Positions 1 through 64,000 of a DNA stretch of 64,000 nucleotides are shown here, piece by piece. The notes under the pieces are model-generated. The model did no database searches, was not told the origin of the DNA, and saw only the letters and a list, made by a program, of their open reading frames with translations. The position numbers were made by a program, and so were the translations under genes. Each line of letters starts with the position of its first letter. Position 1 is the first letter of the stretch. The stretch comes from Flavobacteriaceae bacterium (GTDB taxonomy: Bacteria > Bacteroidota > Bacteroidia > Flavobacteriales > Flavobacteriaceae), in the NCBI GenBank assembly GCA_947446635.1, contig CANFHF010000010.1, positions 1 through 64,000 on the forward strand. The letters are read 5' to 3'.

Positions 1-197
1 CGATAATCTACCGTAAGCGGTAAAAAATCGATACCTGGACTTGCTTTTCTTGATGATACAACTGTTCCTAAAATAACAGTTTTACCAATTCTTACTACTA
101 CAGATCCGTCCGCTTGTTTAGCTAAACGACCTGTCTCGATTGTGATGTTTCTTCCATCACCTAAATCGATACTTTCTACAAATAATTGTGGAATCAT
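1..197 (-). CDS. pnp: Polyribonucleotide nucleotidyltransferase (PNPase), N-terminal part, truncated by window edge
   Basis: Reverse strand from ATG at 197 reads [65 protein letters not shown], typical PNPase N-terminus; sits downstream of rpsO as usual. Confidence 0.9.
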
Positions 198-390
198 AAA
201 TTTAATTCTTTAAGTTGAACATGGATGTTAGTTGTGTTGTTGCGTAGTTAATGCCTAAAACCCAATGAAAAACCAAACTTCCTTTTAAAAATAGCCAAAA
301 GCCACGAGGCAACAGGCATTAGTTCGAAGTAAAAATACTCCTTTTTATTTTGGCTATTGGCTTATACCTATTGCCTTTTATTAAAAACAA

Positions 391-420
391 AAAGAGGCAC
401 TTTCGCACCTCTTTGTATAT
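391..420 (-). terminator. Putative rho-independent terminator after rpsO
   Basis: Stem aaagagg/cctcttt with T-tract on the minus strand directly after the rpsO stop. Confidence 0.6.
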
Positions 421-423
421 TGA

Positions 424-690
424 TTATTTTCTGATATTCAATACTTTGATAATCTCACGATATCTGTTGATTTCTGTTTTCTTCAAGTAATCTAACAAAC
501 TTCTTCTTTTACCTACTAGCAATACTAAGGAACGCTCTGTGTTATAATCATGACGATTTTTTTTCAAGTGCTCTGTTAAGTGGCTAATTCTAAAAGTAAA
601 TAAAGCAATTTGCGCTTCTGACTTACCTGTGTTTGTAACTTCTCCGTGTTTAGCGAAGATTTCTTCTTTAACTTCTTTTGTTAAATACAT
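424..690 (-). CDS. rpsO: 30S ribosomal protein S15
   Basis: 88 aa with S15 motif TGKSEAQIALFTFRISHLTEHLKKNRHDYNTERSLVLLVGKRRSLLDYLKK. Confidence 0.97.
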   Translation of the reverse strand: MYLTKEVKEEIFAKHGEVTNTGKSEAQIALFTFRISHLTEHLKKNRHDYNTERSLVLLVGKRRSLLDYLKKTEINRYREIIKVLNIRK

Positions 691-953
691 TCCAATATTA
701 TTTAAATGATTATTATGTATGTCTTACATCTATTGCAAGACGGCTGCAAAAGTACTGTTTATTTTTTAAAATACAAATAAAATTTAATCACTATCGTTTA
801 ATTATAACCTCCTGATATACAATGAATAAATAAATTATCAAAAAACAATATAAAAAGAAGCTAAAGTTGAAGCAGAATATTAAAATATAAAATAAAAATT
901 AGCACTTCCAATTTGCTATATACAAAGCCTATAATTTTCAAATATATGTTAGT

Positions 954-2006
954 TTAGTTTCTAAAAGCATCCAATGCAGTTGAAGGTTTTCCATTAAATT
1001 GCCAGCAATTTAATTGATAACAACTCCATCTTTTATCTCCTTCGGGCTCCCAATAAATTACCCCAAGTCCTTTTTGATTTGGAACATTTTTTACTGCATA
1101 AATTGTTGCAGCAAGCATGTTATAAGTGTTTTGAACTAAGGTAAAATCGCCACCAACTTCCACAACCATAACTTCTTTGCCGTAACGTGAAACCATATCG
1201 TTGAGGTTATTTTGCAAATCTGAAATCGAGGCCGTATAATCGCTATTGATCCAATAGGGATAATACGAAAGTCCAATTACGTCATATTTTACATTATTTG
1301 TTCGGACATTATCAAAAAACCACCTGAAGAGAGTATTATCATGTCCGTTGTTAATGTGCACTACCACTTTTATTGAAGAATCAATTGCTTTTGTAGCTTC
1401 ATAGCCTTTATTTAATAATTGTGCCAATTGACCAAAATGAGTATAACTTCCTTCTGGCCATAACATTCCACTTGCGATTTCATTGCCAATTTGAACCCAT
1501 TCTGGAGTTACTCCTTCAGTTTTTAGTGCAGTTAGAACTTCAAAAGTATGGTTGTAAACATCCGTCAATAATAATGGAAAAGAGTGATTTGCCCAAGCAG
1601 CAGGTTTGGTTTGGTGTCCGGGATCTGCCCAAGTATCACTATAATGAAAGTCAATCATAATGCGCATTCCCATATTTTTTGCTCTCAATGCCATTGCAAC
1701 AGTTTCGTCTTTGCTGCAGTGCCCATTTGTTCTATCATTGGAAGGATTCACAAAAACACGCAAACGAATTGTATTAATTCCACGATCTTTCAGCAGCTGC
1801 AAGCAGTTTTTTTCTGTTCCATCGGTATCGTAAAATTTATATCCTGTCGCTTCCATTTGTGACAACCAACCCACATCAGCTCCTTTTGCAAAAGCATTTG
1901 TAATTATAGGTTTAGTGCTTGGGGTTTGAGATTTACTGCATGAAGGAAACAGCATTGATATTAATAGTACCAACGGAAGTAGCACTTTAGATTTTGGATT
2001 TTTCAT
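954..2006 (-). CDS. Glycoside hydrolase family 53 arabinogalactan endo-beta-1,4-galactanase, lipoprotein
   Basis: Lipobox MLFPSCSKS; GH53-type motifs KGADVGWLSQMEATGYKFYD, GINTIRLRVFVNP, IDFHYSDTWADPGHQTKPAAW, QIGNEI. Confidence 0.9.
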   Translation of the reverse strand: MKNPKSKVLLPLVLLISMLFPSCSKSQTPSTKPIITNAFAKGADVGWLSQMEATGYKFYDTDGTEKNCLQLLKDRGINTIRLRVFVNPSNDRTNGHCSKDETVAMALRAKNMGMRIMIDFHYSDTWADPGHQTKPAAWANHSFPLLLTDVYNHTFEVLTALKTEGVTPEWVQIGNEIASGMLWPEGSYTHFGQLAQLLNKGYEATKAIDSSIKVVVHINNGHDNTLFRWFFDNVRTNNVKYDVIGLSYYPYWINSDYTASISDLQNNLNDMVSRYGKEVMVVEVGGDFTLVQNTYNMLAATIYAVKNVPNQKGLGVIYWEPEGDKRWSCYQLNCWQFNGKPSTALDAFRN

Positions 2007-2157
2007 GGTTTAATAAATTTCAAATTTATAAATGAACGAATCAAATATAATCAATTAAGATCTTCAATTTGAATAATAAACAGATAAGGGGTTTAAAGTA
2101 AAGTGTATAAAATGCTATTTATTATTTTATTGCGCTTGGTTTCAGTGATTGTTTAAA

Positions 2158-2613
2158 CTAAAACAACTTCGCCACTTCAGCATTCACGAACTTTAAAAAC
2201 CGTTCGTCGGCTTCAGAAAATGGATTTAAAACATGACTGTCAATATCGATTTGTCCAATATTCTCTCCATTTACAAATAATGGCACTACGATTTCTGACT
2301 TTACCGTGAGGCTACAGGCAATATAATTGTCTTGGGCTGCAACATCTGGAACTACAAAATTGGCATTAGAAACCGCCACTTGACCGCAAATGCCTTTTCC
2401 GAATGGGATAACGGCATGGTCAGTTGGTGTTCCTGTATAAGGTCCAAGGTGTAGTGTTTTAGTTTCTGGATTAGCAAAATAAAAACCAACCCAGTTGTAA
2501 TAATCAATCGATTCTTGTAGGAGTTGGCAAATTTTCAAAAGTTTTTCATCTCTTGAAATCAGCGAATTTGAAATAATTTTACTTACTTTAGGTTTTAATT
2601 CTTCATAAGCCAT
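2158..2613 (-). CDS. GAF domain protein, free methionine-(R)-sulfoxide reductase-like
   Basis: NWVGFYFANPETKTLHLGPYTGTPTDHAVIPFGKGICGQVA...CSLTVKSEIVVPLFVNGENIGQIDIDSH typical of the fRMsr family. Confidence 0.85.
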   Translation of the reverse strand: MAYEELKPKVSKIISNSLISRDEKLLKICQLLQESIDYYNWVGFYFANPETKTLHLGPYTGTPTDHAVIPFGKGICGQVAVSNANFVVPDVAAQDNYIACSLTVKSEIVVPLFVNGENIGQIDIDSHVLNPFSEADERFLKFVNAEVAKLF

Positions 2614-2684
2614 AGCTTTAAATTTTTGTAAAAGTATTTAAATAGAATCTTCTAATTTTATATAAATTTGTTAAAAATCAGATT

Positions 2685-3242
2685 TTGAAAAAGTATTTCA
2701 GTCTCTACAAACCATTCTTGCTATTTTTAGGAAAGTTTTTGCTGGCTTATATTCTGTTGACTTTTATATATCAAAGTTATTTAAGACAATTTAATGTTGA
2801 AAAATTTGAGGTTGATGGTTTTACAAAATTAGTTGCGAGTCAGGCAAAAGAAGCAATGCTTTTTTTTCATTTTAAGGCTGATATAAAAACAAATGTAAAG
2901 GAATCAGGAATTAATTTGTTTTATAATAAAAAATTGATAGCGCAAATTATTGAAGGCTGTAATGGCGTGAGTGTGATTATTTTGTTTGTTTCTTTTGTGA
3001 TTGCCTTTTCAGGAAAAATAAAACCAACTGTTTTATATATACTTGGAGGCACTTTGCTTATTCATATTTTGAATGTCTTACGAATTTCATCCCTATGTGT
3101 TTTGATGTATTATTTTCCCAAACAAGAACACCTATTCCACGGAGTGATTTTTCCATTGTTTATTTATGGAGTTGTTTTTATTTTATGGATTATTTGGGTC
3201 AATAAATTTTCATTGTATGCTACAAAAACTATTAAGTCATAA
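2685..3242 (+). CDS. xrtF: Exosortase family protein XrtF
   Basis: Multi-TM protein with exosortase Cys/Arg/His triad context (EGCNGVSV, NVLRI, HGVIFP); probable TTG start. Confidence 0.82.
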   Translation: MKKYFSLYKPFLLFLGKFLLAYILLTFIYQSYLRQFNVEKFEVDGFTKLVASQAKEAMLFFHFKADIKTNVKESGINLFYNKKLIAQIIEGCNGVSVIILFVSFVIAFSGKIKPTVLYILGGTLLIHILNVLRISSLCVLMYYFPKQEHLFHGVIFPLFIYGVVFILWIIWVNKFSLYATKTIKS

Positions 3243-3660
3243 AGCAAGAATTTTATTGGGAATTACACTTGTTCTTTTGTTAGTCTTAATTCGGGCATAT
3301 GAGGACAGCTTGTTTTATGACCCCTTTTTGAATTATTTCAAATCAGATTATTATAATTGGCCCTTGCCAAAAATAAATAATATCCAATTATTTTTTGGGT
3401 TGGGTTCCAGGTATTTTTTAAATATGAGTATCTCTTTAGCTATAATTTTTGTTTTGTTTAAAGATGTTGAAGCCATCAAATTTGCATCAATAGTTTACTT
3501 ATTATTTTTTATAATTCTTATTTTCACTTTCTTTTTTGTCTTTTATTTTTTTGGAGAAACTAATAAAATGACCTTGTTTTATATCCGACGATTTTTGATT
3601 CAGCCGATTTTATTAGTATTGTTTTTGCCAGCATTTTACTATCAAAAACAAAACAACTAG
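3217..3660 (+). CDS. Exosortase F system-associated membrane protein
   Basis: Overlaps the 3' end of xrtF; ATG at 3217 gives MLQKLLSHKARILLGITLVLLLVLIRAYEDSLFYDPFLNYFKSDY, multi-TM. Confidence 0.75.
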   Translation: MLQKLLSHKARILLGITLVLLLVLIRAYEDSLFYDPFLNYFKSDYYNWPLPKINNIQLFFGLGSRYFLNMSISLAIIFVLFKDVEAIKFASIVYLLFFIILIFTFFFVFYFFGETNKMTLFYIRRFLIQPILLVLFLPAFYYQKQNN

Positions 3661-3721
3661 TCTTTTTTTCGTATCTTTAGTAGCCCCCTCTTTGATTTAA
3701 TAACGGTTAAATCACGCACTA

Positions 3722-4552
3722 ATGAAAATAGTAAAGCATTCCGGGAACATTGTTGATTATAATCCATTAAAACTTGAACAATCCCTCTTGAAATCTGGAG
3801 CAAGTAATCTGGAGGTTGAAACTATTTTACATACTATTGAAGGAGAAATCTACGAAGGAATTGCTACCAAGCAAATCTACAAGATGGCCTTCAACTTGTT
3901 AAAAAAAGTAGCTCATTCCCATGCAGCCAGATATAATTTAAAAGAAGCTATTCGATTATTAGGTCCGGCCGGGTTTTTCTTCGAAAAATATATCGCCCGA
4001 CTCTTCTTTTCGGAAAATTATCAATCGGTTACTAATTTTATTTTGCAAGGCAAGTGCGTGTCACATGAGATAGATGTATTGGTAAAAAAAGAAAATGCCA
4101 TTGCTATGATTGAATGCAAATTTCACATGGGAAAAGATGCTAATTCAGATGTTAAGGTTCCGATGTATATTTTATCACGTTTTAACGATTTAAAGGATAA
4201 TCGGCATACTATATTTACCCGAAACGACACTCTTTCTAAATGTTGGATTGTTACCAATAATCGGTTTACGACAGAAGCCATTGCTTTTGCGAAATGTTCA
4301 AAACTTAATTTATTGAGTTGGAATTATCCAGATAATAACAATTTAAAAACTAAAAACGACACAAATTTCCTCTACCCAATAACTTGTTTAACGACTTTAT
4401 CCCTTGCCGAAAAAGATAAATTACTGGTTCTAGATCTAATTTTGGTAAAAGAACTCATAAATAATTCAGAATGTTTAGAAAAAATTGGGTTGAGTTCCAA
4501 TAGAATCAAAAACGTTTTGAAAGAGGCCTCAGAATTGTGTAGATATATTTAA
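3722..4552 (+). CDS. ATP-cone domain fused to restriction-endonuclease-like (Mrr-type) domain
   Basis: N-terminus IVKHSGNIVDYNPLKLEQSLLKSGAS resembles ATP-cone; C-terminal half has HEIDVLVKKENAIAMIECKFHMGK, a PD-(D/E)xK-like core (D...ECK). Confidence 0.8.
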   Translation: MKIVKHSGNIVDYNPLKLEQSLLKSGASNLEVETILHTIEGEIYEGIATKQIYKMAFNLLKKVAHSHAARYNLKEAIRLLGPAGFFFEKYIARLFFSENYQSVTNFILQGKCVSHEIDVLVKKENAIAMIECKFHMGKDANSDVKVPMYILSRFNDLKDNRHTIFTRNDTLSKCWIVTNNRFTTEAIAFAKCSKLNLLSWNYPDNNNLKTKNDTNFLYPITCLTTLSLAEKDKLLVLDLILVKELINNSECLEKIGLSSNRIKNVLKEASELCRYI

Positions 4553-4583
4553 TTACTTTTTTTTAATTTAAAATATAGAAATT

Positions 4584-5942
4584 ATGAAAGTTAAATTCAT
4601 TGGTGGTGTAGGAACTGTAACGGGTTCTAAAACAGTAATAGAAAGTAATGGAATTAGAATTCTAGTCGATTGCGGACAATTTCAAGGTGTCAAACCTTTA
4701 CGGGAGCTCAATTGGGAGTCGTTACCCGTTTTGCCTTCGAGTATTGATTTTGTATTACTTACCCACGGCCATTTAGATCATTGTGGTTGGCTGCCCAGAT
4801 TAGTTCACCAGGGTTTTAAAGGTAAAATTTATTGCACCAGCCCAACCAAGGATGTTGCTAAACTGATTCTTTTAGATAGTGCCAAGATCCAAGAAGAAGA
4901 TGCTAATAGGGCTAATAAGGAAAAATATTCTAAACACGAAATAGCAGAGCCCTTATATACTGTCAAACAAGCGGAACAAGTTCTCCCACTTTTTAGAGTG
5001 GTTCGGCCCAATGAGCAAATCTATTTGGATGCTGAGATTTCAGCTGTTTTCACTAATGCAGGCCATATCATAGGGGCTTGTAGTATTGAGTTAAATCTAG
5101 AAAATAAAACCTTGGTTTTTTCTGGAGACCTTGGTCGGGACAACGATGTGTTGATGTATCCACCTATGAAACCCAAAAAAGCAGATTATGTATTTCTGGA
5201 AAGCACTTATGGAAATCGTCTTCATCCCAATACGGATCCCAAAGTAGAACTTGAAATGTATATCAACAATACGGTGCTAAAAGGAGGAACAGTCATCATT
5301 CCAAGTTTTGCCGTAGAGCGTGCGCAAACCGTAATGTATTTGCTATGGCAGCTCAGAGAAGAAGGGCGGATTCCAAAAATACGTTATATAATTGATACCC
5401 CAATGGGAATTAGTGCCTTAGAAATTTTTTCCAATAATAGAAAATGGCATAAGTTACCAGAACAACATTACATAGGAATGTGCAACATGTTTTCGATGAT
5501 TTCTGAGTATCAAGAAACCATTGAGGCTATTTATGACGAGCAACCCAAAGTGGTTATTGCAGCCAGCGGAATGATTACAGGCGGTAGGGTACTGAGTTAT
5601 TTAGAACGGTATATTGAGTTGCCAGAAACCACAGTTATTATTATTGGTTACCAAGCCGAAGGAACTCTGGGTAGAAAGTTATTAGAAGGTGATAAAGAAG
5701 TTAAAATTTACGGAAAATACTATCCTGTAAAAGCTAATATTCTCGAGATAGAAGGGCTGTCTGCCCATGGAGATCAGAAAGATTTAGTCAATTGGCTTTC
5801 TGCATTAGAAAATAAACCTACAAAAGTGTTTTTAGTCCATGGGGAAAAACAGCCAGCGGACGAACTTCGAATAAAAATTATTGAAAGATATGGGTTTGAT
5901 TGCACCATCCCTTTGATGGGACAAGAGTTTGAACTGAAGTAA
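4584..5942 (+). CDS. MBL-fold metallo-hydrolase with beta-CASP / RNA-specificity domains
   Basis: LTHGHLDHCGWLP metal motif, GAGHIIGACSIEL-type motif, SGDLGRDND, ASGMITGGRVLSYL, LSAHGDQKDLVNWL. Confidence 0.93.
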   Translation: MKVKFIGGVGTVTGSKTVIESNGIRILVDCGQFQGVKPLRELNWESLPVLPSSIDFVLLTHGHLDHCGWLPRLVHQGFKGKIYCTSPTKDVAKLILLDSAKIQEEDANRANKEKYSKHEIAEPLYTVKQAEQVLPLFRVVRPNEQIYLDAEISAVFTNAGHIIGACSIELNLENKTLVFSGDLGRDNDVLMYPPMKPKKADYVFLESTYGNRLHPNTDPKVELEMYINNTVLKGGTVIIPSFAVERAQTVMYLLWQLREEGRIPKIRYIIDTPMGISALEIFSNNRKWHKLPEQHYIGMCNMFSMISEYQETIEAIYDEQPKVVIAASGMITGGRVLSYLERYIELPETTVIIIGYQAEGTLGRKLLEGDKEVKIYGKYYPVKANILEIEGLSAHGDQKDLVNWLSALENKPTKVFLVHGEKQPADELRIKIIERYGFDCTIPLMGQEFELK

Positions 5943-6116
5943 TGAGTTAATTTCTCACTTTTAACATAAATTAGAAACGAACAGTAAGTTTAATCAGTAA
6001 TTTTGACCGATGAGGTGTTATAAATAAATTTATTTTTCATTCGTATCCTTGTTGGTAAGAAGCCCTTTTATTGAAAAATCACGAAATACCTCAGGTAATT
6101 TATCAATGATCAAACT

Positions 6117-7067
6117 ATGAATTTCACTACTAAAGTTCCCATCGCCAAAAATAAATACCCATTAGATTACAATTCTAAAATTATGTCTTTGGGTTCTTGC
6201 TTTGCTGTGAATATGGCCGATAAATTAGATTATTTTAAGTTCGAAAGCAATTGTAACCCATTTGGCATTATTTTTAATCCCGTTTCTATTGAAAAGCTAG
6301 TTTATAGGATAATACATTCAATAATATATACGGAAAAAGACATTTTTTTTCATAATGAAAGTTGGCATTGTTATGAAGTCCATTCGAAGATTAGCAATCC
6401 CGATAAAGCAGCATTTCTCAAGAGTCTCAATAGAATAAGTAAACAAGCAAATCAGCAAATAATCGATGCCACACATTTTATAATTACTTTGGGAACTGCT
6501 TGGGTTTATAGAAATATAGAAACTAATGAAGTTGTCGCCAATTGCCATAAAGTGCCTCAAAAACATTTCAAGAAACAATTACTTTCCATTGAAGAAATTA
6601 TCCAAAGTTTAGAGAATAGTATTCGGTTAATTAGAGCTATAAATTCAAAAGCCAATTTCATTTTCACGGTTTCGCCCGTACGTCATATCAAAGATGGTTT
6701 TGTGGAAAATCAATGGAGTAAAGCACATTTGATAACTGCCATCCACAACATTAGTAAGGGTCAATTATCATTTGTCAATTATTTTCCTTCCTACGAAATA
6801 ATGATGGACGAACTTAGAGATTATCGTTTTTACGCAGAAGATCTATTGCATCCAAGCCAAATTGCGATTGATTATATATGGGAACGTTTTTTTGAAACTA
6901 CTATTTCAGAAGAATGGTATTCGACAATGGAAGAAATTGCCGATATTCAAAAAGGCTTAGCACACCGACCTTTTAATGCCAATTCCGAAAGTCATCGGCA
7001 GTTTTTATTAAAACTTCAAAGCAAAATAAGGGACATTCAAAATCAATTTTCTAGAATTGAATTTTGA
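6117..7067 (+). CDS. GSCFA domain protein
   Basis: IMSLGSCFAVNMADKL...NPFGIIFNPVSI...FIITLGTAWVYR...FTVSPVRHIKDGF...EDLLHPSQIAIDYIWERF. Confidence 0.93.
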   Translation: MNFTTKVPIAKNKYPLDYNSKIMSLGSCFAVNMADKLDYFKFESNCNPFGIIFNPVSIEKLVYRIIHSIIYTEKDIFFHNESWHCYEVHSKISNPDKAAFLKSLNRISKQANQQIIDATHFIITLGTAWVYRNIETNEVVANCHKVPQKHFKKQLLSIEEIIQSLENSIRLIRAINSKANFIFTVSPVRHIKDGFVENQWSKAHLITAIHNISKGQLSFVNYFPSYEIMMDELRDYRFYAEDLLHPSQIAIDYIWERFFETTISEEWYSTMEEIADIQKGLAHRPFNANSESHRQFLLKLQSKIRDIQNQFSRIEF

Positions 7068-7105
7068 ATATGGTAATAGGAATTAATAAAGATTCTATTA
7101 CTTTT

Positions 7106-7642
7106 TTATTTAGATTTCGGGGGATATTGTGCCAGAATCTTTGCCACAAACGCATTAATTTGTCCTGCCTTTTCATTTCTATTTTGAGTTAGATATCCTA
7201 CTCCTTCTCCTTGCCAAACCAATTCTTTCTTCTTAGCATCAATCAAATCAATATAGAGCGTTCCTTCGGTTGAGGTGGTAACATACGTTTGTCCACCCCA
7301 TAAATAAGGATTCCAGCCCCAGCGCCAACCATAGCCCCATCCCGCATTGTATTGATTAACATCAACCTGTTCTCTTTCTTTTGTAAAAATGTTAATCAGT
7401 AAATCAGGGGTTTCGCTTTTAGACATTCCCTTTTTATCGAGTTCAATTTCGATGGCATACAAAATACGTTTCTTATCCAATTCAGAAATTTGCACTTTGT
7501 CAATACCGCTCCTATGGAACGCATACGTTTTGTACTGGCTAAAATCGATACTCTTGTCAAAGTCTGAATACACACTTATCGAGGTGCCGCAAGATTCGAA
7601 GATAAAAACTAGAAGTAGCGAAAGTAATTTAATTGTTTTCAT
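7106..7642 (-). CDS. DUF4136-type lipoprotein
   Basis: Lipobox FIFESCGTS; YSDFDKSIDFSQYKTYAF ... TEGTLYIDLIDAKKKELVWQGEGVG. Confidence 0.82.
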   Translation of the reverse strand: MKTIKLLSLLLVFIFESCGTSISVYSDFDKSIDFSQYKTYAFHRSGIDKVQISELDKKRILYAIEIELDKKGMSKSETPDLLINIFTKEREQVDVNQYNAGWGYGWRWGWNPYLWGGQTYVTTSTEGTLYIDLIDAKKKELVWQGEGVGYLTQNRNEKAGQINAFVAKILAQYPPKSK

Positions 7643-7903
7643 TTTTTGTAGTTTAAGGTTAAATACTAAAAGTCGTTTGTGAATTAAATTTAGAAGGATT
7701 AAAAACTATTGAATATCAGTACTTTGTACTCTATTTTGTTTCATCAAGAATCATACCAAATCCGGTATTCAAGACATAGCGCAAACCCAAGGCAGTTACT
7801 CAATTAAAAATCTAAATACCGACAAAAATGTTGCTTTACACTTTTTACTATTGTCCTTATCAGTAGTAAAAAAAGCCATTGATACAATCAATACCAAACG
7901 GGA

Positions 7904-8128
7904 TTACTTTTTTAAATCACCCGTTTTTTTGTCAAATCCATACGGACAATGGCGACAGTCACTCTTACAGCAATACCCTCTTTTTAAATGGTATTTTTCG
8001 GTAAAGCATTTATAGCCTTCTAGTGTATAATAAAAATCTTCACCTTCGATTAATTTATTTTCATTACTAGGTTCATTCATAGGTACAAATTTATAAACTT
8101 TAAATCCAATGGTTATTGTTATTGACAT
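7904..8128 (-). CDS. Small Cys-rich DUF5522-type protein
   Basis: EGEDFYYTLEGYKCFTEKYHLKRGYCCKSDCRHCPYGFDKK. Confidence 0.8.
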   Translation of the reverse strand: MSITITIGFKVYKFVPMNEPSNENKLIEGEDFYYTLEGYKCFTEKYHLKRGYCCKSDCRHCPYGFDKKTGDLKK

Positions 8129-8183
8129 AAATATTTAATATTGAAGTGATTTGGGTTATTGGTTTTACTAAACTTTAAAATTT

Positions 8184-8191
8184 TACATTTG
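8184..8191 (+). promoter_or_regulatory. Candidate Bacteroidota -7 box (TAnnTTTG)
   Basis: TACATTTG 19 nt upstream of the predicted start of 8210..9106, with a TTG at 8159; motif match only. Confidence 0.4.
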
Positions 8192-8209
8192 CAATATTAA
8201 TAGTCCAAT

Positions 8210-9106
8210 TTGAACCAACACTTATCCATACTATTCCCTAATTCTATTTCCGTTCATATGAAGCGGGAAGACTTGATTCACCCTATTGTTTCCGGGAATA
8301 AATTTCGAAAGCTGAAATACAACCTGATTCAGGCAAAAACAGAAAACCAACACACAGTACTCACTTTTGGGGGCGCCTTTTCCAATCATATCGCTGCGGT
8401 GGCTTTTGCAGGAAAGGAACAAAATTTCAAAACCATCGGGATTATTCGAGGGGAGGAATTGAAAAATAAAATTTCCGAAAATCCAACCTTACAGTTTGCC
8501 CAAGATTGCGGAATGCAATTGGAGTTTGTTACTCGGGAAGCCTATCGCCAGAAAACCGAACATGGGTTTTTGGAAAATTTGAGAACCAAATTTGGTGCGT
8601 TTTATCTTATCCCAGAGGGCGGAACCAACGAACTTGCGATTAAAGGCTGTGAGGAAATTCTAACTATTGCAGATGCTGCATTTGATTATATCTGCTGCCC
8701 CATCGGAACTGGCGGAACAATCACAGGAATAATTAATAGCCTTTTGCCACACCAAAAAGTTTTAGGATTTCCGGCATTAAAAGGGGAATTTTTAAAAGAT
8801 GAAATTCGTATTTTTGCACGGAACGACAAATGGGAAGTAATTACTGAGTATCATTTTGGCGGATACGGGAAAGTAACCTCGGAATTAATCGGTTTTGTAA
8901 ATCAGTTTTATAAGGAAAATAAAATTCCTTTGGACCCAATTTATACCGCGAAGATGGTTTTTGGTGTTATGGATTTGATTGACAAAGATTATTTTCGGGA
9001 AAAATCAAAAATTTTACTCATTCACACCGGTGGAATTCAAGGAATTCAAGGTATGAATTTGAAATTAAAAGAAAAAAAATTACTTACAATAAATTTCGAT
9101 GATTAA
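8210..9106 (+). CDS. PLP-dependent 1-aminocyclopropane-1-carboxylate deaminase / D-cysteine desulfhydrase family
   Basis: KREDLIHPIVSGNKFRKLKYNL, TFGGAFSNHIAAVAFAG, PIGTGGTITGI, HTGGIQG; probable TTG start. Confidence 0.87.
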   Translation: MNQHLSILFPNSISVHMKREDLIHPIVSGNKFRKLKYNLIQAKTENQHTVLTFGGAFSNHIAAVAFAGKEQNFKTIGIIRGEELKNKISENPTLQFAQDCGMQLEFVTREAYRQKTEHGFLENLRTKFGAFYLIPEGGTNELAIKGCEEILTIADAAFDYICCPIGTGGTITGIINSLLPHQKVLGFPALKGEFLKDEIRIFARNDKWEVITEYHFGGYGKVTSELIGFVNQFYKENKIPLDPIYTAKMVFGVMDLIDKDYFREKSKILLIHTGGIQGIQGMNLKLKEKKLLTINFDD

Positions 9107-9953
9107 AAGAAGCCTCCTTTTTAGTATAACCTTGCTTATCGTAAGTTGCAACACAAATAAGGCTTTGATTCAAACGACTCGGAAAGGTTCCACGTATAAT
9201 AATACAGCTGCAAGAGCCTATAAAAAATCAGCTATAAAGAAATCAAACGATTCAAAAAAAACGAGTGCCGATAGCCCAAAAATAGAAATGCTTGAAGCGA
9301 CAAGCTGCGTAAAAGTCACCAATGAAATGATTTTGGCTTATATCAATAGTTACAAAGAGGTAGCGCAAGCCAATATGAAAAAGTACGGCATTCCAGCTAG
9401 TATTATTTTGGGACAAGCCTTGCTGGAATCAGGTTCCGGAACGGGAAATTTATGTGTACAAGCCAACAATCATTTTGGTATAAAATGCAACAAAGACTGG
9501 TCGGGAGCAACGGTACGATATGATGACGATACAGTCGATGAGTGTTTTAGAAAGTATAACAACCCATTTGATTCCTTTCAGGATCATGCACTATTTTTAT
9601 CAGGAAAGACAAGATATGCGCCACTTTTTGAATTAAACAAAACTGATTATAAGGCGTGGGCCGAAGGCTTAAAAAAGGCTGGCTATGCTACGGATACTCT
9701 ATATCCAAACAAATTAATTACTTTAATTGAAAAATACCAACTGTATAAATACGATACTGAAGTTGGGGGTGTATTTACAACAAATGATATAACAAGCATC
9801 TCTTCGGATTCAGATCGACACATCGTTGCAAAAGGAGATACCTTGTATTCCATTTCTAAAAAATATAATATCTCCATTGAAGATTTGAAAAAGCAAAATA
9901 ATATTTTTGACAACGCCATTTCAATAGGACAATCCATACTAATATTAAAATAA
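9099..9953 (+). CDS. Glucosaminidase-domain lipoprotein with C-terminal LysM
   Basis: Lipobox [43 protein letters not shown]-terminal [29 protein letters not shown]. Confidence 0.92.
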
Positions 9954-9958
9954 AACAG

Positions 9959-11281
9959 ATGTTGTATCAAAGAAGCAGTCAGCTTTTTGCTGAGGCTGAA
10001 AAAGTAATTCCCGGTGGCGTAAACTCTCCCGTTCGCGCATTCAAAGCCGTTGGCGGAACACCTATTTTTGTCAAAAGTGCCAAAGGCGCTTACTTGTTTG
10101 ATGAAGATGGAAATAAATTAATCGACTACATCAATTCTTGGGGACCCATGATTTTAGGTCATGCCTTCGAACCTGTTGTGCAAGCGGTAATCGAAAAAGC
10201 CAAATTGGGAACTTCCTTCGGCATGCCAACGGAATTAGAAACTCAAATTGCGGCTTTGGCCGTTTCGATGGTGCCTAATATTGACAAAATCAGATTTGTA
10301 AATTCGGGTACAGAAGCTTGTATGAGTGCGATTCGGCTAGCGCGTGGGTTTACCAAAAAAGATAAAATCATAAAATTTGCCGGTTGCTATCACGGCCATT
10401 CCGATTCTTTTTTGATTCAAGCCGGAAGTGGTGCCGTTACTTTTGGGACACCCAATAGTCCTGGTGTGACAGCAGGAACCGCAAGGGACACTTTGCTGGC
10501 AAAATACAACGACTTAGAAAATGTAGCCCAACTAATAGTGGCCAATAAAAACGAAATTGCAGCCATAATTATTGAACCCGTTGCTGGAAATATGGGCTGT
10601 ATCCCTCCGAATAAAGGATTCTTGGAAGGAGTAAGGCAACTTTGCACCGACAATGGAATCCTGCTAATTTTTGATGAGGTTATGACAGGGTTCAGATTAG
10701 CCAGAGGTGGCGTTCAAGAATTATTCAATATCAAAGCCGACATTGTTTGTTTCGGAAAAGTAATCGGGGGTGGTTTGCCTGTAGGAGCTTTTGCCGCTAG
10801 AAATGAAATAATGAATTATCTAGCACCATTAGGCCCGGTTTATCAAGCGGGAACCTTATCGGGAAATCCATTGGCAATGGCAGCAGGATTAGCCATGCTA
10901 CAAGCTTTGGACACTGATAGTGCAATTTTCAAAAGATTAGAAGAAAAAACAGCCTATTTAGCGGCCGGAATGGATCAAGTTTTAAAGGCAAACAAGGTGG
11001 CTTTTACCATTAACCGAATCGGCTCGATGGTTTCGGTGCATTTTGATGCCGCTCCAGTATTCGATTTTCAAAGTGCTGCAAAAGGAGATAATGAAACCTT
11101 TAAAAAATTCTTTCATGGCATGCTGCAAGAAGGGATTTATATTGCACCATCAGCCTATGAAACTTGGTTCATCACCGATGCGCTTTCTTATGAGGATTTG
11201 GATTTTACTATTCGAGCCGTAGATAAAGTTTCTAAAAGTTTTTTAAAGCTCCATAAACTAGTGTTAGAATCAAGAAAATAA
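9959..11281 (+). CDS. hemL: Glutamate-1-semialdehyde 2,1-aminomutase
   Basis: [37 protein letters not shown]...[18 protein letters not shown]...FDEVMTGFR...[13 protein letters not shown]. Confidence 0.97.
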
Positions 11282-11283
11282 GA

Positions 11284-12594
11284 CTATTTTTCTCTAATAT
11301 AAATGTCAATTGGAACACCGGAGAAATCCCAATTTTCCCGGATTTTATTTTCTAAATACCGTTTGTAAGGTTCCTTCACATATTGTGGCATATTGGCAAA
11401 AAATACAAATTGCGGCGTTGGGGTTGGTAACTGCATGCAATATTTAATCTTCACGTATTTTCCTTTTGTAGCTGGCGGCGGATACGCTTCAATCACTTTC
11501 AACATGTACTCGTTGAATTTTGAAGTTGCAATATGCTGTTTCCTGTTTTCGAAAACCTGAACGGTTGCTTCTAATGCTTTCAACAAACGTTGTTTGGTTA
11601 AGGCTGAAACAAAAAGAATAGGCACATCGGTAAATGGCATTAATTCTTCCCTGATTTTTGCTTCGTAGTCTCTAGTTGTCATGGTTTCTTTTTCGACCAA
11701 GTCCCATTTATTGACCAAAATCACAACTCCTTTTCGGTTTTTTTCGGCCAACCAAAAAATGCTTTGATCCTGCCCTTCAAATCCTCGTGTAGCATCTATA
11801 ATCAGGATACAAATATCGGCATGCTCAATGGCTCGAACGGAACGCATCACCGAGTAAAACTCTAAGTCTTCCTTCACTTTCGCTTTACGACGAATTCCGG
11901 CAGTGTCTACCAAGTTGAATTCGAACCCAAAACGGTCAAATTTGGTATCAATGGCATCACGGGTTGTTCCCGCAATGTCAGTTACCATAAAACGTTCTTT
12001 GCCAATCAAGGCATTTATAAAACTTGATTTTCCGGCATTAGGACGACCTACAACCGCAAAACGAGGCAACACGATTTCTTCTTGAACTGGTTCTGGTTTC
12101 ACTGGAAAAGAATCAATCAATGCATCCAACAAATCGCCTGTTCCACTTCCGGAAATACTGGCAAACGTATAATATTCGCCTAAACCAAGGTTGTAAAATT
12201 CTACTGCATCTTTCTCTCGCATGGCATTATCGACCTTATTCACAGCCAATAAAACAGGTTTTTTTACTTTCCGCAATAATCTGGCAACTATATCATCCAT
12301 TGGCGTAATTCCTTCTTCCACGTCAACCACAAAGATAATGACATCGGCTTCATCAATAGCAAGTTCTACTTGCTTGCGGATTTCGCCCTCGAAAACATCA
12401 TCGGATCCACGAATATAACCTCCTGTATCAATTACAGAAAATTCCTTTCCGTTCCATTCGCTTTTTCCGTAGTTTCTATCGCGGGTCACGCCCGAAACCG
12501 AATCTACGATAGCTTCTCTTCTTTGTATCAATCGATTAAAAAGCGTCGATTTTCCTACGTTTGGTCTTCCTACAATGGCTACAATGTTGTTCAT
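11284..12594 (-). CDS. der: Ribosome biogenesis GTPase Der (tandem G domains)
   Basis: Two G1 motifs ([16 protein letters not shown]), [21 protein letters not shown]-like C-terminus. Confidence 0.97.
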
Positions 12595-12599
12595 ATTTA

Positions 12600-12634
12600 T
12601 GATTTAAGATTGCAGATTTAAGATTGCAGATATT
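12600..12634. repeat. Short tandem repeat (two ~14-bp units, GATTTAAGATTGCA)
   Basis: gatttaagattgca gatttaagattgca gat upstream of der. Confidence 0.8.
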
Positions 12635-12750
12635 TGGTAACCAAAATCATTCCTCTTAAAATGCAAACAATACGGGATTTTAACTTTTTGCAAAGGTAGT
12701 TTTAATAAATGGATTTTTAAATCTTAGGACTTTCCGATTAAACTGAAAAT

Positions 12751-13632
12751 CTAGTTATTGTATCCAAAACGCTTCAACATATTCGCGTTGCTTCGCCAGT
12801 TTTTGTTGACCTTAACGTACAATTCGATATGGATTTGCTTCCCGAAAAATTTTTCTAAGTCAGCACGCGCATCCATACCTACCTTCTTTAACGCAGTTCC
12901 TTTGTGACCAATGATGATTCCTTTTTGAGTTTCGCGTTCCACCATAATTAGGGAACGAATTCGGATGATGTTTTCATCTTCAAAAAATTCTTCGGTTACG
13001 ATTTCGACCGCATACGGAATTTCTTTGCTGTAATTGAGTAAGATTTTTTCACGAATGGTTTCATTCACAAAGAAGCGTTCCGGCTTATCCGTCAAGGTAT
13101 CTTTCGGATAATAGGCTGGTGATTCAGGAAGTAATTCGATTATTCTTCCAAAAACTTCGGGAACATTGAAATTTTGTAAGGCTGATATTGGATAAATCTC
13201 GGCATTTGGAACTTTTGCTGTCCAAAAAGCGACTTGTGTTTCTAATTGTTCTTGGTTTGAATTATCAATTTTATTCAATAATAACAAAACCGGAATGGAG
13301 GAATGAATAATTTTATTGAAAAATGATTCGTCTTTCAGTTCTTGCTCGCCTATTTCGACCATATATATCAATATATCGGCATCTTCGAAGGCTGATTTTA
13401 CAAAGTTCATCATCGATTCCTGCATTTCATAAGCCGGCTTGATGATTCCTGGCGTATCGGACAAAATTACCTGAAAATCTTCCCCGTTTACAATTCCTAG
13501 AATTCTATGACGGGTAGTTTGGGCTTTCGAAGTGATAATGGACAATCTTTCACCAACGAAGGCATTCATTAATGTTGATTTTCCAACATTTGGATTCCCA
13601 ATAATATTTACAAAACCTGCTTTATGTCCCAT
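12751..13632 (-). CDS. era: GTPase Era
   Basis: [33 protein letters not shown]...DTPGI...LNKID...GIIIGHKGTALKKVGMDARADLEKFFGKQIHIELYVKV. Confidence 0.97.
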   Translation of the reverse strand: MGHKAGFVNIIGNPNVGKSTLMNAFVGERLSIITSKAQTTRHRILGIVNGEDFQVILSDTPGIIKPAYEMQESMMNFVKSAFEDADILIYMVEIGEQELKDESFFNKIIHSSIPVLLLLNKIDNSNQEQLETQVAFWTAKVPNAEIYPISALQNFNVPEVFGRIIELLPESPAYYPKDTLTDKPERFFVNETIREKILLNYSKEIPYAVEIVTEEFFEDENIIRIRSLIMVERETQKGIIIGHKGTALKKVGMDARADLEKFFGKQIHIELYVKVNKNWRSNANMLKRFGYNN

Positions 13633-13658
13633 ATTTTTTGTTTAACTAAATATAAAAA

Positions 13659-13682
13659 AAGCCACTCTTTTCAGAATGGCTT
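13659..13682 (-). terminator. Terminator hairpin downstream of tRNA-fMet
   Basis: aagccactc tttt/ca gaatggctt stem with T7 tract on the minus strand. Confidence 0.65.
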
Positions 13683-13688
13683 GCTTAG

Positions 13689-13761
13689 TAGCGGGAACAG
13701 GACTCGAACCTGTGACCTTCGGGTTATGAGCCCGACGAGCTGCCTACTGCTCTATCCCGCG
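13689..13761 (-). tRNA. Initiator tRNA-fMet (CAT)
   Basis: Reverse strand CGCGGGATAGAGCAGTAGGCAGCTCGTCGGGCTCATAACCCGAAGGTCACAGGTTCGAGTCCTGTTCCCGCTA: unpaired position 1:72, GGG/CCC anticodon stem, CAT anticodon. Confidence 0.95.
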
Positions 13762-14050
13762 TTGTTTCGTTGGCAAATATACGACCGAATTTGTTAATTA
13801 CAAGGCTTTTTTATTTTTATCTTAATCTTTTTTAATTAAGCTATATTAATTAATTGAATCTCGGATTGTTTAATAATGAATTGTATTAAATCCCTCTTTC
13901 ATTTTTGAAGCTATTTTTAATTTGAAATAGTTTTATTCGGAAAGGAGTGAGGGGTTGTATTAAAACTATTGCAAAAACAACACTTGCAATTAAAAACACA
14001 CCCGATAAGTTTAAAAAAATTAGATACTGTTTTTGGTTTGGGGCATTCAA

Positions 14051-14749
14051 TTAATTTTTAGATTGCAACAACATCCATTCATAAATTTCAGAATTATCAT
14101 AAACACGACTCCAACTATCATGCCCAGCATCATCAAAAATTTCGAGTTTAATATCTTTATTGCACTCTTTTATCTTTTTATAAATAGTGATGGAATAATT
14201 TACATCAACAATAGTGTCATGTAGTCCGTGGTAAATTCGAATTGGAATGGTAGCCAATTTACAAGCTTCAATCATTGGAACTCTATCGACAAACCCCGCA
14301 ATTGGAACTACGGCAGCAAATAATTCAGGATGTGCATAAGCAAGATTCCAAGCTCCCCATCCACCCATACTCAATCCTGTGAGATAAATTCTATTGACAT
14401 CGATGTTATTTTCCGATATTATTTTATTAATCAGCAAATACAACTCTTCTGAATCCCAATATTTCCCTTCTGGACATTGAGGTGCTAAAATAAAAGCGGC
14501 TAATTGATGCGATTTAATATACTTTAAAGGGCCGTAGATTTTTAATTTTTCTAAATCATTGCCTTTTTCACCAGAGCCGTGTAGGAAAATAATAAGGGGC
14601 TGTTTCTCTTTTGTATTTTGAGGTTTGGATAAAATGTATTTGAATTCAAATTGATTCTTGATTTCGGCATTAAAACGTCCAATAGTTTCATTTTGACTAA
14701 AACAAGTCATTGAAAAAATTAAAAATAGAGTTGCTATCAACGTTTTCAT
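14051..14749 (-). CDS. Secreted alpha/beta-hydrolase (prolyl-oligopeptidase / carbohydrate-esterase-like)
   Basis: Signal peptide; PLIIFLHGSGEKG, YLTGLSMGGWGAWNLA (GxSxG), IRIYHGLHDTIVDVN, DDAGHDSW catalytic His. Confidence 0.85.
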   Translation of the reverse strand: MKTLIATLFLIFSMTCFSQNETIGRFNAEIKNQFEFKYILSKPQNTKEKQPLIIFLHGSGEKGNDLEKLKIYGPLKYIKSHQLAAFILAPQCPEGKYWDSEELYLLINKIISENNIDVNRIYLTGLSMGGWGAWNLAYAHPELFAAVVPIAGFVDRVPMIEACKLATIPIRIYHGLHDTIVDVNYSITIYKKIKECNKDIKLEIFDDAGHDSWSRVYDNSEIYEWMLLQSKN

Positions 14750-14781
14750 AGCGACGTAATTTTAGAAAATACTATACAATA

Positions 14782-16593
14782 TTAATCCTTTATTTTTTGA
14801 TAAAATGTTTTAAGGATTGAGAACGCTTTCTTCTTATTTCCGTCATTTGAAATTAATCCTTTTCGGTTGTAGCCGTCTTGAATTCCAGGAAGAACCCTTC
14901 TTGGCGAACGAAAATCAACTAATATCCAAGGGCTTAATCCACAAATATTTGGGATTTTCTGAATCATTTTTAGATTTTGACTGTATAAATATTCTTGGAA
15001 TTCCTCTGTCCAACGTTCCGTTTTGTCGCCATGAAATCCCTGCTTTGCATCACCTCCAAATTCGGAAACTATAACTGGTTTGTTGTATTTTGAAGTCCAT
15101 TGAATCTTTTCAGCATCTTCAAGATTTCCTCCATACCACCCTAAATATTCATTAAATGAAACTATGTCTAGGTTTTCAGCAATTGGATCATCAACATAAC
15201 TATTTAGATTTTTACTTTTGGTTAGTAAGGCAGCGCTTATCAAACGTGTTGAATCTAAGGTCTTTGCTGTTGAAATGAGATTATTGAGAAATGCATTTCG
15301 TTGGTCGGAAACTGGGGTTTCATTTGCCACAGACCAAATAATAACGCAAGCGCTGTTTTGGTCTCTCTTTATAGTTGTTGTAATTTGATTTTCTGCATTT
15401 TTATAGGTTTCTAAATTTGCAAAATCAATAGTCCAATAAACGGGAATTTCTTCCCAAACCATCAAGCCCATTTTATCAGCTAAACGAATGATTGTTTCGT
15501 TATGTGGATAATGTGCCAATCGAACATAATTGCAACCCAATTCTTTGGCCCAAGTTAACAATCGAATCCCGTCAGCTTCTGAATTGGCTCTTCCTCCTTT
15601 GTCATTTTCTTCATGAATAGAAATTCCTTTTAAGAAAATTGATTTCCCGTTTAATAAAATTTTTGCGTTATGTGTTTCAATAGTTCGGAAACCAATCTTG
15701 TCTTTGAGGATTTGGTTGTCATATTCTACGGAAACATCGTATAATTTTGGACTTTCAGGGGACCAATACTTTATGTTTTTATTGATGATTTCAAAATTAA
15801 CACTTCCGTTTGCATCAATTTTTCCTTTATATTTAATGCCAAGTTCCGGAATTTTGATGATCACAAATTCATTTCTTTTATCAAAATTATTAATCTTTAC
15901 AAATCCTGAAAGTGTGTTTTTACAACCCTTTTTAAGTTGAATTTTGTATTCCTGAACAAAGGATTTTGGTTCTTCAATCAAGATAACATCGCGGGTAATC
16001 CCCCCATAATTAAACCAATCTGTATTTAGAGTTGGAACTGCCTCTTTATGCCTGACATTATCGACTTTAACAACCAAAAAATTATCTTTAGCTTTAATTA
16101 TGGATGAAATTTCGAAATTAAAAGGTGTAAAACCCCCTTCATGAATTCCTAATTTCACACCATTAAGATATACCTCAGCTTTATAATTTACAGCTCCAAA
16201 ATAAACGAAAAGGCGTTTATTTTCCTTAATTTCATAATCAAAGGATTTCTTGAACCAAACGGTTCCTTCATAATAAAACAACATCGGATCTTGTGAATTC
16301 CAATCTCCAGGAATTGTCATCGAAGGTGATTTATCAAAATCAAACTCTACTAATTCTTGCTTATTTTGGACGTGATAATTATTAAAAAAAGCAGCTTTTT
16401 GAAAACTTTTTTGTTGGTCATAAGCATCATGATGAAAACTATAATATCCGGTTTCGTATGGATCTATAATATAATTCCACTCTCCATTCAATGAAGTTAT
16501 CGTTTGGTTTTTTACATTCGGAATTAGTTCTTGCGAAAAGCCCAACAAAGAGAAAATGACTGTTAAAAACCCTAAATATATCTTCTTCTCCAT
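14782..16593 (-). CDS. Glycoside hydrolase family 2 (beta-glucuronidase/galactosidase-like)
   Basis: GH2 sandwich (DWNSQDP, YEGTVWFKKSF, YLNGVKLGIHEGGFTPF), NYVRLAHYPHNE, IIWSVANETP, VSEFGGD. Confidence 0.92.
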   Translation of the reverse strand: MEKKIYLGFLTVIFSLLGFSQELIPNVKNQTITSLNGEWNYIIDPYETGYYSFHHDAYDQQKSFQKAAFFNNYHVQNKQELVEFDFDKSPSMTIPGDWNSQDPMLFYYEGTVWFKKSFDYEIKENKRLFVYFGAVNYKAEVYLNGVKLGIHEGGFTPFNFEISSIIKAKDNFLVVKVDNVRHKEAVPTLNTDWFNYGGITRDVILIEEPKSFVQEYKIQLKKGCKNTLSGFVKINNFDKRNEFVIIKIPELGIKYKGKIDANGSVNFEIINKNIKYWSPESPKLYDVSVEYDNQILKDKIGFRTIETHNAKILLNGKSIFLKGISIHEENDKGGRANSEADGIRLLTWAKELGCNYVRLAHYPHNETIIRLADKMGLMVWEEIPVYWTIDFANLETYKNAENQITTTIKRDQNSACVIIWSVANETPVSDQRNAFLNNLISTAKTLDSTRLISAALLTKSKNLNSYVDDPIAENLDIVSFNEYLGWYGGNLEDAEKIQWTSKYNKPVIVSEFGGDAKQGFHGDKTERWTEEFQEYLYSQNLKMIQKIPNICGLSPWILVDFRSPRRVLPGIQDGYNRKGLISNDGNKKKAFSILKTFYQKIKD

Positions 16594-16598
16594 ATTTA

Positions 16599-18554
16599 TT
16601 ATTTCAAAGGGATAATGCCATATTTTTCAAAAGTTGTTTTTAATTGAAAATCATCTGAACGAAAAGGTTCGGCGGGAAATCCTTCTAAATTAAATAAATT
16701 ACATTTTGAAGCATCTGCAATCCAAGCAAAACGAACAAATAAGGGTTTACTAACTTCTTCACAAGAAAGAGTTATTTTATTATCCTTGAGTAATCCAATT
16801 GCCGAATAAAAAACGTGGTTTGTACCTGCAAATTCGAATCCATAAATTAAATTTGAATTGTTTGGAGAAGTCAATCCAGAGCCAATATTCTCAAAAGTAA
16901 CAATCGTTTTTCCTTCCCTATTTTCAAAAGATGTAAAAGTTGGCCCTTTACAAATCATTTTTTGATTATATAAATTATTTAAAGCTATTGAAGCCAACCT
17001 TTTTCCAACTTCTTGCTTGTTCGTTGGATGTATGCTGTCCGGGTTGCCTATGTCAGTGGTGATGACCATGCCCGTATTTGGGGTTTTTAATGCGTTGGTT
17101 TGCGCTTCTCGAAGTTCGGCCCACGGACATCCTTCATTGCTATTTCCTTTATTGGTATACGATGCTAATTGCACAAAATAAAAAGGAAATTGAGATTCCC
17201 ATTTTGAGCGCCAATCATTTATCAATAATGGAAATGCTTTGTTATATTGATACGCCCTCGGTACGTTTGATTCGCCTTGATACCAAATCACGCCTTTAAA
17301 TGCAAATGGAATTAAAGGGTTTATCAAGGCATTGAAACATAAGGACGGGAAATCATTTTCGTTGATACTGTTTTTGATTGATTCTACTTGAAATTTCCAT
17401 AAACCCGAAAGAATTTTTTGATTCATTCCAAATACTAATTTTAATGCATTTGGCTCTCCATAAATTCCGCCACCTCCACCATTATCGACCACTCGAATTG
17501 CAATACTATTTTCTCCCTCTTTTAGAATTCCAGTAGGTATTTCATACGTTCGTTTGGTATCCCAACCGTTTGTTTCTCCTATTTTTATTCCATTTATGTA
17601 AGTTATATCATTATCATCAATTGCGGGGATTTCAAGCGTGGCCTTTTCTTCTAGGTCCTTTTTTGAAATAGTAATATGTTTTCTTAACCAAACAATGCCG
17701 TCAAATTTCCCAAGACTTTGTTCTTCCCAAATTCCAGGCTGAATTAATTCAGGCCAATTCGTGTCGTCGAATAAAAGGTCTTTAAAAAACAAGTTGTTTT
17801 GATTTGAAAATTTAGTATTTTCAATCTTTTCAATCCGATTTTGTTCTTGTATTAATTTATTTTCTAATATTTTGTTTATCTCAACCTTTGGCATCTGAGC
17901 AATCATTTCTTTGAATTCATCACTAGACTCAAACCCTTCCCGACTTATCCAAGTTTCAATATTTGTTCCTCCCCAAGAGGCATTAATTAATCCAATTGGG
18001 ACATGTAATTTTTCTTGAAGTTGTTTTGCATAATAATAACCAATCCCAGTGAAATCAGCAACTGTTTTAGGAGAACAGACTTCCCAACTTGCCTTTTTGA
18101 AATTGGAAATTGGAAGAGAATTGGTTTCTTTAGGTATTTTTATATGACGAATGTTTGAAAAGTTGGCATTTTCAATTTCGCTTTTTGCATTGTCTGATTG
18201 CCCTACGGTCCATTCCATATTGGATTGACCGCTGCAAATCCAGACTTCTCCAACTAATATATTTTTTATTTGGATAGTGGTTTCACCTTCTATTTTTAGC
18301 TCATAAGGTCCGCCAGCGGTTTCGGAATCTAACCGAATTATCCATTTTCCAGTCTTATCGGCCTTTGTTATTTTTGTTTGATTGTGAAATGTTACTGTAA
18401 TTTTATCATTTGCTTTAGCCGAGCCCCAAACTGGAATTTTTACATTTCGTTGCAAAACCATATTGTCAGAAAAAATAGATGCAACAGAAATCTGGGCTTG
18501 TGTTTTATTTAAAAAACATAAAAGCAATGCTAAAAAAAAAGGTAGTGTTTTCAT
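16599..18554 (-). CDS. Sialate O-acetylesterase-like SGNH carbohydrate esterase (9-O-acetylesterase family)
   Basis: SIFSDNMVLQRNVKIPVWGSA, VWICSGQSNMEWTV, GLINASWGGTNIETWI, GVIWYQGESN, inserted carbohydrate-binding-like segment. Confidence 0.92.
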   Translation of the reverse strand: MKTLPFFLALLLCFLNKTQAQISVASIFSDNMVLQRNVKIPVWGSAKANDKITVTFHNQTKITKADKTGKWIIRLDSETAGGPYELKIEGETTIQIKNILVGEVWICSGQSNMEWTVGQSDNAKSEIENANFSNIRHIKIPKETNSLPISNFKKASWEVCSPKTVADFTGIGYYYAKQLQEKLHVPIGLINASWGGTNIETWISREGFESSDEFKEMIAQMPKVEINKILENKLIQEQNRIEKIENTKFSNQNNLFFKDLLFDDTNWPELIQPGIWEEQSLGKFDGIVWLRKHITISKKDLEEKATLEIPAIDDNDITYINGIKIGETNGWDTKRTYEIPTGILKEGENSIAIRVVDNGGGGGIYGEPNALKLVFGMNQKILSGLWKFQVESIKNSINENDFPSLCFNALINPLIPFAFKGVIWYQGESNVPRAYQYNKAFPLLINDWRSKWESQFPFYFVQLASYTNKGNSNEGCPWAELREAQTNALKTPNTGMVITTDIGNPDSIHPTNKQEVGKRLASIALNNLYNQKMICKGPTFTSFENREGKTIVTFENIGSGLTSPNNSNLIYGFEFAGTNHVFYSAIGLLKDNKITLSCEEVSKPLFVRFAWIADASKCNLFNLEGFPAEPFRSDDFQLKTTFEKYGIIPLK

Positions 18555-18617
18555 TTATTTGATTTATTTACAAAACATAAAAACAATACTAAAAAAAGGT
18601 AGTGTTTTTATTTGATT
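18505..18617. repeat. ~59-bp imperfect tandem duplication spanning the esterase start codon and the GH3 stop codon
   Basis: Copy A 18505-18564 and copy B 18564-18617 share cataaaa(g/a)caat(g/a)ctaaaaaaa..ggtagtgtttt..atttgatt. Confidence 0.85.
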
Positions 18618-20836
18618 AATTCAAAACTATCTTTCAAGCGAATATCTGCCGATGACGACCCAATCATTAGGTCAAAATCTCCAGGTTCTGAATTATATTC
18701 TAACTTATCATTATAAAAAGACAATTTTTGATTGTCAATTATAAATTTGATTTTTTTTGTTTCCCCAACTGCCAACTTGATTTTTTGGAAATCTTTCAAT
18801 TCAATAATTGGCCGTACAACAGAACCTACTTTATCCCTCAAATACAATTGTACTACTTCTTCTCCAGCTACTTTTCCCGAATTAGTAATAGTTACAGTTA
18901 CCTCAATGGTTTCGGTTGCTTTCATTTTATTTTTGGATAGTTCTAAATTCGAATACTCGAAAGTGGTGTAACTTAATCCATACCCAAAAGGAAATTTCGG
19001 AGTATTTGGCAAATCAATATAGGCTGATTTGTAGTTTTTATTTTCATTAATAGACGGTCTTCCTGTATTGAAATAATTGTAATAGATTGGAATTTGTCCT
19101 TCTTCTCTTGGAAAAGACATGGGTAATTTTCCAGAGGGATTGTAATCGCCAAATAAAACGTCGGCGATAGCATTTCCGGCTTCTGATCCCAACCACCATG
19201 TATAAAGAATAGTTGGCATATTATCGGCAGTCCAATTAAAAATTAAGGGGCGACCCCCATTTATCAAAACCACAACTGGCTTTCCAGTGGCTTGAATGGC
19301 TTTAACCAAATCTTCTTGAACGCCTGGCAAATGAATATTGCTTTTGCTTTTAGCTTCGCCACTCATATTCCAACTTTCACCAATACTTATAATCACCACA
19401 TCGGATTGATTGGCTATCGCAACTGCTTCTTGAAAACCCGTTTTATCTTCGCCTTGAATTCCGCAACCTTTGGCGTAAAGTATTTTAGTATTCTGGCTTA
19501 TTTTATTTGATATTCCTTCCCATTGCGACACAATATAAGTACTGTCAATCTCTTTCAAATCAATTGCCCAATAACCGTGATTGGCTCTTTTTAATTTTAC
19601 CATTGGCCCAATAAAAGCTATTGTTTTTGTTTCTTTAGAAAGCGGTAAAATGTGCTCTTCATTTTTTAACAAAACAATACTTTTTGTTGCTATTTCACGG
19701 GCAATTCGGGTGTGTTCGGGATTGTTTAATGCTGTTTTTTCTCTTTCTGGATTGCAATATCGAAATGGATCATCAAATAATCCCAACTCAAATTTTTTGT
19801 GAAGGATTCTTTTTACGGCATCATCAACAAGTGTAATTGAAATCTTTTTTTCTTTGACTAACTTCACTAAATTATTTCTATAAGCGTTACTTTCCATATC
19901 CATATCGCTGCCAGCGGTTATTGCAGCTATCGCTGCTTCTCTACTGTCTTTTACAAATCCATGACTAATCATTTCACCAATGGAACCCCAATCTGAAACC
20001 ACGAAACCTTTAAAGTTCCATTTTCCTTTTAGAATATCTCTTTGCAAATAGCGATTCCCAGTTGCGGGAATTCCATTTAAATCATTGAATGAATTCATCA
20101 ATGTAGCCGCCCCAGCTTCAACGGCTGCTTTGAAGGGCGGTAAATAGGTTTCCCAAAGCATTCTTTCGCTCATGTCAACTGAATTATAGTCTCGTCCGCC
20201 AATGGCAGCACCATAAGCAGCAAAATGTTTAGCACACGCCATAACCGAATTCAAATCACCCAATTTTTCTCCTTGAAAGCCTTTTACCCGAGCATAAGCA
20301 ATTTTAGAACCCAAATAGGTATCTTCTCCCGCTCCTTCCATTACTCTTCCCCAACGAGGGTCCCGAGAGATATCAACCATTGGGGCAAATACCCAATGAA
20401 TTCCTGATGCTGATGCTTCTGTAGCAGCAATTCTTGCCGAAAGTTCTATTGCAGGTAAATCCCAACTTGCAGCTTCTGCCAATGGAATTGGGAAAGTAGT
20501 TTTATAACCATGAATGACATCTTGCCCAAATAACAAAGGAATTTTTAATCGGGAATGCATGGCCAATTCTTGGTATTGCCGAGTATATTTTGTTCCCAAA
20601 ACATTCAACATCGAACCTAATATTCCTTGCTTAATTTCAGATTGTTTGTTTGTGTTTATAGTAATTGGCCCCGTTGCTCCATTATCACCAGAATATTGAT
20701 TGAGTTGTCCTATTTTTTCCTCAATAGTCATTTTATTGAGCAGAGCATCAACTTTTTTATCAATTGTTTTTTGTTGTGAAAAACAGATTAAAGAAGAAAA
20801 AAGTATTAGATAAGTTATGCTTATTTTAGTATTCAT
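18608..20836 (-). CDS. bglX: Glycoside hydrolase family 3 beta-glucosidase (BglX-like)
   Basis: MTIEEKIGQLNQY, FGQDVIHGYKTTFPIPLAEAASWD, FAPMVDISRDPRWGRVMEGAGEDTYLGS, CAKHFAAYGA, GFVVSDWGSIGEM, fibronectin-III-like C-terminus. Confidence 0.95.
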   Translation of the reverse strand: MNTKISITYLILFSSLICFSQQKTIDKKVDALLNKMTIEEKIGQLNQYSGDNGATGPITINTNKQSEIKQGILGSMLNVLGTKYTRQYQELAMHSRLKIPLLFGQDVIHGYKTTFPIPLAEAASWDLPAIELSARIAATEASASGIHWVFAPMVDISRDPRWGRVMEGAGEDTYLGSKIAYARVKGFQGEKLGDLNSVMACAKHFAAYGAAIGGRDYNSVDMSERMLWETYLPPFKAAVEAGAATLMNSFNDLNGIPATGNRYLQRDILKGKWNFKGFVVSDWGSIGEMISHGFVKDSREAAIAAITAGSDMDMESNAYRNNLVKLVKEKKISITLVDDAVKRILHKKFELGLFDDPFRYCNPEREKTALNNPEHTRIAREIATKSIVLLKNEEHILPLSKETKTIAFIGPMVKLKRANHGYWAIDLKEIDSTYIVSQWEGISNKISQNTKILYAKGCGIQGEDKTGFQEAVAIANQSDVVIISIGESWNMSGEAKSKSNIHLPGVQEDLVKAIQATGKPVVVLINGGRPLIFNWTADNMPTILYTWWLGSEAGNAIADVLFGDYNPSGKLPMSFPREEGQIPIYYNYFNTGRPSINENKNYKSAYIDLPNTPKFPFGYGLSYTTFEYSNLELSKNKMKATETIEVTVTITNSGKVAGEEVVQLYLRDKVGSVVRPIIELKDFQKIKLAVGETKKIKFIIDNQKLSFYNDKLEYNSEPGDFDLMIGSSSADIRLKDSFELIK

Positions 20837-20859
20837 TTGGGGGTAATTAGGATATGTAT

Positions 20860-22317
20860 TTAAAAAACTAAAGTTTGAATAGCATGTGGCAAAATAGTAA
20901 CCTGCGTAGCTTCAGTACCAATACATAAATAATAATTTAATTTTTTATCGCTTTGATTCATAACAATTGTAATTACTTTTCCGTCTTTGTTTATAAAAGA
21001 AGTAGTTAGTAATTGACTTCGACTAGCAATAGAACTAATTCGTTTTGCTTCTTTCGAAATAAATTTTGAAAAATGGCCAATAAAATAATACGACGGTGTG
21101 TAAATCAATTCCCCCGTTTTTGTATCTGCATGAATTGGTGAAAAACAAAAATTACCTACGTGATTTGGACCTCCATTTTCATCTAGCAATATGTTCCAAT
21201 CGGTCCAACCCACGGTGCCATTGTTGAAATCGTTTATCATCGAACGACCATATCGCTCTCCGTTTTTCCATAGTTGGTATTTATTTGCATCAAATTTTTC
21301 AACACAGCCTTCGGTAAAAAGGAGGTTCTTGTTGGGGTACATTTCGTGTGTTTTTCCAACATTTCCATACATCATATCGCCTCCGCTCCAGTTTTCATAC
21401 CAATGGTAGCCAATTCCCCATACATATTTATTGGCTTTAGCATCATCAAGAATTGTAGTTACTCGTTGCGAAATTAAATCTCTATTATGATCCCAGATGG
21501 TTATTTTTTTGTTGCCAAAGCCTGATTTTTTCAAAGTTGGACCAAGGTAATTTTTAAGAAAATCCCTTTCTTCTTCAGCCGAATAAATACACGATTCCCA
21601 TCGTTGTGTTGCCATTGGCTCGTTTTGAATGGTTAATCCCCAAATAGGAATACCTTCTTTTTGGTAAGCGTTTATAAACTTAACGTAATAATTTGCCCAT
21701 GATTGATAATATTCGGGCAACAGTTTGCCTCCGTTGAGTACAGAAGCATTGTCTTTCATAAAGGCAGGTGGAGACCATGGGCTTGCATATAGAGTTGCTT
21801 CTTCGCCTATTAGTTCCATTGCTTTTTTAATTAATGGTATTCTGAATTTTTTATCGTGATCAATTGAAAATGTTTTCAAATCTTTATCGCCTTCGGTAAC
21901 ATAAGTGTACCTATCGGAACTAAAATCGCAACTATGAATAGTAGTTCGTATCAGCGAATACCCAATCCCTTTCTCTTTAGAATAATAGGCATCAAGTAAT
22001 TCTTGTTGTTTGTTTTGAGGTAATTTTGCAAATACTTCGGCCGAAGCATCGGTTATTGCACCGCCAATTCCTAAAAAGGTTTGATATGTTTTATTAGGAT
22101 TTACAAAGACACAAAGTTGTGTTTCTAAAGGCTGATTGAGTTCTTTAAAAGTGAGATTGTCTGTTTTTGTTAATCTTAAGTTTGTACTATCAGCAGAAGT
22201 ATAAACAATTACGGTTCTGTTTTGTATAGAAAAGGATGTTCCTCCCGATTTTTTTTTCCCTTGAGAAAAAGAAACTAATGAAAGAATCAATAATAGGGAT
22301 AGTGTTATATTTTTCAT
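20860..22317 (-). CDS. Glycoside hydrolase family 30 (glucosylceramidase / beta-glucanase-like)
   Basis: FLGIGGAITDASAEVF, YASPWSPPAFMK, LTIQNEPMATQRWESC, LLFTEGCVE, GTVGWTDWNILLDENGGPNHV. Confidence 0.93.
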   Translation of the reverse strand: MKNITLSLLLILSLVSFSQGKKKSGGTSFSIQNRTVIVYTSADSTNLRLTKTDNLTFKELNQPLETQLCVFVNPNKTYQTFLGIGGAITDASAEVFAKLPQNKQQELLDAYYSKEKGIGYSLIRTTIHSCDFSSDRYTYVTEGDKDLKTFSIDHDKKFRIPLIKKAMELIGEEATLYASPWSPPAFMKDNASVLNGGKLLPEYYQSWANYYVKFINAYQKEGIPIWGLTIQNEPMATQRWESCIYSAEEERDFLKNYLGPTLKKSGFGNKKITIWDHNRDLISQRVTTILDDAKANKYVWGIGYHWYENWSGGDMMYGNVGKTHEMYPNKNLLFTEGCVEKFDANKYQLWKNGERYGRSMINDFNNGTVGWTDWNILLDENGGPNHVGNFCFSPIHADTKTGELIYTPSYYFIGHFSKFISKEAKRISSIASRSQLLTTSFINKDGKVITIVMNQSDKKLNYYLCIGTEATQVTILPHAIQTLVF

Positions 22318-22326
22318 TTTTATATT

Positions 22327-24063
22327 TTACCAAATGTAAGTTCCAACAGCACCCGAATTTAGTGTTGTTGTTATCCATTTTCCGTTGTGTTTTATGTTAA
22401 AATTTTCCGTTGTATAGCCATCATTTTCAATAATCAGTACTTTTTTGCCAGAAGGTGTTTTAAAAGCTACATTACTTAAATTACCACTCGTATTTGATGC
22501 AATTCTAATAGAACCATCTGGAACAAATTTCGATGCATGAGCAATAATATAATAGCTCACATTTCGAGCAACACTACCATTGGAAATAGTTAATGCACCT
22601 TTGCATTGAGTACATCCACCAGAAGTATGAGGTTCAAAAGAGGCATTGTTTGCTAAATTCCATTCTAATGCGTTTTTGCTCCAATTTCTCATGGAACCAA
22701 TAACAACATTTTTTGTATGCCATTTCAAATCTCCTCCAAAATCACCAGTTGAAGAAGTCCATTGTTCTGTAAAATAAACATTTTTATTTGGGAAAGCAGT
22801 ATGAACAGTTGTTAAAGCACTAATATCCCCACCGTATAAATGAAATGCCGAACCATCAACATAAGGATAGGCTGCAGCGTCACTTAATATGCTAATTGGA
22901 TAACTTGGGACGTCGCAATTGTGATCGTAACTTACGATTTTAGTAGTAATATTTTCATTTTGGAATGCTAATCCTAGTTTTTTTATAAAACTCAATTCTT
23001 GTGCAGCCGACATTGTCATACTTGGATTGTTATTTGGATTCAGAGGTTCGTTTTGAGGGCAAATGGCATCTATTGTAATTCCATTTGCTTGCATACCTTG
23101 AATGTATTTTACAAAGTAAGTGGCATACGAATTATAATAATTGACTGACAACGTGCTGCCAACAGAAGTGTAATTACTTTTCATCCAGGAAGGTGCTGAC
23201 CATGGCACAGCCATTAATTTTATATTTGGATTGATGAGAATAATTTCTTTAAGCAATGGAATTAAATTTGTCATATCTGGCGCAAGGCTAAACAGTAATT
23301 GACTTGTATCTGATTGTCCACTAGGTAAGTCATTATAGCTAAAAACAGTAGCATTCAAATCGGATGCGCCAATGCTAATCCTTAAGTAACTTATTCCAAT
23401 AGAATGGGTTGAATTGCCAAAAAGTTCCTGTAATAATTCTTGTTTTTTTGCTGGATTTAATGAGTTAATTAACTCGGCGCTTCCGCCTGTTAATGTATAA
23501 CCAAATCCATCAATTGTTTGAAAAGTTTGATTTTCATCAACGTTAATTGTTTGATAACTATTGACTGAAGTTCCAAATGCTTGAATTGTGTTTTGTTTTT
23601 GAAGTAATACCGATTGGTCTCCTTTTGTTAGCCAAATATCAACTTCACTAGCAAGAATTCCATTATCGAGGATTGTTCCAACACCAATTATCGGAGAGGT
23701 ATTACAGGTATTGTTTGATGTTACTGTACCTGTTATCGTAAATGTTTCTGTCGATTCTGTAATAGAGTCATTATTGGTTGGAATATTTACCGTTATTGAT
23801 GTTTGCCCTGCCAGAATTGTTTTTGTTATAACAGTGGTGGTAAAATCATCAGTTGTTGCGGTGTTAGGTGTCGTTATAAGGTTAATAGTAGTAGCAGTAG
23901 TACTGGTGTCAGTTAATGTTATTGTAAAAATCACATCGGCTCCTTCTGTAACAGGAGTACTTGTAATACTTATTATTGGCTTTAAAACAGGAGCTGCTTC
24001 TGCATTTGCTGAAGAGCATTTGGATAGAAAAGCAGTAAACGTTAAAAAAAGTAAAAGTTTCAT
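22327..24063 (-). CDS. Lipoprotein GH30 with N-terminal Calx-beta-like domain
   Basis: Lipobox FLSKCSS; ITSTPVTEGADVIFTITLTDTSTTATTINLITTPNTATTDDFT...TESTETFTITGTVT (Calx-beta-like); GH30 motifs DGFGYTLTGGSAELI, VPWSAPSWMKS, CPQNEPLNPN, YFTEQWT. Confidence 0.9.
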   Translation of the reverse strand: MKLLLFLTFTAFLSKCSSANAEAAPVLKPIISITSTPVTEGADVIFTITLTDTSTTATTINLITTPNTATTDDFTTTVITKTILAGQTSITVNIPTNNDSITESTETFTITGTVTSNNTCNTSPIIGVGTILDNGILASEVDIWLTKGDQSVLLQKQNTIQAFGTSVNSYQTINVDENQTFQTIDGFGYTLTGGSAELINSLNPAKKQELLQELFGNSTHSIGISYLRISIGASDLNATVFSYNDLPSGQSDTSQLLFSLAPDMTNLIPLLKEIILINPNIKLMAVPWSAPSWMKSNYTSVGSTLSVNYYNSYATYFVKYIQGMQANGITIDAICPQNEPLNPNNNPSMTMSAAQELSFIKKLGLAFQNENITTKIVSYDHNCDVPSYPISILSDAAAYPYVDGSAFHLYGGDISALTTVHTAFPNKNVYFTEQWTSSTGDFGGDLKWHTKNVVIGSMRNWSKNALEWNLANNASFEPHTSGGCTQCKGALTISNGSVARNVSYYIIAHASKFVPDGSIRIASNTSGNLSNVAFKTPSGKKVLIIENDGYTTENFNIKHNGKWITTTLNSGAVGTYIW

Positions 24064-24074
24064 AATTTTATTTA

Positions 24075-24935
24075 TTAGTAACCATAATTGTTATTTAAAT
24101 CTATTTCAACAAAAACCGGAAGATGGTCTGATGGATATTTTAAATCTTTTGAATCACTTAAGACCGCATATTTTATAACTTTATAATTTGTTTTTTTTGA
24201 TATAAAAATATAATCAATCAACTTAGTAACAGCTTCATCATGTTTGAAATTATTAAATGTTCCTGAAGGTCCAAATGGTTTTTCTTCTGAAATAGCACGG
24301 CTATCATCCATTACTTTTTTCAACGCAATAATCCTTGCGGTAGTAGGCTCTGAATTAAAATCACCCATAAATAGTACAGGGTATTTTTTGGAATTTAATG
24401 ATTCTATTTTTGAAAGAATAAGTTCAATTCCCTTGGTTCTAGCTTCTTCGCCTATATGGTCTAAATGGGTATTGAATACCCAAAAAGCATCTTTTGTTTT
24501 TTTATCTACAAATAAAGCATAGGTGCAAACTCTATTATAAGCAGCGTCCCAACCTTTTGAAATTTCGTTAGGAGTTTCAGAAAGCCAAAAAGTATTGGAT
24601 TCCTTTATTCTAAACCTTTCTCTTTTGTAAAATATAGAAGAGGATTCTCCTTTTCCAACCCCTTCTCTTCCAATTCCAACATTGTCATATTGAGTAAGAA
24701 GAGAGCTAATGTCAATTACTTGGTTTGGTTTTGCTTCTTGAATTCCAAAGATGTCTGGTTCGTAAAACTGGATTTGAGAAGCAAAAAAATCTTTACGATG
24801 TGTCCAATCATTTTCACCATCAACGGCTACATCAAGGCGAATGTTATAGGTCATCAATTTAATGGTTTGACAATTTACCGTCACGCCATTGTTAAGAACG
24901 ACTAGAAACACTATTAATTTATGGAAACACCTCAT
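24075..24935 (-). CDS. Exported endonuclease/exonuclease/phosphatase (EEP) family protein
   Basis: Hydrophobic N-terminus; KLMTYNIRLD, PDIFGIQEAKPNQ, FNTHLDHIGEEAR, FMGDFNSEP, YPSDHLPVFVEI. Confidence 0.92.
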   Translation of the reverse strand: MRCFHKLIVFLVVLNNGVTVNCQTIKLMTYNIRLDVAVDGENDWTHRKDFFASQIQFYEPDIFGIQEAKPNQVIDISSLLTQYDNVGIGREGVGKGESSSIFYKRERFRIKESNTFWLSETPNEISKGWDAAYNRVCTYALFVDKKTKDAFWVFNTHLDHIGEEARTKGIELILSKIESLNSKKYPVLFMGDFNSEPTTARIIALKKVMDDSRAISEEKPFGPSGTFNNFKHDEAVTKLIDYIFISKKTNYKVIKYAVLSDSKDLKYPSDHLPVFVEIDLNNNYGY

Positions 24936-25048
24936 CTTTTTCTAAATTTTCCATTGATATTTCTGTTTTTTAAAAATGCAAATCAAAATTAACAGTCGAA
25001 AAAAAGTAACGTACTTTAAAAGCACAACTTTTTCATTACATGCAGATT

Positions 25049-26545
25049 TTAATAACCAGGATTTTGTGTTAAATTCGGATTATTCTCCAAAACAGCTTGC
25101 GGCACAGGCAATAATAAATGATTGACATCTAAATTATTAGCATATGGCATCGGTATTTGCACACTTATATCTGGTGTAGGATTATACGTTTGCTGAGACA
25201 AAATTTCAATTGATTTTCCTTCTCTTTTCAAATCAAACCATCTATGCCCTTCAAATGCTAATTCCACAAATCGTTCTTTAAGAATTTTATTAATTGCATC
25301 GTCTTCGGATACTGCAGGCTCCACATTTGCTAATGAAACTCTAGTTCTTATTTGGTTTACCAATGTCATTGCACCAGTAAGATCTCCGGTATGTGCTAGA
25401 GCCTCTGCTTTTAATAGTATAATGTCGGCTAGACGAAAAATATAGAAATTTTGAGATCCATCTGTAGCACGCATTCTCCAAGGATTTGGGAATTTAGTAT
25501 AAGATGTCCAATACGGATCTGCGAATGTTGTAGGGAAAAGTTTAATTGTTGAAAGTTTCCTTTTGGCATCTAATGCGAGGTTTAATGTATGTGATGGGGT
25601 ATTGAATTTTTTCCAATTGCTTCCAAGAAATACATTAGTACACCAACCGTTTATTCCCCCTACATCTAGGGGATTACCATTTACCTCCCAAATAGATTCT
25701 GCATTTCCATCATGAAGATTGTTAAACAGGTCATCAAAATCAGGCATTAGACTATATTTACCACTATTAATTACCGCATTCGAATATTGAATACATTTTG
25801 CCCAATCAGGATTTGGCATGGTAGCATATACTTTTGCTAATAAAGCATTGGCAGCACCTTTACTGGCTCTGAATTTACTCGCTGCAGCTGTAGTCGATCT
25901 AGGTGCTTTAGCTAAAGCCACTTCACAATCTGCAATTATAGCATCATATACTTCTGAAACAGGTTTTCTTACGGGATATAATGAAGGATAAAGTTGGTCG
26001 AAATTGTCGTTATTTATTGAGGTTACTGTTTCGTTTACCAATGGGAAATCTCCCCATGTTTGCACCGCTTGAAAACGAGTCATGGCTCTGATTAAAGAGG
26101 CTTCCCCAATCATTTCATCTTTTCTTTCTTGAGATAGTCCCTCTGCCTTATCCGCATAATTGATCACTAGATTACACCTTTTTACAAAATCATTCAGCCA
26201 ATTCCAATCTCTAGCAACAACATAATCGGTAGCAATGGTTCGGTATTCGTCTATTTGAAAAAAGTCATCGCCATCAGCACCGGAATACGCTACATCAGAT
26301 CCGGCATCGCCAAGAAAAAAATAGTCAAACTGCCAATATTCAATCCCAAAAGAATTATTACAGGATTTCATGGCTAATTCCGCTTCGACGGCGTTGCTGA
26401 TTAATTGTTCGGTTTGAGGCGGGCTGATTTCGTCCGTAATGGGCTCCGTGTTTAATAGATTATCCGTGATATCACTACAAGAAGTAAGAAGCAAAATGCT
26501 TACGCTAAAAAACACTATTTTTTTATATATATTTGATTTTTTCAT
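25049..26545 (-). CDS. susD: RagB/SusD family nutrient-uptake outer-membrane lipoprotein
   Basis: Lipobox LLTSCSD; RAMTRFQAVQTWGDFPLVNE, FRLADIILLKAEALAHTGD, ERFVELAFEGHRWFDLKREGK. Confidence 0.96.
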   Translation of the reverse strand: MKKSNIYKKIVFFSVSILLLTSCSDITDNLLNTEPITDEISPPQTEQLISNAVEAELAMKSCNNSFGIEYWQFDYFFLGDAGSDVAYSGADGDDFFQIDEYRTIATDYVVARDWNWLNDFVKRCNLVINYADKAEGLSQERKDEMIGEASLIRAMTRFQAVQTWGDFPLVNETVTSINNDNFDQLYPSLYPVRKPVSEVYDAIIADCEVALAKAPRSTTAAASKFRASKGAANALLAKVYATMPNPDWAKCIQYSNAVINSGKYSLMPDFDDLFNNLHDGNAESIWEVNGNPLDVGGINGWCTNVFLGSNWKKFNTPSHTLNLALDAKRKLSTIKLFPTTFADPYWTSYTKFPNPWRMRATDGSQNFYIFRLADIILLKAEALAHTGDLTGAMTLVNQIRTRVSLANVEPAVSEDDAINKILKERFVELAFEGHRWFDLKREGKSIEILSQQTYNPTPDISVQIPMPYANNLDVNHLLLPVPQAVLENNPNLTQNPGY

Positions 26546-26561
26546 AGTTTATAGTTTTAAA

Positions 26562-29525
26562 TTAAAATCCAGCTTTTAAACCGAAAATAAATGTTCGTAC
26601 TTGAGGATAGGTGCCATAATCAATACCTTGTCCCGTTCCTGTATTTCCTCCAAAAGCACTAACTTCTGGATCAAATCCTGAATATTTCGTCCAAGTAATT
26701 AGATTTTGCCCTGTGGCATATAATTTTAAAGAACTTAGGCCTAAAAACAATTTTTTAAAATTATAGCCTAAGGTCGCCGCTTTAATCCGAATGTATGATC
26801 CATCTTCAATCCACCGGGTAGAGTTTGCGGTTGCGGCAATTCCTTGAAAATTAGTTGGCCCTGCTTTAGGAACATCGGTTATTTGTCCCACAGTGGTCCA
26901 CCTGTCTAAAACAGCAACTGATTGGTTTTTGTTGTCCTTCATTCCTTCTAAATCAATGCGAGAGGCATTGAAAATATCGTTTCCTTGACTACTAGTTACT
27001 AGGACATCTAGCAAAAATCCTTTATAAGAAAAGGTGTTAGTGATGCCAAAAGTATATTTTGGCATGGCATTTCCAATTATGGTTTGATCACTCCCAGGTT
27101 TAATAAAACCATCTACATTAAGGTCTTTAAATTCTAAAATTCCAGTTGTTGAATTTACTTCTTTCACCACATAACCATAAAAATTACCCAAAGATTGCCC
27201 TTTTACTATTTTATTTACGTTGGCATATCCTTTGTAAATTACATCAGAATATTTTCCCATTTCCAATACTTTATTTTCAATAAAGGAAATATTAAAGTTT
27301 GTGTTCCAGTTGAAATCGCCTTTAATATTAGTTGTGCTTAATGCCAATTCCAATCCTTTGTTTTCAAGTTTTCCTCCATTATATAAATAGGGGATATTGA
27401 AAACACTAACATTATTAAATAAATTAGAAGTTATTTTTTTGAAGGCGTCAAGATTTAATCTTACCCGATTATTTAGCAAGGACAAATCTAATCCCACATT
27501 GAAATCGGAGGTGGTTTCCCAAGTTAAATCGGTGTTGATATAGTTTTGTAAGGTTCCGTGATCGTCACCAAGTAATCCAAATGAGGAATATTCGCTAACG
27601 CCATTAATATTACCTGATTGACCCCAGCCACCTCTTATTTTTAATTCTGAAATGATACGGTTGTTTTTTAGAATATTTTCGTTTGATACAATCCAAGCTG
27701 CGGAAACCCCAGGAAAGTAACCCCATTTATGATTTTTAGCCAATTGAGACGCTCCGCTGTTTCTATAGACCATATTCAAAATATACTTTTCTTTGAAATT
27801 ATAAGTGACTCTACCAAAATAGGAAATATAATTTTTTTCTCTTGCAATGGTGTCTGAAGACTGTCGGTTTAAAAACATCATTTGTGAAATATCCAATTTC
27901 CTTAAATCGGTTGCGAAACCGGTTCCTTCAATTTTCAGTTGGTCATATCGTTGTTTTTGAATGCTACTTCCCGCCATTAAACTAATATCATGATTACTGG
28001 ATTTTATAGCATAATTTAAAGTGTTTTCTATATTCCAATTCCTATTTACAGCGTTGTGTTCTCGGCCAATCCCTTTCGTATTGGCTGGGTTAGAAGCTTC
28101 TCCACGACCATAATTAGATCGGTAACTATCTACAAAAAAATCGTAAACACTTTTATAAAGATCTACGGATGATGCAGGTTTCCATATTAAGTTTTTAGCC
28201 AAGGTAATATCAAGGCTTAAATTAGCCAAATATCGAATGGTTTTGTTGTCTTCTTGTCGGCTTTGAAAAGAAATCGGATTTTCTAATGAAGCTACTGGAT
28301 TGGCAGCAAATTGACCTGGTTCTTGACCATTAGCCACGGCTCCACCTACAAGCCCATCTGCATAAATGGGTAAGAAAGCTGGAGTTGTTAAGGCGCTTAA
28401 AATAACACCGCCTTGATTGGCGCTATTGTTGTCGCTAGTGTTGTTCAGCATTGTCTGAATTAGATTCATATTGACATGGGCTTTCAGCCAAGGCGCTGCA
28501 TTCACATCTACGTTTACTCTTCCGGACAATCTAGAGAAATTAGAAGGCGATACAATTCCTTTGGTGTCTTGATAGCCTAATGAGGCAAATGCCTTTATGT
28601 CTTCGCTTCCTCCTGAGTATGAAAAATCATAGTTTTTATCTATTCCAGTTTGAAACACTAAATCTCGCCAATTGCTATTTATTCCGACATATTTAGGATC
28701 ATCTATATAGCCAACATATCCTGTAGAAATACCGCTCATTAATGTTCTGTATTGTTCTGTATTCAAAACACTAATGTTTTTTACAATTTTTGAATTTCCT
28801 AAATAAGATGTAAAACTGAAGGTGTTTTTATTGACTTTTCCTCTTTTTGTAGTGATAATTACAACGCCTGCGCTTCCATTAACACCGTAAATTGCCGTAG
28901 CAGTTGCATCTTTTAATATTTGGATGTCTACAATGTCATCCGTGCTAATACCAGTACTGTCATAGGTTTGAACGCCATCAATAACAAACATTGGATTGTT
29001 CCCAGAATTGATAGAGCTTAAACCACGAATTCTAATATCTAAACCAACTCCTGGTTTTCCTGAAGGCTGGATCACGTTTACCCCAGCCGCATTTCCTTGT
29101 AAAGCTTGACCAACATTAAATAACGGACGGTCATCAAAGGCTTCTGATCGAACGGTTGAAATGGCATTGGTGATATTCTTTTTCTTTTGTGTGCCGTATC
29201 CAACGTTGATGACAACTTCTTCTAATTTATTGGTTTCTTCGGTAAGTGATATATTTAGTGTTTGTGATTTAGTCACTTTTACCTCTTTAGAAACAGATCC
29301 AATATTTGAAAATAGTATAATATCGTTTGCGTTTACTTTTATAGAATAATTCCCATCTAAACTAGAGGAAACGCCTTTTTTACTATTTTTAATACTAACA
29401 TTCGCACCTGGAATGCCTAATTTTGTTTTAGAGTCAGATACAATTCCTTTAATTTCAATTGTTTGCGAATTTGCAAAAGCAACAATAAAAAGAAAAAGTA
29501 ACCCTAGATAATTTTTAAATTTCAT
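26562..29525 (-). CDS. susC: SusC/RagA family TonB-linked outer-membrane protein
   Basis: Carboxypeptidase-regulatory-like N-domain, VVINVGYGTQKKKNITNAIS, plug (VIDGVQTYDSTGISTDDIVDIQILKDATATAIYG), C-terminal beta-strand FGLKAGF. Confidence 0.97.
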   Translation of the reverse strand: MKFKNYLGLLFLFIVAFANSQTIEIKGIVSDSKTKLGIPGANVSIKNSKKGVSSSLDGNYSIKVNANDIILFSNIGSVSKEVKVTKSQTLNISLTEETNKLEEVVINVGYGTQKKKNITNAISTVRSEAFDDRPLFNVGQALQGNAAGVNVIQPSGKPGVGLDIRIRGLSSINSGNNPMFVIDGVQTYDSTGISTDDIVDIQILKDATATAIYGVNGSAGVVIITTKRGKVNKNTFSFTSYLGNSKIVKNISVLNTEQYRTLMSGISTGYVGYIDDPKYVGINSNWRDLVFQTGIDKNYDFSYSGGSEDIKAFASLGYQDTKGIVSPSNFSRLSGRVNVDVNAAPWLKAHVNMNLIQTMLNNTSDNNSANQGGVILSALTTPAFLPIYADGLVGGAVANGQEPGQFAANPVASLENPISFQSRQEDNKTIRYLANLSLDITLAKNLIWKPASSVDLYKSVYDFFVDSYRSNYGRGEASNPANTKGIGREHNAVNRNWNIENTLNYAIKSSNHDISLMAGSSIQKQRYDQLKIEGTGFATDLRKLDISQMMFLNRQSSDTIAREKNYISYFGRVTYNFKEKYILNMVYRNSGASQLAKNHKWGYFPGVSAAWIVSNENILKNNRIISELKIRGGWGQSGNINGVSEYSSFGLLGDDHGTLQNYINTDLTWETTSDFNVGLDLSLLNNRVRLNLDAFKKITSNLFNNVSVFNIPYLYNGGKLENKGLELALSTTNIKGDFNWNTNFNISFIENKVLEMGKYSDVIYKGYANVNKIVKGQSLGNFYGYVVKEVNSTTGILEFKDLNVDGFIKPGSDQTIIGNAMPKYTFGITNTFSYKGFLLDVLVTSSQGNDIFNASRIDLEGMKDNKNQSVAVLDRWTTVGQITDVPKAGPTNFQGIAATANSTRWIEDGSYIRIKAATLGYNFKKLFLGLSSLKLYATGQNLITWTKYSGFDPEVSAFGGNTGTGQGIDYGTYPQVRTFIFGLKAGF

Positions 29526-29652
29526 AATAGTTTAATTTTGGTTTTTTTTGGATTAATTCATTTGACAATGGTTTTGATTCTGTTCTTGTGAAACAACTAT
29601 TCTAGTCCGTTTCTAATGCCGAGTTCTGTTCAATATTCTATAAAATGCTTTT

Positions 29653-29745
29653 TTATGAGATGAGAAGAAATACAACCCAAGTCCCTATGAGGCTAATTAT
29701 CGCCCAGGAACAAACTTCAACCCACATCTCATCTGAATTTCTCAT
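29653..29745 (-). CDS. Putative 30-aa membrane micro-protein in the susC leader
   Basis: ATG (29745) to TAA (29653) reads MRNSDEMWVEVCSWAIISLIGTWVVFLLIS: charged N-terminus followed by one hydrophobic helix. Confidence 0.4.
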   Translation of the reverse strand: MRNSDEMWVEVCSWAIISLIGTWVVFLLIS

Positions 29746-29822
29746 ATTTTTTCATTTTTAAATTCAATGACTGCTTCATTATTATTCTCATATATATGAA
29801 ATAGACAGCAATCCCTTGCGGT

Positions 29823-29957
29823 ACAATATTAGCCTTTGTTTAACTATAAAGGCAGTAAGTTTACTACACTTGAATTACGCTAGTAAAAACAGACTCATTA
29901 CTTGTTGATTACTTTTATTTTTTTAAATAATTGTTTTTCAATACTTTAATTCAAAAT
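29823..29957 (-). promoter_or_regulatory. Copy 1 of duplicated PUL cis-element upstream of susC
   Basis: Shares 21-bp identical core actacacttgaattacgctag (29863-29883) plus gttgatta..taaataattgtttttcaata block with 33883-34015. Confidence 0.75.
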
Positions 29958-29996
29958 AGGCTAATAAAAAAATAATTTCATTTTTTACCGAAAGAT

Positions 29997-30278
29997 GAAT
30001 TTAAAACAGTTAAAAAACATCCGCCCTTTTTATTGGGGCTACAAAAATACCAAGTACCATCACGAATACAAGAGGGTGATATGATTATTTAATAGGAATC
30101 CAAAGATCAAAAATAATATAAAGATCAAAATCTAGAATTTGTAGACTATAACTTATAGAAAGCAGCTATTAATTTACGGAATCAAATAGATTACGATTTT
30201 AGTTTTCTTCACCGAGAATGTTATCTAGTACTGATCCAAATGAGCCACTAAAATGTTGATGAAAATTAGTGCATTTGG
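29997..30278 (+). pseudogene. Decayed fragment of a paralog of the triple-tyrosine/HTH regulator (34105-37017)
   Basis: 29997-30126 aligns to about 34851-34983 (e.g. atttaataggaa..caaag.tcaaaaataata); 30130-30278 aligns to about 36062-36222 (gctatt.attt.c.gaatcaaa...tacgattt.agttttcttcacc); stops and frameshifts, about 1.1 kb internal deletion. Confidence 0.8.
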
Positions 30279-30498
30279 TTATCCCAATCATTATCAACCA
30301 TTTTAGTACAATGACTTTGAATACCATGTGGTTTTTTGGTTTGTGTAATTTAAATAAGACCTCTTTCAATAGCGCTAACGATTTATGATTAAATGTCACA
30401 CTGACTACGCTAACTACGCTGATTATAATTTGTGTGTTCATTATTCATAACGATGATTTTTGTATATCGCTATTCAGGATGGGATATTAATAAACAAA

Positions 30499-30526
30499 AA
30501 AAAGGCTGTCCTTTCGGACAGCCTTT
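30499..30526 (-). terminator. Strong rho-independent terminator after the T9SS glycan-binding gene
   Basis: Perfect 11-bp stem aaaggctgtcc-tttc-ggacagccttt with T-tract on the minus strand. Confidence 0.88.
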
Positions 30527-30555
30527 CTCTTTTAATAAGAGTATCTAGGATACGA

Positions 30556-33500
30556 TTATTTTTTAATCAATCGTAGTGTTTTAACTTGTGCATCTTGAGT
30601 TACAATTACATTGTAAATACCTCGAGCATAGTTAGCCCCTATTTGAGAATCAGATTTTAGCTGACGTTGTTCGATTGAACGACCCAACATATCATAAACC
30701 TGTACTCCAAATGGTTTTCTATTACTAGAATTAATTTTAAATCCTTCAGTAGATGGATTTGGATAAGCCACCACTTTGAATACACTAGCAACTGGCGCCA
30801 CTTTTGCTCCAGCAGCACAAGTCACAAGTTCTGTCAATTTCAATACTGTACCTTTTGCAGTTTGTCCTGCACCATTGATAGATTTGATATCTAGTGTCAA
30901 TTTTGTTGAAACACTTACACTTGCATAAACAACTTTAAATGTCAAATCAGAGGTAGTTAAGATATTTGCCGAAGCACCTGAAACACCATTATCAGAAGTA
31001 ACAGTAGATCCAACAGGTCCTGTAATTAAATACTTAATAGCTTTTGCATTTGCTGTAATGGTATAGTTAAATCCTGTACCTATATTACAAACACTAAGTG
31101 AACCTGTAACTTTAGGCGCTGTTGGTAACACTCTTTTTAAAGGCAATACTTTAGCAACTGAAGTTCCTGCTCCGTTTACAGCATGCGCATTGATGACCAA
31201 TGACGTAGTAGCTGGAAGAACGTTTTTTAAATTTACGTGTATCACATTAGAAGTACTTGTATAAAACCCTGTTTGAGCATTTACACAAGTTGCATCAGAT
31301 GAAATAATTGTAGTAGGAAGTACCCATTTGTATGAAGTAGGTGTTAATCCTGCTGTAGTAGCCGGTGTAGCAGTCAAGGTAAGCTCTGTGTCAACTCCAG
31401 AATATAAACTTACATCAGTAATTGCTGTAGTTGCAGTACCATTAGTAAGTACTAAAGTTTTTAATACAGCTGGTATAGCTCTTGTAAAAGCAACACTTTC
31501 TCCATTAAGTAATGAACCACAACCCAAAGCATTAAATGACTTAACAGTAACCTTAGCATACGCTGTGTTTAAATCAGACGCACTAAACTTAACATAGATA
31601 AATGCATCAGTACTAGTTGTACTAGAGTTAGTACCTACACCATTTGCAGCAGTTCTAACAATTCCAGTAGGCAATGTCCAATCATAAGAACTTGCTCCAG
31701 CAGTAGCTGTTAATGTTAATGCTGTATTAGTTCCAACATAACATCCTACGGCAGTAATTGCTGTAGTTGCAGTACCATTAGTAAGTTTTAAAGCTCCTGA
31801 TTTAGCTTTTAAAGCAAGTCCTGTAACTGTTACCAAAAGTCTTGGACTTTCTGTTCCAGCACCTAACTTTTGAGAAACATAATATTTCACAGCTTTTGCA
31901 GTTGCCAAAGGAGCAGTAGGAAGCGCAGTTACTCCTGTTAAAGTAGTATACCATTTTAAAGAGTATCCTGAAAGTGCAGTAGCTGCTCCAGTAACTGGAG
32001 AACCAACACATGCACCTGCACCTGCAGTAGGAGCAGCTGGGGTTGTACCCTCGTCTACTGTCCCATTACAGTTGTCATCAATTCCGTTAGCTGTGTCTGT
32101 AGCACCTGGGTGTACAGCAGCTTTAGTATCATCGCAATCAGTATTGTTTGCTGAATATCCTGCATGAGTTCCTGAAGTATAAAATACAACAACATCAGCA
32201 GCAACATCACCATAACCATCAGCATCAGCATCAGCATAATAACTAAAAACAGCAGATGTAGCGAAATTATAAGCTAATGTGTTTCTATTAAAAGAAATGT
32301 CATAAACCCCTGAAGGTACAACTATATTACTTTCACCACCACCAGTTCCTATTGGAAATAAACATGGTTTTACACTTCCTCCAAAAGAATGAGCCCAATC
32401 ATGGTTGTCTCTGAATTTTACATCACCTGCTAAAACTTGATGCATAACAGAATAATTGATTCCGTCAGTAGAAGTTAAATCGATATCTGGACCACCATTA
32501 CCCCAATCATTGTGTCCTCCAATCATTGAAACGGTTATATTACTAAAGCTATATACTCCAGTACTTACTGTGAAATCTACATTATAAACAGCTTCAGTAA
32601 GTGAAATAAGAGCTCCGTTTTGAGTTCCAGTTCCCGAAAGAGATGCACTTGACCATTGGTTTTCTGTTCCGTCTTGGATAAATTTTGCAGTATCGGCACC
32701 ACATACTAAACTTTTTGTAGAATAATGCTCTCCGTCTGTAGTGTCTAATGCTATATCAGTCGCTCCAATTGCAGCTCCTGAAACTTTAATTATTGGATAA
32801 GGAGCTAATAATGTAAAAGCATATTCTCCAGTACTTCTATTAAAAGCTATATCATATCTTCCAAATTCAATTACCAAATCTTTAGATGAGCCAGAATTTA
32901 TTGCGATTCCTGAAGCTTCAGGAATGTTATTAAACTCTTCTGTCTTTCCAAATTGTACATTCCAACTATGATTGTCAGTAATTTTAAAGTGACAATACGG
33001 ATCTCCCCATGCAGATTTAAAAGTGTAGTTTGATCTGGTAAAATGTACCCCATCGGTTGTTGCTAAATCAACAGTTCCACCCCAACCACTTCCAACGAAG
33101 TTACCAATCATCCCTACAACAACTGGTTCAAAAACGAATTCTGGATTGCTGCTTCTGGTGAAGAAAACGTTATACGTTCCTGCAGGTACAGGAATTGAAG
33201 CTCCTGCTACAACTGGTCCTTCAGGAAAAGGGCCTCCCCATGTAAGATTTGTTCCAGCTTGAGCAAATGCACCATCTCCTCCTCCAAAAGTCACACTTTG
33301 CTTGTTGTAAGCAACTCCATTTGCAGTATTCATAATAATAGCTGCATCTAAACCACCTCCTGTTATGTTAACTGTAGGGTTAGGATTAACACCTGCAGTA
33401 AAAGCATACGCTTTAGTAACAATATTATAAGTTACAGACCAAAATCCTGGTGTAGCTATAATATTATTATTAATAGTTGCAGTTGGGTTTGCTGGATCAA

Positions 33501-33801
33501 TAGGATCCTTCAAGGTAGTATTAGCGCCTGCAATACCATTCGGGAATCCCGGAGCAGCAGTTGCTGTGCTAAAACCATTAGTTAAGTCCCAATTACCATT
33601 TTCGGAAAATTTAATTTGTCCGTCATTGATAATTTCAAAATTTGTTTTGGTGAAATTCTCCCCATCAGTAGAGGTTAGTGCCACCGCTCCGGGTTGATTC
33701 CAACCCCCAGTACCCGTCCCGGTAATACTTACCGTTGTTGTTTGGGCGTTCATGCAAAGGCCAAATACCAATGCAATCAATAAATGCAATTTTTTTTTCA
33801 T
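30556..33801 (-). CDS. Large modular T9SS-secreted protein: SusE/F-like repeats, MopE-like metal-binding motif, Ig-like repeats, T9SS type A sorting domain
   Basis: Signal peptide; five degenerate repeats (e.g. MIGNFVGSGWGGTVDLATTDGVHFTRS..., MIGGHNDWGNGGPDIDLTSTDGINYSV...); YYADADADGYGD...DCDDTKAAVHPGATDTANGIDDNCNGTVDEG; C-terminal VAYPNPSTEGFKINSSN...VQVYDMLGRSIEQ...GIYNVIVTQDAQVKTLRLIKK. Confidence 0.88.
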   Translation of the reverse strand: MKKKLHLLIALVFGLCMNAQTTTVSITGTGTGGWNQPGAVALTSTDGENFTKTNFEIINDGQIKFSENGNWDLTNGFSTATAAPGFPNGIAGANTTLKDPIDPANPTATINNNIIATPGFWSVTYNIVTKAYAFTAGVNPNPTVNITGGGLDAAIIMNTANGVAYNKQSVTFGGGDGAFAQAGTNLTWGGPFPEGPVVAGASIPVPAGTYNVFFTRSSNPEFVFEPVVVGMIGNFVGSGWGGTVDLATTDGVHFTRSNYTFKSAWGDPYCHFKITDNHSWNVQFGKTEEFNNIPEASGIAINSGSSKDLVIEFGRYDIAFNRSTGEYAFTLLAPYPIIKVSGAAIGATDIALDTTDGEHYSTKSLVCGADTAKFIQDGTENQWSSASLSGTGTQNGALISLTEAVYNVDFTVSTGVYSFSNITVSMIGGHNDWGNGGPDIDLTSTDGINYSVMHQVLAGDVKFRDNHDWAHSFGGSVKPCLFPIGTGGGESNIVVPSGVYDISFNRNTLAYNFATSAVFSYYADADADGYGDVAADVVVFYTSGTHAGYSANNTDCDDTKAAVHPGATDTANGIDDNCNGTVDEGTTPAAPTAGAGACVGSPVTGAATALSGYSLKWYTTLTGVTALPTAPLATAKAVKYYVSQKLGAGTESPRLLVTVTGLALKAKSGALKLTNGTATTAITAVGCYVGTNTALTLTATAGASSYDWTLPTGIVRTAANGVGTNSSTTSTDAFIYVKFSASDLNTAYAKVTVKSFNALGCGSLLNGESVAFTRAIPAVLKTLVLTNGTATTAITDVSLYSGVDTELTLTATPATTAGLTPTSYKWVLPTTIISSDATCVNAQTGFYTSTSNVIHVNLKNVLPATTSLVINAHAVNGAGTSVAKVLPLKRVLPTAPKVTGSLSVCNIGTGFNYTITANAKAIKYLITGPVGSTVTSDNGVSGASANILTTSDLTFKVVYASVSVSTKLTLDIKSINGAGQTAKGTVLKLTELVTCAAGAKVAPVASVFKVVAYPNPSTEGFKINSSNRKPFGVQVYDMLGRSIEQRQLKSDSQIGANYARGIYNVIVTQDAQVKTLRLIKK
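31416..31786. repeat. Pair of identical 35-bp direct repeats inside the T9SS gene (31416-31450 and 31752-31786)
   Basis: cagtaattgctgtagttgcagtaccattagtaagt at both positions; encodes LTNGTATTAIT. Confidence 0.9.
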
Positions 33802-33882
33802 AATAAATAATTTAAGTTAAAAATAGGTTAGTGATTCATAATCGTCCTCGTACGTATGTAAAATAAACGGTATGATATCATT

Positions 33883-34015
33883 GCAATATTAGGATTTGTT
33901 TAACTACAACAACGTAAGGGCACTACACTTGAATTACGCTAGAAAAAAAAATCGCTACGTGTTGATTACTTTTTTTTTTTTAAATAATTGTTTTTCAATA
34001 GTTTAATTTAAAATA
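33883..34015. promoter_or_regulatory. Copy 2 of duplicated PUL cis-element, between the divergent T9SS gene and regulator
   Basis: Core actacacttgaattacgctag at 33922-33942; gttgattactttt...taaataattgtttttcaata from 33961. Confidence 0.75.
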
Positions 34016-34104
34016 TAATTAAATGATATCTTAAATTAATAAAGAGTACATTTGTTTTACCTACAGAATTAATTTAAACCCGATTAAACAAAATATCCCC
34101 AGAT

Positions 34105-37017
34105 ATGCCTAAACATTGTATATATAATTTGTTTCGAATAGTACTTGCTATTGGATTGTTTTATTCTTCGATAGTAGTAGCTCAAACTAAGCCCATTAGC
34201 GATGAGATTGAAAATAAGTTAAGATCACCAAAAGTTGTTCGTTACAATAGAAATGATTTTAATGCTGATCCTCAGTTTTGGACCATGTGTGAAAATGATG
34301 ACAGAACATTGATTTTCGGAAATAATGACGGTGCAATAGTATTTGATGGGGAGTATTGGAAAAAAGTTGTTTTGCCTAATAATTCGTCTATTAGAAGTTT
34401 AGTTAAAACAAAAGAAGGTACAATTTATGCTGGTGGATATAATGAGTTGGGTACTTTACAAAAGAATAAGTTCGGGAATTATTTTTACAAGTCCTTGCTG
34501 TCCAAATTTCACTTGGAAAATAAAAACATAGAAAACCTTTGGCAAGTACATCAGTTTAATGACCTTATTATATACAGGGCTTTTAGTGAGCTTATTGTTA
34601 TTAATGGCAACACAGTTTCGCAACTTAGCGCTAATAAAGCCTTTGTTTATTCTGGACGAGTAAATGATAATTATTTCGTTCAAGATTCGGATTTTGGAAT
34701 TTATAAACTAGATGTCAAAACGATGACGCTAGAACTTGTGTTTGAAGTAAATTCCATTTCAAATGAAGAAATTGCTTCAATCCTTCCAACTTCTGATCTA
34801 AATACAATAACCCTTATTGCAAAGTCAGGAAATGTATATGCAGCTAATATTAATTCTAAAACAGTTGTAAAAAAATACAATCTTTTTAATGGCGGCAGAA
34901 AGGACCAAGTAACCTTTGGGATACAAGATGAGAATAAAGACTATTTAATAGGAACTCAAAGTTCAAAAATAATAAAAATAACCAACTCTGGAGCAATACA
35001 ACAAGGAACTACTACTTTTTCTGGGCTTTCAAATGCAGCCATTCATTTTCTTTTTCAAACTAAAAACCATACTACTTGGGTGTTGCAAAATAATGGATTG
35101 AGTTTTATAGATTATAAATCTCCTTTCGCCTCTGTTTTTGATCAAGCGTCTGTTTATGATATCCTGATAAAAGATAATATTATATATACCGCGACCAATA
35201 CAGGCGTGTATTTTGCAAATAATAATGGGAGTTTTAATTTTAATAAAGTTGATGACTTACAGGGACAATCGTGGGCGGTTCAAAATTTTGAAGATGCCGT
35301 AATTATTTCACACGATACGGGACTTTACGAATTTAGTAATGGTACGGCTAAAAAAATTGGCAAAGAAACTGGGTTTTGGAAACTCACAAAAATAAAAGAT
35401 AGAAAAGGCATGTATTTGGGTTCTAATTATAATGGTTTGTTTCTTATTGAAAAAAGGGATAATCACTGGGATATAAAAAATAAAATAATTGGGTTTGATG
35501 AATCAACAAGAGATTTGTTAGCCGATTATGAACCGAATACCTATTGGATTTGCCATGGCTATAAAGGGGTTTATAAGATTCATATCAACAACGATTATTC
35601 TCGTGTTGATGTTGTGGATCATTTTACGGATCAAAACGGATTTAAATCACGATATAATATAAATGTTTTTAATTGGAATACTAAAATTGTTTTCACGACC
35701 AATACCGGCATTTATTTTTTTAATGCCCATACGAATAGGTTTGAACTATTTGAACCTTTAAACAAACTTTTTGATGCTTCAAAAAACACTAGAAAAATAA
35801 TTCAAACTAAAGATAAAACATGGTTCATACAAGATGATGAGGTGGGCTATTTTTTACTTAATCAAAAAAAATTAAATAAAGATTTGTTTCTTAACTTAAA
35901 AGGAAGTTTCAATAGAGGAATGGAATGCATCTATCCTTTAGCCAACAATAAAGTATTATTTGGTACTAATTCGGGTATTTTTCAATATAATTTAGACCAA
36001 CATCAAAACAAGCAAATCTTCCCGACCTTAATTAACCAAATAACATATACTCAAAATCGGAAAGTAGCATTTGTAGAACTTAATTCCAATAAATCCGCTA
36101 TTGATTTGCCGAATCAAACCGATATATTACGATTTGAGTTTTCTTCACCAACAATGCTATCAAGCACGGAAACGAATTATAGCTATAAACTTGAAAATAT
36201 TGATGAAAATTGGTCCGTTTGGCAGAAAAGTGCCTTTAAAGAATACACCCATTTACGACCAGGAAACTATACTTTTGTTGTAAAGAGTAGAAACTTAGCG
36301 GGACTTATAGGTAAAGAAACTAGATTTGAATTTACAATTTTACCTAAATGGTACGAAACAAACCTTGCCTATATCCTATATCTAATAGGGGTGTTTTTGC
36401 TAATTAAATATAGTATAAAATATGTTAATAAGAAAATAGCCTTTGAGCGAATGAAGTCTCAAGCTGAAATAAAAAAAACACAACAACTGTTAGCATTAGA
36501 GTTTGAGAAATTAGCCTTAGATCATGAAAATGAAGAGATTAGTAAAGAAAAATTAAATCTAGAAGTAGATGTTATTGATAAAAGTAAAGAATTGGCCAAT
36601 TACACCCTTTTATTAAGTCATAAAAAGAAAATATTTAGTGAATTACAAACCGATTTAAAAGAATTACGCGAGCTGCTAAAAAGTGATGAATCTAGAAGGA
36701 AAATAACTGAAATTTTCCAAAAATTAAATCAACATCGAATAGGAGAAGAATTTAATGAAATATTTGATGTTAATTTTGAAAAAATAAATCATAACTTTTT
36801 TGAAATATTGAAGCAAATGGATCCCTCGTTCACAAAACGAGAATTAAGTCTTTGCGCATTTATTAAAATGGATTTGACGAATAAAGAAATATCACCTTTA
36901 TTGAACATTTCCATTCGAGGAATTGAAACGGCAAGATATAAAATTAGAAAAAAATTGAAGCTTTCACATGATGACAACTTCATCTCTTTTTTAGAAAGTT
37001 TAGCTATGGAGGAATAA
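34105..37017 (+). CDS. Membrane-spanning PUL regulator: periplasmic sensor propeller, triple-tyrosine (Y_Y_Y) domain, one TM, coiled coil, LuxR-like HTH; no kinase domain
   Basis: YSYKLENIDENWSVWQKSAFKEYTHLRPGNYTFVVKSRNLAG (Y_Y_Y), TM LAYILYLIGVFLLIKY, C-terminal FTKRELSLCAFIKMDLTNKEISPLLNISIRGIETARYKIRKKLKL. Confidence 0.92.
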   Translation: MPKHCIYNLFRIVLAIGLFYSSIVVAQTKPISDEIENKLRSPKVVRYNRNDFNADPQFWTMCENDDRTLIFGNNDGAIVFDGEYWKKVVLPNNSSIRSLVKTKEGTIYAGGYNELGTLQKNKFGNYFYKSLLSKFHLENKNIENLWQVHQFNDLIIYRAFSELIVINGNTVSQLSANKAFVYSGRVNDNYFVQDSDFGIYKLDVKTMTLELVFEVNSISNEEIASILPTSDLNTITLIAKSGNVYAANINSKTVVKKYNLFNGGRKDQVTFGIQDENKDYLIGTQSSKIIKITNSGAIQQGTTTFSGLSNAAIHFLFQTKNHTTWVLQNNGLSFIDYKSPFASVFDQASVYDILIKDNIIYTATNTGVYFANNNGSFNFNKVDDLQGQSWAVQNFEDAVIISHDTGLYEFSNGTAKKIGKETGFWKLTKIKDRKGMYLGSNYNGLFLIEKRDNHWDIKNKIIGFDESTRDLLADYEPNTYWICHGYKGVYKIHINNDYSRVDVVDHFTDQNGFKSRYNINVFNWNTKIVFTTNTGIYFFNAHTNRFELFEPLNKLFDASKNTRKIIQTKDKTWFIQDDEVGYFLLNQKKLNKDLFLNLKGSFNRGMECIYPLANNKVLFGTNSGIFQYNLDQHQNKQIFPTLINQITYTQNRKVAFVELNSNKSAIDLPNQTDILRFEFSSPTMLSSTETNYSYKLENIDENWSVWQKSAFKEYTHLRPGNYTFVVKSRNLAGLIGKETRFEFTILPKWYETNLAYILYLIGVFLLIKYSIKYVNKKIAFERMKSQAEIKKTQQLLALEFEKLALDHENEEISKEKLNLEVDVIDKSKELANYTLLLSHKKKIFSELQTDLKELRELLKSDESRRKITEIFQKLNQHRIGEEFNEIFDVNFEKINHNFFEILKQMDPSFTKRELSLCAFIKMDLTNKEISPLLNISIRGIETARYKIRKKLKLSHDDNFISFLESLAMEE

Positions 37018-37179
37018 TTACGGATAAAATTTATAACAAGCATTCAGACGCGCTACCTTTACCCACTTAAAAAGTTAAGAATAAAAACCTTAATTTTAAT
37101 TTATGAAACAGCCGCTAAAAATTCATCAAAATCTGCAAGTATAGGGTTTATATTTTGTCTGAATAGTTAACTAAGCATT

Positions 37180-37205
37180 ACCCATCAATATTGATGGGTT
37201 TTTTG
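37180..37205 (+). terminator. Rho-independent terminator downstream of the regulator
   Basis: acccatcaatattgatgggt palindrome followed by a T-run. Confidence 0.75.
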
Positions 37206-37270
37206 TTTTAAATTTGTACCCACAACTTTAGCACCCGATTCTTTAACTTTGCTTAATCAATTTTTTTAAT

Positions 37271-38419
37271 TTGTACCCACTTTTAGCTATAGAAATATAT
37301 TCCTCCGAAACGGAACTTCCAGAAAAATGGGATGATTTGGCAAAGAACAATATATTTCTTTCTAGAGATTATTTAAAAATACTAGCAATCTCAGCTCCAA
37401 AAAACATGGTCTGCCATTTTATTGGATTTTTCCAGGAAAAGCAATTAGTAGGAATTGCACTTTCACAATTTTTAGATTTAAACAAGCTCGAGTCTTTTGG
37501 AGAACGTGACAGGTGTATCAAAACTTGGACTCGAAAGCTTATTTTAAAAAAATTCGGATCTCATGTTTTAATCCTTGGAAACAATATGCTAACGGGGCAA
37601 AATGCTTTTGCATTTTCAGAGGGTGTGAGTAAAAATTCCATCGTACAATGCTTAAAAATTGCTTCAAAAAAATTAGAAGTCATTTTCAAAAATCAAGGTC
37701 AAAAAGTACACTTAACTATTTTTAAAGATTTCCAAAAGGAAAAAACACTAACGTTTGAACCAGCAGATTTTGATGATGCATACCAATTTTCGACCCAACC
37801 CAATATGCTTTTCAATATCCCATCGCATTGGAAAACAGAGCAGGATTATATAAATGCGTTATCAAAAAAATACCGTGATCAATACAAACGTGCCCGAAAA
37901 AAGGCAAATGGCTTAGTTAAAAGAAAATTAGACTTGAATGACATCATAAAACACGAAGAAACTATTTATGATTTGTATTTTCACGTGGCTAAAAACGCCC
38001 ATTTCAATACTTTTTTTCTAGCTAAAAATCACTTTCGCACTTTAAAAGAAATAGCAAAAGACAAGTTTCTTTTTTATGGCTATTTTCATGATGATACCTT
38101 GATAGGATTCAATACCATCATCAAAAACGGAGACGTAATGGCCACCTATTTTTTAGGTTATGATGCTAGTATTCAACGCGAAAAAATGCTGTATTTGAAT
38201 ATGCTCTACGATATCATTGCTTATTCCATCAACAAGGGCTTCAAGGAAATTATTTTTGCCCGAACCGCTCTCGAAATCAAAAGCGCTGTTGGGGCTAAAC
38301 CCCAAGAAATGTTTGGATTCATAAAACACAGCAATCCAATTCTGAATTACACTCTCGAAAAACTACTTTATTGTCTTGAGCCAGAAGTGGTTTGGCAAGA
38401 ACGCAACCCTTTTAAATAA
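37271..38419 (+). CDS. GNAT/FemAB-like acyltransferase family protein
   Basis: LSKKYRDQYKRARKKANG ... FYGYFHDDTLIGFNTIIKNGDVMATYFLGYD...LYLNMLYDIIAYSINKGFKEIIFARTALEIKSAVGA; start uncertain (TTG at 37271). Confidence 0.75.
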   Translation: MYPLLAIEIYSSETELPEKWDDLAKNNIFLSRDYLKILAISAPKNMVCHFIGFFQEKQLVGIALSQFLDLNKLESFGERDRCIKTWTRKLILKKFGSHVLILGNNMLTGQNAFAFSEGVSKNSIVQCLKIASKKLEVIFKNQGQKVHLTIFKDFQKEKTLTFEPADFDDAYQFSTQPNMLFNIPSHWKTEQDYINALSKKYRDQYKRARKKANGLVKRKLDLNDIIKHEETIYDLYFHVAKNAHFNTFFLAKNHFRTLKEIAKDKFLFYGYFHDDTLIGFNTIIKNGDVMATYFLGYDASIQREKMLYLNMLYDIIAYSINKGFKEIIFARTALEIKSAVGAKPQEMFGFIKHSNPILNYTLEKLLYCLEPEVVWQERNPFK

Positions 38420-38430
38420 TTTACTCAAAA

Positions 38431-39300
38431 TTAGGGAATTGCTATTTTAATTTTACTTGATGAAATCGTAATGTTAAGTTCGGTTTCGGCGCCACAATAT
38501 TCGCCGTCAATCTGAAAACTTACCGGAAAATTAGTTGTAATGGTAGCTTTGTTAGTCGATAAAATTTCAATTTCTTCAGGATTTAAAGGCATATTCCCAG
38601 TGATAATTTCTCCGAAAATCATCAAATCCAGTTTTTTTAAAATAACCAATTCAAATTTTCCGTCATTCATTACTCCGTCGGGATTAATGACTATGCCGGT
38701 GCCATATTTTTTGGAGTTGGCAATAACGATCATTCTTGCTTCACATTCGATAGTTTGATTAACCGTAGTAATGGTTGCCATGAAGGGCTCTCCTAAATCC
38801 ATTAATGTATTAATGGCTTGCAAAAAATATCCCCATTTACCATGTATAGAACTCTTTTCATAATTTTTGACGAGTTCCGCATTTAATCCCAAATCACTTA
38901 AGTGAAAACAATTTTGGTTGTTTATAACAATTGTGTCTAGTTCTATATAATTATTATAAAAAGCAATGTCTAAATTTTCTTCAAGTGTTTTCATCAAATC
39001 TAAATCTACGGCCAAACCGTTGGCGGAGCCAGCAGGCAAAATACCAAGAATCACATTCTGACTTTCTGTAGCCTCGGCAACCATTTTTATGGTCCCATCA
39101 CCACCTATAATAATAATTCGTTCTGGTTTGTATTGTTTATAAAGCATTTTTATTGTTGAAATATCAGCTACACCGGAAGTTTTATAAAGAATAAGATTTT
39201 GATTTTCTTTAGTGGCGAGATGCTTTGTTGCCTCGATAAATTCTGATTTATCGATACCTCCAGAAATGGGATTAACAACTAATAACACATTCTTTTTCAA
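38431..39300 (-). CDS. Diacylglycerol-kinase family lipid kinase (YegS-like)
   Basis: LLVVNPISGG, IIIGGDGTIKMVAEA, GILPAGSANGLAVDL, NPDGVMNDGKFELVIL. Confidence 0.93.
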   Translation of the reverse strand: MKKNVLLVVNPISGGIDKSEFIEATKHLATKENQNLILYKTSGVADISTIKMLYKQYKPERIIIIGGDGTIKMVAEATESQNVILGILPAGSANGLAVDLDLMKTLEENLDIAFYNNYIELDTIVINNQNCFHLSDLGLNAELVKNYEKSSIHGKWGYFLQAINTLMDLGEPFMATITTVNQTIECEARMIVIANSKKYGTGIVINPDGVMNDGKFELVILKKLDLMIFGEIITGNMPLNPEEIEILSTNKATITTNFPVSFQIDGEYCGAETELNITISSSKIKIAIP

Positions 39301-39363
39301 ATTTTTGCTTCTTTTGTGTATTAAATTTAAGTAATTTTAATTACAGTTCAAAATTTCAAAATA

Positions 39364-40332
39364 ATGAAACCTATTTTAAAATTATACCGGGGTTATGCCA
39401 ATGAGCAGGAACTAATAGTAATGGGGCATGTTTTTAAACCCACGAATAAAAAAGAATATGACTTTCAGAAAAAAAAATTCGAAAATGCCGTTTCAATAAT
39501 ACGGCTATTCAGATTGAAAACGGCGGATAATGTGGCTGTTTTTTTGAAACACAACAATACAACAATCCACACCAAGACACTAGCGGACGGTTATTTTAAA
39601 TTTTGCGTGCCTCTGAATAAAGATGTTGGATACGGCTGGATTGATTATCAAGTTAGTATTGTTCATGGTCACGAAACCATAGTGAGTAAGGAATGTTACC
39701 TTCGTCCAAAAAGGGAAAATCTAGGGATTATTTCGGATATTGATGATACTTTTTTGGTTTCTTACACTGAAAACCCCTTGAAAAAATTATATCATTTATT
39801 GTTTCGAAATGTGAACACCCGAAAGGTTTATGAAGATGTCGTCCCTCATTATCAAGCCTTGAGTAATGCCGGAAGAATAGGTGGTGAGGAACAAAACGCC
39901 TTTTTTTTTGTATCTAGCACCGAATGGAATTTGTATCGTTTTATAGTGCAATTTACAGAAATTCACCAATTACCAAAAGCAGTTTTATTACTCAAGGACA
40001 TTAAATCCAGTCTTTTTGATTTTTTATGGACTAGGAGGGGAGGTCACAATCACAAATTTGAAAAGATAAAACATATTCTAGAATTTTACCCCAATTTAAA
40101 ATACGTTTTGATAGGGGATGATTCACAACACGATCCGTTTCTTTATGAAACAATTTGTAAAATTTTCCCAGTGGCTATAAAATCAGTTTATATTCGAAAA
40201 ACGGGTAAACACATGAAAGGAAAAGTTTCAATTGTATTAGAAAATATTGAAAGTCTACACGTGGCTGTTTGTTATTTTAGTAATAGCAGTGAGGCGATTG
40301 CACATTCTAAAGCAATCGGGCTGATTGTGTAA
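39364..40332 (+). CDS. App1-type phosphatidate phosphatase domain protein (DUF2183)
   Basis: NLGIISDIDDTFLVSYTENPLKKL (DxDxT), FFFVSSTEWNLYRFIVQF, LIGDDSQHDPFLYETI. Confidence 0.9.
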   Translation: MKPILKLYRGYANEQELIVMGHVFKPTNKKEYDFQKKKFENAVSIIRLFRLKTADNVAVFLKHNNTTIHTKTLADGYFKFCVPLNKDVGYGWIDYQVSIVHGHETIVSKECYLRPKRENLGIISDIDDTFLVSYTENPLKKLYHLLFRNVNTRKVYEDVVPHYQALSNAGRIGGEEQNAFFFVSSTEWNLYRFIVQFTEIHQLPKAVLLLKDIKSSLFDFLWTRRGGHNHKFEKIKHILEFYPNLKYVLIGDDSQHDPFLYETICKIFPVAIKSVYIRKTGKHMKGKVSIVLENIESLHVAVCYFSNSSEAIAHSKAIGLIV

Positions 40333-40333
40333 A

Positions 40334-42241
40334 TTAAGCATTATCGATTTCTTCCTGAACAATTTCCCAATCTAAAAGCAATTGGTCTAATTCCGTTTTT
40401 TTCTTGTTGTAGGCCGTAAAAAATTTAGCATCTTCAATGTGTTTGTCATAATTAGAAGCCAACATTTTGTCGTCCTGCTGAATGTCTCTTTCCAATTGCT
40501 TGATTTGGCTTTCGACCTTACTCAATTTATTTTGAAGCGCCTTCCCTTTTTTCTGTTCTTCATAGGAAGTTTTGTTGCTTTCTTTTGGCGCCACCGCTTT
40601 TAAAGCGTCTTTTTTCTCTACTTCGCGCATATTCTCTAAATTGCGTTGCTCCAAGAAATAATTGATGTCGCCTAAATATTCTTTTATTTTTTGATCTTTG
40701 AACTCGTACACTAAATTAGACATCCCTTGCAAGAAATCCCTGTCGTGAGAAACTAAAAGTAATGTTCCTCCAAATTTTTGCAGAGCGGCTTTTAATACAT
40801 TTTTAGATTTTATGTCCAAGTGATTCGTTGGTTCATCCATCAATAACACATTGATAGGCTGTAATAGTAGTTTGCATAACGCTAGACGGTTTCTTTCGCC
40901 TCCAGAAAGGACTTTTACCTTTTTTTCTACATCATCTCCTCGAAACAGAAAAGAACCCAGCATATCGCGCACTTTCATGCGATTGGTATCCATGGCGGCG
41001 TCTTCCATAGTTTGTAATAATGTGATTTCGCCGTCCAAATATTCCGCTTGATTTTGGGCGAAATACCCCAATTGTACATTATGCCCTAATTTAATAGATC
41101 CCTGATATTTGAATTCGTTGACAATCGCTTTGATGAAAGTCGACTTCCCCTGCCCATTTTGGCCAACAAAAGCAATCTTGCTTCCCCGTTCCACCAACAA
41201 ATTAATATCTTTTAGAATAGTTTTGTCACCGTATTTTTTTGTTACAGCCTCTGCTTCAATAACTACTCTTCCCGGCTCTTTTGAAACTGGAAAAGTAATA
41301 TTCATAACGGAGTTATCATCTTCATCGACTTCGATCCGTTCGACTTTATCTAATTTCTTGATTAAAGATTGCGCCATCGAAGCTTTGGAAGCTTTGGCAC
41401 GGAATTTCTCAATTAACTTTTCAGTTTCCTCAATTTTTTTAGCTTGGTTTTTTTGGGTGGCCAATTGCTTTTCGCGGATTTCATGACGCAATTCCAAGTA
41501 TTCAGAATAAGGTTTATTGAAATCATAGGCTTTTCCGAGGGATATTTCTATGGTTCTATTGGTTACATTGTCCAAAAACATTTTATCGTGAGAAACAATC
41601 ACCACAACACCTGGATAATTGCGCAAGAAACTTTCCAACCAAATGATACTCTCGATATCCAGGTGATTCGTGGGCTCATCTAAAAGCAAAACGTCGTTTG
41701 CCTGCAATAATAACTTGGCTAATTCAATTCGCATTCGCCATCCACCCGAAAAAGTTTCGGTTTGATTGTCGAAAACTTCTCTTTTGAAACCCAATCCCAA
41801 AAGTATTTTCTCGGTGTCACCCACATAGTTATAGCCTCCTAACAATTCAAAACGATGGGTATAATCGGATAAATCTTCTATAATTTGGCTATACCCGTCA
41901 CTTTCATAATCCGTTCTGGTAACCAACTGATGGTTGATTTCCTCCAGTTTTTTCTCCACAATTTTAATATCCGTAAATGCTTCATAGGCTTCTTCAAGTA
42001 CCGTTCTTCCTTGTTCGAAATCAATATCCTGACGCAGGAAACCCATCCGAACTTCTTTTTCCTGAGAAATAACACCCGAATCAGGTGCGAAATCTTTCGC
42101 CAAGATTTTGAGCATCGTAGATTTACCCGCTCCGTTTTTGCCCACAAGACCAACACGGTCTCCAGCCCCCAATCGAAAGGTAACTTCTTCAAACAAATAG
42201 GTTCCTCCAAAAGAAACGGATAAATTATGTATATTAAGCAT
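40334..42241 (-). CDS. ABC-F family ATP-binding protein (duplicated ATPase)
   Basis: Two Walker A (GKNGAGKS, GQNGQGKS) and LSGG-type signatures (FSGGWRMRIELAKLLL, LSGGERNRLALCKLLL), DEPTNHLDI twice; start placed at MLNIHNLSVSFGG. Confidence 0.95.
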   Translation of the reverse strand: MLNIHNLSVSFGGTYLFEEVTFRLGAGDRVGLVGKNGAGKSTMLKILAKDFAPDSGVISQEKEVRMGFLRQDIDFEQGRTVLEEAYEAFTDIKIVEKKLEEINHQLVTRTDYESDGYSQIIEDLSDYTHRFELLGGYNYVGDTEKILLGLGFKREVFDNQTETFSGGWRMRIELAKLLLQANDVLLLDEPTNHLDIESIIWLESFLRNYPGVVVIVSHDKMFLDNVTNRTIEISLGKAYDFNKPYSEYLELRHEIREKQLATQKNQAKKIEETEKLIEKFRAKASKASMAQSLIKKLDKVERIEVDEDDNSVMNITFPVSKEPGRVVIEAEAVTKKYGDKTILKDINLLVERGSKIAFVGQNGQGKSTFIKAIVNEFKYQGSIKLGHNVQLGYFAQNQAEYLDGEITLLQTMEDAAMDTNRMKVRDMLGSFLFRGDDVEKKVKVLSGGERNRLALCKLLLQPINVLLMDEPTNHLDIKSKNVLKAALQKFGGTLLLVSHDRDFLQGMSNLVYEFKDQKIKEYLGDINYFLEQRNLENMREVEKKDALKAVAPKESNKTSYEEQKKGKALQNKLSKVESQIKQLERDIQQDDKMLASNYDKHIEDAKFFTAYNKKKTELDQLLLDWEIVQEEIDNA

Positions 42242-42303
42242 GTATTGTGTTTTGTATTTGTAAATTTGTGGCTCCAAAAAAGGAGAAATTAATTTTTTTG
42301 CAA

Positions 42304-42684
42304 ATGTTAAAAAAAGGATCCAAATTAAATAGCATTTTAACAGGAACTTGTCCAAGATGTCAGAATGAGAGTATGTATTTGGATAAAAATCCATTACATT
42401 TTTCGAAATTGATTAAAATGCACGAAAAATGCAGTCACTGTGGTTTGAGATATGAAATCGAGCCTTCTTTTTTTTATGGCGCTATGTATGTCAGCTACGG
42501 AGTAAATGTATTGCTTAGTATTGCAACCTTCGTCGTTTCTTATCTTATTCTTGATTCTAGTATAAAAACTTCTTTTATCGCTATCGTTGTTGCCAATATT
42601 CTTTTATTTCCATTTGTTTTGAGATGGTCCAGAAATATTTACATTAATATGTTTGTGTCTTTTGACAAGAAATTCAGCAAATAA
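42304..42684 (+). CDS. DUF983 domain protein
   Basis: MLKKGSKLNSILTGTCPRCQNESMYLDKNPLHFSKLIKMHEKCSHCGLRYEIEPSFFYGAMYVSYG. Confidence 0.9.
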   Translation: MLKKGSKLNSILTGTCPRCQNESMYLDKNPLHFSKLIKMHEKCSHCGLRYEIEPSFFYGAMYVSYGVNVLLSIATFVVSYLILDSSIKTSFIAIVVANILLFPFVLRWSRNIYINMFVSFDKKFSK

Positions 42685-42685
42685 A

Positions 42686-43732
42686 TTACCTCTTTTTGGC
42701 AAATCGTTTAATATCCACAAATCTATCCAATGGTTTTTGGTATTCAATATTTTCGAATAAGGCTTTAGCCATTGCCGGCCCAAGCATAACACCACGAGTT
42801 CCCAGGCCATTGAGAATATGTATTGAATTGTGATGTTCATGCGTTCCAACCAAGGGTTTTCTGTCCTTGACCGTAGGTCGAACGCCAGCATAATGTGCTA
42901 TAATTTCAAAATCACAAGTGATTATTTCTTTAATTCTATCTACCAATTCATTTTTTCCCGCTTCAGTAGGCATAGCTGTTTTGTCGCCCCAATTGTAGGT
43001 AGCTCCAATTTTGAACAAATCATTTCCAAGAGGCAAAATAAAAACACTAGTGTTTAATATAACATCTAAATTCAACAAAGGCGCTTTTATGATGAGCAAT
43101 TCGCCTTTTGTCCCGTCTAGTGGTAAATCCAGAAAATAAGGATTGGCCTGCATGCCAAATCCTTCGGCAAATATGATGTGTCTTGCCTGAATATCCTTGT
43201 ATTGAATTCCATTAGTTTCTTCCTGTAAAAGTTTGTATTCAAAGGATTCCTCTAGGAATAGTTGGTTTTGTATAAGGTAGTTTTTGTATCTTTCTAATAG
43301 TAATGCAGTATCAACATAACCCGTTTGTAACACTTCACCATATCCAAAGGGCGAATCTATAGATTCATATTTTTTGGTAATTATTCGAGTGGATAAATAA
43401 GGAGCTAGATTCACTTTGTCAGAAGCGGAGAACCAGTTATTTTGTTCTTCGATAGAAAAAAACTTTCTTAAAATAGGGGTTTTAAAATCAAGTTGGGTAT
43501 TCAGTTTTTGCTCTAAGCCAAAAAAGAATTCATTCATTACTAGCAGATGCTCTTTGGCCTGACCCACTTCACTAAAGCGTTTTAGAATAACAGGATTATA
43601 TAAACCACCTGCTATTTTTGATGAGTTCTGCGAATTATTATCCAACACTAAAATAGACTTGCCGTTTTGCAATGCCATTTCAGCAAATGAAATACCGGCT
43701 AAGCCAGAACCAACAATCAAATAATCTAACAT
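42686..43732 (-). CDS. FAD-dependent oxidoreductase (DAO / MnmC-C-like)
   Basis: LDYLIVGSGLAGISFAEMALQNGKSILVLDN; AHYAGVRPTVKDRKPLVGTHE; ILNGLGTRGVMLGPAMAKAL. Confidence 0.9.
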   Translation of the reverse strand: MLDYLIVGSGLAGISFAEMALQNGKSILVLDNNSQNSSKIAGGLYNPVILKRFSEVGQAKEHLLVMNEFFFGLEQKLNTQLDFKTPILRKFFSIEEQNNWFSASDKVNLAPYLSTRIITKKYESIDSPFGYGEVLQTGYVDTALLLERYKNYLIQNQLFLEESFEYKLLQEETNGIQYKDIQARHIIFAEGFGMQANPYFLDLPLDGTKGELLIIKAPLLNLDVILNTSVFILPLGNDLFKIGATYNWGDKTAMPTEAGKNELVDRIKEIITCDFEIIAHYAGVRPTVKDRKPLVGTHEHHNSIHILNGLGTRGVMLGPAMAKALFENIEYQKPLDRFVDIKRFAKKR

Positions 43733-43784
43733 TTAAAATTAATTTATTATATAAAGTATTCAAAGGTAAACCCAAAAAACAAAA

Positions 43785-43807
43785 AACCCTTACCAAAGGC
43801 AAGAGTT
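43785..43807 (-). terminator. Putative terminator after gldN
   Basis: aacccttacc-aaa-ggcaagagtt stem, T-rich tract on the minus strand. Confidence 0.55.
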
Positions 43808-43833
43808 CTTTATACTATAATATGAAATCAAAG

Positions 43834-44727
43834 TTAGTAATTCCACATATCGTGCTCGAAATTCCGGATTTTTTCCTTCACTCTTTCAGATTCTAACAAT
43901 TGATTCTGCGCATTATCTTTCATGTAACTTGCAATCGCCCTATCGCCATATACATTTTCTTCTTGATATATGACACTATTAAATTGTCTTGAATTCAATA
44001 TTTGGTCAAAAGAAATAGGCATCGCCGAGTTTTTATCATTAAACGATTTGGCCTCATTCAAAACATCTCTGGCCGCTGGAAAAAATACCCAAAACAATTC
44101 AATATAATCTTTTTCGTCACTGTTCATCGTAAATACATCGGGAGTTACCGGACAAATTCCAAGTAAACGATATTTTAACTCACCTTGTCTTTTGTCGAAA
44201 TACCAATAACCCTTAATTTTATATTGGCTAACATCTTGAGCGGTAAGATCTTGTTTTATAATATATTCAGGAGATATTTTAATTCTAGCATTAAACTGTT
44301 CTCTACCAGCATCAGTGGTATCTATTTTGCTCAAAGAGGCTTGAATATCTTTATATGATTTCTTGGTATTGAAATAACTATCCGAATAAACATCGGTAAT
44401 TTCACCATCACGGATCGCTTTAGTTAGAACGTCGTATAAAGATCGTCTATTCTGCCCTATGTTTGCTGTGTCAACTGGAAAATAGAGTGGAAAATTAATC
44501 CTTTCGCTCAAATCAATAATTTCCCAAGTCATTTTACCCATTAAAATATCTCTATCATTTACATAGCCATATTCCAAAGGTTTGTCATTATCAGCAATAA
44601 GTTGGTCAGCAGACTTCATCCCTATTTCTTCGGGAAACTTTGCATTGAGCAAATTAGATTGCGCAAAAGAAATCATACTCCCAGTAATAGAAATAACAAC
44701 TATTAAAAAATTTCTTGCATTCATCAT
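43834..44727 (-). CDS. gldN: Gliding motility / type IX secretion protein GldN
   Basis: LEYGYVNDRDILMGKMTWEIIDLSERINFPLYFPVDT...RRSLYDVLTKAI...; gene order K-L-M-N. Confidence 0.96.
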   Translation of the reverse strand: MMNARNFLIVVISITGSMISFAQSNLLNAKFPEEIGMKSADQLIADNDKPLEYGYVNDRDILMGKMTWEIIDLSERINFPLYFPVDTANIGQNRRSLYDVLTKAIRDGEITDVYSDSYFNTKKSYKDIQASLSKIDTTDAGREQFNARIKISPEYIIKQDLTAQDVSQYKIKGYWYFDKRQGELKYRLLGICPVTPDVFTMNSDEKDYIELFWVFFPAARDVLNEAKSFNDKNSAMPISFDQILNSRQFNSVIYQEENVYGDRAIASYMKDNAQNQLLESERVKEKIRNFEHDMWNY

Positions 44728-44775
44728 AATATCATTATAGATTATTGAAATAGCTCTGTTTCAAACTTCTTTATT

Positions 44776-46326
44776 TTATTGTATTTCATAAATTACCGGA
44801 GCCGTTCTTGGTAGTAAATAACTGCCCGCACCTACTAATTTAGTTTTAATTTCAGAAATGGTAACTTGATCTCCCCTTCCTACTTTTGAAAGAGCAGCCT
44901 TACATTGTTGGTTTATTTTATTACCAATAACAACGACCGTAGGCTGGCCAGCTACTTTAAAGTTGAATCCAACAACTTCAAAATTAACATCGAAATCAAA
45001 ATCAACTAATTTAGCCCCAATAGATGAAATTTCTAGACCTGATTTAGGGCCTTTTACCACACCCATTTCACCTCTAATTGTTCCTATTGGACCCGGGATT
45101 CCTTTTATTCTAAAAGTCTTTTTATCAGAAACTTTAGTCCCGTCTGGGAGCAAGGCTGTCACATTAATAACGGTTTCAGTTCCTGCTCCAGGAAACAAAT
45201 TGAAAGCTCCTGGTTTTCCTGACGGACTCATTCCTGGGGCAGATGCAGTAACTTTGTCTGCAGAAATTCCTGCAAATGAAATCGTCATCGGGTTTACAAT
45301 ACCACGATACACTACGTTGAGTTTATCGGCAGATATGTTAGCAGATTTTGGTCTTGACACTACAACATAATTCCCTTCAATAGGCAAACTAACTACCTTT
45401 CCATTTTCATCAAAATTAAACGACCCAGATATTTTATGTTCTCCCACATTTCCACTACCAATTGAAAATTTGGCTTGTCCTGCTTCGGATTGAATATTAG
45501 ACCCATTTATAATTACTGATTTAGCCTTTAATAACGGATCAAATTTACCTAGAATAATTTTTCCCGTAACCGCCTCCCCTTGAAAGAAAACAGATTTATC
45601 TGGAACCACAATTGGCTTATAAGCTGTAAGAGAAGCAGCAGCAATCAAATCTGATTGAAACATCGAGGACATTACATCACTTTCGGTGGCTTTTATATCA
45701 GCTTGTAATTGTGTTAATTTGGTAACGGTTGAAATTAAAGGGTATCCTTTATAATTATAATTTATCCATGGCTGAGGAGTAACCTCATCTTTTTTCTTTA
45801 TTGAATTTGTCGAAAATCTTTTTTCAATTTTATTAATTTCAATTTCGGGAAGTTTACTTCCCGCTATTTGCTTGATTTGAGATGGGTAATTTTTCATTCT
45901 ACTTAAAAATAATTCACCCTCTTTAGATGGTTTTTCACCTATAAAAAACAATTTATCCACTAAATCACTTTTATCCATTTGTTCATAAAGGAAGTTTCCG
46001 TCATCATCTTTTTTGGTCGTTTTTGTTATTGTTGTTTTAATGCTTTCCAAATAATCACAATATTCATTCGATATAGCTCTAATTTTATCAACTATAATTT
46101 TTTTGTCGCCATATTGCCCAGGTTGATCCGTTGCTTTTTGCGATAATTGTTGAAACGAATCCGTATTCCTATTGTCTGTTAACGAATTGGATTCAATGAT
46201 TTTTAAGTTTAAAATTCCAAAAGCAGATAATACTTCTTTGGATACATTTAATGCTAGCATTGCGATAAAAACCAAATACATTAGGTTAATCATCTTCTGT
46301 CTAGGGGTTATTTTTACTTGTGCCAT
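44776..46326 (-). CDS. gldM: Gliding motility / type IX secretion protein GldM
   Basis: MAQVKITPRQKMINLMYLVFIAMLALNVSKEVLSAFG; operon context. Confidence 0.97.
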   Translation of the reverse strand: MAQVKITPRQKMINLMYLVFIAMLALNVSKEVLSAFGILNLKIIESNSLTDNRNTDSFQQLSQKATDQPGQYGDKKIIVDKIRAISNEYCDYLESIKTTITKTTKKDDDGNFLYEQMDKSDLVDKLFFIGEKPSKEGELFLSRMKNYPSQIKQIAGSKLPEIEINKIEKRFSTNSIKKKDEVTPQPWINYNYKGYPLISTVTKLTQLQADIKATESDVMSSMFQSDLIAAASLTAYKPIVVPDKSVFFQGEAVTGKIILGKFDPLLKAKSVIINGSNIQSEAGQAKFSIGSGNVGEHKISGSFNFDENGKVVSLPIEGNYVVVSRPKSANISADKLNVVYRGIVNPMTISFAGISADKVTASAPGMSPSGKPGAFNLFPGAGTETVINVTALLPDGTKVSDKKTFRIKGIPGPIGTIRGEMGVVKGPKSGLEISSIGAKLVDFDFDVNFEVVGFNFKVAGQPTVVVIGNKINQQCKAALSKVGRGDQVTISEIKTKLVGAGSYLLPRTAPVIYEIQ

Positions 46327-46371
46327 ATTTTCTTAATAATTAGTTTAATTTTTTTATAAAGTCTAAACTAA

Positions 46372-47148
46372 TTATCCTTTATTACTCATTGCAGAAAGCA
46401 TACCTCCATAGACATTATTCAATGAGGATAGGTTAGTAGTCAAAGACTGCATCTGCTCCTTTAGTTTTATGTTATTTTCGAATACTTCTTCATTAATCTG
46501 TTCGTTTTTCGAAGCTGTATGAAGCTGTATTTTGTATAGACTATTAAGAGATTCCATATTAGCCGCAGCTAAAGTTAGTTCCTCGCTATATTTTTTGTTA
46601 GATGTAACAGAATCTTCATTGATTTTAGCATTTATTGAGGTGTTCTCTAACTGAATTTTATATAATCCATTCAAAGTTTCCATTTGGGTTGCAGCCAAAG
46701 TAAGCTCTTCGCTGTATTTTTTTGTAGAAGCTATCGAATCTTGTGTAGGCATAATACTTTTTGCTGCCCCTTCAAAATTTTTGATGCTATTTCCTAAACT
46801 AACCATCAATTCTCCGTCTATTTTGGCATTTTTCAACATAGCATCTAATTTTTTAGACAACATGCCTTCAGCGTCTGAAGAAACTTCTGTATTGGCTGAT
46901 TTTATAGAGGTTGCATTTTTATCGATTAGTTGTGGATAAACATTTTCCCAATTATATTCTACTTCAACAGGCTCAAAAGCAGAAAGAGCAAAAATTGCAG
47001 CTTCCACTACAAGTCCTATTGTAAGCATTAAATTCCCACTAATAAAACCAAATTCAAGGTGTGTTATTTTGAATAAAGCTCCAATAATAACAACTGCCGC
47101 TCCCATTCCGTATGCAAAATTCATTGCTTTTTTTCCTAATAATGCCAT
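46372..47148 (-). CDS. gldL: Gliding motility / type IX secretion protein GldL, with internal 42-aa repeat
   Basis: MALLGKKAMNFAYGMGAAVVIIGALFKITHLEFGFISGNLMLTIGLVVEAAIFALSAFEPVE; two KKYSEELTLAA.xMExLNxLYKIQL units. Confidence 0.97.
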   Translation of the reverse strand: MALLGKKAMNFAYGMGAAVVIIGALFKITHLEFGFISGNLMLTIGLVVEAAIFALSAFEPVEVEYNWENVYPQLIDKNATSIKSANTEVSSDAEGMLSKKLDAMLKNAKIDGELMVSLGNSIKNFEGAAKSIMPTQDSIASTKKYSEELTLAATQMETLNGLYKIQLENTSINAKINEDSVTSNKKYSEELTLAAANMESLNSLYKIQLHTASKNEQINEEVFENNIKLKEQMQSLTTNLSSLNNVYGGMLSAMSNKG

Positions 47149-47167
47149 AATAAAAAATTTAGTTTAG

Positions 47168-48595
47168 TTAATATTTAATTTGTTTTTTATTCGTTAATTT
47201 TCCTGTATTCTGAGTTCCCATATAATCCTGAACGGTTCTAAAGCCAATGTAACTTCTAGCAGAATCAGCATATTCATAATCGCGGGTGCTTACTTGTAGA
47301 AAATATGAAACGTCTTTCCATGAACCGCCTCGTATTACTTTTCGCATATTTTTGTTATCTTGAACATTTGGGTTCATAGAAGAAACATATTCATAGGTAT
47401 TTGGATCATAAGAAGTATCAGTCCATTCTGAAACATTGCCAGCCATATTGTATAAATTATAACCATTTGGTTCGTACGATTTTGCTTCTACAGTATATAA
47501 AGAACCATCTGCGGCATAATCGCCTCTCATGGGTTTGAAATTGGCAAGAAAACATGCTCTATCATTTTTGGTATAAGGCCCGCCCCAAGGATAGGTAGCG
47601 GATTCAAGACCTCCCCTTGCCGAATATTCCCATTCTGCTTCGGTAGGTAATCTAAAATTATTAGTCAAATTATGTTTTTTTTTCTTGGATTTTATATAAC
47701 TGTTTTTATACAATGTTCTCCAGGCGCAAAATGCTTTAGCTTGTTTCCAGTTTACTCCTACAACAGGATAATCCCCGTAGGCTTGATGCCAAAAATAATC
47801 ATTATGCATAGGCTCATTATAAGAATAGGAGAAGTCTTTAATCCAAACCGTAGTGTCTGGGTATATTTTTACTTGTTCAGTTCTTATAAAATCTTTTCTT
47901 TTTTCCGATTTAACTTTAGCTGCAGCCGCTATGTCCATCCAAGAATATCGGAATTTCAATTTGTTTATATCCATTGTTCTCACACCATTAAAAGATGCTT
48001 CCAACGGCAAATACATTGTGTCCATTACCTCTGTATAGTATTCGTCTGGATATAATTTAGGATCTTTGATTAACTTAATCTTTTTATTGAGCTTTCTACT
48101 AGCATATGGGTCATCATCATTACCAATACTATAATAATTATCATACATATATTTATCGTATGCATTCATTTTTTCGGGATCAGCATCATTAAAAGCAAAA
48201 TCTCCAATACTTTGAGCATTTTTACCTTTTCCTGTATCATTTCCTTCACCTGGTTTTAGACCCATTTCGTCCGCCAAAATTGCCAATCGAACCCTGATAG
48301 TTGAATCTTTTACCCATTCTACAAACTGGCGATACTCACTATTAGTGATTTCTGTCTCGTCCATGTAAAAAGAGCGAACTGTAACTGTTTTTATATTTGT
48401 TGCGTCTTCAAGATGGGCGATGTCGTCATCAGATTTCCCCATGATAAATGAACCTCCTGGAATCAAAGTCATTCCAAAGGGTTTTTCAGGATTCCATTTT
48501 GCTCCTTTAACGCCAACTAATTCACCTTGATCAGTTGAACCACCACAACTAATAAACAAGCTTAATATTGCCATAAATGCAATGAATTTCTTCAT
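47168..48595 (-). CDS. gldK: Gliding motility lipoprotein GldK (formylglycine-generating-enzyme-like)
   Basis: Lipobox FISCGGS; GGSFIMGKSDDD, FYMDETEITNSEYRQFV, RLPTEAEWEYSARGG, NVSEWTDTSYD, RGGSWKDV. Confidence 0.96.
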   Translation of the reverse strand: MKKFIAFMAILSLFISCGGSTDQGELVGVKGAKWNPEKPFGMTLIPGGSFIMGKSDDDIAHLEDATNIKTVTVRSFYMDETEITNSEYRQFVEWVKDSTIRVRLAILADEMGLKPGEGNDTGKGKNAQSIGDFAFNDADPEKMNAYDKYMYDNYYSIGNDDDPYASRKLNKKIKLIKDPKLYPDEYYTEVMDTMYLPLEASFNGVRTMDINKLKFRYSWMDIAAAAKVKSEKRKDFIRTEQVKIYPDTTVWIKDFSYSYNEPMHNDYFWHQAYGDYPVVGVNWKQAKAFCAWRTLYKNSYIKSKKKKHNLTNNFRLPTEAEWEYSARGGLESATYPWGGPYTKNDRACFLANFKPMRGDYAADGSLYTVEAKSYEPNGYNLYNMAGNVSEWTDTSYDPNTYEYVSSMNPNVQDNKNMRKVIRGGSWKDVSYFLQVSTRDYEYADSARSYIGFRTVQDYMGTQNTGKLTNKKQIKY

Positions 48596-48856
48596 AAAAA
48601 TTTGAGTTATATATACATTATTGCTAATTTAACAACGTTATTTATTACTATTTAATAAGCAATTAATTTTAGATTCCTTTTGTTTAAAGGAGCCAAAACT
48701 AAAGTTTAATCTGCTAATAAAAAAATATTATATCAATTAAAACTTAGTAAAACCGAAACAAATGCCTAAAACATTATTTTTTTATAAGTTTCACATTAAA
48801 AAACAAAATTCTTGTTTTACTTTATTATTTCAATTCTTTTTAGGCTAAACTAATAC

Positions 48857-50008
48857 TTAAATGATATTCTTTCGTTGTGCTTTCCACCATCTTTCGGGAA
48901 TTTCCTGATTACAGGCTCCCAAATATTCATCGTGTGAGCAAGGTAATAACGTGTTTTTCTTTAACTTATTATTACTATTTGAAATAAAAGGTATTTCTAT
49001 CCACCATCGGTCGGTTTTATTACTTTTATAAAACACCAATTCTTCCTCTTCTAAAGGTATAATATACTTGATGTAATTTTCTTTACTGCCAAAAGGATAT
49101 TCATTAGAACGGTAATGAAATCCCTCAATAAAATACCAAATAATTTGAGCTATTAAAACGGATTCTTGCTTAGTATTAGTGTGATTAAATATTCCTAAAA
49201 GTGAAACTTTATCACTTATGCCAGCGTATCTTGATAAGGAACAAATCTCTTTTCCATTAAACCCGTTCGGAGTGAATGTGATGTTATTTCCTGAATCAGA
49301 TGATTTTACAGCAGTTAAATCGATGCTAACTATATCAGCATCTCTAAAAACAGGCTCAGCAATTGCAATGTTATTGGAAACATCTCCTAATCGGTATGCG
49401 TCAAAAAATAATTTATCAATCAAATCGATTTCTTCCTGTGAATTATAATAAGTTTGAAATCCAACATTGCTGAAATTAAATAGATTATTGGGTTCTTCTA
49501 GTATTATCTTGGTCAAATAAGATTTGGCAGATATGGGATCACTTTCTTTTCCAAAATCAAACGTATTGTCAATCGAAACTAGATTTACCATTTGTTCCAA
49601 TTCGTCATATGCCCTATAAAGTGCATAGGTCAGATCTTGAGAACCACCTATAACAATAGGTATTATTTTTTTTTTGATTAAAGTCGAAACCACTTTTTTT
49701 AAAGCAAAATAAGTGTCATCACTTGAATTTCCTGCTAAAATATCTCCTAAATCGGCAATGGAAGCAGCCCAATTTCCGGGATACAGGGCGTACAATTCTT
49801 TTCGAATGGATGATAAATCCACTTCCTGGGTCTGGTTTATATCCCCGCGATTTTCCAAAACACCGATAATAGCAATTTTAATTTTGCTCAAATCAGGAAA
49901 GTTTTCCGTTGAATGAAACACTACTTTGCTTCCCAATTGCTGAGATGAAAATCCCTGAATCAATGGAAGTATTTCTTTGTCTAAAGGTTTTAGAAAATCC
50001 AACTCCAT
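48857..50008 (-). CDS. Arginase/formimidoylglutamase-family protein with degenerate metal-binding motifs
   Basis: Fold-level motifs retained (IPIVIGGSQDLTYAL, LVSIDNTFDFG, VSIDLTAVKSSDSG) but ligand His/Asp altered. Confidence 0.8.
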   Translation of the reverse strand: MELDFLKPLDKEILPLIQGFSSQQLGSKVVFHSTENFPDLSKIKIAIIGVLENRGDINQTQEVDLSSIRKELYALYPGNWAASIADLGDILAGNSSDDTYFALKKVVSTLIKKKIIPIVIGGSQDLTYALYRAYDELEQMVNLVSIDNTFDFGKESDPISAKSYLTKIILEEPNNLFNFSNVGFQTYYNSQEEIDLIDKLFFDAYRLGDVSNNIAIAEPVFRDADIVSIDLTAVKSSDSGNNITFTPNGFNGKEICSLSRYAGISDKVSLLGIFNHTNTKQESVLIAQIIWYFIEGFHYRSNEYPFGSKENYIKYIIPLEEEELVFYKSNKTDRWWIEIPFISNSNNKLKKNTLLPCSHDEYLGACNQEIPERWWKAQRKNII

Positions 50009-50009
50009 A

Positions 50010-52511
50010 TTATTTCTTTTTCGCTACTGTTTTCTTTGCAGCAGGTTTTTTTGCAGTTGTTTTTTTAGCTGGCGTTTTCTTAGCAATCATTTCTTGAACT
50101 TGTTCCAAAGTCAGTTTTGACGCCTCAATGTCTTTGCTTAATTCTATTTTGATTTTTCCTTTGGTAATTACGGATCTTCCCCAGCGGGCTTTTTCGACTA
50201 GTATTCCTTCTTCCTTCCAATGGTGTAAAACCTTGTCGATGTTTTTTTGTAATTTGTCATCTATCAATTCTTCGATGTCGGCTTGGGATAAATGATCAAA
50301 ATTGTATTTTTTAGAAACATTGATAAAAATGCCGTCCCATTTGATAAATGGGCCAAAACGACCAGTTCCTTTTTGAACACCTTCTCCTTTATAAATAGCT
50401 ATTGGCGCATCGGCTAAAGCTTTTTCATCAATTAATTCTTGGGCTCTTTTTAGAGTAATGCTTAAAGGATCTTCTCCTTTTGGTAAAGAAACAAAAGCAG
50501 CGCCATGGCGAATGTATGGGCCATAACGACCATTGCTAACTTCAACTTCTTCTCCTTTATAATTACCTAGATTTTTAGGCAATAAAAATAAATTTAAAAC
50601 CTCCTCCAGCGTAATGTTTCCAATATTTTGATCCGCCATTAAACTGGCGAATTTTTTTTCTTCGTCGTCAGCGGCTCCAATTTGAGCCATGGGGCCAAAT
50701 TTACCCAAACGAACAGAAACCGGTTTTCCTGATTCTGGATGTGTTCCTAAAATTCGTTCCCCGCTTTCTCTTTCCGCATTAGCTTCTACATCTTTCACCG
50801 TGGGGTGAAATTTATCGTAGAATTCTTGCATCATTTGAGTCCAATTCACGTTTCCTTCGGCAATTTCATCAAAGTCCTGTTCCACTTTGGCAGTGAAATT
50901 ATAATCCAAAATATTTTCAAAATTTTTGACCAAAAAATCCGTCACAATGGTTCCTATATCAGTTGGAACTAGTTTTCCTTTATCAGAACCCGTATTTTCT
51001 TTGAGTAATTTCTCGCCTACTTTCCCTGATTGTAAAGTCAGTTGGGTGTAATTCCGTTCTTGTCCGTCTAGATTTCCTTTTTCTACATAGTTTCTGTTGA
51101 TAATTGTAGAAATTGTTGGCGCATAAGTCGAGGGACGTCCAATGCCTAATTCTTCGAGTTTCTTTACCAAAGAAGCTTCGGTGTATCTTGCTGCTGCTCT
51201 CGAATATCTTTCGGTAGCTGTGATATAATTGTTGTGTAATTTTTCGTTGACTTTCATTGCGGGTAACAAGCCCTCTTGCTCTTCATCCTCATCGTCATGA
51301 CCTTCTAAATATACTTTCAAAAAACCTTCAAAAAGTAACACTTCGCCTGAAGCGGTGAAAATTTCACCATGGTTGTTCGCTTCAATTTTAACGTTGGTGC
51401 GTTCTAATTTTGCATCACTCATTTGCGAAGCCAAGGTTCTCTTCCAAATCAAATCATAAAGCCGCGCTTGGTCTCTGTCTATATTTACGGTGTGACGTGA
51501 CATGTCCGTAGGGCGAATTGCCTCATGCGCTTCCTGAGCGCCTTTGCTTTTATTGACAAAAGTTCTTGGTTTAGAAAATGCTACTCCGTATGATTTAATG
51601 ATTTCGGCTTGAGCGGCTTCCATCGCATCTTTTGACAAGTTCACGCTATCCGTTCTCATATAAGTAATGAGTCCCGCTTCGTACAACCGTTGTGCCAATT
51701 GCATCGTGATTCCAACAGGCAAATACAATTTCCTTGCAGCTTCTTGTTGTAAAGTCGAAGTGGTAAATGGACCAGTAGGTGATTTTTTGGTTGGTTTTGT
51801 TTCTAAATCCGAAACTTTATAGCTAGAGCCAATATTTTTGTTTAAAAAATCTTCGGCTTCTTTTTTTGTATTAAAATTCTTTGGCAATTTGGCCTTGAAT
51901 GACTTTCCGGCTTCATTAGTAAATTCGGCTACAACCGAATAGGAGGCCGTGGCTTTAAAGTTTTTAATTTCACGTTCTCGCTCCACAATCAAACGAACTG
52001 ATACTGATTGTACGCGCCCAGCAGAAAGCCCTCCTTTTATTTTTCTCCATAAAACAGGAGATAATTCATATCCCACTAATCGGTCCAAAACACGCCGGGC
52101 TTGTTGCGCATTAACCAAATTATAATCTATTTCACGCGGATTTTCAATGGCTTTTAGAATCGCAGATTTCGTAATTTCGTGAAAAACAATACGCTTGGTT
52201 TTGCTTTTATCCAATTTTAATTCTTCGGCAAGATGCCAGGAAATAGCTTCTCCTTCACGATCCTCATCACTAGCTAGCCAAACCATTTCGGCATTCTTGG
52301 CTAAGGTTTTTAGTTTAGAGACCAAGGCTTTTTTATCGGCAGAAACTTCATATTTTGGTTTAAAACCATTGGCTACATCTACGCCAATTTCCTTGGAAGG
52401 TAAGTCGGCAATGTGTCCATAACTGGATTCTACTTGGTAGTCGCTTCCCAAAAATTTCTCAATTGTTTTGGCCTTTGCAGGGGACTCCACGATAACTAAA
52501 TTCTTTGCCAT
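50010..52511 (-). CDS. topA: DNA topoisomerase I with lysine/alanine-rich C-terminal tail
   Basis: MAKNLVIVESPAKAKTIEKFLG, TOPRIM DEDREGEAISWHLAEEL, TYMRTDS active site, tail KKTPAKKTTAKKPAAKKTVAKKK. Confidence 0.97.
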   Translation of the reverse strand: MAKNLVIVESPAKAKTIEKFLGSDYQVESSYGHIADLPSKEIGVDVANGFKPKYEVSADKKALVSKLKTLAKNAEMVWLASDEDREGEAISWHLAEELKLDKSKTKRIVFHEITKSAILKAIENPREIDYNLVNAQQARRVLDRLVGYELSPVLWRKIKGGLSAGRVQSVSVRLIVEREREIKNFKATASYSVVAEFTNEAGKSFKAKLPKNFNTKKEAEDFLNKNIGSSYKVSDLETKPTKKSPTGPFTTSTLQQEAARKLYLPVGITMQLAQRLYEAGLITYMRTDSVNLSKDAMEAAQAEIIKSYGVAFSKPRTFVNKSKGAQEAHEAIRPTDMSRHTVNIDRDQARLYDLIWKRTLASQMSDAKLERTNVKIEANNHGEIFTASGEVLLFEGFLKVYLEGHDDEDEEQEGLLPAMKVNEKLHNNYITATERYSRAAARYTEASLVKKLEELGIGRPSTYAPTISTIINRNYVEKGNLDGQERNYTQLTLQSGKVGEKLLKENTGSDKGKLVPTDIGTIVTDFLVKNFENILDYNFTAKVEQDFDEIAEGNVNWTQMMQEFYDKFHPTVKDVEANAERESGERILGTHPESGKPVSVRLGKFGPMAQIGAADDEEKKFASLMADQNIGNITLEEVLNLFLLPKNLGNYKGEEVEVSNGRYGPYIRHGAAFVSLPKGEDPLSITLKRAQELIDEKALADAPIAIYKGEGVQKGTGRFGPFIKWDGIFINVSKKYNFDHLSQADIEELIDDKLQKNIDKVLHHWKEEGILVEKARWGRSVITKGKIKIELSKDIEASKLTLEQVQEMIAKKTPAKKTTAKKPAAKKTVAKKK

Positions 52512-52732
52512 AGGGATGTTTTTCTTGCGCAAAAGTAAAAGATTTTTTTAAATTTCGAGTTTTTTAAGTTTTAAAAGTGAATATAATATTTTAACAATAG
52601 ATTTCAATAGATTTCAATTGCATGATTTAATAAAGTATAAATATGGGTCAATTTCATTTATTTTTAATCCACATAATTTAAATTACTGTTAATTCTTCGT
52701 CTGACATCTTGTCATATTTATTGAAATTATCT

Positions 52733-52740
52733 TATCTTTG
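52733..52740 (+). promoter_or_regulatory. Candidate Bacteroidota -7 box (TAnnTTTG) for miaB
   Basis: TATCTTTG with TTG at 52709; start codon at 52758. Confidence 0.5.
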
Positions 52741-52757
52741 TGCTTTGAAAACACACG

Positions 52758-54203
52758 ATGGAAAAGAGTATAGATGAAAGTAAGCAAGGCGAAAGTCTTG
52801 TTCTAGAATACAATCCCGAAAACACCAAAAAACTTTTTATAGAAAGTTACGGCTGTGCAATGAATTTTTCGGATAGCGAAATCGTGGCTTCCATTTTATC
52901 AGCCAACGGATACAATACTACGCAAACTTTAGAAGAGGCCGATTTGGTTTTGGTCAACACCTGTTCTATTAGAGACAAAGCAGAGCAAACTATTCGAAAA
53001 CGTTTAGAAAAATACAACGCCGTGAAGCGTGTTAATCCAAAAATGAAAGTTGGGGTTTTGGGCTGTATGGCAGAACGTTTGAAAAGCCAGTTCTTAGAGG
53101 AAGAAAAAATCGTAGACCTTGTAGTTGGTCCAGACGCTTATAAAGATTTACCTAATTTATTATCAGAAGTTTCAGCAGGGCGCGATGCGATTAACGTGAT
53201 TTTGTCGAAAGATGAAACGTATGGCGACATTTCGCCTGTGCGTTTAATGAGTAATGGAATTACGGCTTTAGTTTCCATCACTCGGGGTTGCGACAATATG
53301 TGTACGTTTTGCGTGGTGCCTTTTACTCGTGGTAGAGAACGCAGTAGGGAGCCGCAAAGCATTATGAAAGAAATTCAGGACTTGTGGGATAAAGGTTTTA
53401 AAGAAATTACACTTTTGGGGCAAAATGTAGACAGTTTCCTTTGGTATGGAGGCGGACTAAAGAAAGATTTTACCAACGCTTCTGAAATGCAAAAATCAAC
53501 TGCGGTTGATTTTGACCAATTATTAGAAATGGTGGCTATGGGTTTTCCAAAAATGCGGATTCGATTTTCAACTTCAAATCCTCAGGATATGCACGAAAGT
53601 GTGTTACACGTGATTGCAAAACATGATAATATTTGCAAGCATATTCACTTGCCAGTACAGTCAGGAAGCAATCGAATTCTAAAGGAAATGAATCGTTTGC
53701 ATACTCGGGAAGAATACATGAATTTGATTGATAAAATTAGAACAATAGTTCCCAACGCTTCTATTTCGCAAGATATGATTTCCGGTTTTCCAACTGAAAC
53801 AGAGCAAGATCATCAAGATACTTTGAGTTTAATGGATTACGTCAAATATAATTTTGGGTATATGTACTCCTATTCTGAACGCCCGGGAACATTAGCCGAA
53901 CGAAAAATGGAAGATGATGTTCCTGAAGTAACCAAATTGCGAAGACTCCAGGAAATTGTAGATTTACAACAACAAAATTCTTGGTATCGCAGTCAGGAAT
54001 TTATCGGTCAAATTGTAGAAGTTTTGGTTGAAAAAATTTCAAAAAAATCAATTGAAGAATTTTCAGGAAGAAATTCTCAAAACATCACAGTAGTTTTTCC
54101 AAAAGAGAATTTTAAAATTGGTGATTTTGTGAATGTCAAAATTACGAGTTGCACTAGCGGAACTTTAAAAGGAGAAGCGGTTGGTTTGAGTGAGATGAAT
54201 TAA
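52758..54203 (+). CDS. miaB: tRNA-2-methylthio-N6-dimethylallyladenosine synthase MiaB
   Basis: FIESYGCAMNFSDSEIVASIL, TRGCDNMCTFCVVPFTRGRERSR (CxxxCxxC), HLPVQSGSNRILKEMNR, YSYSERPGT. Confidence 0.97.
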   Translation: MEKSIDESKQGESLVLEYNPENTKKLFIESYGCAMNFSDSEIVASILSANGYNTTQTLEEADLVLVNTCSIRDKAEQTIRKRLEKYNAVKRVNPKMKVGVLGCMAERLKSQFLEEEKIVDLVVGPDAYKDLPNLLSEVSAGRDAINVILSKDETYGDISPVRLMSNGITALVSITRGCDNMCTFCVVPFTRGRERSREPQSIMKEIQDLWDKGFKEITLLGQNVDSFLWYGGGLKKDFTNASEMQKSTAVDFDQLLEMVAMGFPKMRIRFSTSNPQDMHESVLHVIAKHDNICKHIHLPVQSGSNRILKEMNRLHTREEYMNLIDKIRTIVPNASISQDMISGFPTETEQDHQDTLSLMDYVKYNFGYMYSYSERPGTLAERKMEDDVPEVTKLRRLQEIVDLQQQNSWYRSQEFIGQIVEVLVEKISKKSIEEFSGRNSQNITVVFPKENFKIGDFVNVKITSCTSGTLKGEAVGLSEMN

Positions 54204-54208
54204 AAATA

Positions 54209-54264
54209 GTTTAAAGTTTAAGGTTCAAAGTTTCACTTTATCGAGAGAACTTTAAACTTTAAAC
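54209..54264. repeat. Intergenic inverted word-repeat (gtttaaagtttaaggttcaaagttt ... aactttaaactttaaac)
   Basis: Direct reading of the miaB-54289 intergenic region. Confidence 0.75.
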
Positions 54265-54288
54265 AAAGAATAATTTAAACAAAAAATT

Positions 54289-55545
54289 ATGGAAACAGTT
54301 CAATCAATAAAACAACGATTCGAGATTATTGGGAATGACCCTAAACTCAATCGCGCGATAGAAAAAGCTATTCAGGTGGCTCCCACTGATATTTCGGTAC
54401 TAGTTGTGGGGGAAAGTGGGGTTGGAAAAGAAAGCATCCCAAAAATTATCCATACACTTTCACATAGAAAACACGGAAAATATATTGCCGTAAACTGTGG
54501 CGCCATACCAGAAGGAACCATTGATAGTGAACTTTTTGGCCATGAAAAAGGTTCTTTTACAGGCGCGACTGGAACTCGTGAAGGTTATTTTGAAGTGGCG
54601 AGTGGAGGGACAATATTTCTGGATGAAGTGGGCGAGTTGCCCTTGACAACACAAGTACGATTGCTTCGTGTTTTAGAAAATGGCGAGTTTATAAAAGTGG
54701 GTTCGTCACAAGTGCAAAAAACAAATGTGCGAATTGTGGCTGCTACCAATGTGAATTTATTTGACGCTATCGAAAAAGGGAAATTCCGGGAAGATTTGTA
54801 TTATCGATTGAGTACAGTAGACATAACGCTGCCGCCTTTGCGCGATCGAAAGGAAGATATTCATTTGTTGTTTAGGAAATTTGCAGCCGATTTTGCCCAA
54901 AAATATAAAATGCCTCCTATTAAATTGGACGATAATGCGGTTCATTTATTACAAAAATTTCGATGGAGTGGTAATATTAGACAATTGCGAAACGTTGCCG
55001 AGCAGATTTCTGTTTTGGAGACCAATCGTGATATCAATGTGACAACATTGCAATCGTATTTGCCATCTGAAGGAAGTAATTTGCCATCGGTTATAAAAGA
55101 TCGCAAAAACGAAAACGAGTTCAATACCGAGAGAGAAATTTTGTACAAAGTGCTTTTTGATATGAAAAGCGATTTACACGATTTGAAAAAGTTAACCTTG
55201 GAATTGATGCAAAACGGAGGCGCGAAAGTCCAAGAAACAAATTCGAACCTAATCAAAAAAATCTATGGTTCTAATGGAGATGATAGCGAAATAGATTTTG
55301 AAGAAGAACCAAGAACCGCCGTTATTACTAGTCCAACCAATGAAAATAATTATCAAGAGCAAGATGAAAATTACCAATTTTCCGAAAGTATTGAAGAGGA
55401 AGAAGTATTGAGATTAGAGCAAAAAGAAGTTGAAATGATAAAAAAATCTTTGGAAAAAAATAAAGGGAAGCGAAAAATAGCAGCCGATGAATTAGGGATT
55501 TCAGAGCGAACACTCTACCGAAAAATAAAACAGTTTGATCTTTAA
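54289..55545 (+). CDS. Sigma-54 interaction (AAA+) transcriptional regulator with Fis-type HTH
   Basis: VGESGVGKESIPKIIH, FGHEKGSFTGATGTREGYFEVASGGTIFLDEVGELP, C-terminal KRKIAADELGISERTLYRKIKQF. Confidence 0.95.
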   Translation: METVQSIKQRFEIIGNDPKLNRAIEKAIQVAPTDISVLVVGESGVGKESIPKIIHTLSHRKHGKYIAVNCGAIPEGTIDSELFGHEKGSFTGATGTREGYFEVASGGTIFLDEVGELPLTTQVRLLRVLENGEFIKVGSSQVQKTNVRIVAATNVNLFDAIEKGKFREDLYYRLSTVDITLPPLRDRKEDIHLLFRKFAADFAQKYKMPPIKLDDNAVHLLQKFRWSGNIRQLRNVAEQISVLETNRDINVTTLQSYLPSEGSNLPSVIKDRKNENEFNTEREILYKVLFDMKSDLHDLKKLTLELMQNGGAKVQETNSNLIKKIYGSNGDDSEIDFEEEPRTAVITSPTNENNYQEQDENYQFSESIEEEEVLRLEQKEVEMIKKSLEKNKGKRKIAADELGISERTLYRKIKQFDL

Positions 55546-55548
55546 AAA

Positions 55549-56082
55549 TTGAATATCTTTGACTTTTTTAAATTCAAAATGAGACACCTATACAATAGTT
55601 TTGCATTTATTATTCTTTTGGCATTTAGCAGTTGCTCTGTTTATAATTTTACTGGAACTGGAAAAATTGATGCAAAAACGTTTCAGGTAAATTATTTTCA
55701 AAATGATGCTGAGTTAGTTGAGCCTGGAATTGAACGGACATTTACCTTAGAATTACAAGATATTATCCAAAATCAAACCAATTTGAATTTGGTCAAAACT
55801 GGAGCTGATTTAACTTACGAAGGAGAAATCACAGATTACAGAATAAGCCCAATGACCGCATCGGCAGACCAGCAAGCTTCACAAAATAGATTGACTATTA
55901 GGATAAATGTTAGGTTTACCAATAAAAATAAAGAAGCCGATAATTTCGATAAAAAATTCGATTTTTACTATGATTACCCTGCCAAACAGCAACTTACGGG
56001 AGCTGTTTTAAATGGTGCCATAAAAGTTATTTTTGAAAGAATAACACAAGATATATTTAATGAGTCTTTAGCAAAATGGTAA
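55549..56082 (+). CDS. lptE: LptE family lipoprotein (start probably at 55579)
   Basis: MRHLYNSFAFIILLAFSSCSVYNFTGTGKIDAKTFQVNYFQNDA...NGAIKVIFERITQDIFNESLAKW. Confidence 0.8.
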   Translation: MNIFDFFKFKMRHLYNSFAFIILLAFSSCSVYNFTGTGKIDAKTFQVNYFQNDAELVEPGIERTFTLELQDIIQNQTNLNLVKTGADLTYEGEITDYRISPMTASADQQASQNRLTIRINVRFTNKNKEADNFDKKFDFYYDYPAKQQLTGAVLNGAIKVIFERITQDIFNESLAKW

Positions 56083-56160
56083 TAAGCAGATGGCAGTATT
56101 CTAGCTATAGTTTTTGAGTAAATCCAAATTATTGCTTAAATATGAAAATAAAATCTAAAA

Positions 56161-57006
56161 ATGAATGTAACTGATTATACTTATTTGATTAACAAACCAA
56201 GCGCGATCAATGAAAAACAAATTGACGCCTTGGGAAAAGTACTCGATGAATTCCCTTATTTTCAAAGCGCTAGAACATTGCGTTTGAAGGGGTTATATAA
56301 TCAAGATAGTTTTAAGTATAATTATGCCTTAAAAGTTTCTGCAGCCTATACCACTGACCGCACAGTTTTGTTTGATTTTATTACCTCGGATACCTTTGTT
56401 GCTATCCAGAAAGGATTGTATGACAAAAAAATACTCGAGCTTCTTGATATTAGTGTTGTAGATAGTGAACAAGTGCATTTAGAAATAAAACTAGAGGCAA
56501 ACACGAATAGTATAGAACAGTCTATTCTCACGTCTATAAATAGGGCTTTTGAGACAGATGAAAACACAAAAACTGCGGTCGAAAAACTAGATATTGGAAC
56601 GCCGTTGGATTTTTCTGTTAACGAAAAACATTCTTTTCAGGAATGGCTTCAGCTCTCTAGAATAGAGCCTATCGTTAGAGAAAAAGAAAATGTAACTGAT
56701 GTAGAAACCTCGTTAATGGAGTCTGGTAAAAAGACAAAAGCGGAATTGATTGATACGTTTATTGAAACTAGCCCCAAGATCTCTCCAGTAAGAAAAGATG
56801 CTTTTTCATCAACTTATTCTGAATCAACCCATGTGGATACAACCTCTTTAATGACCGAAACTTTAGCCAGAGTCTATTTGGAACAAAAAAAATATCAAAA
56901 AGCGATTCAAGCCTATGAAATATTAATTTTGAAATATCCAGAAAAAAGTAGTTTCTTTGCAGACCGTATTTCGGATATTAAGATTTTACAACAAAATAAC
57001 AAATAA
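56161..57006 (+). CDS. TPR-like hypothetical protein
   Basis: C-terminal LARVYLEQKKYQKAIQAYEILILKYPEKSSFFADRI resembles a TPR; lies between lptE and secG. Confidence 0.75.
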   Translation: MNVTDYTYLINKPSAINEKQIDALGKVLDEFPYFQSARTLRLKGLYNQDSFKYNYALKVSAAYTTDRTVLFDFITSDTFVAIQKGLYDKKILELLDISVVDSEQVHLEIKLEANTNSIEQSILTSINRAFETDENTKTAVEKLDIGTPLDFSVNEKHSFQEWLQLSRIEPIVREKENVTDVETSLMESGKKTKAELIDTFIETSPKISPVRKDAFSSTYSESTHVDTTSLMTETLARVYLEQKKYQKAIQAYEILILKYPEKSSFFADRISDIKILQQNNK

Positions 57007-57009
57007 ACA

Positions 57010-57360
57010 ATGAGCACATTTTCAATTTTTTTAGTTTTAATTACAATAGTTTGCTTTCTATTGATTGTAGTAATAATGGTTCAAAACCCAAAAGGCGGAG
57101 GATTATCATCCGCAATAGGGGGTTCTCAAATGTTAGGTGGTGTGCAGAAAACTACAGACTTTTTAGATAAAAGTACTTGGACATTAGCTACAATATTAAT
57201 TGCGCTAATACTACTTTCTAGTTTAAGTTTTGGAGGATCATTGAGTGATGATGATTCTAAAATTATAGACAAAACAGAATCTGTAGTGCCTGTTAGCACT
57301 GATGCAAAAAAATCAGCTCCAGTTCAAAACACACCTGCTGCTGAACCGGCAAAAAAATAA
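57010..57360 (+). CDS. secG: Preprotein translocase subunit SecG
   Basis: VIMVQNPKGGGLSSAIGGSQMLGGVQKTTDFLDKSTWTLA. Confidence 0.94.
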   Translation: MSTFSIFLVLITIVCFLLIVVIMVQNPKGGGLSSAIGGSQMLGGVQKTTDFLDKSTWTLATILIALILLSSLSFGGSLSDDDSKIIDKTESVVPVSTDAKKSAPVQNTPAAEPAKK

Positions 57361-57382
57361 TTTTATTTCAAAAACATATTGA

Positions 57383-57414
57383 ATGCCAGCCTGTCTAAGC
57401 TGGCATTTTTTTTT
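57383..57414 (+). terminator. Rho-independent terminator after secG
   Basis: atgccagc-ctgtctaa-gctggcat followed by T8+. Confidence 0.85.
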
Positions 57415-57500
57415 AAGAAAAAATGTCAGGTTTTAGCAGTTGGCATAATTTCTGAAATCCAATTCTTATCAAATTAATACTAACAAAATATCACATCATT

Positions 57501-57776
57501 ATGGCTTTAAATATTAAACCGCTTTCAGACCGAGTTCTTATTGAACCTGTTGCTGCCGAAACTAAAACTGCTTCAGGAATTTTTATTCCAGATACTGCAA
57601 AAGAAAAACCACAAAAAGGAACTGTAGTTGCTGTTGGAAAAGGAACAAAAGAGCATGAAATGACTGTAAAAAATGGTGATACCGTACTTTACGGAAAATA
57701 TGCAGGCACTGAATTAAAATTAGAAGGAAAAGATTATTTGATTATGCGTGAAGACGATATTCTTGCAATTATATAA
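57501..57776 (+). CDS. groES: Co-chaperonin GroES
   Basis: [45 protein letters not shown]. Confidence 0.97.
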
Positions 57777-57781
57777 TATAA

Positions 57782-59446
<1,665 letters not shown>

Positions 59447-59513
59447 AATTCACTCCCTGATGTTTTCCGATTTTTCAACCGGCCAAATAAATCTATGACT
59501 AAATATTCAAAAA

Positions 59514-59541
59514 AGCCGAAGTAAAAAAACTTCGGTTTTTT
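59514..59541 (+). terminator. Rho-independent terminator after groEL
   Basis: ccgaagt-aaaaaa-acttcgg followed by a T-run. Confidence 0.8.
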
Positions 59542-59874
59542 ATGTTTTAAAAACACTGTCTATTAAAGCATTTCGGCAAGGTTTATTTGTATTAAAATAC
59601 GGAAAAGCCGTAAATTAAAACAAATATAAAAACACTAAATTTGCTTTAAATTAATTTTTTTAATGCTTTAATACTACTGCAAAATCATTGTTTGTAACTT
59701 TGTGAATTATTTGTTTTGTCAGAATCAATCAACGGATTATTTATGAAGTAAATTTACTTATTCATGTATATACAAAAGCATATCAAATAATCAAAAATTA
59801 TAATAGAATTTTAATCCTTATGCCAAATAATAATAACATTTTTATTTTTAAAATCACAAATAATTAATTTTCAT

Positions 59875-59880
59875 AGGAGG
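59875..59880 (+). promoter_or_regulatory. Canonical Shine-Dalgarno AGGAGG upstream of manC
   Basis: aggagg aaggtaaatag ATG, 11-nt spacer. Confidence 0.7.
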
Positions 59881-59891
59881 AAGGTAAATAG

Positions 59892-60899
59892 ATGGAAAAT
59901 AAAAACAATATAACCCATGTTATTTTAACAGGTGGCGTTGGAAGTAGATTATGGCCTTTGTCACGTAAAAGTCAGCCCAAACAATACTTGGAGCTTTTTG
60001 ATGGTAAATCCCTTTTTGAAATGACGGTCGAGCGCAATCGCAATTTAGCTGATGCCTTTGTGGTAGTAGGAAATATTGACAATTGTAGCCTGAGTCAAAA
60101 AGTGATGGAAAAGTCTAATTGTGCTTATGTGGATATTATTGAGTCCACTCCAAGAAATACAGCTGCAGCCATTGCTTTTGCCGCTTTTGCTTCTGATCCT
60201 GAGGCAATTTTGATTGTGACTCCTTCTGATCATATTATAGATCAAATGCAAAACTACGAATTGGCTATCCAGGAAGCGGTTGATCAAGCTGCCCAGGGCG
60301 CTATTGTTACTTTTGGCATTATCCCTACTAAACCAGAAACGGGTTATGGTTATATAGAACACCAAGGGGATGATGTGCTTTCTTTTAGAGAAAAACCAAA
60401 CCAGGAAACGGCAATCGATTTTATTGCTCAAGGTAATTTTCTTTGGAACAGTGGAATGTTTTGTTTCAAAGCCAGAGTCTTTCTAGAGGAATTACAATTA
60501 TTTACCCCCGAGGTGTATGAGACATCTAAAATTGCTTGGGAATCAAATACCGATGGTGTTTTAGATTTAGAGTTGTCGCTTGCCATACCGTCTATCAGTA
60601 TTGATTATGCAGTGATGGAACGAAGTAAGAAAATTAAAGTGGTTGCCGCTACCTTCAAATGGTCTGATTTAGGATCTTTTGAATCCGTGTATGATTATTT
60701 GCTTGCTACGGGTCACCCTATAGATGCAAACGGAAACATGGTGATTGGGACGGATACGTATACCGCATTTTTAGGTCTTGAAAATACTATTTTTGTTCAT
60801 ACAGACACAGCCCATTTGATTTTACAAAAAGCCCATTCGCAGAAGGTCAAAATTATTTATAATCAACTAGAACTTGAAAACCCAGACTTGTTAGAATAA
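59892..60899 (+). CDS. manC: Mannose-1-phosphate guanylyltransferase
   Basis: HVILTGGVGSRLWPLSRKSQPKQYLELF, ESTPRNTAAAIAFAA, VTPSDHII, GYGYIE, FREKPN, LWNSGMFCF. Confidence 0.94.
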   Translation: MENKNNITHVILTGGVGSRLWPLSRKSQPKQYLELFDGKSLFEMTVERNRNLADAFVVVGNIDNCSLSQKVMEKSNCAYVDIIESTPRNTAAAIAFAAFASDPEAILIVTPSDHIIDQMQNYELAIQEAVDQAAQGAIVTFGIIPTKPETGYGYIEHQGDDVLSFREKPNQETAIDFIAQGNFLWNSGMFCFKARVFLEELQLFTPEVYETSKIAWESNTDGVLDLELSLAIPSISIDYAVMERSKKIKVVAATFKWSDLGSFESVYDYLLATGHPIDANGNMVIGTDTYTAFLGLENTIFVHTDTAHLILQKAHSQKVKIIYNQLELENPDLLE

Positions 60900-61104
60900 A
60901 TCAGAATAAAAATGGTAGGCATAAATACTATTATATATTTCCGTTTTTCAAAAGAGAACGGATTTTTTTTGTTATTACTTCAAATACAAAGGAATAATTT
61001 AAAAAAAAGGTTGCTATACGATTAAATTAACAAAATATAGGAGTATTTTAGTTAAATTTACCTGCTCAGTAGTAGCTTTTTATTCTAATTTTCTCTTAAA
61101 TCAT

Positions 61105-63504
61105 TTGTCTCCAATGAGATTAACCATAATCATTTTCAGTTTAGCACCCTTTTTTCCAGGCTTTTCTCAGAATATAATAGACAACCAACAAAAAATAAAA
61201 TCTAGCATACAAAATTATTTTCATTACGACCGTGAAAATATTCATGTTCAGTTCAATAAAACCATCTATGTAAACAACGAAGACCTTGCTTTTAAAGGTT
61301 ATGTGTTCAGCAAAAACAATAGCCTGCCACATTTAAATACAACCAACGTGCAATTAGTTGTCTATAATGAACAAAACGAAGTAGTGCAAAAACAATTATT
61401 GTATACCACTTTTGGCACCTTTGAAGGAGGATTGCATTTGAACGATAAATTTACTTCTGGCACCTATACCTTTCAATTTTACACCAATTGGATGAATAAT
61501 TTCAATGAGGATGAATCTTTTACACAAACTATAGAGGTAATTAGTAAAACAGAACCGTATTATATAAAATCAATACAACCTAATTGGGAAACGGCTAAGG
61601 TTTCTTTTTTTCCAGAAAGTGGTATAATTATTAACGGCATTGTCAATGCTGTAGGAGTAAAAATAACGGACTGCAATCAAAAGGGGATTGCTATTACTGA
61701 TGGGGTAGTACTGGATTCTAATTCAAATGAAGTCACTCACTTTAAAACGAATGCAATGGGAAATGGAAATTTTTATTTCATTCCAATGGCCAACCAAACC
61801 TACATCCTAAAAATCAATTCAGATCAATTAAAAATCACACAACAATTGCCTGAAACTCAAAATACAGGTATCGCTATAAGTTATAATAATAATTTACCTA
61901 ATAATATCCTGGCAGTAGCCATAAAAACAAATGATATAGGAGTTGCTTTATATCAAAATAAAAATTACATTCTTCTGATTCATCAAGATGGAAATTCCAT
62001 ACAAAAAGAATTTACTTTCAATGCGAAAGATCAGGAGCAAATTATAGGTTTTGATAAAAAATATTTATCTAATGGCGTTAACAGCATTCGGGTAATCGAT
62101 GAAAATCTAAATGAAGTGGCAGAACGATTGGTTTATATTTATCAAGCCCCTAAAGTAATCACGACAATTGAAGCCAAAACTATTGCGAATGATAGCGTAG
62201 TATTATTGGGAAAAACCGAGGCAAATCAGGCTAATATCAGCATTAGCGTACTTCCGGAAGATACGGTTTGTGCGGGACATAAAAATTCAATCCTAGGGAC
62301 GTTTTATCTAAACGCCTACTTAGAACAGCCTGAAAAGGATTCCTATTTCTATTACGATCCTGAAAATAGCACTAGAAAACAAGATATGGAATTGTTGATG
62401 CTTAACCAAAATCGAAGCAAATACCTTTGGAGCGACATTATAGCCCAACCGCCAAAAATAACTTTTCCTTTTACTAAAGGAGTTACCATAAGTGGAAAAG
62501 TAGAAAAATTTATAAGTCCAAAATCCAAATTCAAAATCTCCTTAATATCAGTAAATGATAAGGTCTTTGATGAGGAAATTGTTGATAAAAATGGGGACTA
62601 TAAATTTGAACACTTTTTTGCGCAAGATTCTACTGTGTTTCTGTTGCAACTGTTAAATGAAAAAAACATGAGCATCTTTACCAAAATGACGGCTCGAGTA
62701 ATTCCCACGGAGTCTCGATTTAAATTTGCTTTAAATGGTGCCAAAGCCAATTGTCCACCCCTAAAAAATGAAGAGGATAAATTCACTTTTGCTACTCCAA
62801 AAAACGAATCTTTTTTAGTTGCAGACAAAAGCATCATTAACTTAGCAGAGGTGAACATACAATCCAAGACTAAAAAAGATCCATTTACTCATAAAGGCGA
62901 TGTGAATTCTATTATGGCTTCTGCCTTTAAAATTGGTGATGATGAATTTGGAAATGTAATGGATTTTATCGGTCGAAATGGTTACCGAACAGGTATCAAT
63001 GATGATGACAACACGGCCTTTATCAGGAATCCGAGAAATGCTGTATTTTCAGAAAATGGCGCCCCTCCCTCGGTTTATATAGACAACGAAGTAGTCTTTG
63101 ATTTAAATCTTTTGTATAGTCTTTATTTAAGTGATGTAGATGAAATCTATATTGACAAAACGGGTTTTTCTGGGATGGGAGGTAGTTCAGGAAACATAAA
63201 AATATTCCTTAAAAAAGGAGTAAAAACGGATTTTTATAGAACTAAATACACTTCTCTTATTGTTACAAAAGGGTTTGCTAAAAATATCGACTACAAAAAT
63301 TCACAATTTGAAACCCAAAAAGAGTTCTATTCCTTTGGAACTTTAAATTGGACTTCGAAAGTTTTAATTAAAGAAAACCAGAACTATGAGGTTGCGTTTC
63401 CTAAAGGAAATCAAACCGCCATTCAAGTACTTATTGAGGGTTTCACCGCCGATGGACAACTGATATCTGAGATTAAAAAAATCCCAGTACTTAAATCAAT
63501 GTAA
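61105..63504 (+). CDS. Secreted MG2/TonB-plug-like protein without beta-barrel
   Basis: Signal peptide; VQFNKTIYVNNEDLAFKGYVFSKNN...GGLHLNDKFTSGTYTFQFYTNWM (MG2-like); C-terminal NAVFSENGAPPSVYIDNEVVFDLNLLYSLYLSDVDEIYIDK resembles a TonB plug. Confidence 0.75.
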   Translation: MSPMRLTIIIFSLAPFFPGFSQNIIDNQQKIKSSIQNYFHYDRENIHVQFNKTIYVNNEDLAFKGYVFSKNNSLPHLNTTNVQLVVYNEQNEVVQKQLLYTTFGTFEGGLHLNDKFTSGTYTFQFYTNWMNNFNEDESFTQTIEVISKTEPYYIKSIQPNWETAKVSFFPESGIIINGIVNAVGVKITDCNQKGIAITDGVVLDSNSNEVTHFKTNAMGNGNFYFIPMANQTYILKINSDQLKITQQLPETQNTGIAISYNNNLPNNILAVAIKTNDIGVALYQNKNYILLIHQDGNSIQKEFTFNAKDQEQIIGFDKKYLSNGVNSIRVIDENLNEVAERLVYIYQAPKVITTIEAKTIANDSVVLLGKTEANQANISISVLPEDTVCAGHKNSILGTFYLNAYLEQPEKDSYFYYDPENSTRKQDMELLMLNQNRSKYLWSDIIAQPPKITFPFTKGVTISGKVEKFISPKSKFKISLISVNDKVFDEEIVDKNGDYKFEHFFAQDSTVFLLQLLNEKNMSIFTKMTARVIPTESRFKFALNGAKANCPPLKNEEDKFTFATPKNESFLVADKSIINLAEVNIQSKTKKDPFTHKGDVNSIMASAFKIGDDEFGNVMDFIGRNGYRTGINDDDNTAFIRNPRNAVFSENGAPPSVYIDNEVVFDLNLLYSLYLSDVDEIYIDKTGFSGMGGSSGNIKIFLKKGVKTDFYRTKYTSLIVTKGFAKNIDYKNSQFETQKEFYSFGTLNWTSKVLIKENQNYEVAFPKGNQTAIQVLIEGFTADGQLISEIKKIPVLKSM

Positions 63505-63506
63505 TT

Positions 63507-63544
63507 AAAAAAGGGGATTCAATTTGTTGAATCCCCTTTTTTAA
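63507..63544. terminator. Bidirectional terminator hairpin between convergent genes
   Basis: aaaaggggattcaa-tttg-ttgaatcccctttt perfect stem with A/T flanks. Confidence 0.9.
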
Positions 63545-63562
63545 TTATTAGCGGTACACTAT

Positions 63563-64000
63563 TTACAAATGAACCTTTTTTTTCAATAGCTTGAACAATA
63601 CAGGAAGTGTAGTTACAAGAACAATTCCTATAACAATATATTCGATATGTTTCTTTAAATCAATGTCGAATTTTTCCAGAAAAAGTGCAGACAAATAATG
63701 TCCAGCAAAAATCATACTAAAGGACCAAAGAACTGACCCTACAATGTTATTCAGCATAAACTTCTTTTTGTCCATCGCTGCTATTCCTGCCACTATAGGG
63801 GCAAAAGTTCTGAAAATAGGTAAAAATCGAGCGAAAATAATTGCTTTTCCTCCATATTTTTCGAAGAAATCCCGAGATTGCAAAAGGTATTTTTCCTTGA
63901 ACCAAAAAGTATCTTCCTTATTGTAAAGATAAGTCCCACTCTTTATCCCAAACCAATATCCAACGGAATTACCAAATACTCCCGCCAAAGAAACCAATGA
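63563..64000 (-). CDS. DedA family membrane protein, truncated by window edge
   Basis: GNSVGYWFGIKSG...FFEKYGGKAIIFARFLPIFRTFAPIVAGIAAMDKKKFMLNNIVGSVLWS. Confidence 0.9.
   Translation of the reverse strand, partial: SLVSLAGVFGNSVGYWFGIKSGTYLYNKEDTFWFKEKYLLQSRDFFEKYGGKAIIFARFLPIFRTFAPIVAGIAAMDKKKFMLNNIVGSVLWSFSMIFAGHYLSALFLEKFDIDLKKHIEYIVIGIVLVTTLPVLFKLLKKKVHL

Follow-up and report, generated by a model that had tools for sequence, protein, structure and literature searches.

Predicted operator-promoter function of a duplicated element beside a SusR-like regulator gene in a flavobacterial PUL

The described systems closest to the locus considered here are the SusR-like regulons of Bacteroides (SusR, SusR2, SusR3, i.e. 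BT3309, and SusR4), whose sites are predicted to lie 67 or 77 bp apart, and the HTCS regulators with their kinase, receiver and AraC domains, whose sites are ~21 bp apart (Ravcheev et al. 2013, PMC3878776). A beta-1,6-glucan PUL of B. thetaiotaomicron, BT3309-BT3314, has also been described (PMC5481569). SusR-like one-polypeptide sensors are little studied, and the literature searched holds a single description of operators for them, namely the Bacteroides prediction.

In the window, by which we mean the whole stretch of 64,000 nucleotides of Flavobacteriaceae DNA under analysis, a repeat of ~110-135 bases precedes two sugar-uptake transcription units, with a further copy before a third, distant gene, and this repeat very probably serves as binding site and promoter for the product of the neighbouring regulator gene, REG (Table 1). 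Like SusR, REG unites a membrane sensor and a C-terminal HTH in a single polypeptide and is encoded beside a SusCD PUL, and the predicted operators, like those of SusR, carry two directly repeated sites across a long spacer upstream of PUL genes. In contrast to the Bacteroides SusR-like sites, the spacing of the boxes is 32-34 bp (33 bp for the paralog group), each box consists of two half-sites separated by 11 bp, and the HTH of REG is recognised as LuxR/GerE. HTCS operators, too, are direct repeats arranged in tandem ahead of susC-type genes; the locus differs from them both in the 32-34 bp spacing and in a regulator devoid of kinase, receiver and AraC domains. The switch is of a known kind, its box spacing being one for which the literature searched offers no earlier description. 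With BT3309-BT3314 the window PUL has in common a SusR-type regulator, SusCD, a surface glycan-binding protein, GH30 and GH3, and the best solved relative of its GH30 at 22327-24063 is BT3312 (5ngk, E 4.6e-72). It is, however, larger, with a second GH30, an EEP-fold protein, a SASA esterase and a GH2, its substrate being predicted from the genes, and it differs also in its T9SS-secreted binding protein and its two operator copies.

Table 1. Coordinates of the repeat copies, their predicted parts and the surrounding genes in the window.
Feature	Coordinates	Strand	Remarks
Copy A, predicted operator-promoter	29823..29957	-	upstream of susC; 83% of columns identical to copy B
Copy A distal box GTAATCAACAAGTAAT	29897..29912	-	from sequence; 34 bp to proximal box
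Copy A proximal box GTAATTCAAGTGTAGT	29863..29878	-	from sequence; within 21-bp core
Copy A -7-like box TAATATTG	29824..29831	-	conserved position; predicted start ~29819, leader ~294 nt
Copy B, predicted operator-promoter, ancestral	33883..34015	-	between REG and T9SS gene
Copy B distal box GTAATCAACACGTAGC	33954..33969	-	from sequence; 32 bp to proximal box
Copy B proximal box GTAATTCAAGTGTAGT	33922..33937	-	from sequence; half-sites invariant
Copy B -7-like box TAATATTG	33884..33891	-	conserved position; predicted start ~33879, leader ~78 nt
Possible REG promoter, perfect TAnnTTTG (TACATTTG)	34047..34054	+	from sequence, this locus
REG, SusR-like sensor-regulator	34105..37017	+	Pfam, translation, ortholog group
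Second-REG remnant	29992..30278	+	divergent from susC; internal deletion, stops, frameshifts
Intrinsic terminator 3' of T9SS gene	30496..30531	-	16-bp stem, GAAA loop, U tract
SusE/F-like repeat protein, T9SS sorting domain	30556..33801	-	Por_Secre_tail, MopE motif
susC, first gene of main PUL operon	26562..29525	-	TIGR04056 1.4e-219
Remaining PUL: susD, EEP-fold protein, two GH30, GH3, SASA esterase, GH2, hydrolase	14051..26545	-	Pfam

The repeat formed by copies A and B is real and not a product of chance: 114 of 130 aligned bases agree (83% of columns), whereas shuffled sequences averaged 46% and did not exceed 56%. An initial annotation had described two copies with an identical 21-bp core, a flanking block, a two-part block, near-identical spacing and otherwise unmatched intergenic surroundings, and reading the sequence bears out this picture together with the coordinates assigned to both. 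The core ACTACACTTGAATTACGCTAG (+ strand, 29863-29883 and 33922-33942) is the same in A and B, which also both contain the TTTGTTTAACTA block and the GTTGATTACTTTT...TAAATAATTGTTTTTCAATA block, the spacing of the blocks differing by indels of 2-3 bp only. Agreement falls to 51% of columns over the 100 bp downstream and to 50% over 89 bp on the upstream side, values that, given the shuffled baseline, show the rest of the two intergenic regions to be indeed unmatched. The same annotation had named recurrence of the core at many unrelated loci as evidence that would count against its reading, and this is not what is seen; allowing up to three mismatches, the core occurs at only three places genome-wide, A, B and a weaker copy C on another contig (core at G000:C3:132214-132234) with an arylsulfotransferase gene downstream, while the reversed core gave no match in the same whole-genome search.

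All three copies lie upstream of transport or secreted-protein genes, with the same orientation and position relative to the gene. Several separate, A+T-rich copies of ~130 bp could also suggest a MITE-like mobile or structural repeat or an RNA leader element, an explanation that we regard as highly improbable: the copies are only three, all oriented and placed alike with respect to their genes, the ancestral location is fixed across species, the element is upstream of the predicted start, and nothing relevant is known to Rfam, a search of the region yielding no family match that overlaps the element and a sole sub-threshold match outside it.

What is conserved across species extends beyond the 21-mer to a unit of ~107 bp, comprising four GTA half-sites and a -7-like box. 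The plan is that of two boxes built as direct repeats (GTAnnN6GTAnn) at a spacing of 32-34 bp, followed at a nearly fixed distance by the -7-like TAATATTG; the half-sites fall at 0, 11, ~32 and ~43 bp and hence roughly on one helix face, and both GTA of the proximal box are invariant among 18 elements. In A and B the -7-like box has one mismatch to the Bacteroidetes sigma-A motif TAnnTTTG, its position being nearly fixed in the orthologs. A scan of the region for the sigma-70 consensus found sites no more frequent than in shuffles, as is expected in the Bacteroidetes, a phylum with another type of promoter. The -7 box is placed at -12 to -5 relative to the start (PMC9723704).

The association of the element with REG is apparent across genomes. 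In all 12 other Flavobacterium genomes found to have a REG ortholog the element adjoins the regulator gene, with one strong match each as against three in the window genome; no strong match was found in 239 other sampled genomes, and among 250 sampled Flavobacterium genomes strong matches are confined to carriers of REG. The position of copy B is the same in all orthologous loci, in which no second operator was found. A loose core pattern gave only scattered two-mismatch matches in relatives, and a profile model was used instead. Trained on other species only, the model ranks B, A and C first, second and third in the window genome, and without any window sequence it assigns E 8.7e-17 to copy B and E 5.3e-13 to copy A. 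The element is kept where the downstream genes have changed to LamG/T9SS surface proteins (G192), and before SusCD of 35-40% identity (G023, G152, G313 and G032).

REG consists of a signal peptide, a Reg_prop/Y_Y_Y periplasmic part, a TM and a LuxR-type HTH, the Pfam matches being Y_Y_Y, a weak Reg_prop and the GerE HTH only, and the signal peptide and TM having been read by eye in the translation. It fits the SusR-like plan, in which one polypeptide joins a periplasmic sensor, a TM and a C-terminal HTH and has neither a kinase nor a receiver domain, and its assignment to this class is by architecture and PUL context. Phylogenetic footprinting supports the proposal of the initial annotation that the repeat is an operator-promoter module with the adjacent HTH regulator as candidate binder, and we hold with considerable confidence that it is the operator and core promoter of REG, the binding itself being predicted. 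Counted against this reading are the 34 bp, rather than 32 bp, box spacing of copy A and the degenerate distal box and weak score (0.005) of copy C, which make the strength of these two copies uncertain. Another transcription factor might instead bind a conserved promoter, the element hitchhiking with REG in the common divergent intergenic region; the boxes are A+T-rich and, as REG and the element are always adjacent, location cannot fully separate their effects. We consider this unlikely, since no sampled genome showed the element in the absence of REG, copies A and C are away from the intact REG, A carrying a REG remnant, and paralogous REGs share the geometry, each with its own box.

The repeats, the arrangement of the boxes, the link with REG, the REG remnant and the terminator are seen in the sequence itself; for REG as the regulator, we infer its ligand, its binding and activation and the start sites as follows. 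REG would sense a periplasmic oligosaccharide, its probable source, judged by gene content, being a beta-1,6-glucan or a related beta-glucan; its cytoplasmic LuxR-type HTHs would occupy the two direct-repeat boxes, with their four GTA half-sites, between about -43 and -90 relative to the predicted start, and would recruit sigma-A RNA polymerase to the suboptimal -7 box. The ancestral copy B would then drive the SusE-like/T9SS gene, which probably encodes a surface glycan-binding protein; at its N-terminus this protein shows homology to the SusE-like gene that orthologous PULs carry. The strong terminator after this gene (-24.7 kcal/mol, z -6.2) makes copy A the likely promoter of susC, with the rest of the PUL, separated by that terminator from the copy B transcript. 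The regulon probably also includes the distant arylsulfotransferase gene, which would be controlled in the same way via copy C. Alternatively, copy A might be a dead relic of duplication, with susC read through from copy B, as presumably in related species; a regulator pseudogene adjoins it, its boxes are 34 bp apart and orthologous loci have no second operator. This we find improbable, given that copy A is 83% identical to B as against 50-51% in both flanks, that its half-sites and -7 box are all intact, and that the terminator intervenes between the T9SS gene and susC.

Two parts of the pseudogene match the window REG in blastn (29992-30136 against nt 742-888, E 2e-15; 30111-30278 against nt 1934-2118, E 9e-20), and tblastx also finds it. 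Since copy A borders this decayed REG copy, it probably arose within a duplicated REG-operator module, of which the spare regulator would have decayed and the operator been kept, the intact REG serving all copies. No REG remnant was found upstream of copy C, so that C arose in a separate event, in which the 5' part of the T9SS gene was also involved. The copy A leader gave no SusE remnant on comparison with SusE-like genes, and its 30-aa ORF (MRNSDEMWVEVCSWAIISLIGTWVVFLLIS) no match in plasmids. The window would keep successive steps of regulon growth (a duplicated regulator-operator block, a decayed spare regulator, a retained operator and a third copy before a new gene) and offer a clear example of how such switches spread. 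There is, in our estimate, an even chance that, more generally, Flavobacterium SusR-like regulators bind as pairs of dimers to tandem direct-repeat boxes whose spacing is three helical turns (six to seven being predicted in Bacteroides), and that the regulon of this lineage expanded through duplicated operator blocks. One block, copied along with the regulator that later became a pseudogene, would have supplied susC with a promoter, and the other, copied along with the 5' end of the SusE-like gene, would have captured the sulfotransferase.

Two Flavobacterium paralog groups have a sharply defined operator plan, with boxes three turns apart and a near-fixed distance to the -7 box, and yet different box sequences, a combination that makes an HTH-to-box code testable, from which regulon prediction across flavobacterial PULs would follow. 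Upstream of the ~30% paralogs, GTAN8GTA gave two isolated single matches and no tandem pairs, and at least some of these paralogs have another box. The paralogs of REG follow the same plan with a different box, the spacing being 33 bp in 37 of 38 pairs.

The two copies of the element, one before susC (copy A) and one before the T9SS gene (copy B), lie where the initial annotation had placed them and share, on the minus strand, 114 of 130 aligned bases (83% of columns). The remainder of the intergenic regions is, as was also claimed, unmatched, with flank identity of 50% upstream and 51% downstream against a shuffled mean of 46% and maximum of 56%. The genome search proposed there for the 21-bp core, run with up to three mismatches over the 2.40-Mb assembly (93 contigs, 99.97% complete), gave three sites, copies A and B and a weaker copy C on another contig, while the reversed core gave none in the same assembly at the same tolerance. 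Copy C is followed by the gene for a 663-aa arylsulfotransferase-domain protein (PF05935, 1.4e-80), which over residues 1-181 shows 80% identity to the T9SS protein's N-terminus; the leaders of B and C agree in 70% of columns and their first 546 coding bases in 87%.

Coordinates of the features discussed (G000 is the window's own assembly)
Feature	Location	Detail
Copy A	29823-29957 (-)	before susC
Copy B	33883-34015 (-)	before T9SS gene
Copy C core	G000:C3:132214-132234	core search
TAnnTTTG of the regulator gene (REG)	34047-34054	perfect; read from sequence
REG fragment 1	29992-30136	REG nt 742-888; 73%, 2e-15
REG fragment 2	30111-30278	REG nt 1934-2118; 71.5%, 9e-20
Terminator	30496-30531	-24.7 kcal/mol, z = -6.2
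Predicted susC leader	29526-29822 (-)	about 294 nt from copy A
GH30 gene	22327-24063	
Endonuclease/exonuclease/phosphatase-fold gene	24075-24935 (-)	
Fourth SusE-like N-terminus (L101, L103)	G000:C3:162706-163251	
Short contig with second T9SS gene (L102)	G000:C63:1-4981	

Divergent from the T9SS gene is the SusR-like sensor-regulator gene (REG), whose product has a signal peptide, weak Reg_prop, Y_Y_Y, a TM segment and a LuxR-type HTH, a domain search of it finding no kinase and no receiver. In a genome sample with one genome per species, many of them MAGs, REG orthologs occur in 12 other genomes among 300 of Flavobacterium (52-79% identity), the closest paralogs beyond this group being at ~30%. 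The order REG, SusE-like gene, susC, susD holds at nine orthologous loci examined; the SusE-like gene is missing in L051-L054 and L056, and L055 diverges further. Since the element stands in the REG-adjacent intergenic region at every orthologous locus, and the SusE-susC gaps of the other loci yielded none, B is, on this comparison, the ancestral site and A particular to the window lineage. An 18-element profile matched strongly once in each ortholog genome and three times in that of the window; in 250 sampled Flavobacterium genomes its matches at E<=3.5e-7 fell only in the 11 REG carriers, and a further four, partial and weaker (3e-4 to 8e-4), resemble noise, E-values from the shortened calibration being rough. 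As this profile included its own training sequences, a second was made from 15 non-window sequences only, and on the window genome it ranked B first (8.7e-17), A second (5.3e-13) and C third (0.005). The element also stays beside REG in G192, although LamG/T9SS genes and a different SusCD follow downstream, and in G023, G152, G313 and G032, although their SusCD is only 35-40% identical. The association of element and REG is correlational.

Counting from the first base of CTAGCGTAATTCAAGTGTAGT as position 0, most elements carry GTA half-sites at -27, -16, +5 and +16 and a -7-like box from +51. Both proximal GTA are unchanged in 18/18 elements; the first half-site is absent in L058 and L047, copy A is stretched (-29, -18, +5, +16; box at +52), and in the four distant genomes the distal pair sits at -29 and -17/-15. 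Each of the 12 non-redundant elements has GTA pairs at a distance of 11 bp, and over the same set pairs 32 bp apart also number 12. With the flavobacterial -7 box spanning -12 to -5 (PMC9723704), the half-sites would fall at about -47, -58, -79 and -90 from the predicted start, a usual place for an activator. REG has a TAnnTTTG of its own and may therefore be transcribed independently; in B. thetaiotaomicron the substrate induces the rest of the PUL and not BT3309 (PMC5481569). For Bacteroides, Ravcheev et al. 2013 (PMC3878776) predicted about 21 bp between the sites of HTCS operators and, for SusR-like operators, direct repeats whose sites are 67 or 77 bp apart; theirs is the only description of SusR motifs found among open-licence papers, an earlier account elsewhere being possible. 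The REG elements share the direct repeat but not the spacing, which is 32-34 bp, and are thus candidate SusR-type operators of a variant form.

A different box, TGATGTGTTTTTGT, forms a direct repeat 33 bp apart at L026 and L036, where a SusR-like paralog stands divergent from a susC-like gene. When 200 Flavobacterium genomes were searched with the spacing free to vary between 19 and 49 bp, 38 pairs came up, of which 37 had a spacing of exactly 33 bp and the remaining one 43 bp, longer by about one turn; the control in these genomes gave zero. At the 12 loci read, the distance past the repeat is 36-37 bp to the start of a TAnnATTG box and 82-84 nt to the start of a gene encoding a product that opens like a TonB-linked receptor; 11 of the 12 have a divergent gene with alike product beginnings, taken to be the regulator by analogy with L026 and L036. 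The HTHs of the two regulator groups are ~41% identical, and the groups appear to have a common operator plan with separate box sequences. In the window's own assembly, one short contig (L102) carries a second SusE-like T9SS gene (585 aa) and then a susC 83% identical to that of the window, with the TGATGTGTTTTTGT repeat, at its 33-bp spacing, upstream in place of the GTA element; it represents either another PUL, controlled by a paralogous regulator, or co-binned DNA, contamination of the assembly being 1.78%.

The origin of copy A can be sought in the ~1-kb gap that separates susC from the T9SS gene and holds two collinear REG fragments, divergent from susC and carrying stops and frameshifts. 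Among 15 REG genes that of the window scores highest against them (188), the maximum of 60 shuffles, on four of the 15, being 109. Because this remnant lies beside A as REG lies beside B, A is best read as the operator surviving from a duplicated REG-operator block, and its retention while the surroundings fell to background identity argues that it works.

A strong terminator parts the T9SS transcript from susC, which makes A the likely susC promoter. In the orthologous loci checked, the SusE-susC gap has a weaker hairpin and no second operator, and susC there presumably relies on readthrough. A terminator-like hairpin stands between the SusE-like gene and susC in every locus checked (window, L048, L050, L057-L060, L102), its stem outside the window being CCCTTAC/GTAAGGG or similar; it could possibly be an attenuator that fixes how much binding protein is made relative to transporter. 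Elsewhere in the assembly a fourth gene, with an open frame of 896 aa, encodes a SusE-like N-terminus (36% identity), and a 41-base piece of the T9SS terminator region turns up again near it at 90% identity. Within the predicted susC leader, a 30-codon ORF encodes a hydrophobic peptide, MRNSDEMWVEVCSWAIISLIGTWVVFLLIS, with no homologs in the one collection searched.

Upstream of the susC operon is encoded the 1081-aa T9SS protein (SusE/F-like, MopE, Por_Secre_tail), and the minus-strand operon itself runs susC, susD, endonuclease/exonuclease/phosphatase-fold, GH30, GH30, GH3, SASA esterase, GH2 and hydrolase. The closest solved relative of the tabulated GH30 is BT3312 (5ngk), the endo-beta-1,6-glucanase from the BT3309-BT3314 PUL of B. 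thetaiotaomicron; that PUL, like the window's, has a SusR-type regulator (PMC5481569), and the likeliest substrate would therefore be a beta-1,6- or mixed beta-glucan. The endonuclease/exonuclease/phosphatase-fold protein is an odd partner for a glycan PUL; its gene follows susD in most orthologous loci as well, at 66-85% identity.

Follow-up and report, generated by a model that had tools for sequence, protein, structure and literature searches.

Relic of a duplicated regulator gene beside a conserved putative promoter/operator element in a polysaccharide-utilisation locus of a Flavobacterium lineage

In Bacteroides, the operators predicted for SusR-like regulators are direct repeats that lie 67 or 77 bp apart, and those predicted for the HTCS of polysaccharide-utilisation loci (PULs) are direct repeats that lie on average 21 bp apart (PMC3878776). 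The DNA-binding domain of SusR has been reported to be unlike known ones (PMC3878776). The regulator R, encoded in the window (the whole stretch of 64,000 nucleotides of Flavobacteriaceae DNA that was analysed), can be compared with both. As with SusR-like regulators, its gene lies beside SusC/SusD genes and its candidate operator is a direct repeat of fixed long spacing, but R carries a GerE/LuxR HTH and its repeat has a period of 32, compared with 67 or 77 bp for SusR. As in the HTCS, R combines a Y_Y_Y sensor part (the PDB match 4a2l is an HTCS sensor domain) with predicted direct-repeat operators; however, it ends in a LuxR-type rather than an AraC-type HTH, and its repeat has a period of 32, compared with the average of 21 bp for the HTCS. 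The only Pfam domains of R are Y_Y_Y, GerE, and a sub-threshold Reg_prop, and no histidine kinase or receiver domain was detected by Pfam. In the literature searched, no operator was found for the Y_Y_Y/LuxR-type regulator class in Flavobacterium. The genome contains no other close relative of R, only a paralogue of 26% identity (Y_Y_Y + GerE; contig C18, L049:8950-12307), which faces a 1038-aa protein without a confident family across a region holding a direct repeat of period 33. The features of the locus are collected in Table 1.

Table 1. Positions in the window of the regulator, its relic, the element copies, and neighbouring features.
Feature	Position	Strand	Remarks
SusC/RagA outer-membrane transporter gene susC	26562..29525	-	gene faced by E1; TIGR04056, E=1.4e-219
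X-leader remnant, SusC side of E1	29754..29823	-	anchored global alignment to 33814-33883
E1, element copy 1, putative operator/promoter region between susC and relic	29824..29958	.	84% identical to 33884-34015
-7-like box TAATATTG facing susC, intact in E1	29824..29831	-	conserved in relatives
E1 half-site A of direct repeat, CTACACTTGAATTACG	29864..29879	+	
E1 half-site B of direct repeat	29898..29915	+	34 bp from A; 32 bp in E2
Remnant of R leader	29976..30024	+	aligned to 34040-34104, p=0.0005 vs shuffles; overlaps ambiguous left edge of block 1
Broken regulator-facing -7 box, TTCATTTT for TACATTTG	29977..29984	+	29978 A>T, 29984 G>T
Relic block 1	29992..30129	+	R nucleotides 34846-34985, about residues 248-294
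Relic block 2	30130..30278	+	R nucleotides about 36062-36222, about residues 653-706
Intrinsic terminator after X	30496..30531	-	MFE -24.7 kcal/mol, z -7.5
X, T9SS-tailed secreted protein, chimeric	30556..33801	-	1081 aa vs about 413 aa in relatives
E2, element copy 2	33884..34054	.	half-sites 33923-33938, 33955-33972; R-facing -7 box TACATTTG at 34047-34054
Intact regulator R	34105..37017	+	Y_Y_Y + GerE/LuxR HTH; 970 aa

Adjoining E1, between susC and X, lies a pseudogene remnant of a duplicated R gene. The preliminary description had matched this DNA in two blocks to the intact regulator, had taken in-frame stops, indels, and an internal deletion of ~1.1 kb as the marks of a pseudogene, and had placed it beside cis-element copy 1, all of which held up; what it overlooked were losses of about 0.8 kb at both ends. 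The two blocks are on the plus strand and collinear with R, whose frame is interrupted by four stops (at 30119, 30156, 30200, and 30267) and ten indels, nine of them frame-changing. Together with the 1.1 kb internal deletion, the loss of about 0.77 kb of R coding sequence at the 5' end (start codon included) and of about 0.8 kb at the 3' end leaves about 300 of the 2913 nt of R (~10%). Since the R leader is still recognisable beside E1, the 5' deletion begins near the start codon and ends near residue 250, and the left edge of block 1 (29996-30024) is ambiguous between the R leader and about residue 250 of R. No match to R was found beyond 30278, and no relic of X coding sequence was matched to the left of E1 or in 30279-30490.

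Both the AT-richness of the region and the division of the assembly into 93 contigs would suit an explanation of the similarity as chance or as an assembly artefact. However, the alignment scores to R (57 for block 1 and 70 for block 2) are far above those of 1000 dinucleotide shuffles of this AT-rich sequence (mean 18.5 and maximum 29 for block 1; mean 17.4 and maximum 27.5 for block 2), the divergence between relic and R is about 28%, and the relic groups with the window's R in a tree. The shuffle scores and the tree placement rule out chance similarity, and the divergence rules out a duplicated contig, so that this explanation retains only a negligible probability. The tree, built from the two relic blocks and 18 orthologues from other genomes, places the relic as sister to the R of the same genome (support 98/94) and not with the R of any relative, and therefore the duplication postdates the divergence from all the relatives sampled. 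The tip lengths (0.66 for the relic versus 0.035 for R) indicate that only one R copy stayed under selection. Substitutions in the relic are distributed over the codon positions as 16/18/26, which does not depart from evenness (p=0.29) but, in a comparison of low power, does not differ significantly from the distribution in the intact genes either.

In Flavobacterium relatives with an R of 60-80% identity, the order is mostly SusC(-) - X(-) - element - R(+), with an X of about 410-420 aa and with a single element and a single regulator in each locus. Amongst the relatives' loci read, the SusC-X gap is only 114-258 nt and in none does it contain another regulator, whether intact or broken; in the window the gap measures about 1030 nt and holds E1 and the relic. 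Neither an intact second regulator nor an unrelated intact gene occupies the place of the relic in the sampled relatives. When E1 plus the relic was used as a query against 400 genomes of the genus, it returned elements, intact R genes at orthologous loci, and a few short element-like matches, and nothing else.

The left flank of E1 bears on what was duplicated. On the SusC side, E1 is bordered by sequence resembling the leader of X (anchored global alignment, p=0.0008 in 5000 shuffles; free local alignment, p=0.012), and SusC (TIGR04056) and X (a T9SS-tailed secreted protein) belong to different, unrelated families. This points to a duplicated unit of X leader - element - R, placed next to SusC and probably not containing a SusC gene; the copy of X expected between SusC and E1 was lost or never arrived. 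The SusC-X gap of relatives was also tried as a source of the left flank and gave no significant match, with one borderline case. The preliminary description had proposed the duplication of an outer-membrane gene / element / regulator unit with the loss of one regulator, and the duplication and the regulator loss stand, but the outer-membrane gene does not, given the order SusC, X, element, R in relatives and the X-like leader beside E1. For a whole divergent SusC / element / regulator unit to have been duplicated, X would have to have replaced the second SusC later. Some relatives (L011, and also L061 and L062, which are more distant) do have SusC - element - R without X, and contig C63 carries another SusC copy specific to this lineage, with 83% identity to the window's. 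Nevertheless, the nearest relatives by R carry X between SusC and the element, X1 falls inside the X family of these loci, the SusC of C63 is followed by its own X without a visible element, and the left flank resembles the X leader, all of which make the duplication of a SusC-containing unit improbable.

The element retained in both copies has a recurrent architecture. Common to the relatives between X and R are a minus-strand -7-like box (TAATATTG) and the half-sites A (TACACTTGnATTACG) and B (TACnnnTTnATTACTTT), and their R genes are preceded by a TAnnTTTG box, a sequence that matches the flavobacterial -7 consensus for sigma-A (PMC9723704). Together, half-sites A and B make up a direct repeat with a period of 32, whose mean match over 13 orthologous sequences is 8.85/18, compared with a maximum of 7.77 over all offsets in 1000 shuffles, and this repeat is probably the binding site of R. 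The peak at 32 is the sole one in the elements, with none at the 67 or 77 bp of the SusR type. Within three mismatches, half-site A occurs only in E1, E2, and a third element (E3) in the whole assembly; as a sign of a wider regulon in relatives, matches elsewhere at two mismatches did not clearly exceed a reversed-pattern control in most genomes. No Rfam RNA was found in 29400-30600, and a scan for sigma-70-type promoters gave no excess over shuffles.

Of the columns that are invariant across ten relatives, E1 keeps 49/49 in its core and spacer, compared with 87/122 in the relic (Fisher p=1.6e-6). The susC-facing -7 box of E1 is intact and only the R-facing one is broken; in this divergent promoter, decay is thus confined to the dead arm. 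Additionally, the strong terminator between X and susC separates transcription driven by E2 from susC, a separation that provides a reason for E1 being kept. Most likely, E1 survives as the promoter of susC under the remaining R; a point against this is that the implied susC leader would be long (about 300 nt). The earlier proposal that one regulator may serve both promoters is plausible, with a single R left and all invariant bases of E1 in place. The spacing of E1 has not been retained: a 2-bp insertion sets its half-sites 34 bp apart (32 in E2, 31-33 in relatives), and its -7 box lies one base further from half-site A. These insertions could weaken E1 and leave some doubt about its role as a promoter.

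The altered spacing also speaks for an alternative in which the whole segment of E1 and relic is dead, with E1 seemingly preserved through recent conversion with E2 or the chance sparing of AT-rich motifs, and with susC transcribed from another promoter or by read-through from X. E1 and E2 are alike even at stretches of the T-rich spacer where the relatives differ, an identity that could reflect gene conversion rather than selection, and the interval from E1 to susC holds further AT-rich sequence. Several points argue against a dead segment: conservation does not extend into the R-facing -7 box and the relic, which is the pattern expected under selection on the susC-facing arm only; E1 and E2 differ freely around half-site A, which argues against a recent conversion tract there; and the terminator after X is strong. 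We regard a dead segment as rather unlikely, although it is the alternative to be taken most seriously, and the conservation of E1 as more probably the result of selection than of conversion.

Our preferred scenario, held with somewhat better than even confidence, is that the unit was duplicated, that the R copy decayed, and that E1 was kept as promoter/operator of susC under the remaining R. The X leader - divergent promoter/operator element - R unit would have been duplicated inside the PUL of this Flavobacterium lineage, through a series of events that we infer, to give the order SusC - E1 - R copy - X - E2 - R. Being redundant, the copy of R next to susC has decayed to about a tenth of its length and has lost its own -7 box, and E1 would have been kept for susC, a gene now situated about 1 kb beyond X and its strong terminator. 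As base conservation and architecture suggest, the remaining R probably binds the predicted direct repeat through its LuxR-type HTH in both E1 and E2, so that E1 would serve susC and the genes behind it and E2 would serve X, both being switched on by R.

The finding is well supported but modest. The relic resembles ordinary pseudogenes of local duplications in that the coding copy was lost via deletions, frameshifts, and stops, and differs from them in that the attached regulatory DNA keeps its invariant bases and the divergent promoter decayed on one arm. The attached putative operator is more informative than the pseudogene. The duplicated unit constitutes a natural experiment, in which the coding half rotted and the presumed operator half kept every invariant base, pointing to the bases needed by a Y_Y_Y/LuxR-type regulator of a polysaccharide locus and to the way in which several promoters can fall under a single regulator.

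Sequences like other parts of the locus also occur elsewhere in this genome. X is a chimera: its residues 1-520 match the X of related loci, whereas a MopE/Ig/T9SS-tail protein on contig C19 is the match for residues 517-1081. Its 3' end (30473-30781, comprising the T9SS sorting tail and the terminator) recurs with 87-98% identity at no fewer than seven further genomic sites; several of these copies sit at contig ends, and the last ~60 bases are identical in three, which suggests that tail and terminator form a dispersed, homogenised cassette. E3, overlooked in the preliminary account of the element copies (which correctly set copy 1 beside the relic), lies on contig C3 upstream of a 663-aa fusion (L048:7104-9283 = C3:130100-132282) of an X head (first ~180 aa, 88% DNA identity to the window's X) and an arylsulfotransferase (PF05935, E=1.4e-80). 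No relic of R was found beside E3, and no such fusion in the relatives searched. Of the 49 invariant bases, 13 have been lost from E3, and its function is therefore less certain.

Contig C63 (L094:1-4981) may represent a second locus or else stem from contamination. The X that follows its SusC is of the canonical four-domain type with a T9SS tail, and no element is visible in the leader of this X or before the contig ends. The leader of this X contains two copies of TTACAAAAACACATCA 33 bp apart, a motif also present upstream of the C18 paralogue of R, and TACAAAAACAcAtCA occurs twice at a distance of 33 in the intergenic region of that paralogue and also in the C63 X leader. The C18 and C63 repeats share the layout of the elements of R but differ in sequence.

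Collectively, E3 with its fusion gene and C63 suggest repeated copying and reshuffling of SusC, X, and element parts in this lineage. It is conceivable, and we propose it only tentatively, that the lineage widens the reach of R by duplicating 'head' modules, which consist of an element and its leader and in some cases include the first X domain. E1 would then serve susC, E2 the chimeric X, and E3 the X-head/arylsulfotransferase fusion at its distant site, with a single LuxR-type regulator acting on all three through a direct repeat with a period of about 32 bp. A layout of several element copies under one LuxR-type regulator with a ~32-bp repeat was not found in the literature searched. The locus behind E1 (14051-29525) encodes SusC, SusD, an Exo_endo_phos protein, two GH30, a GH3, a SASA esterase, a GH2, and an alpha/beta hydrolase, and the closest PDB matches of one of the GH30 proteins are glucosylceramidases.
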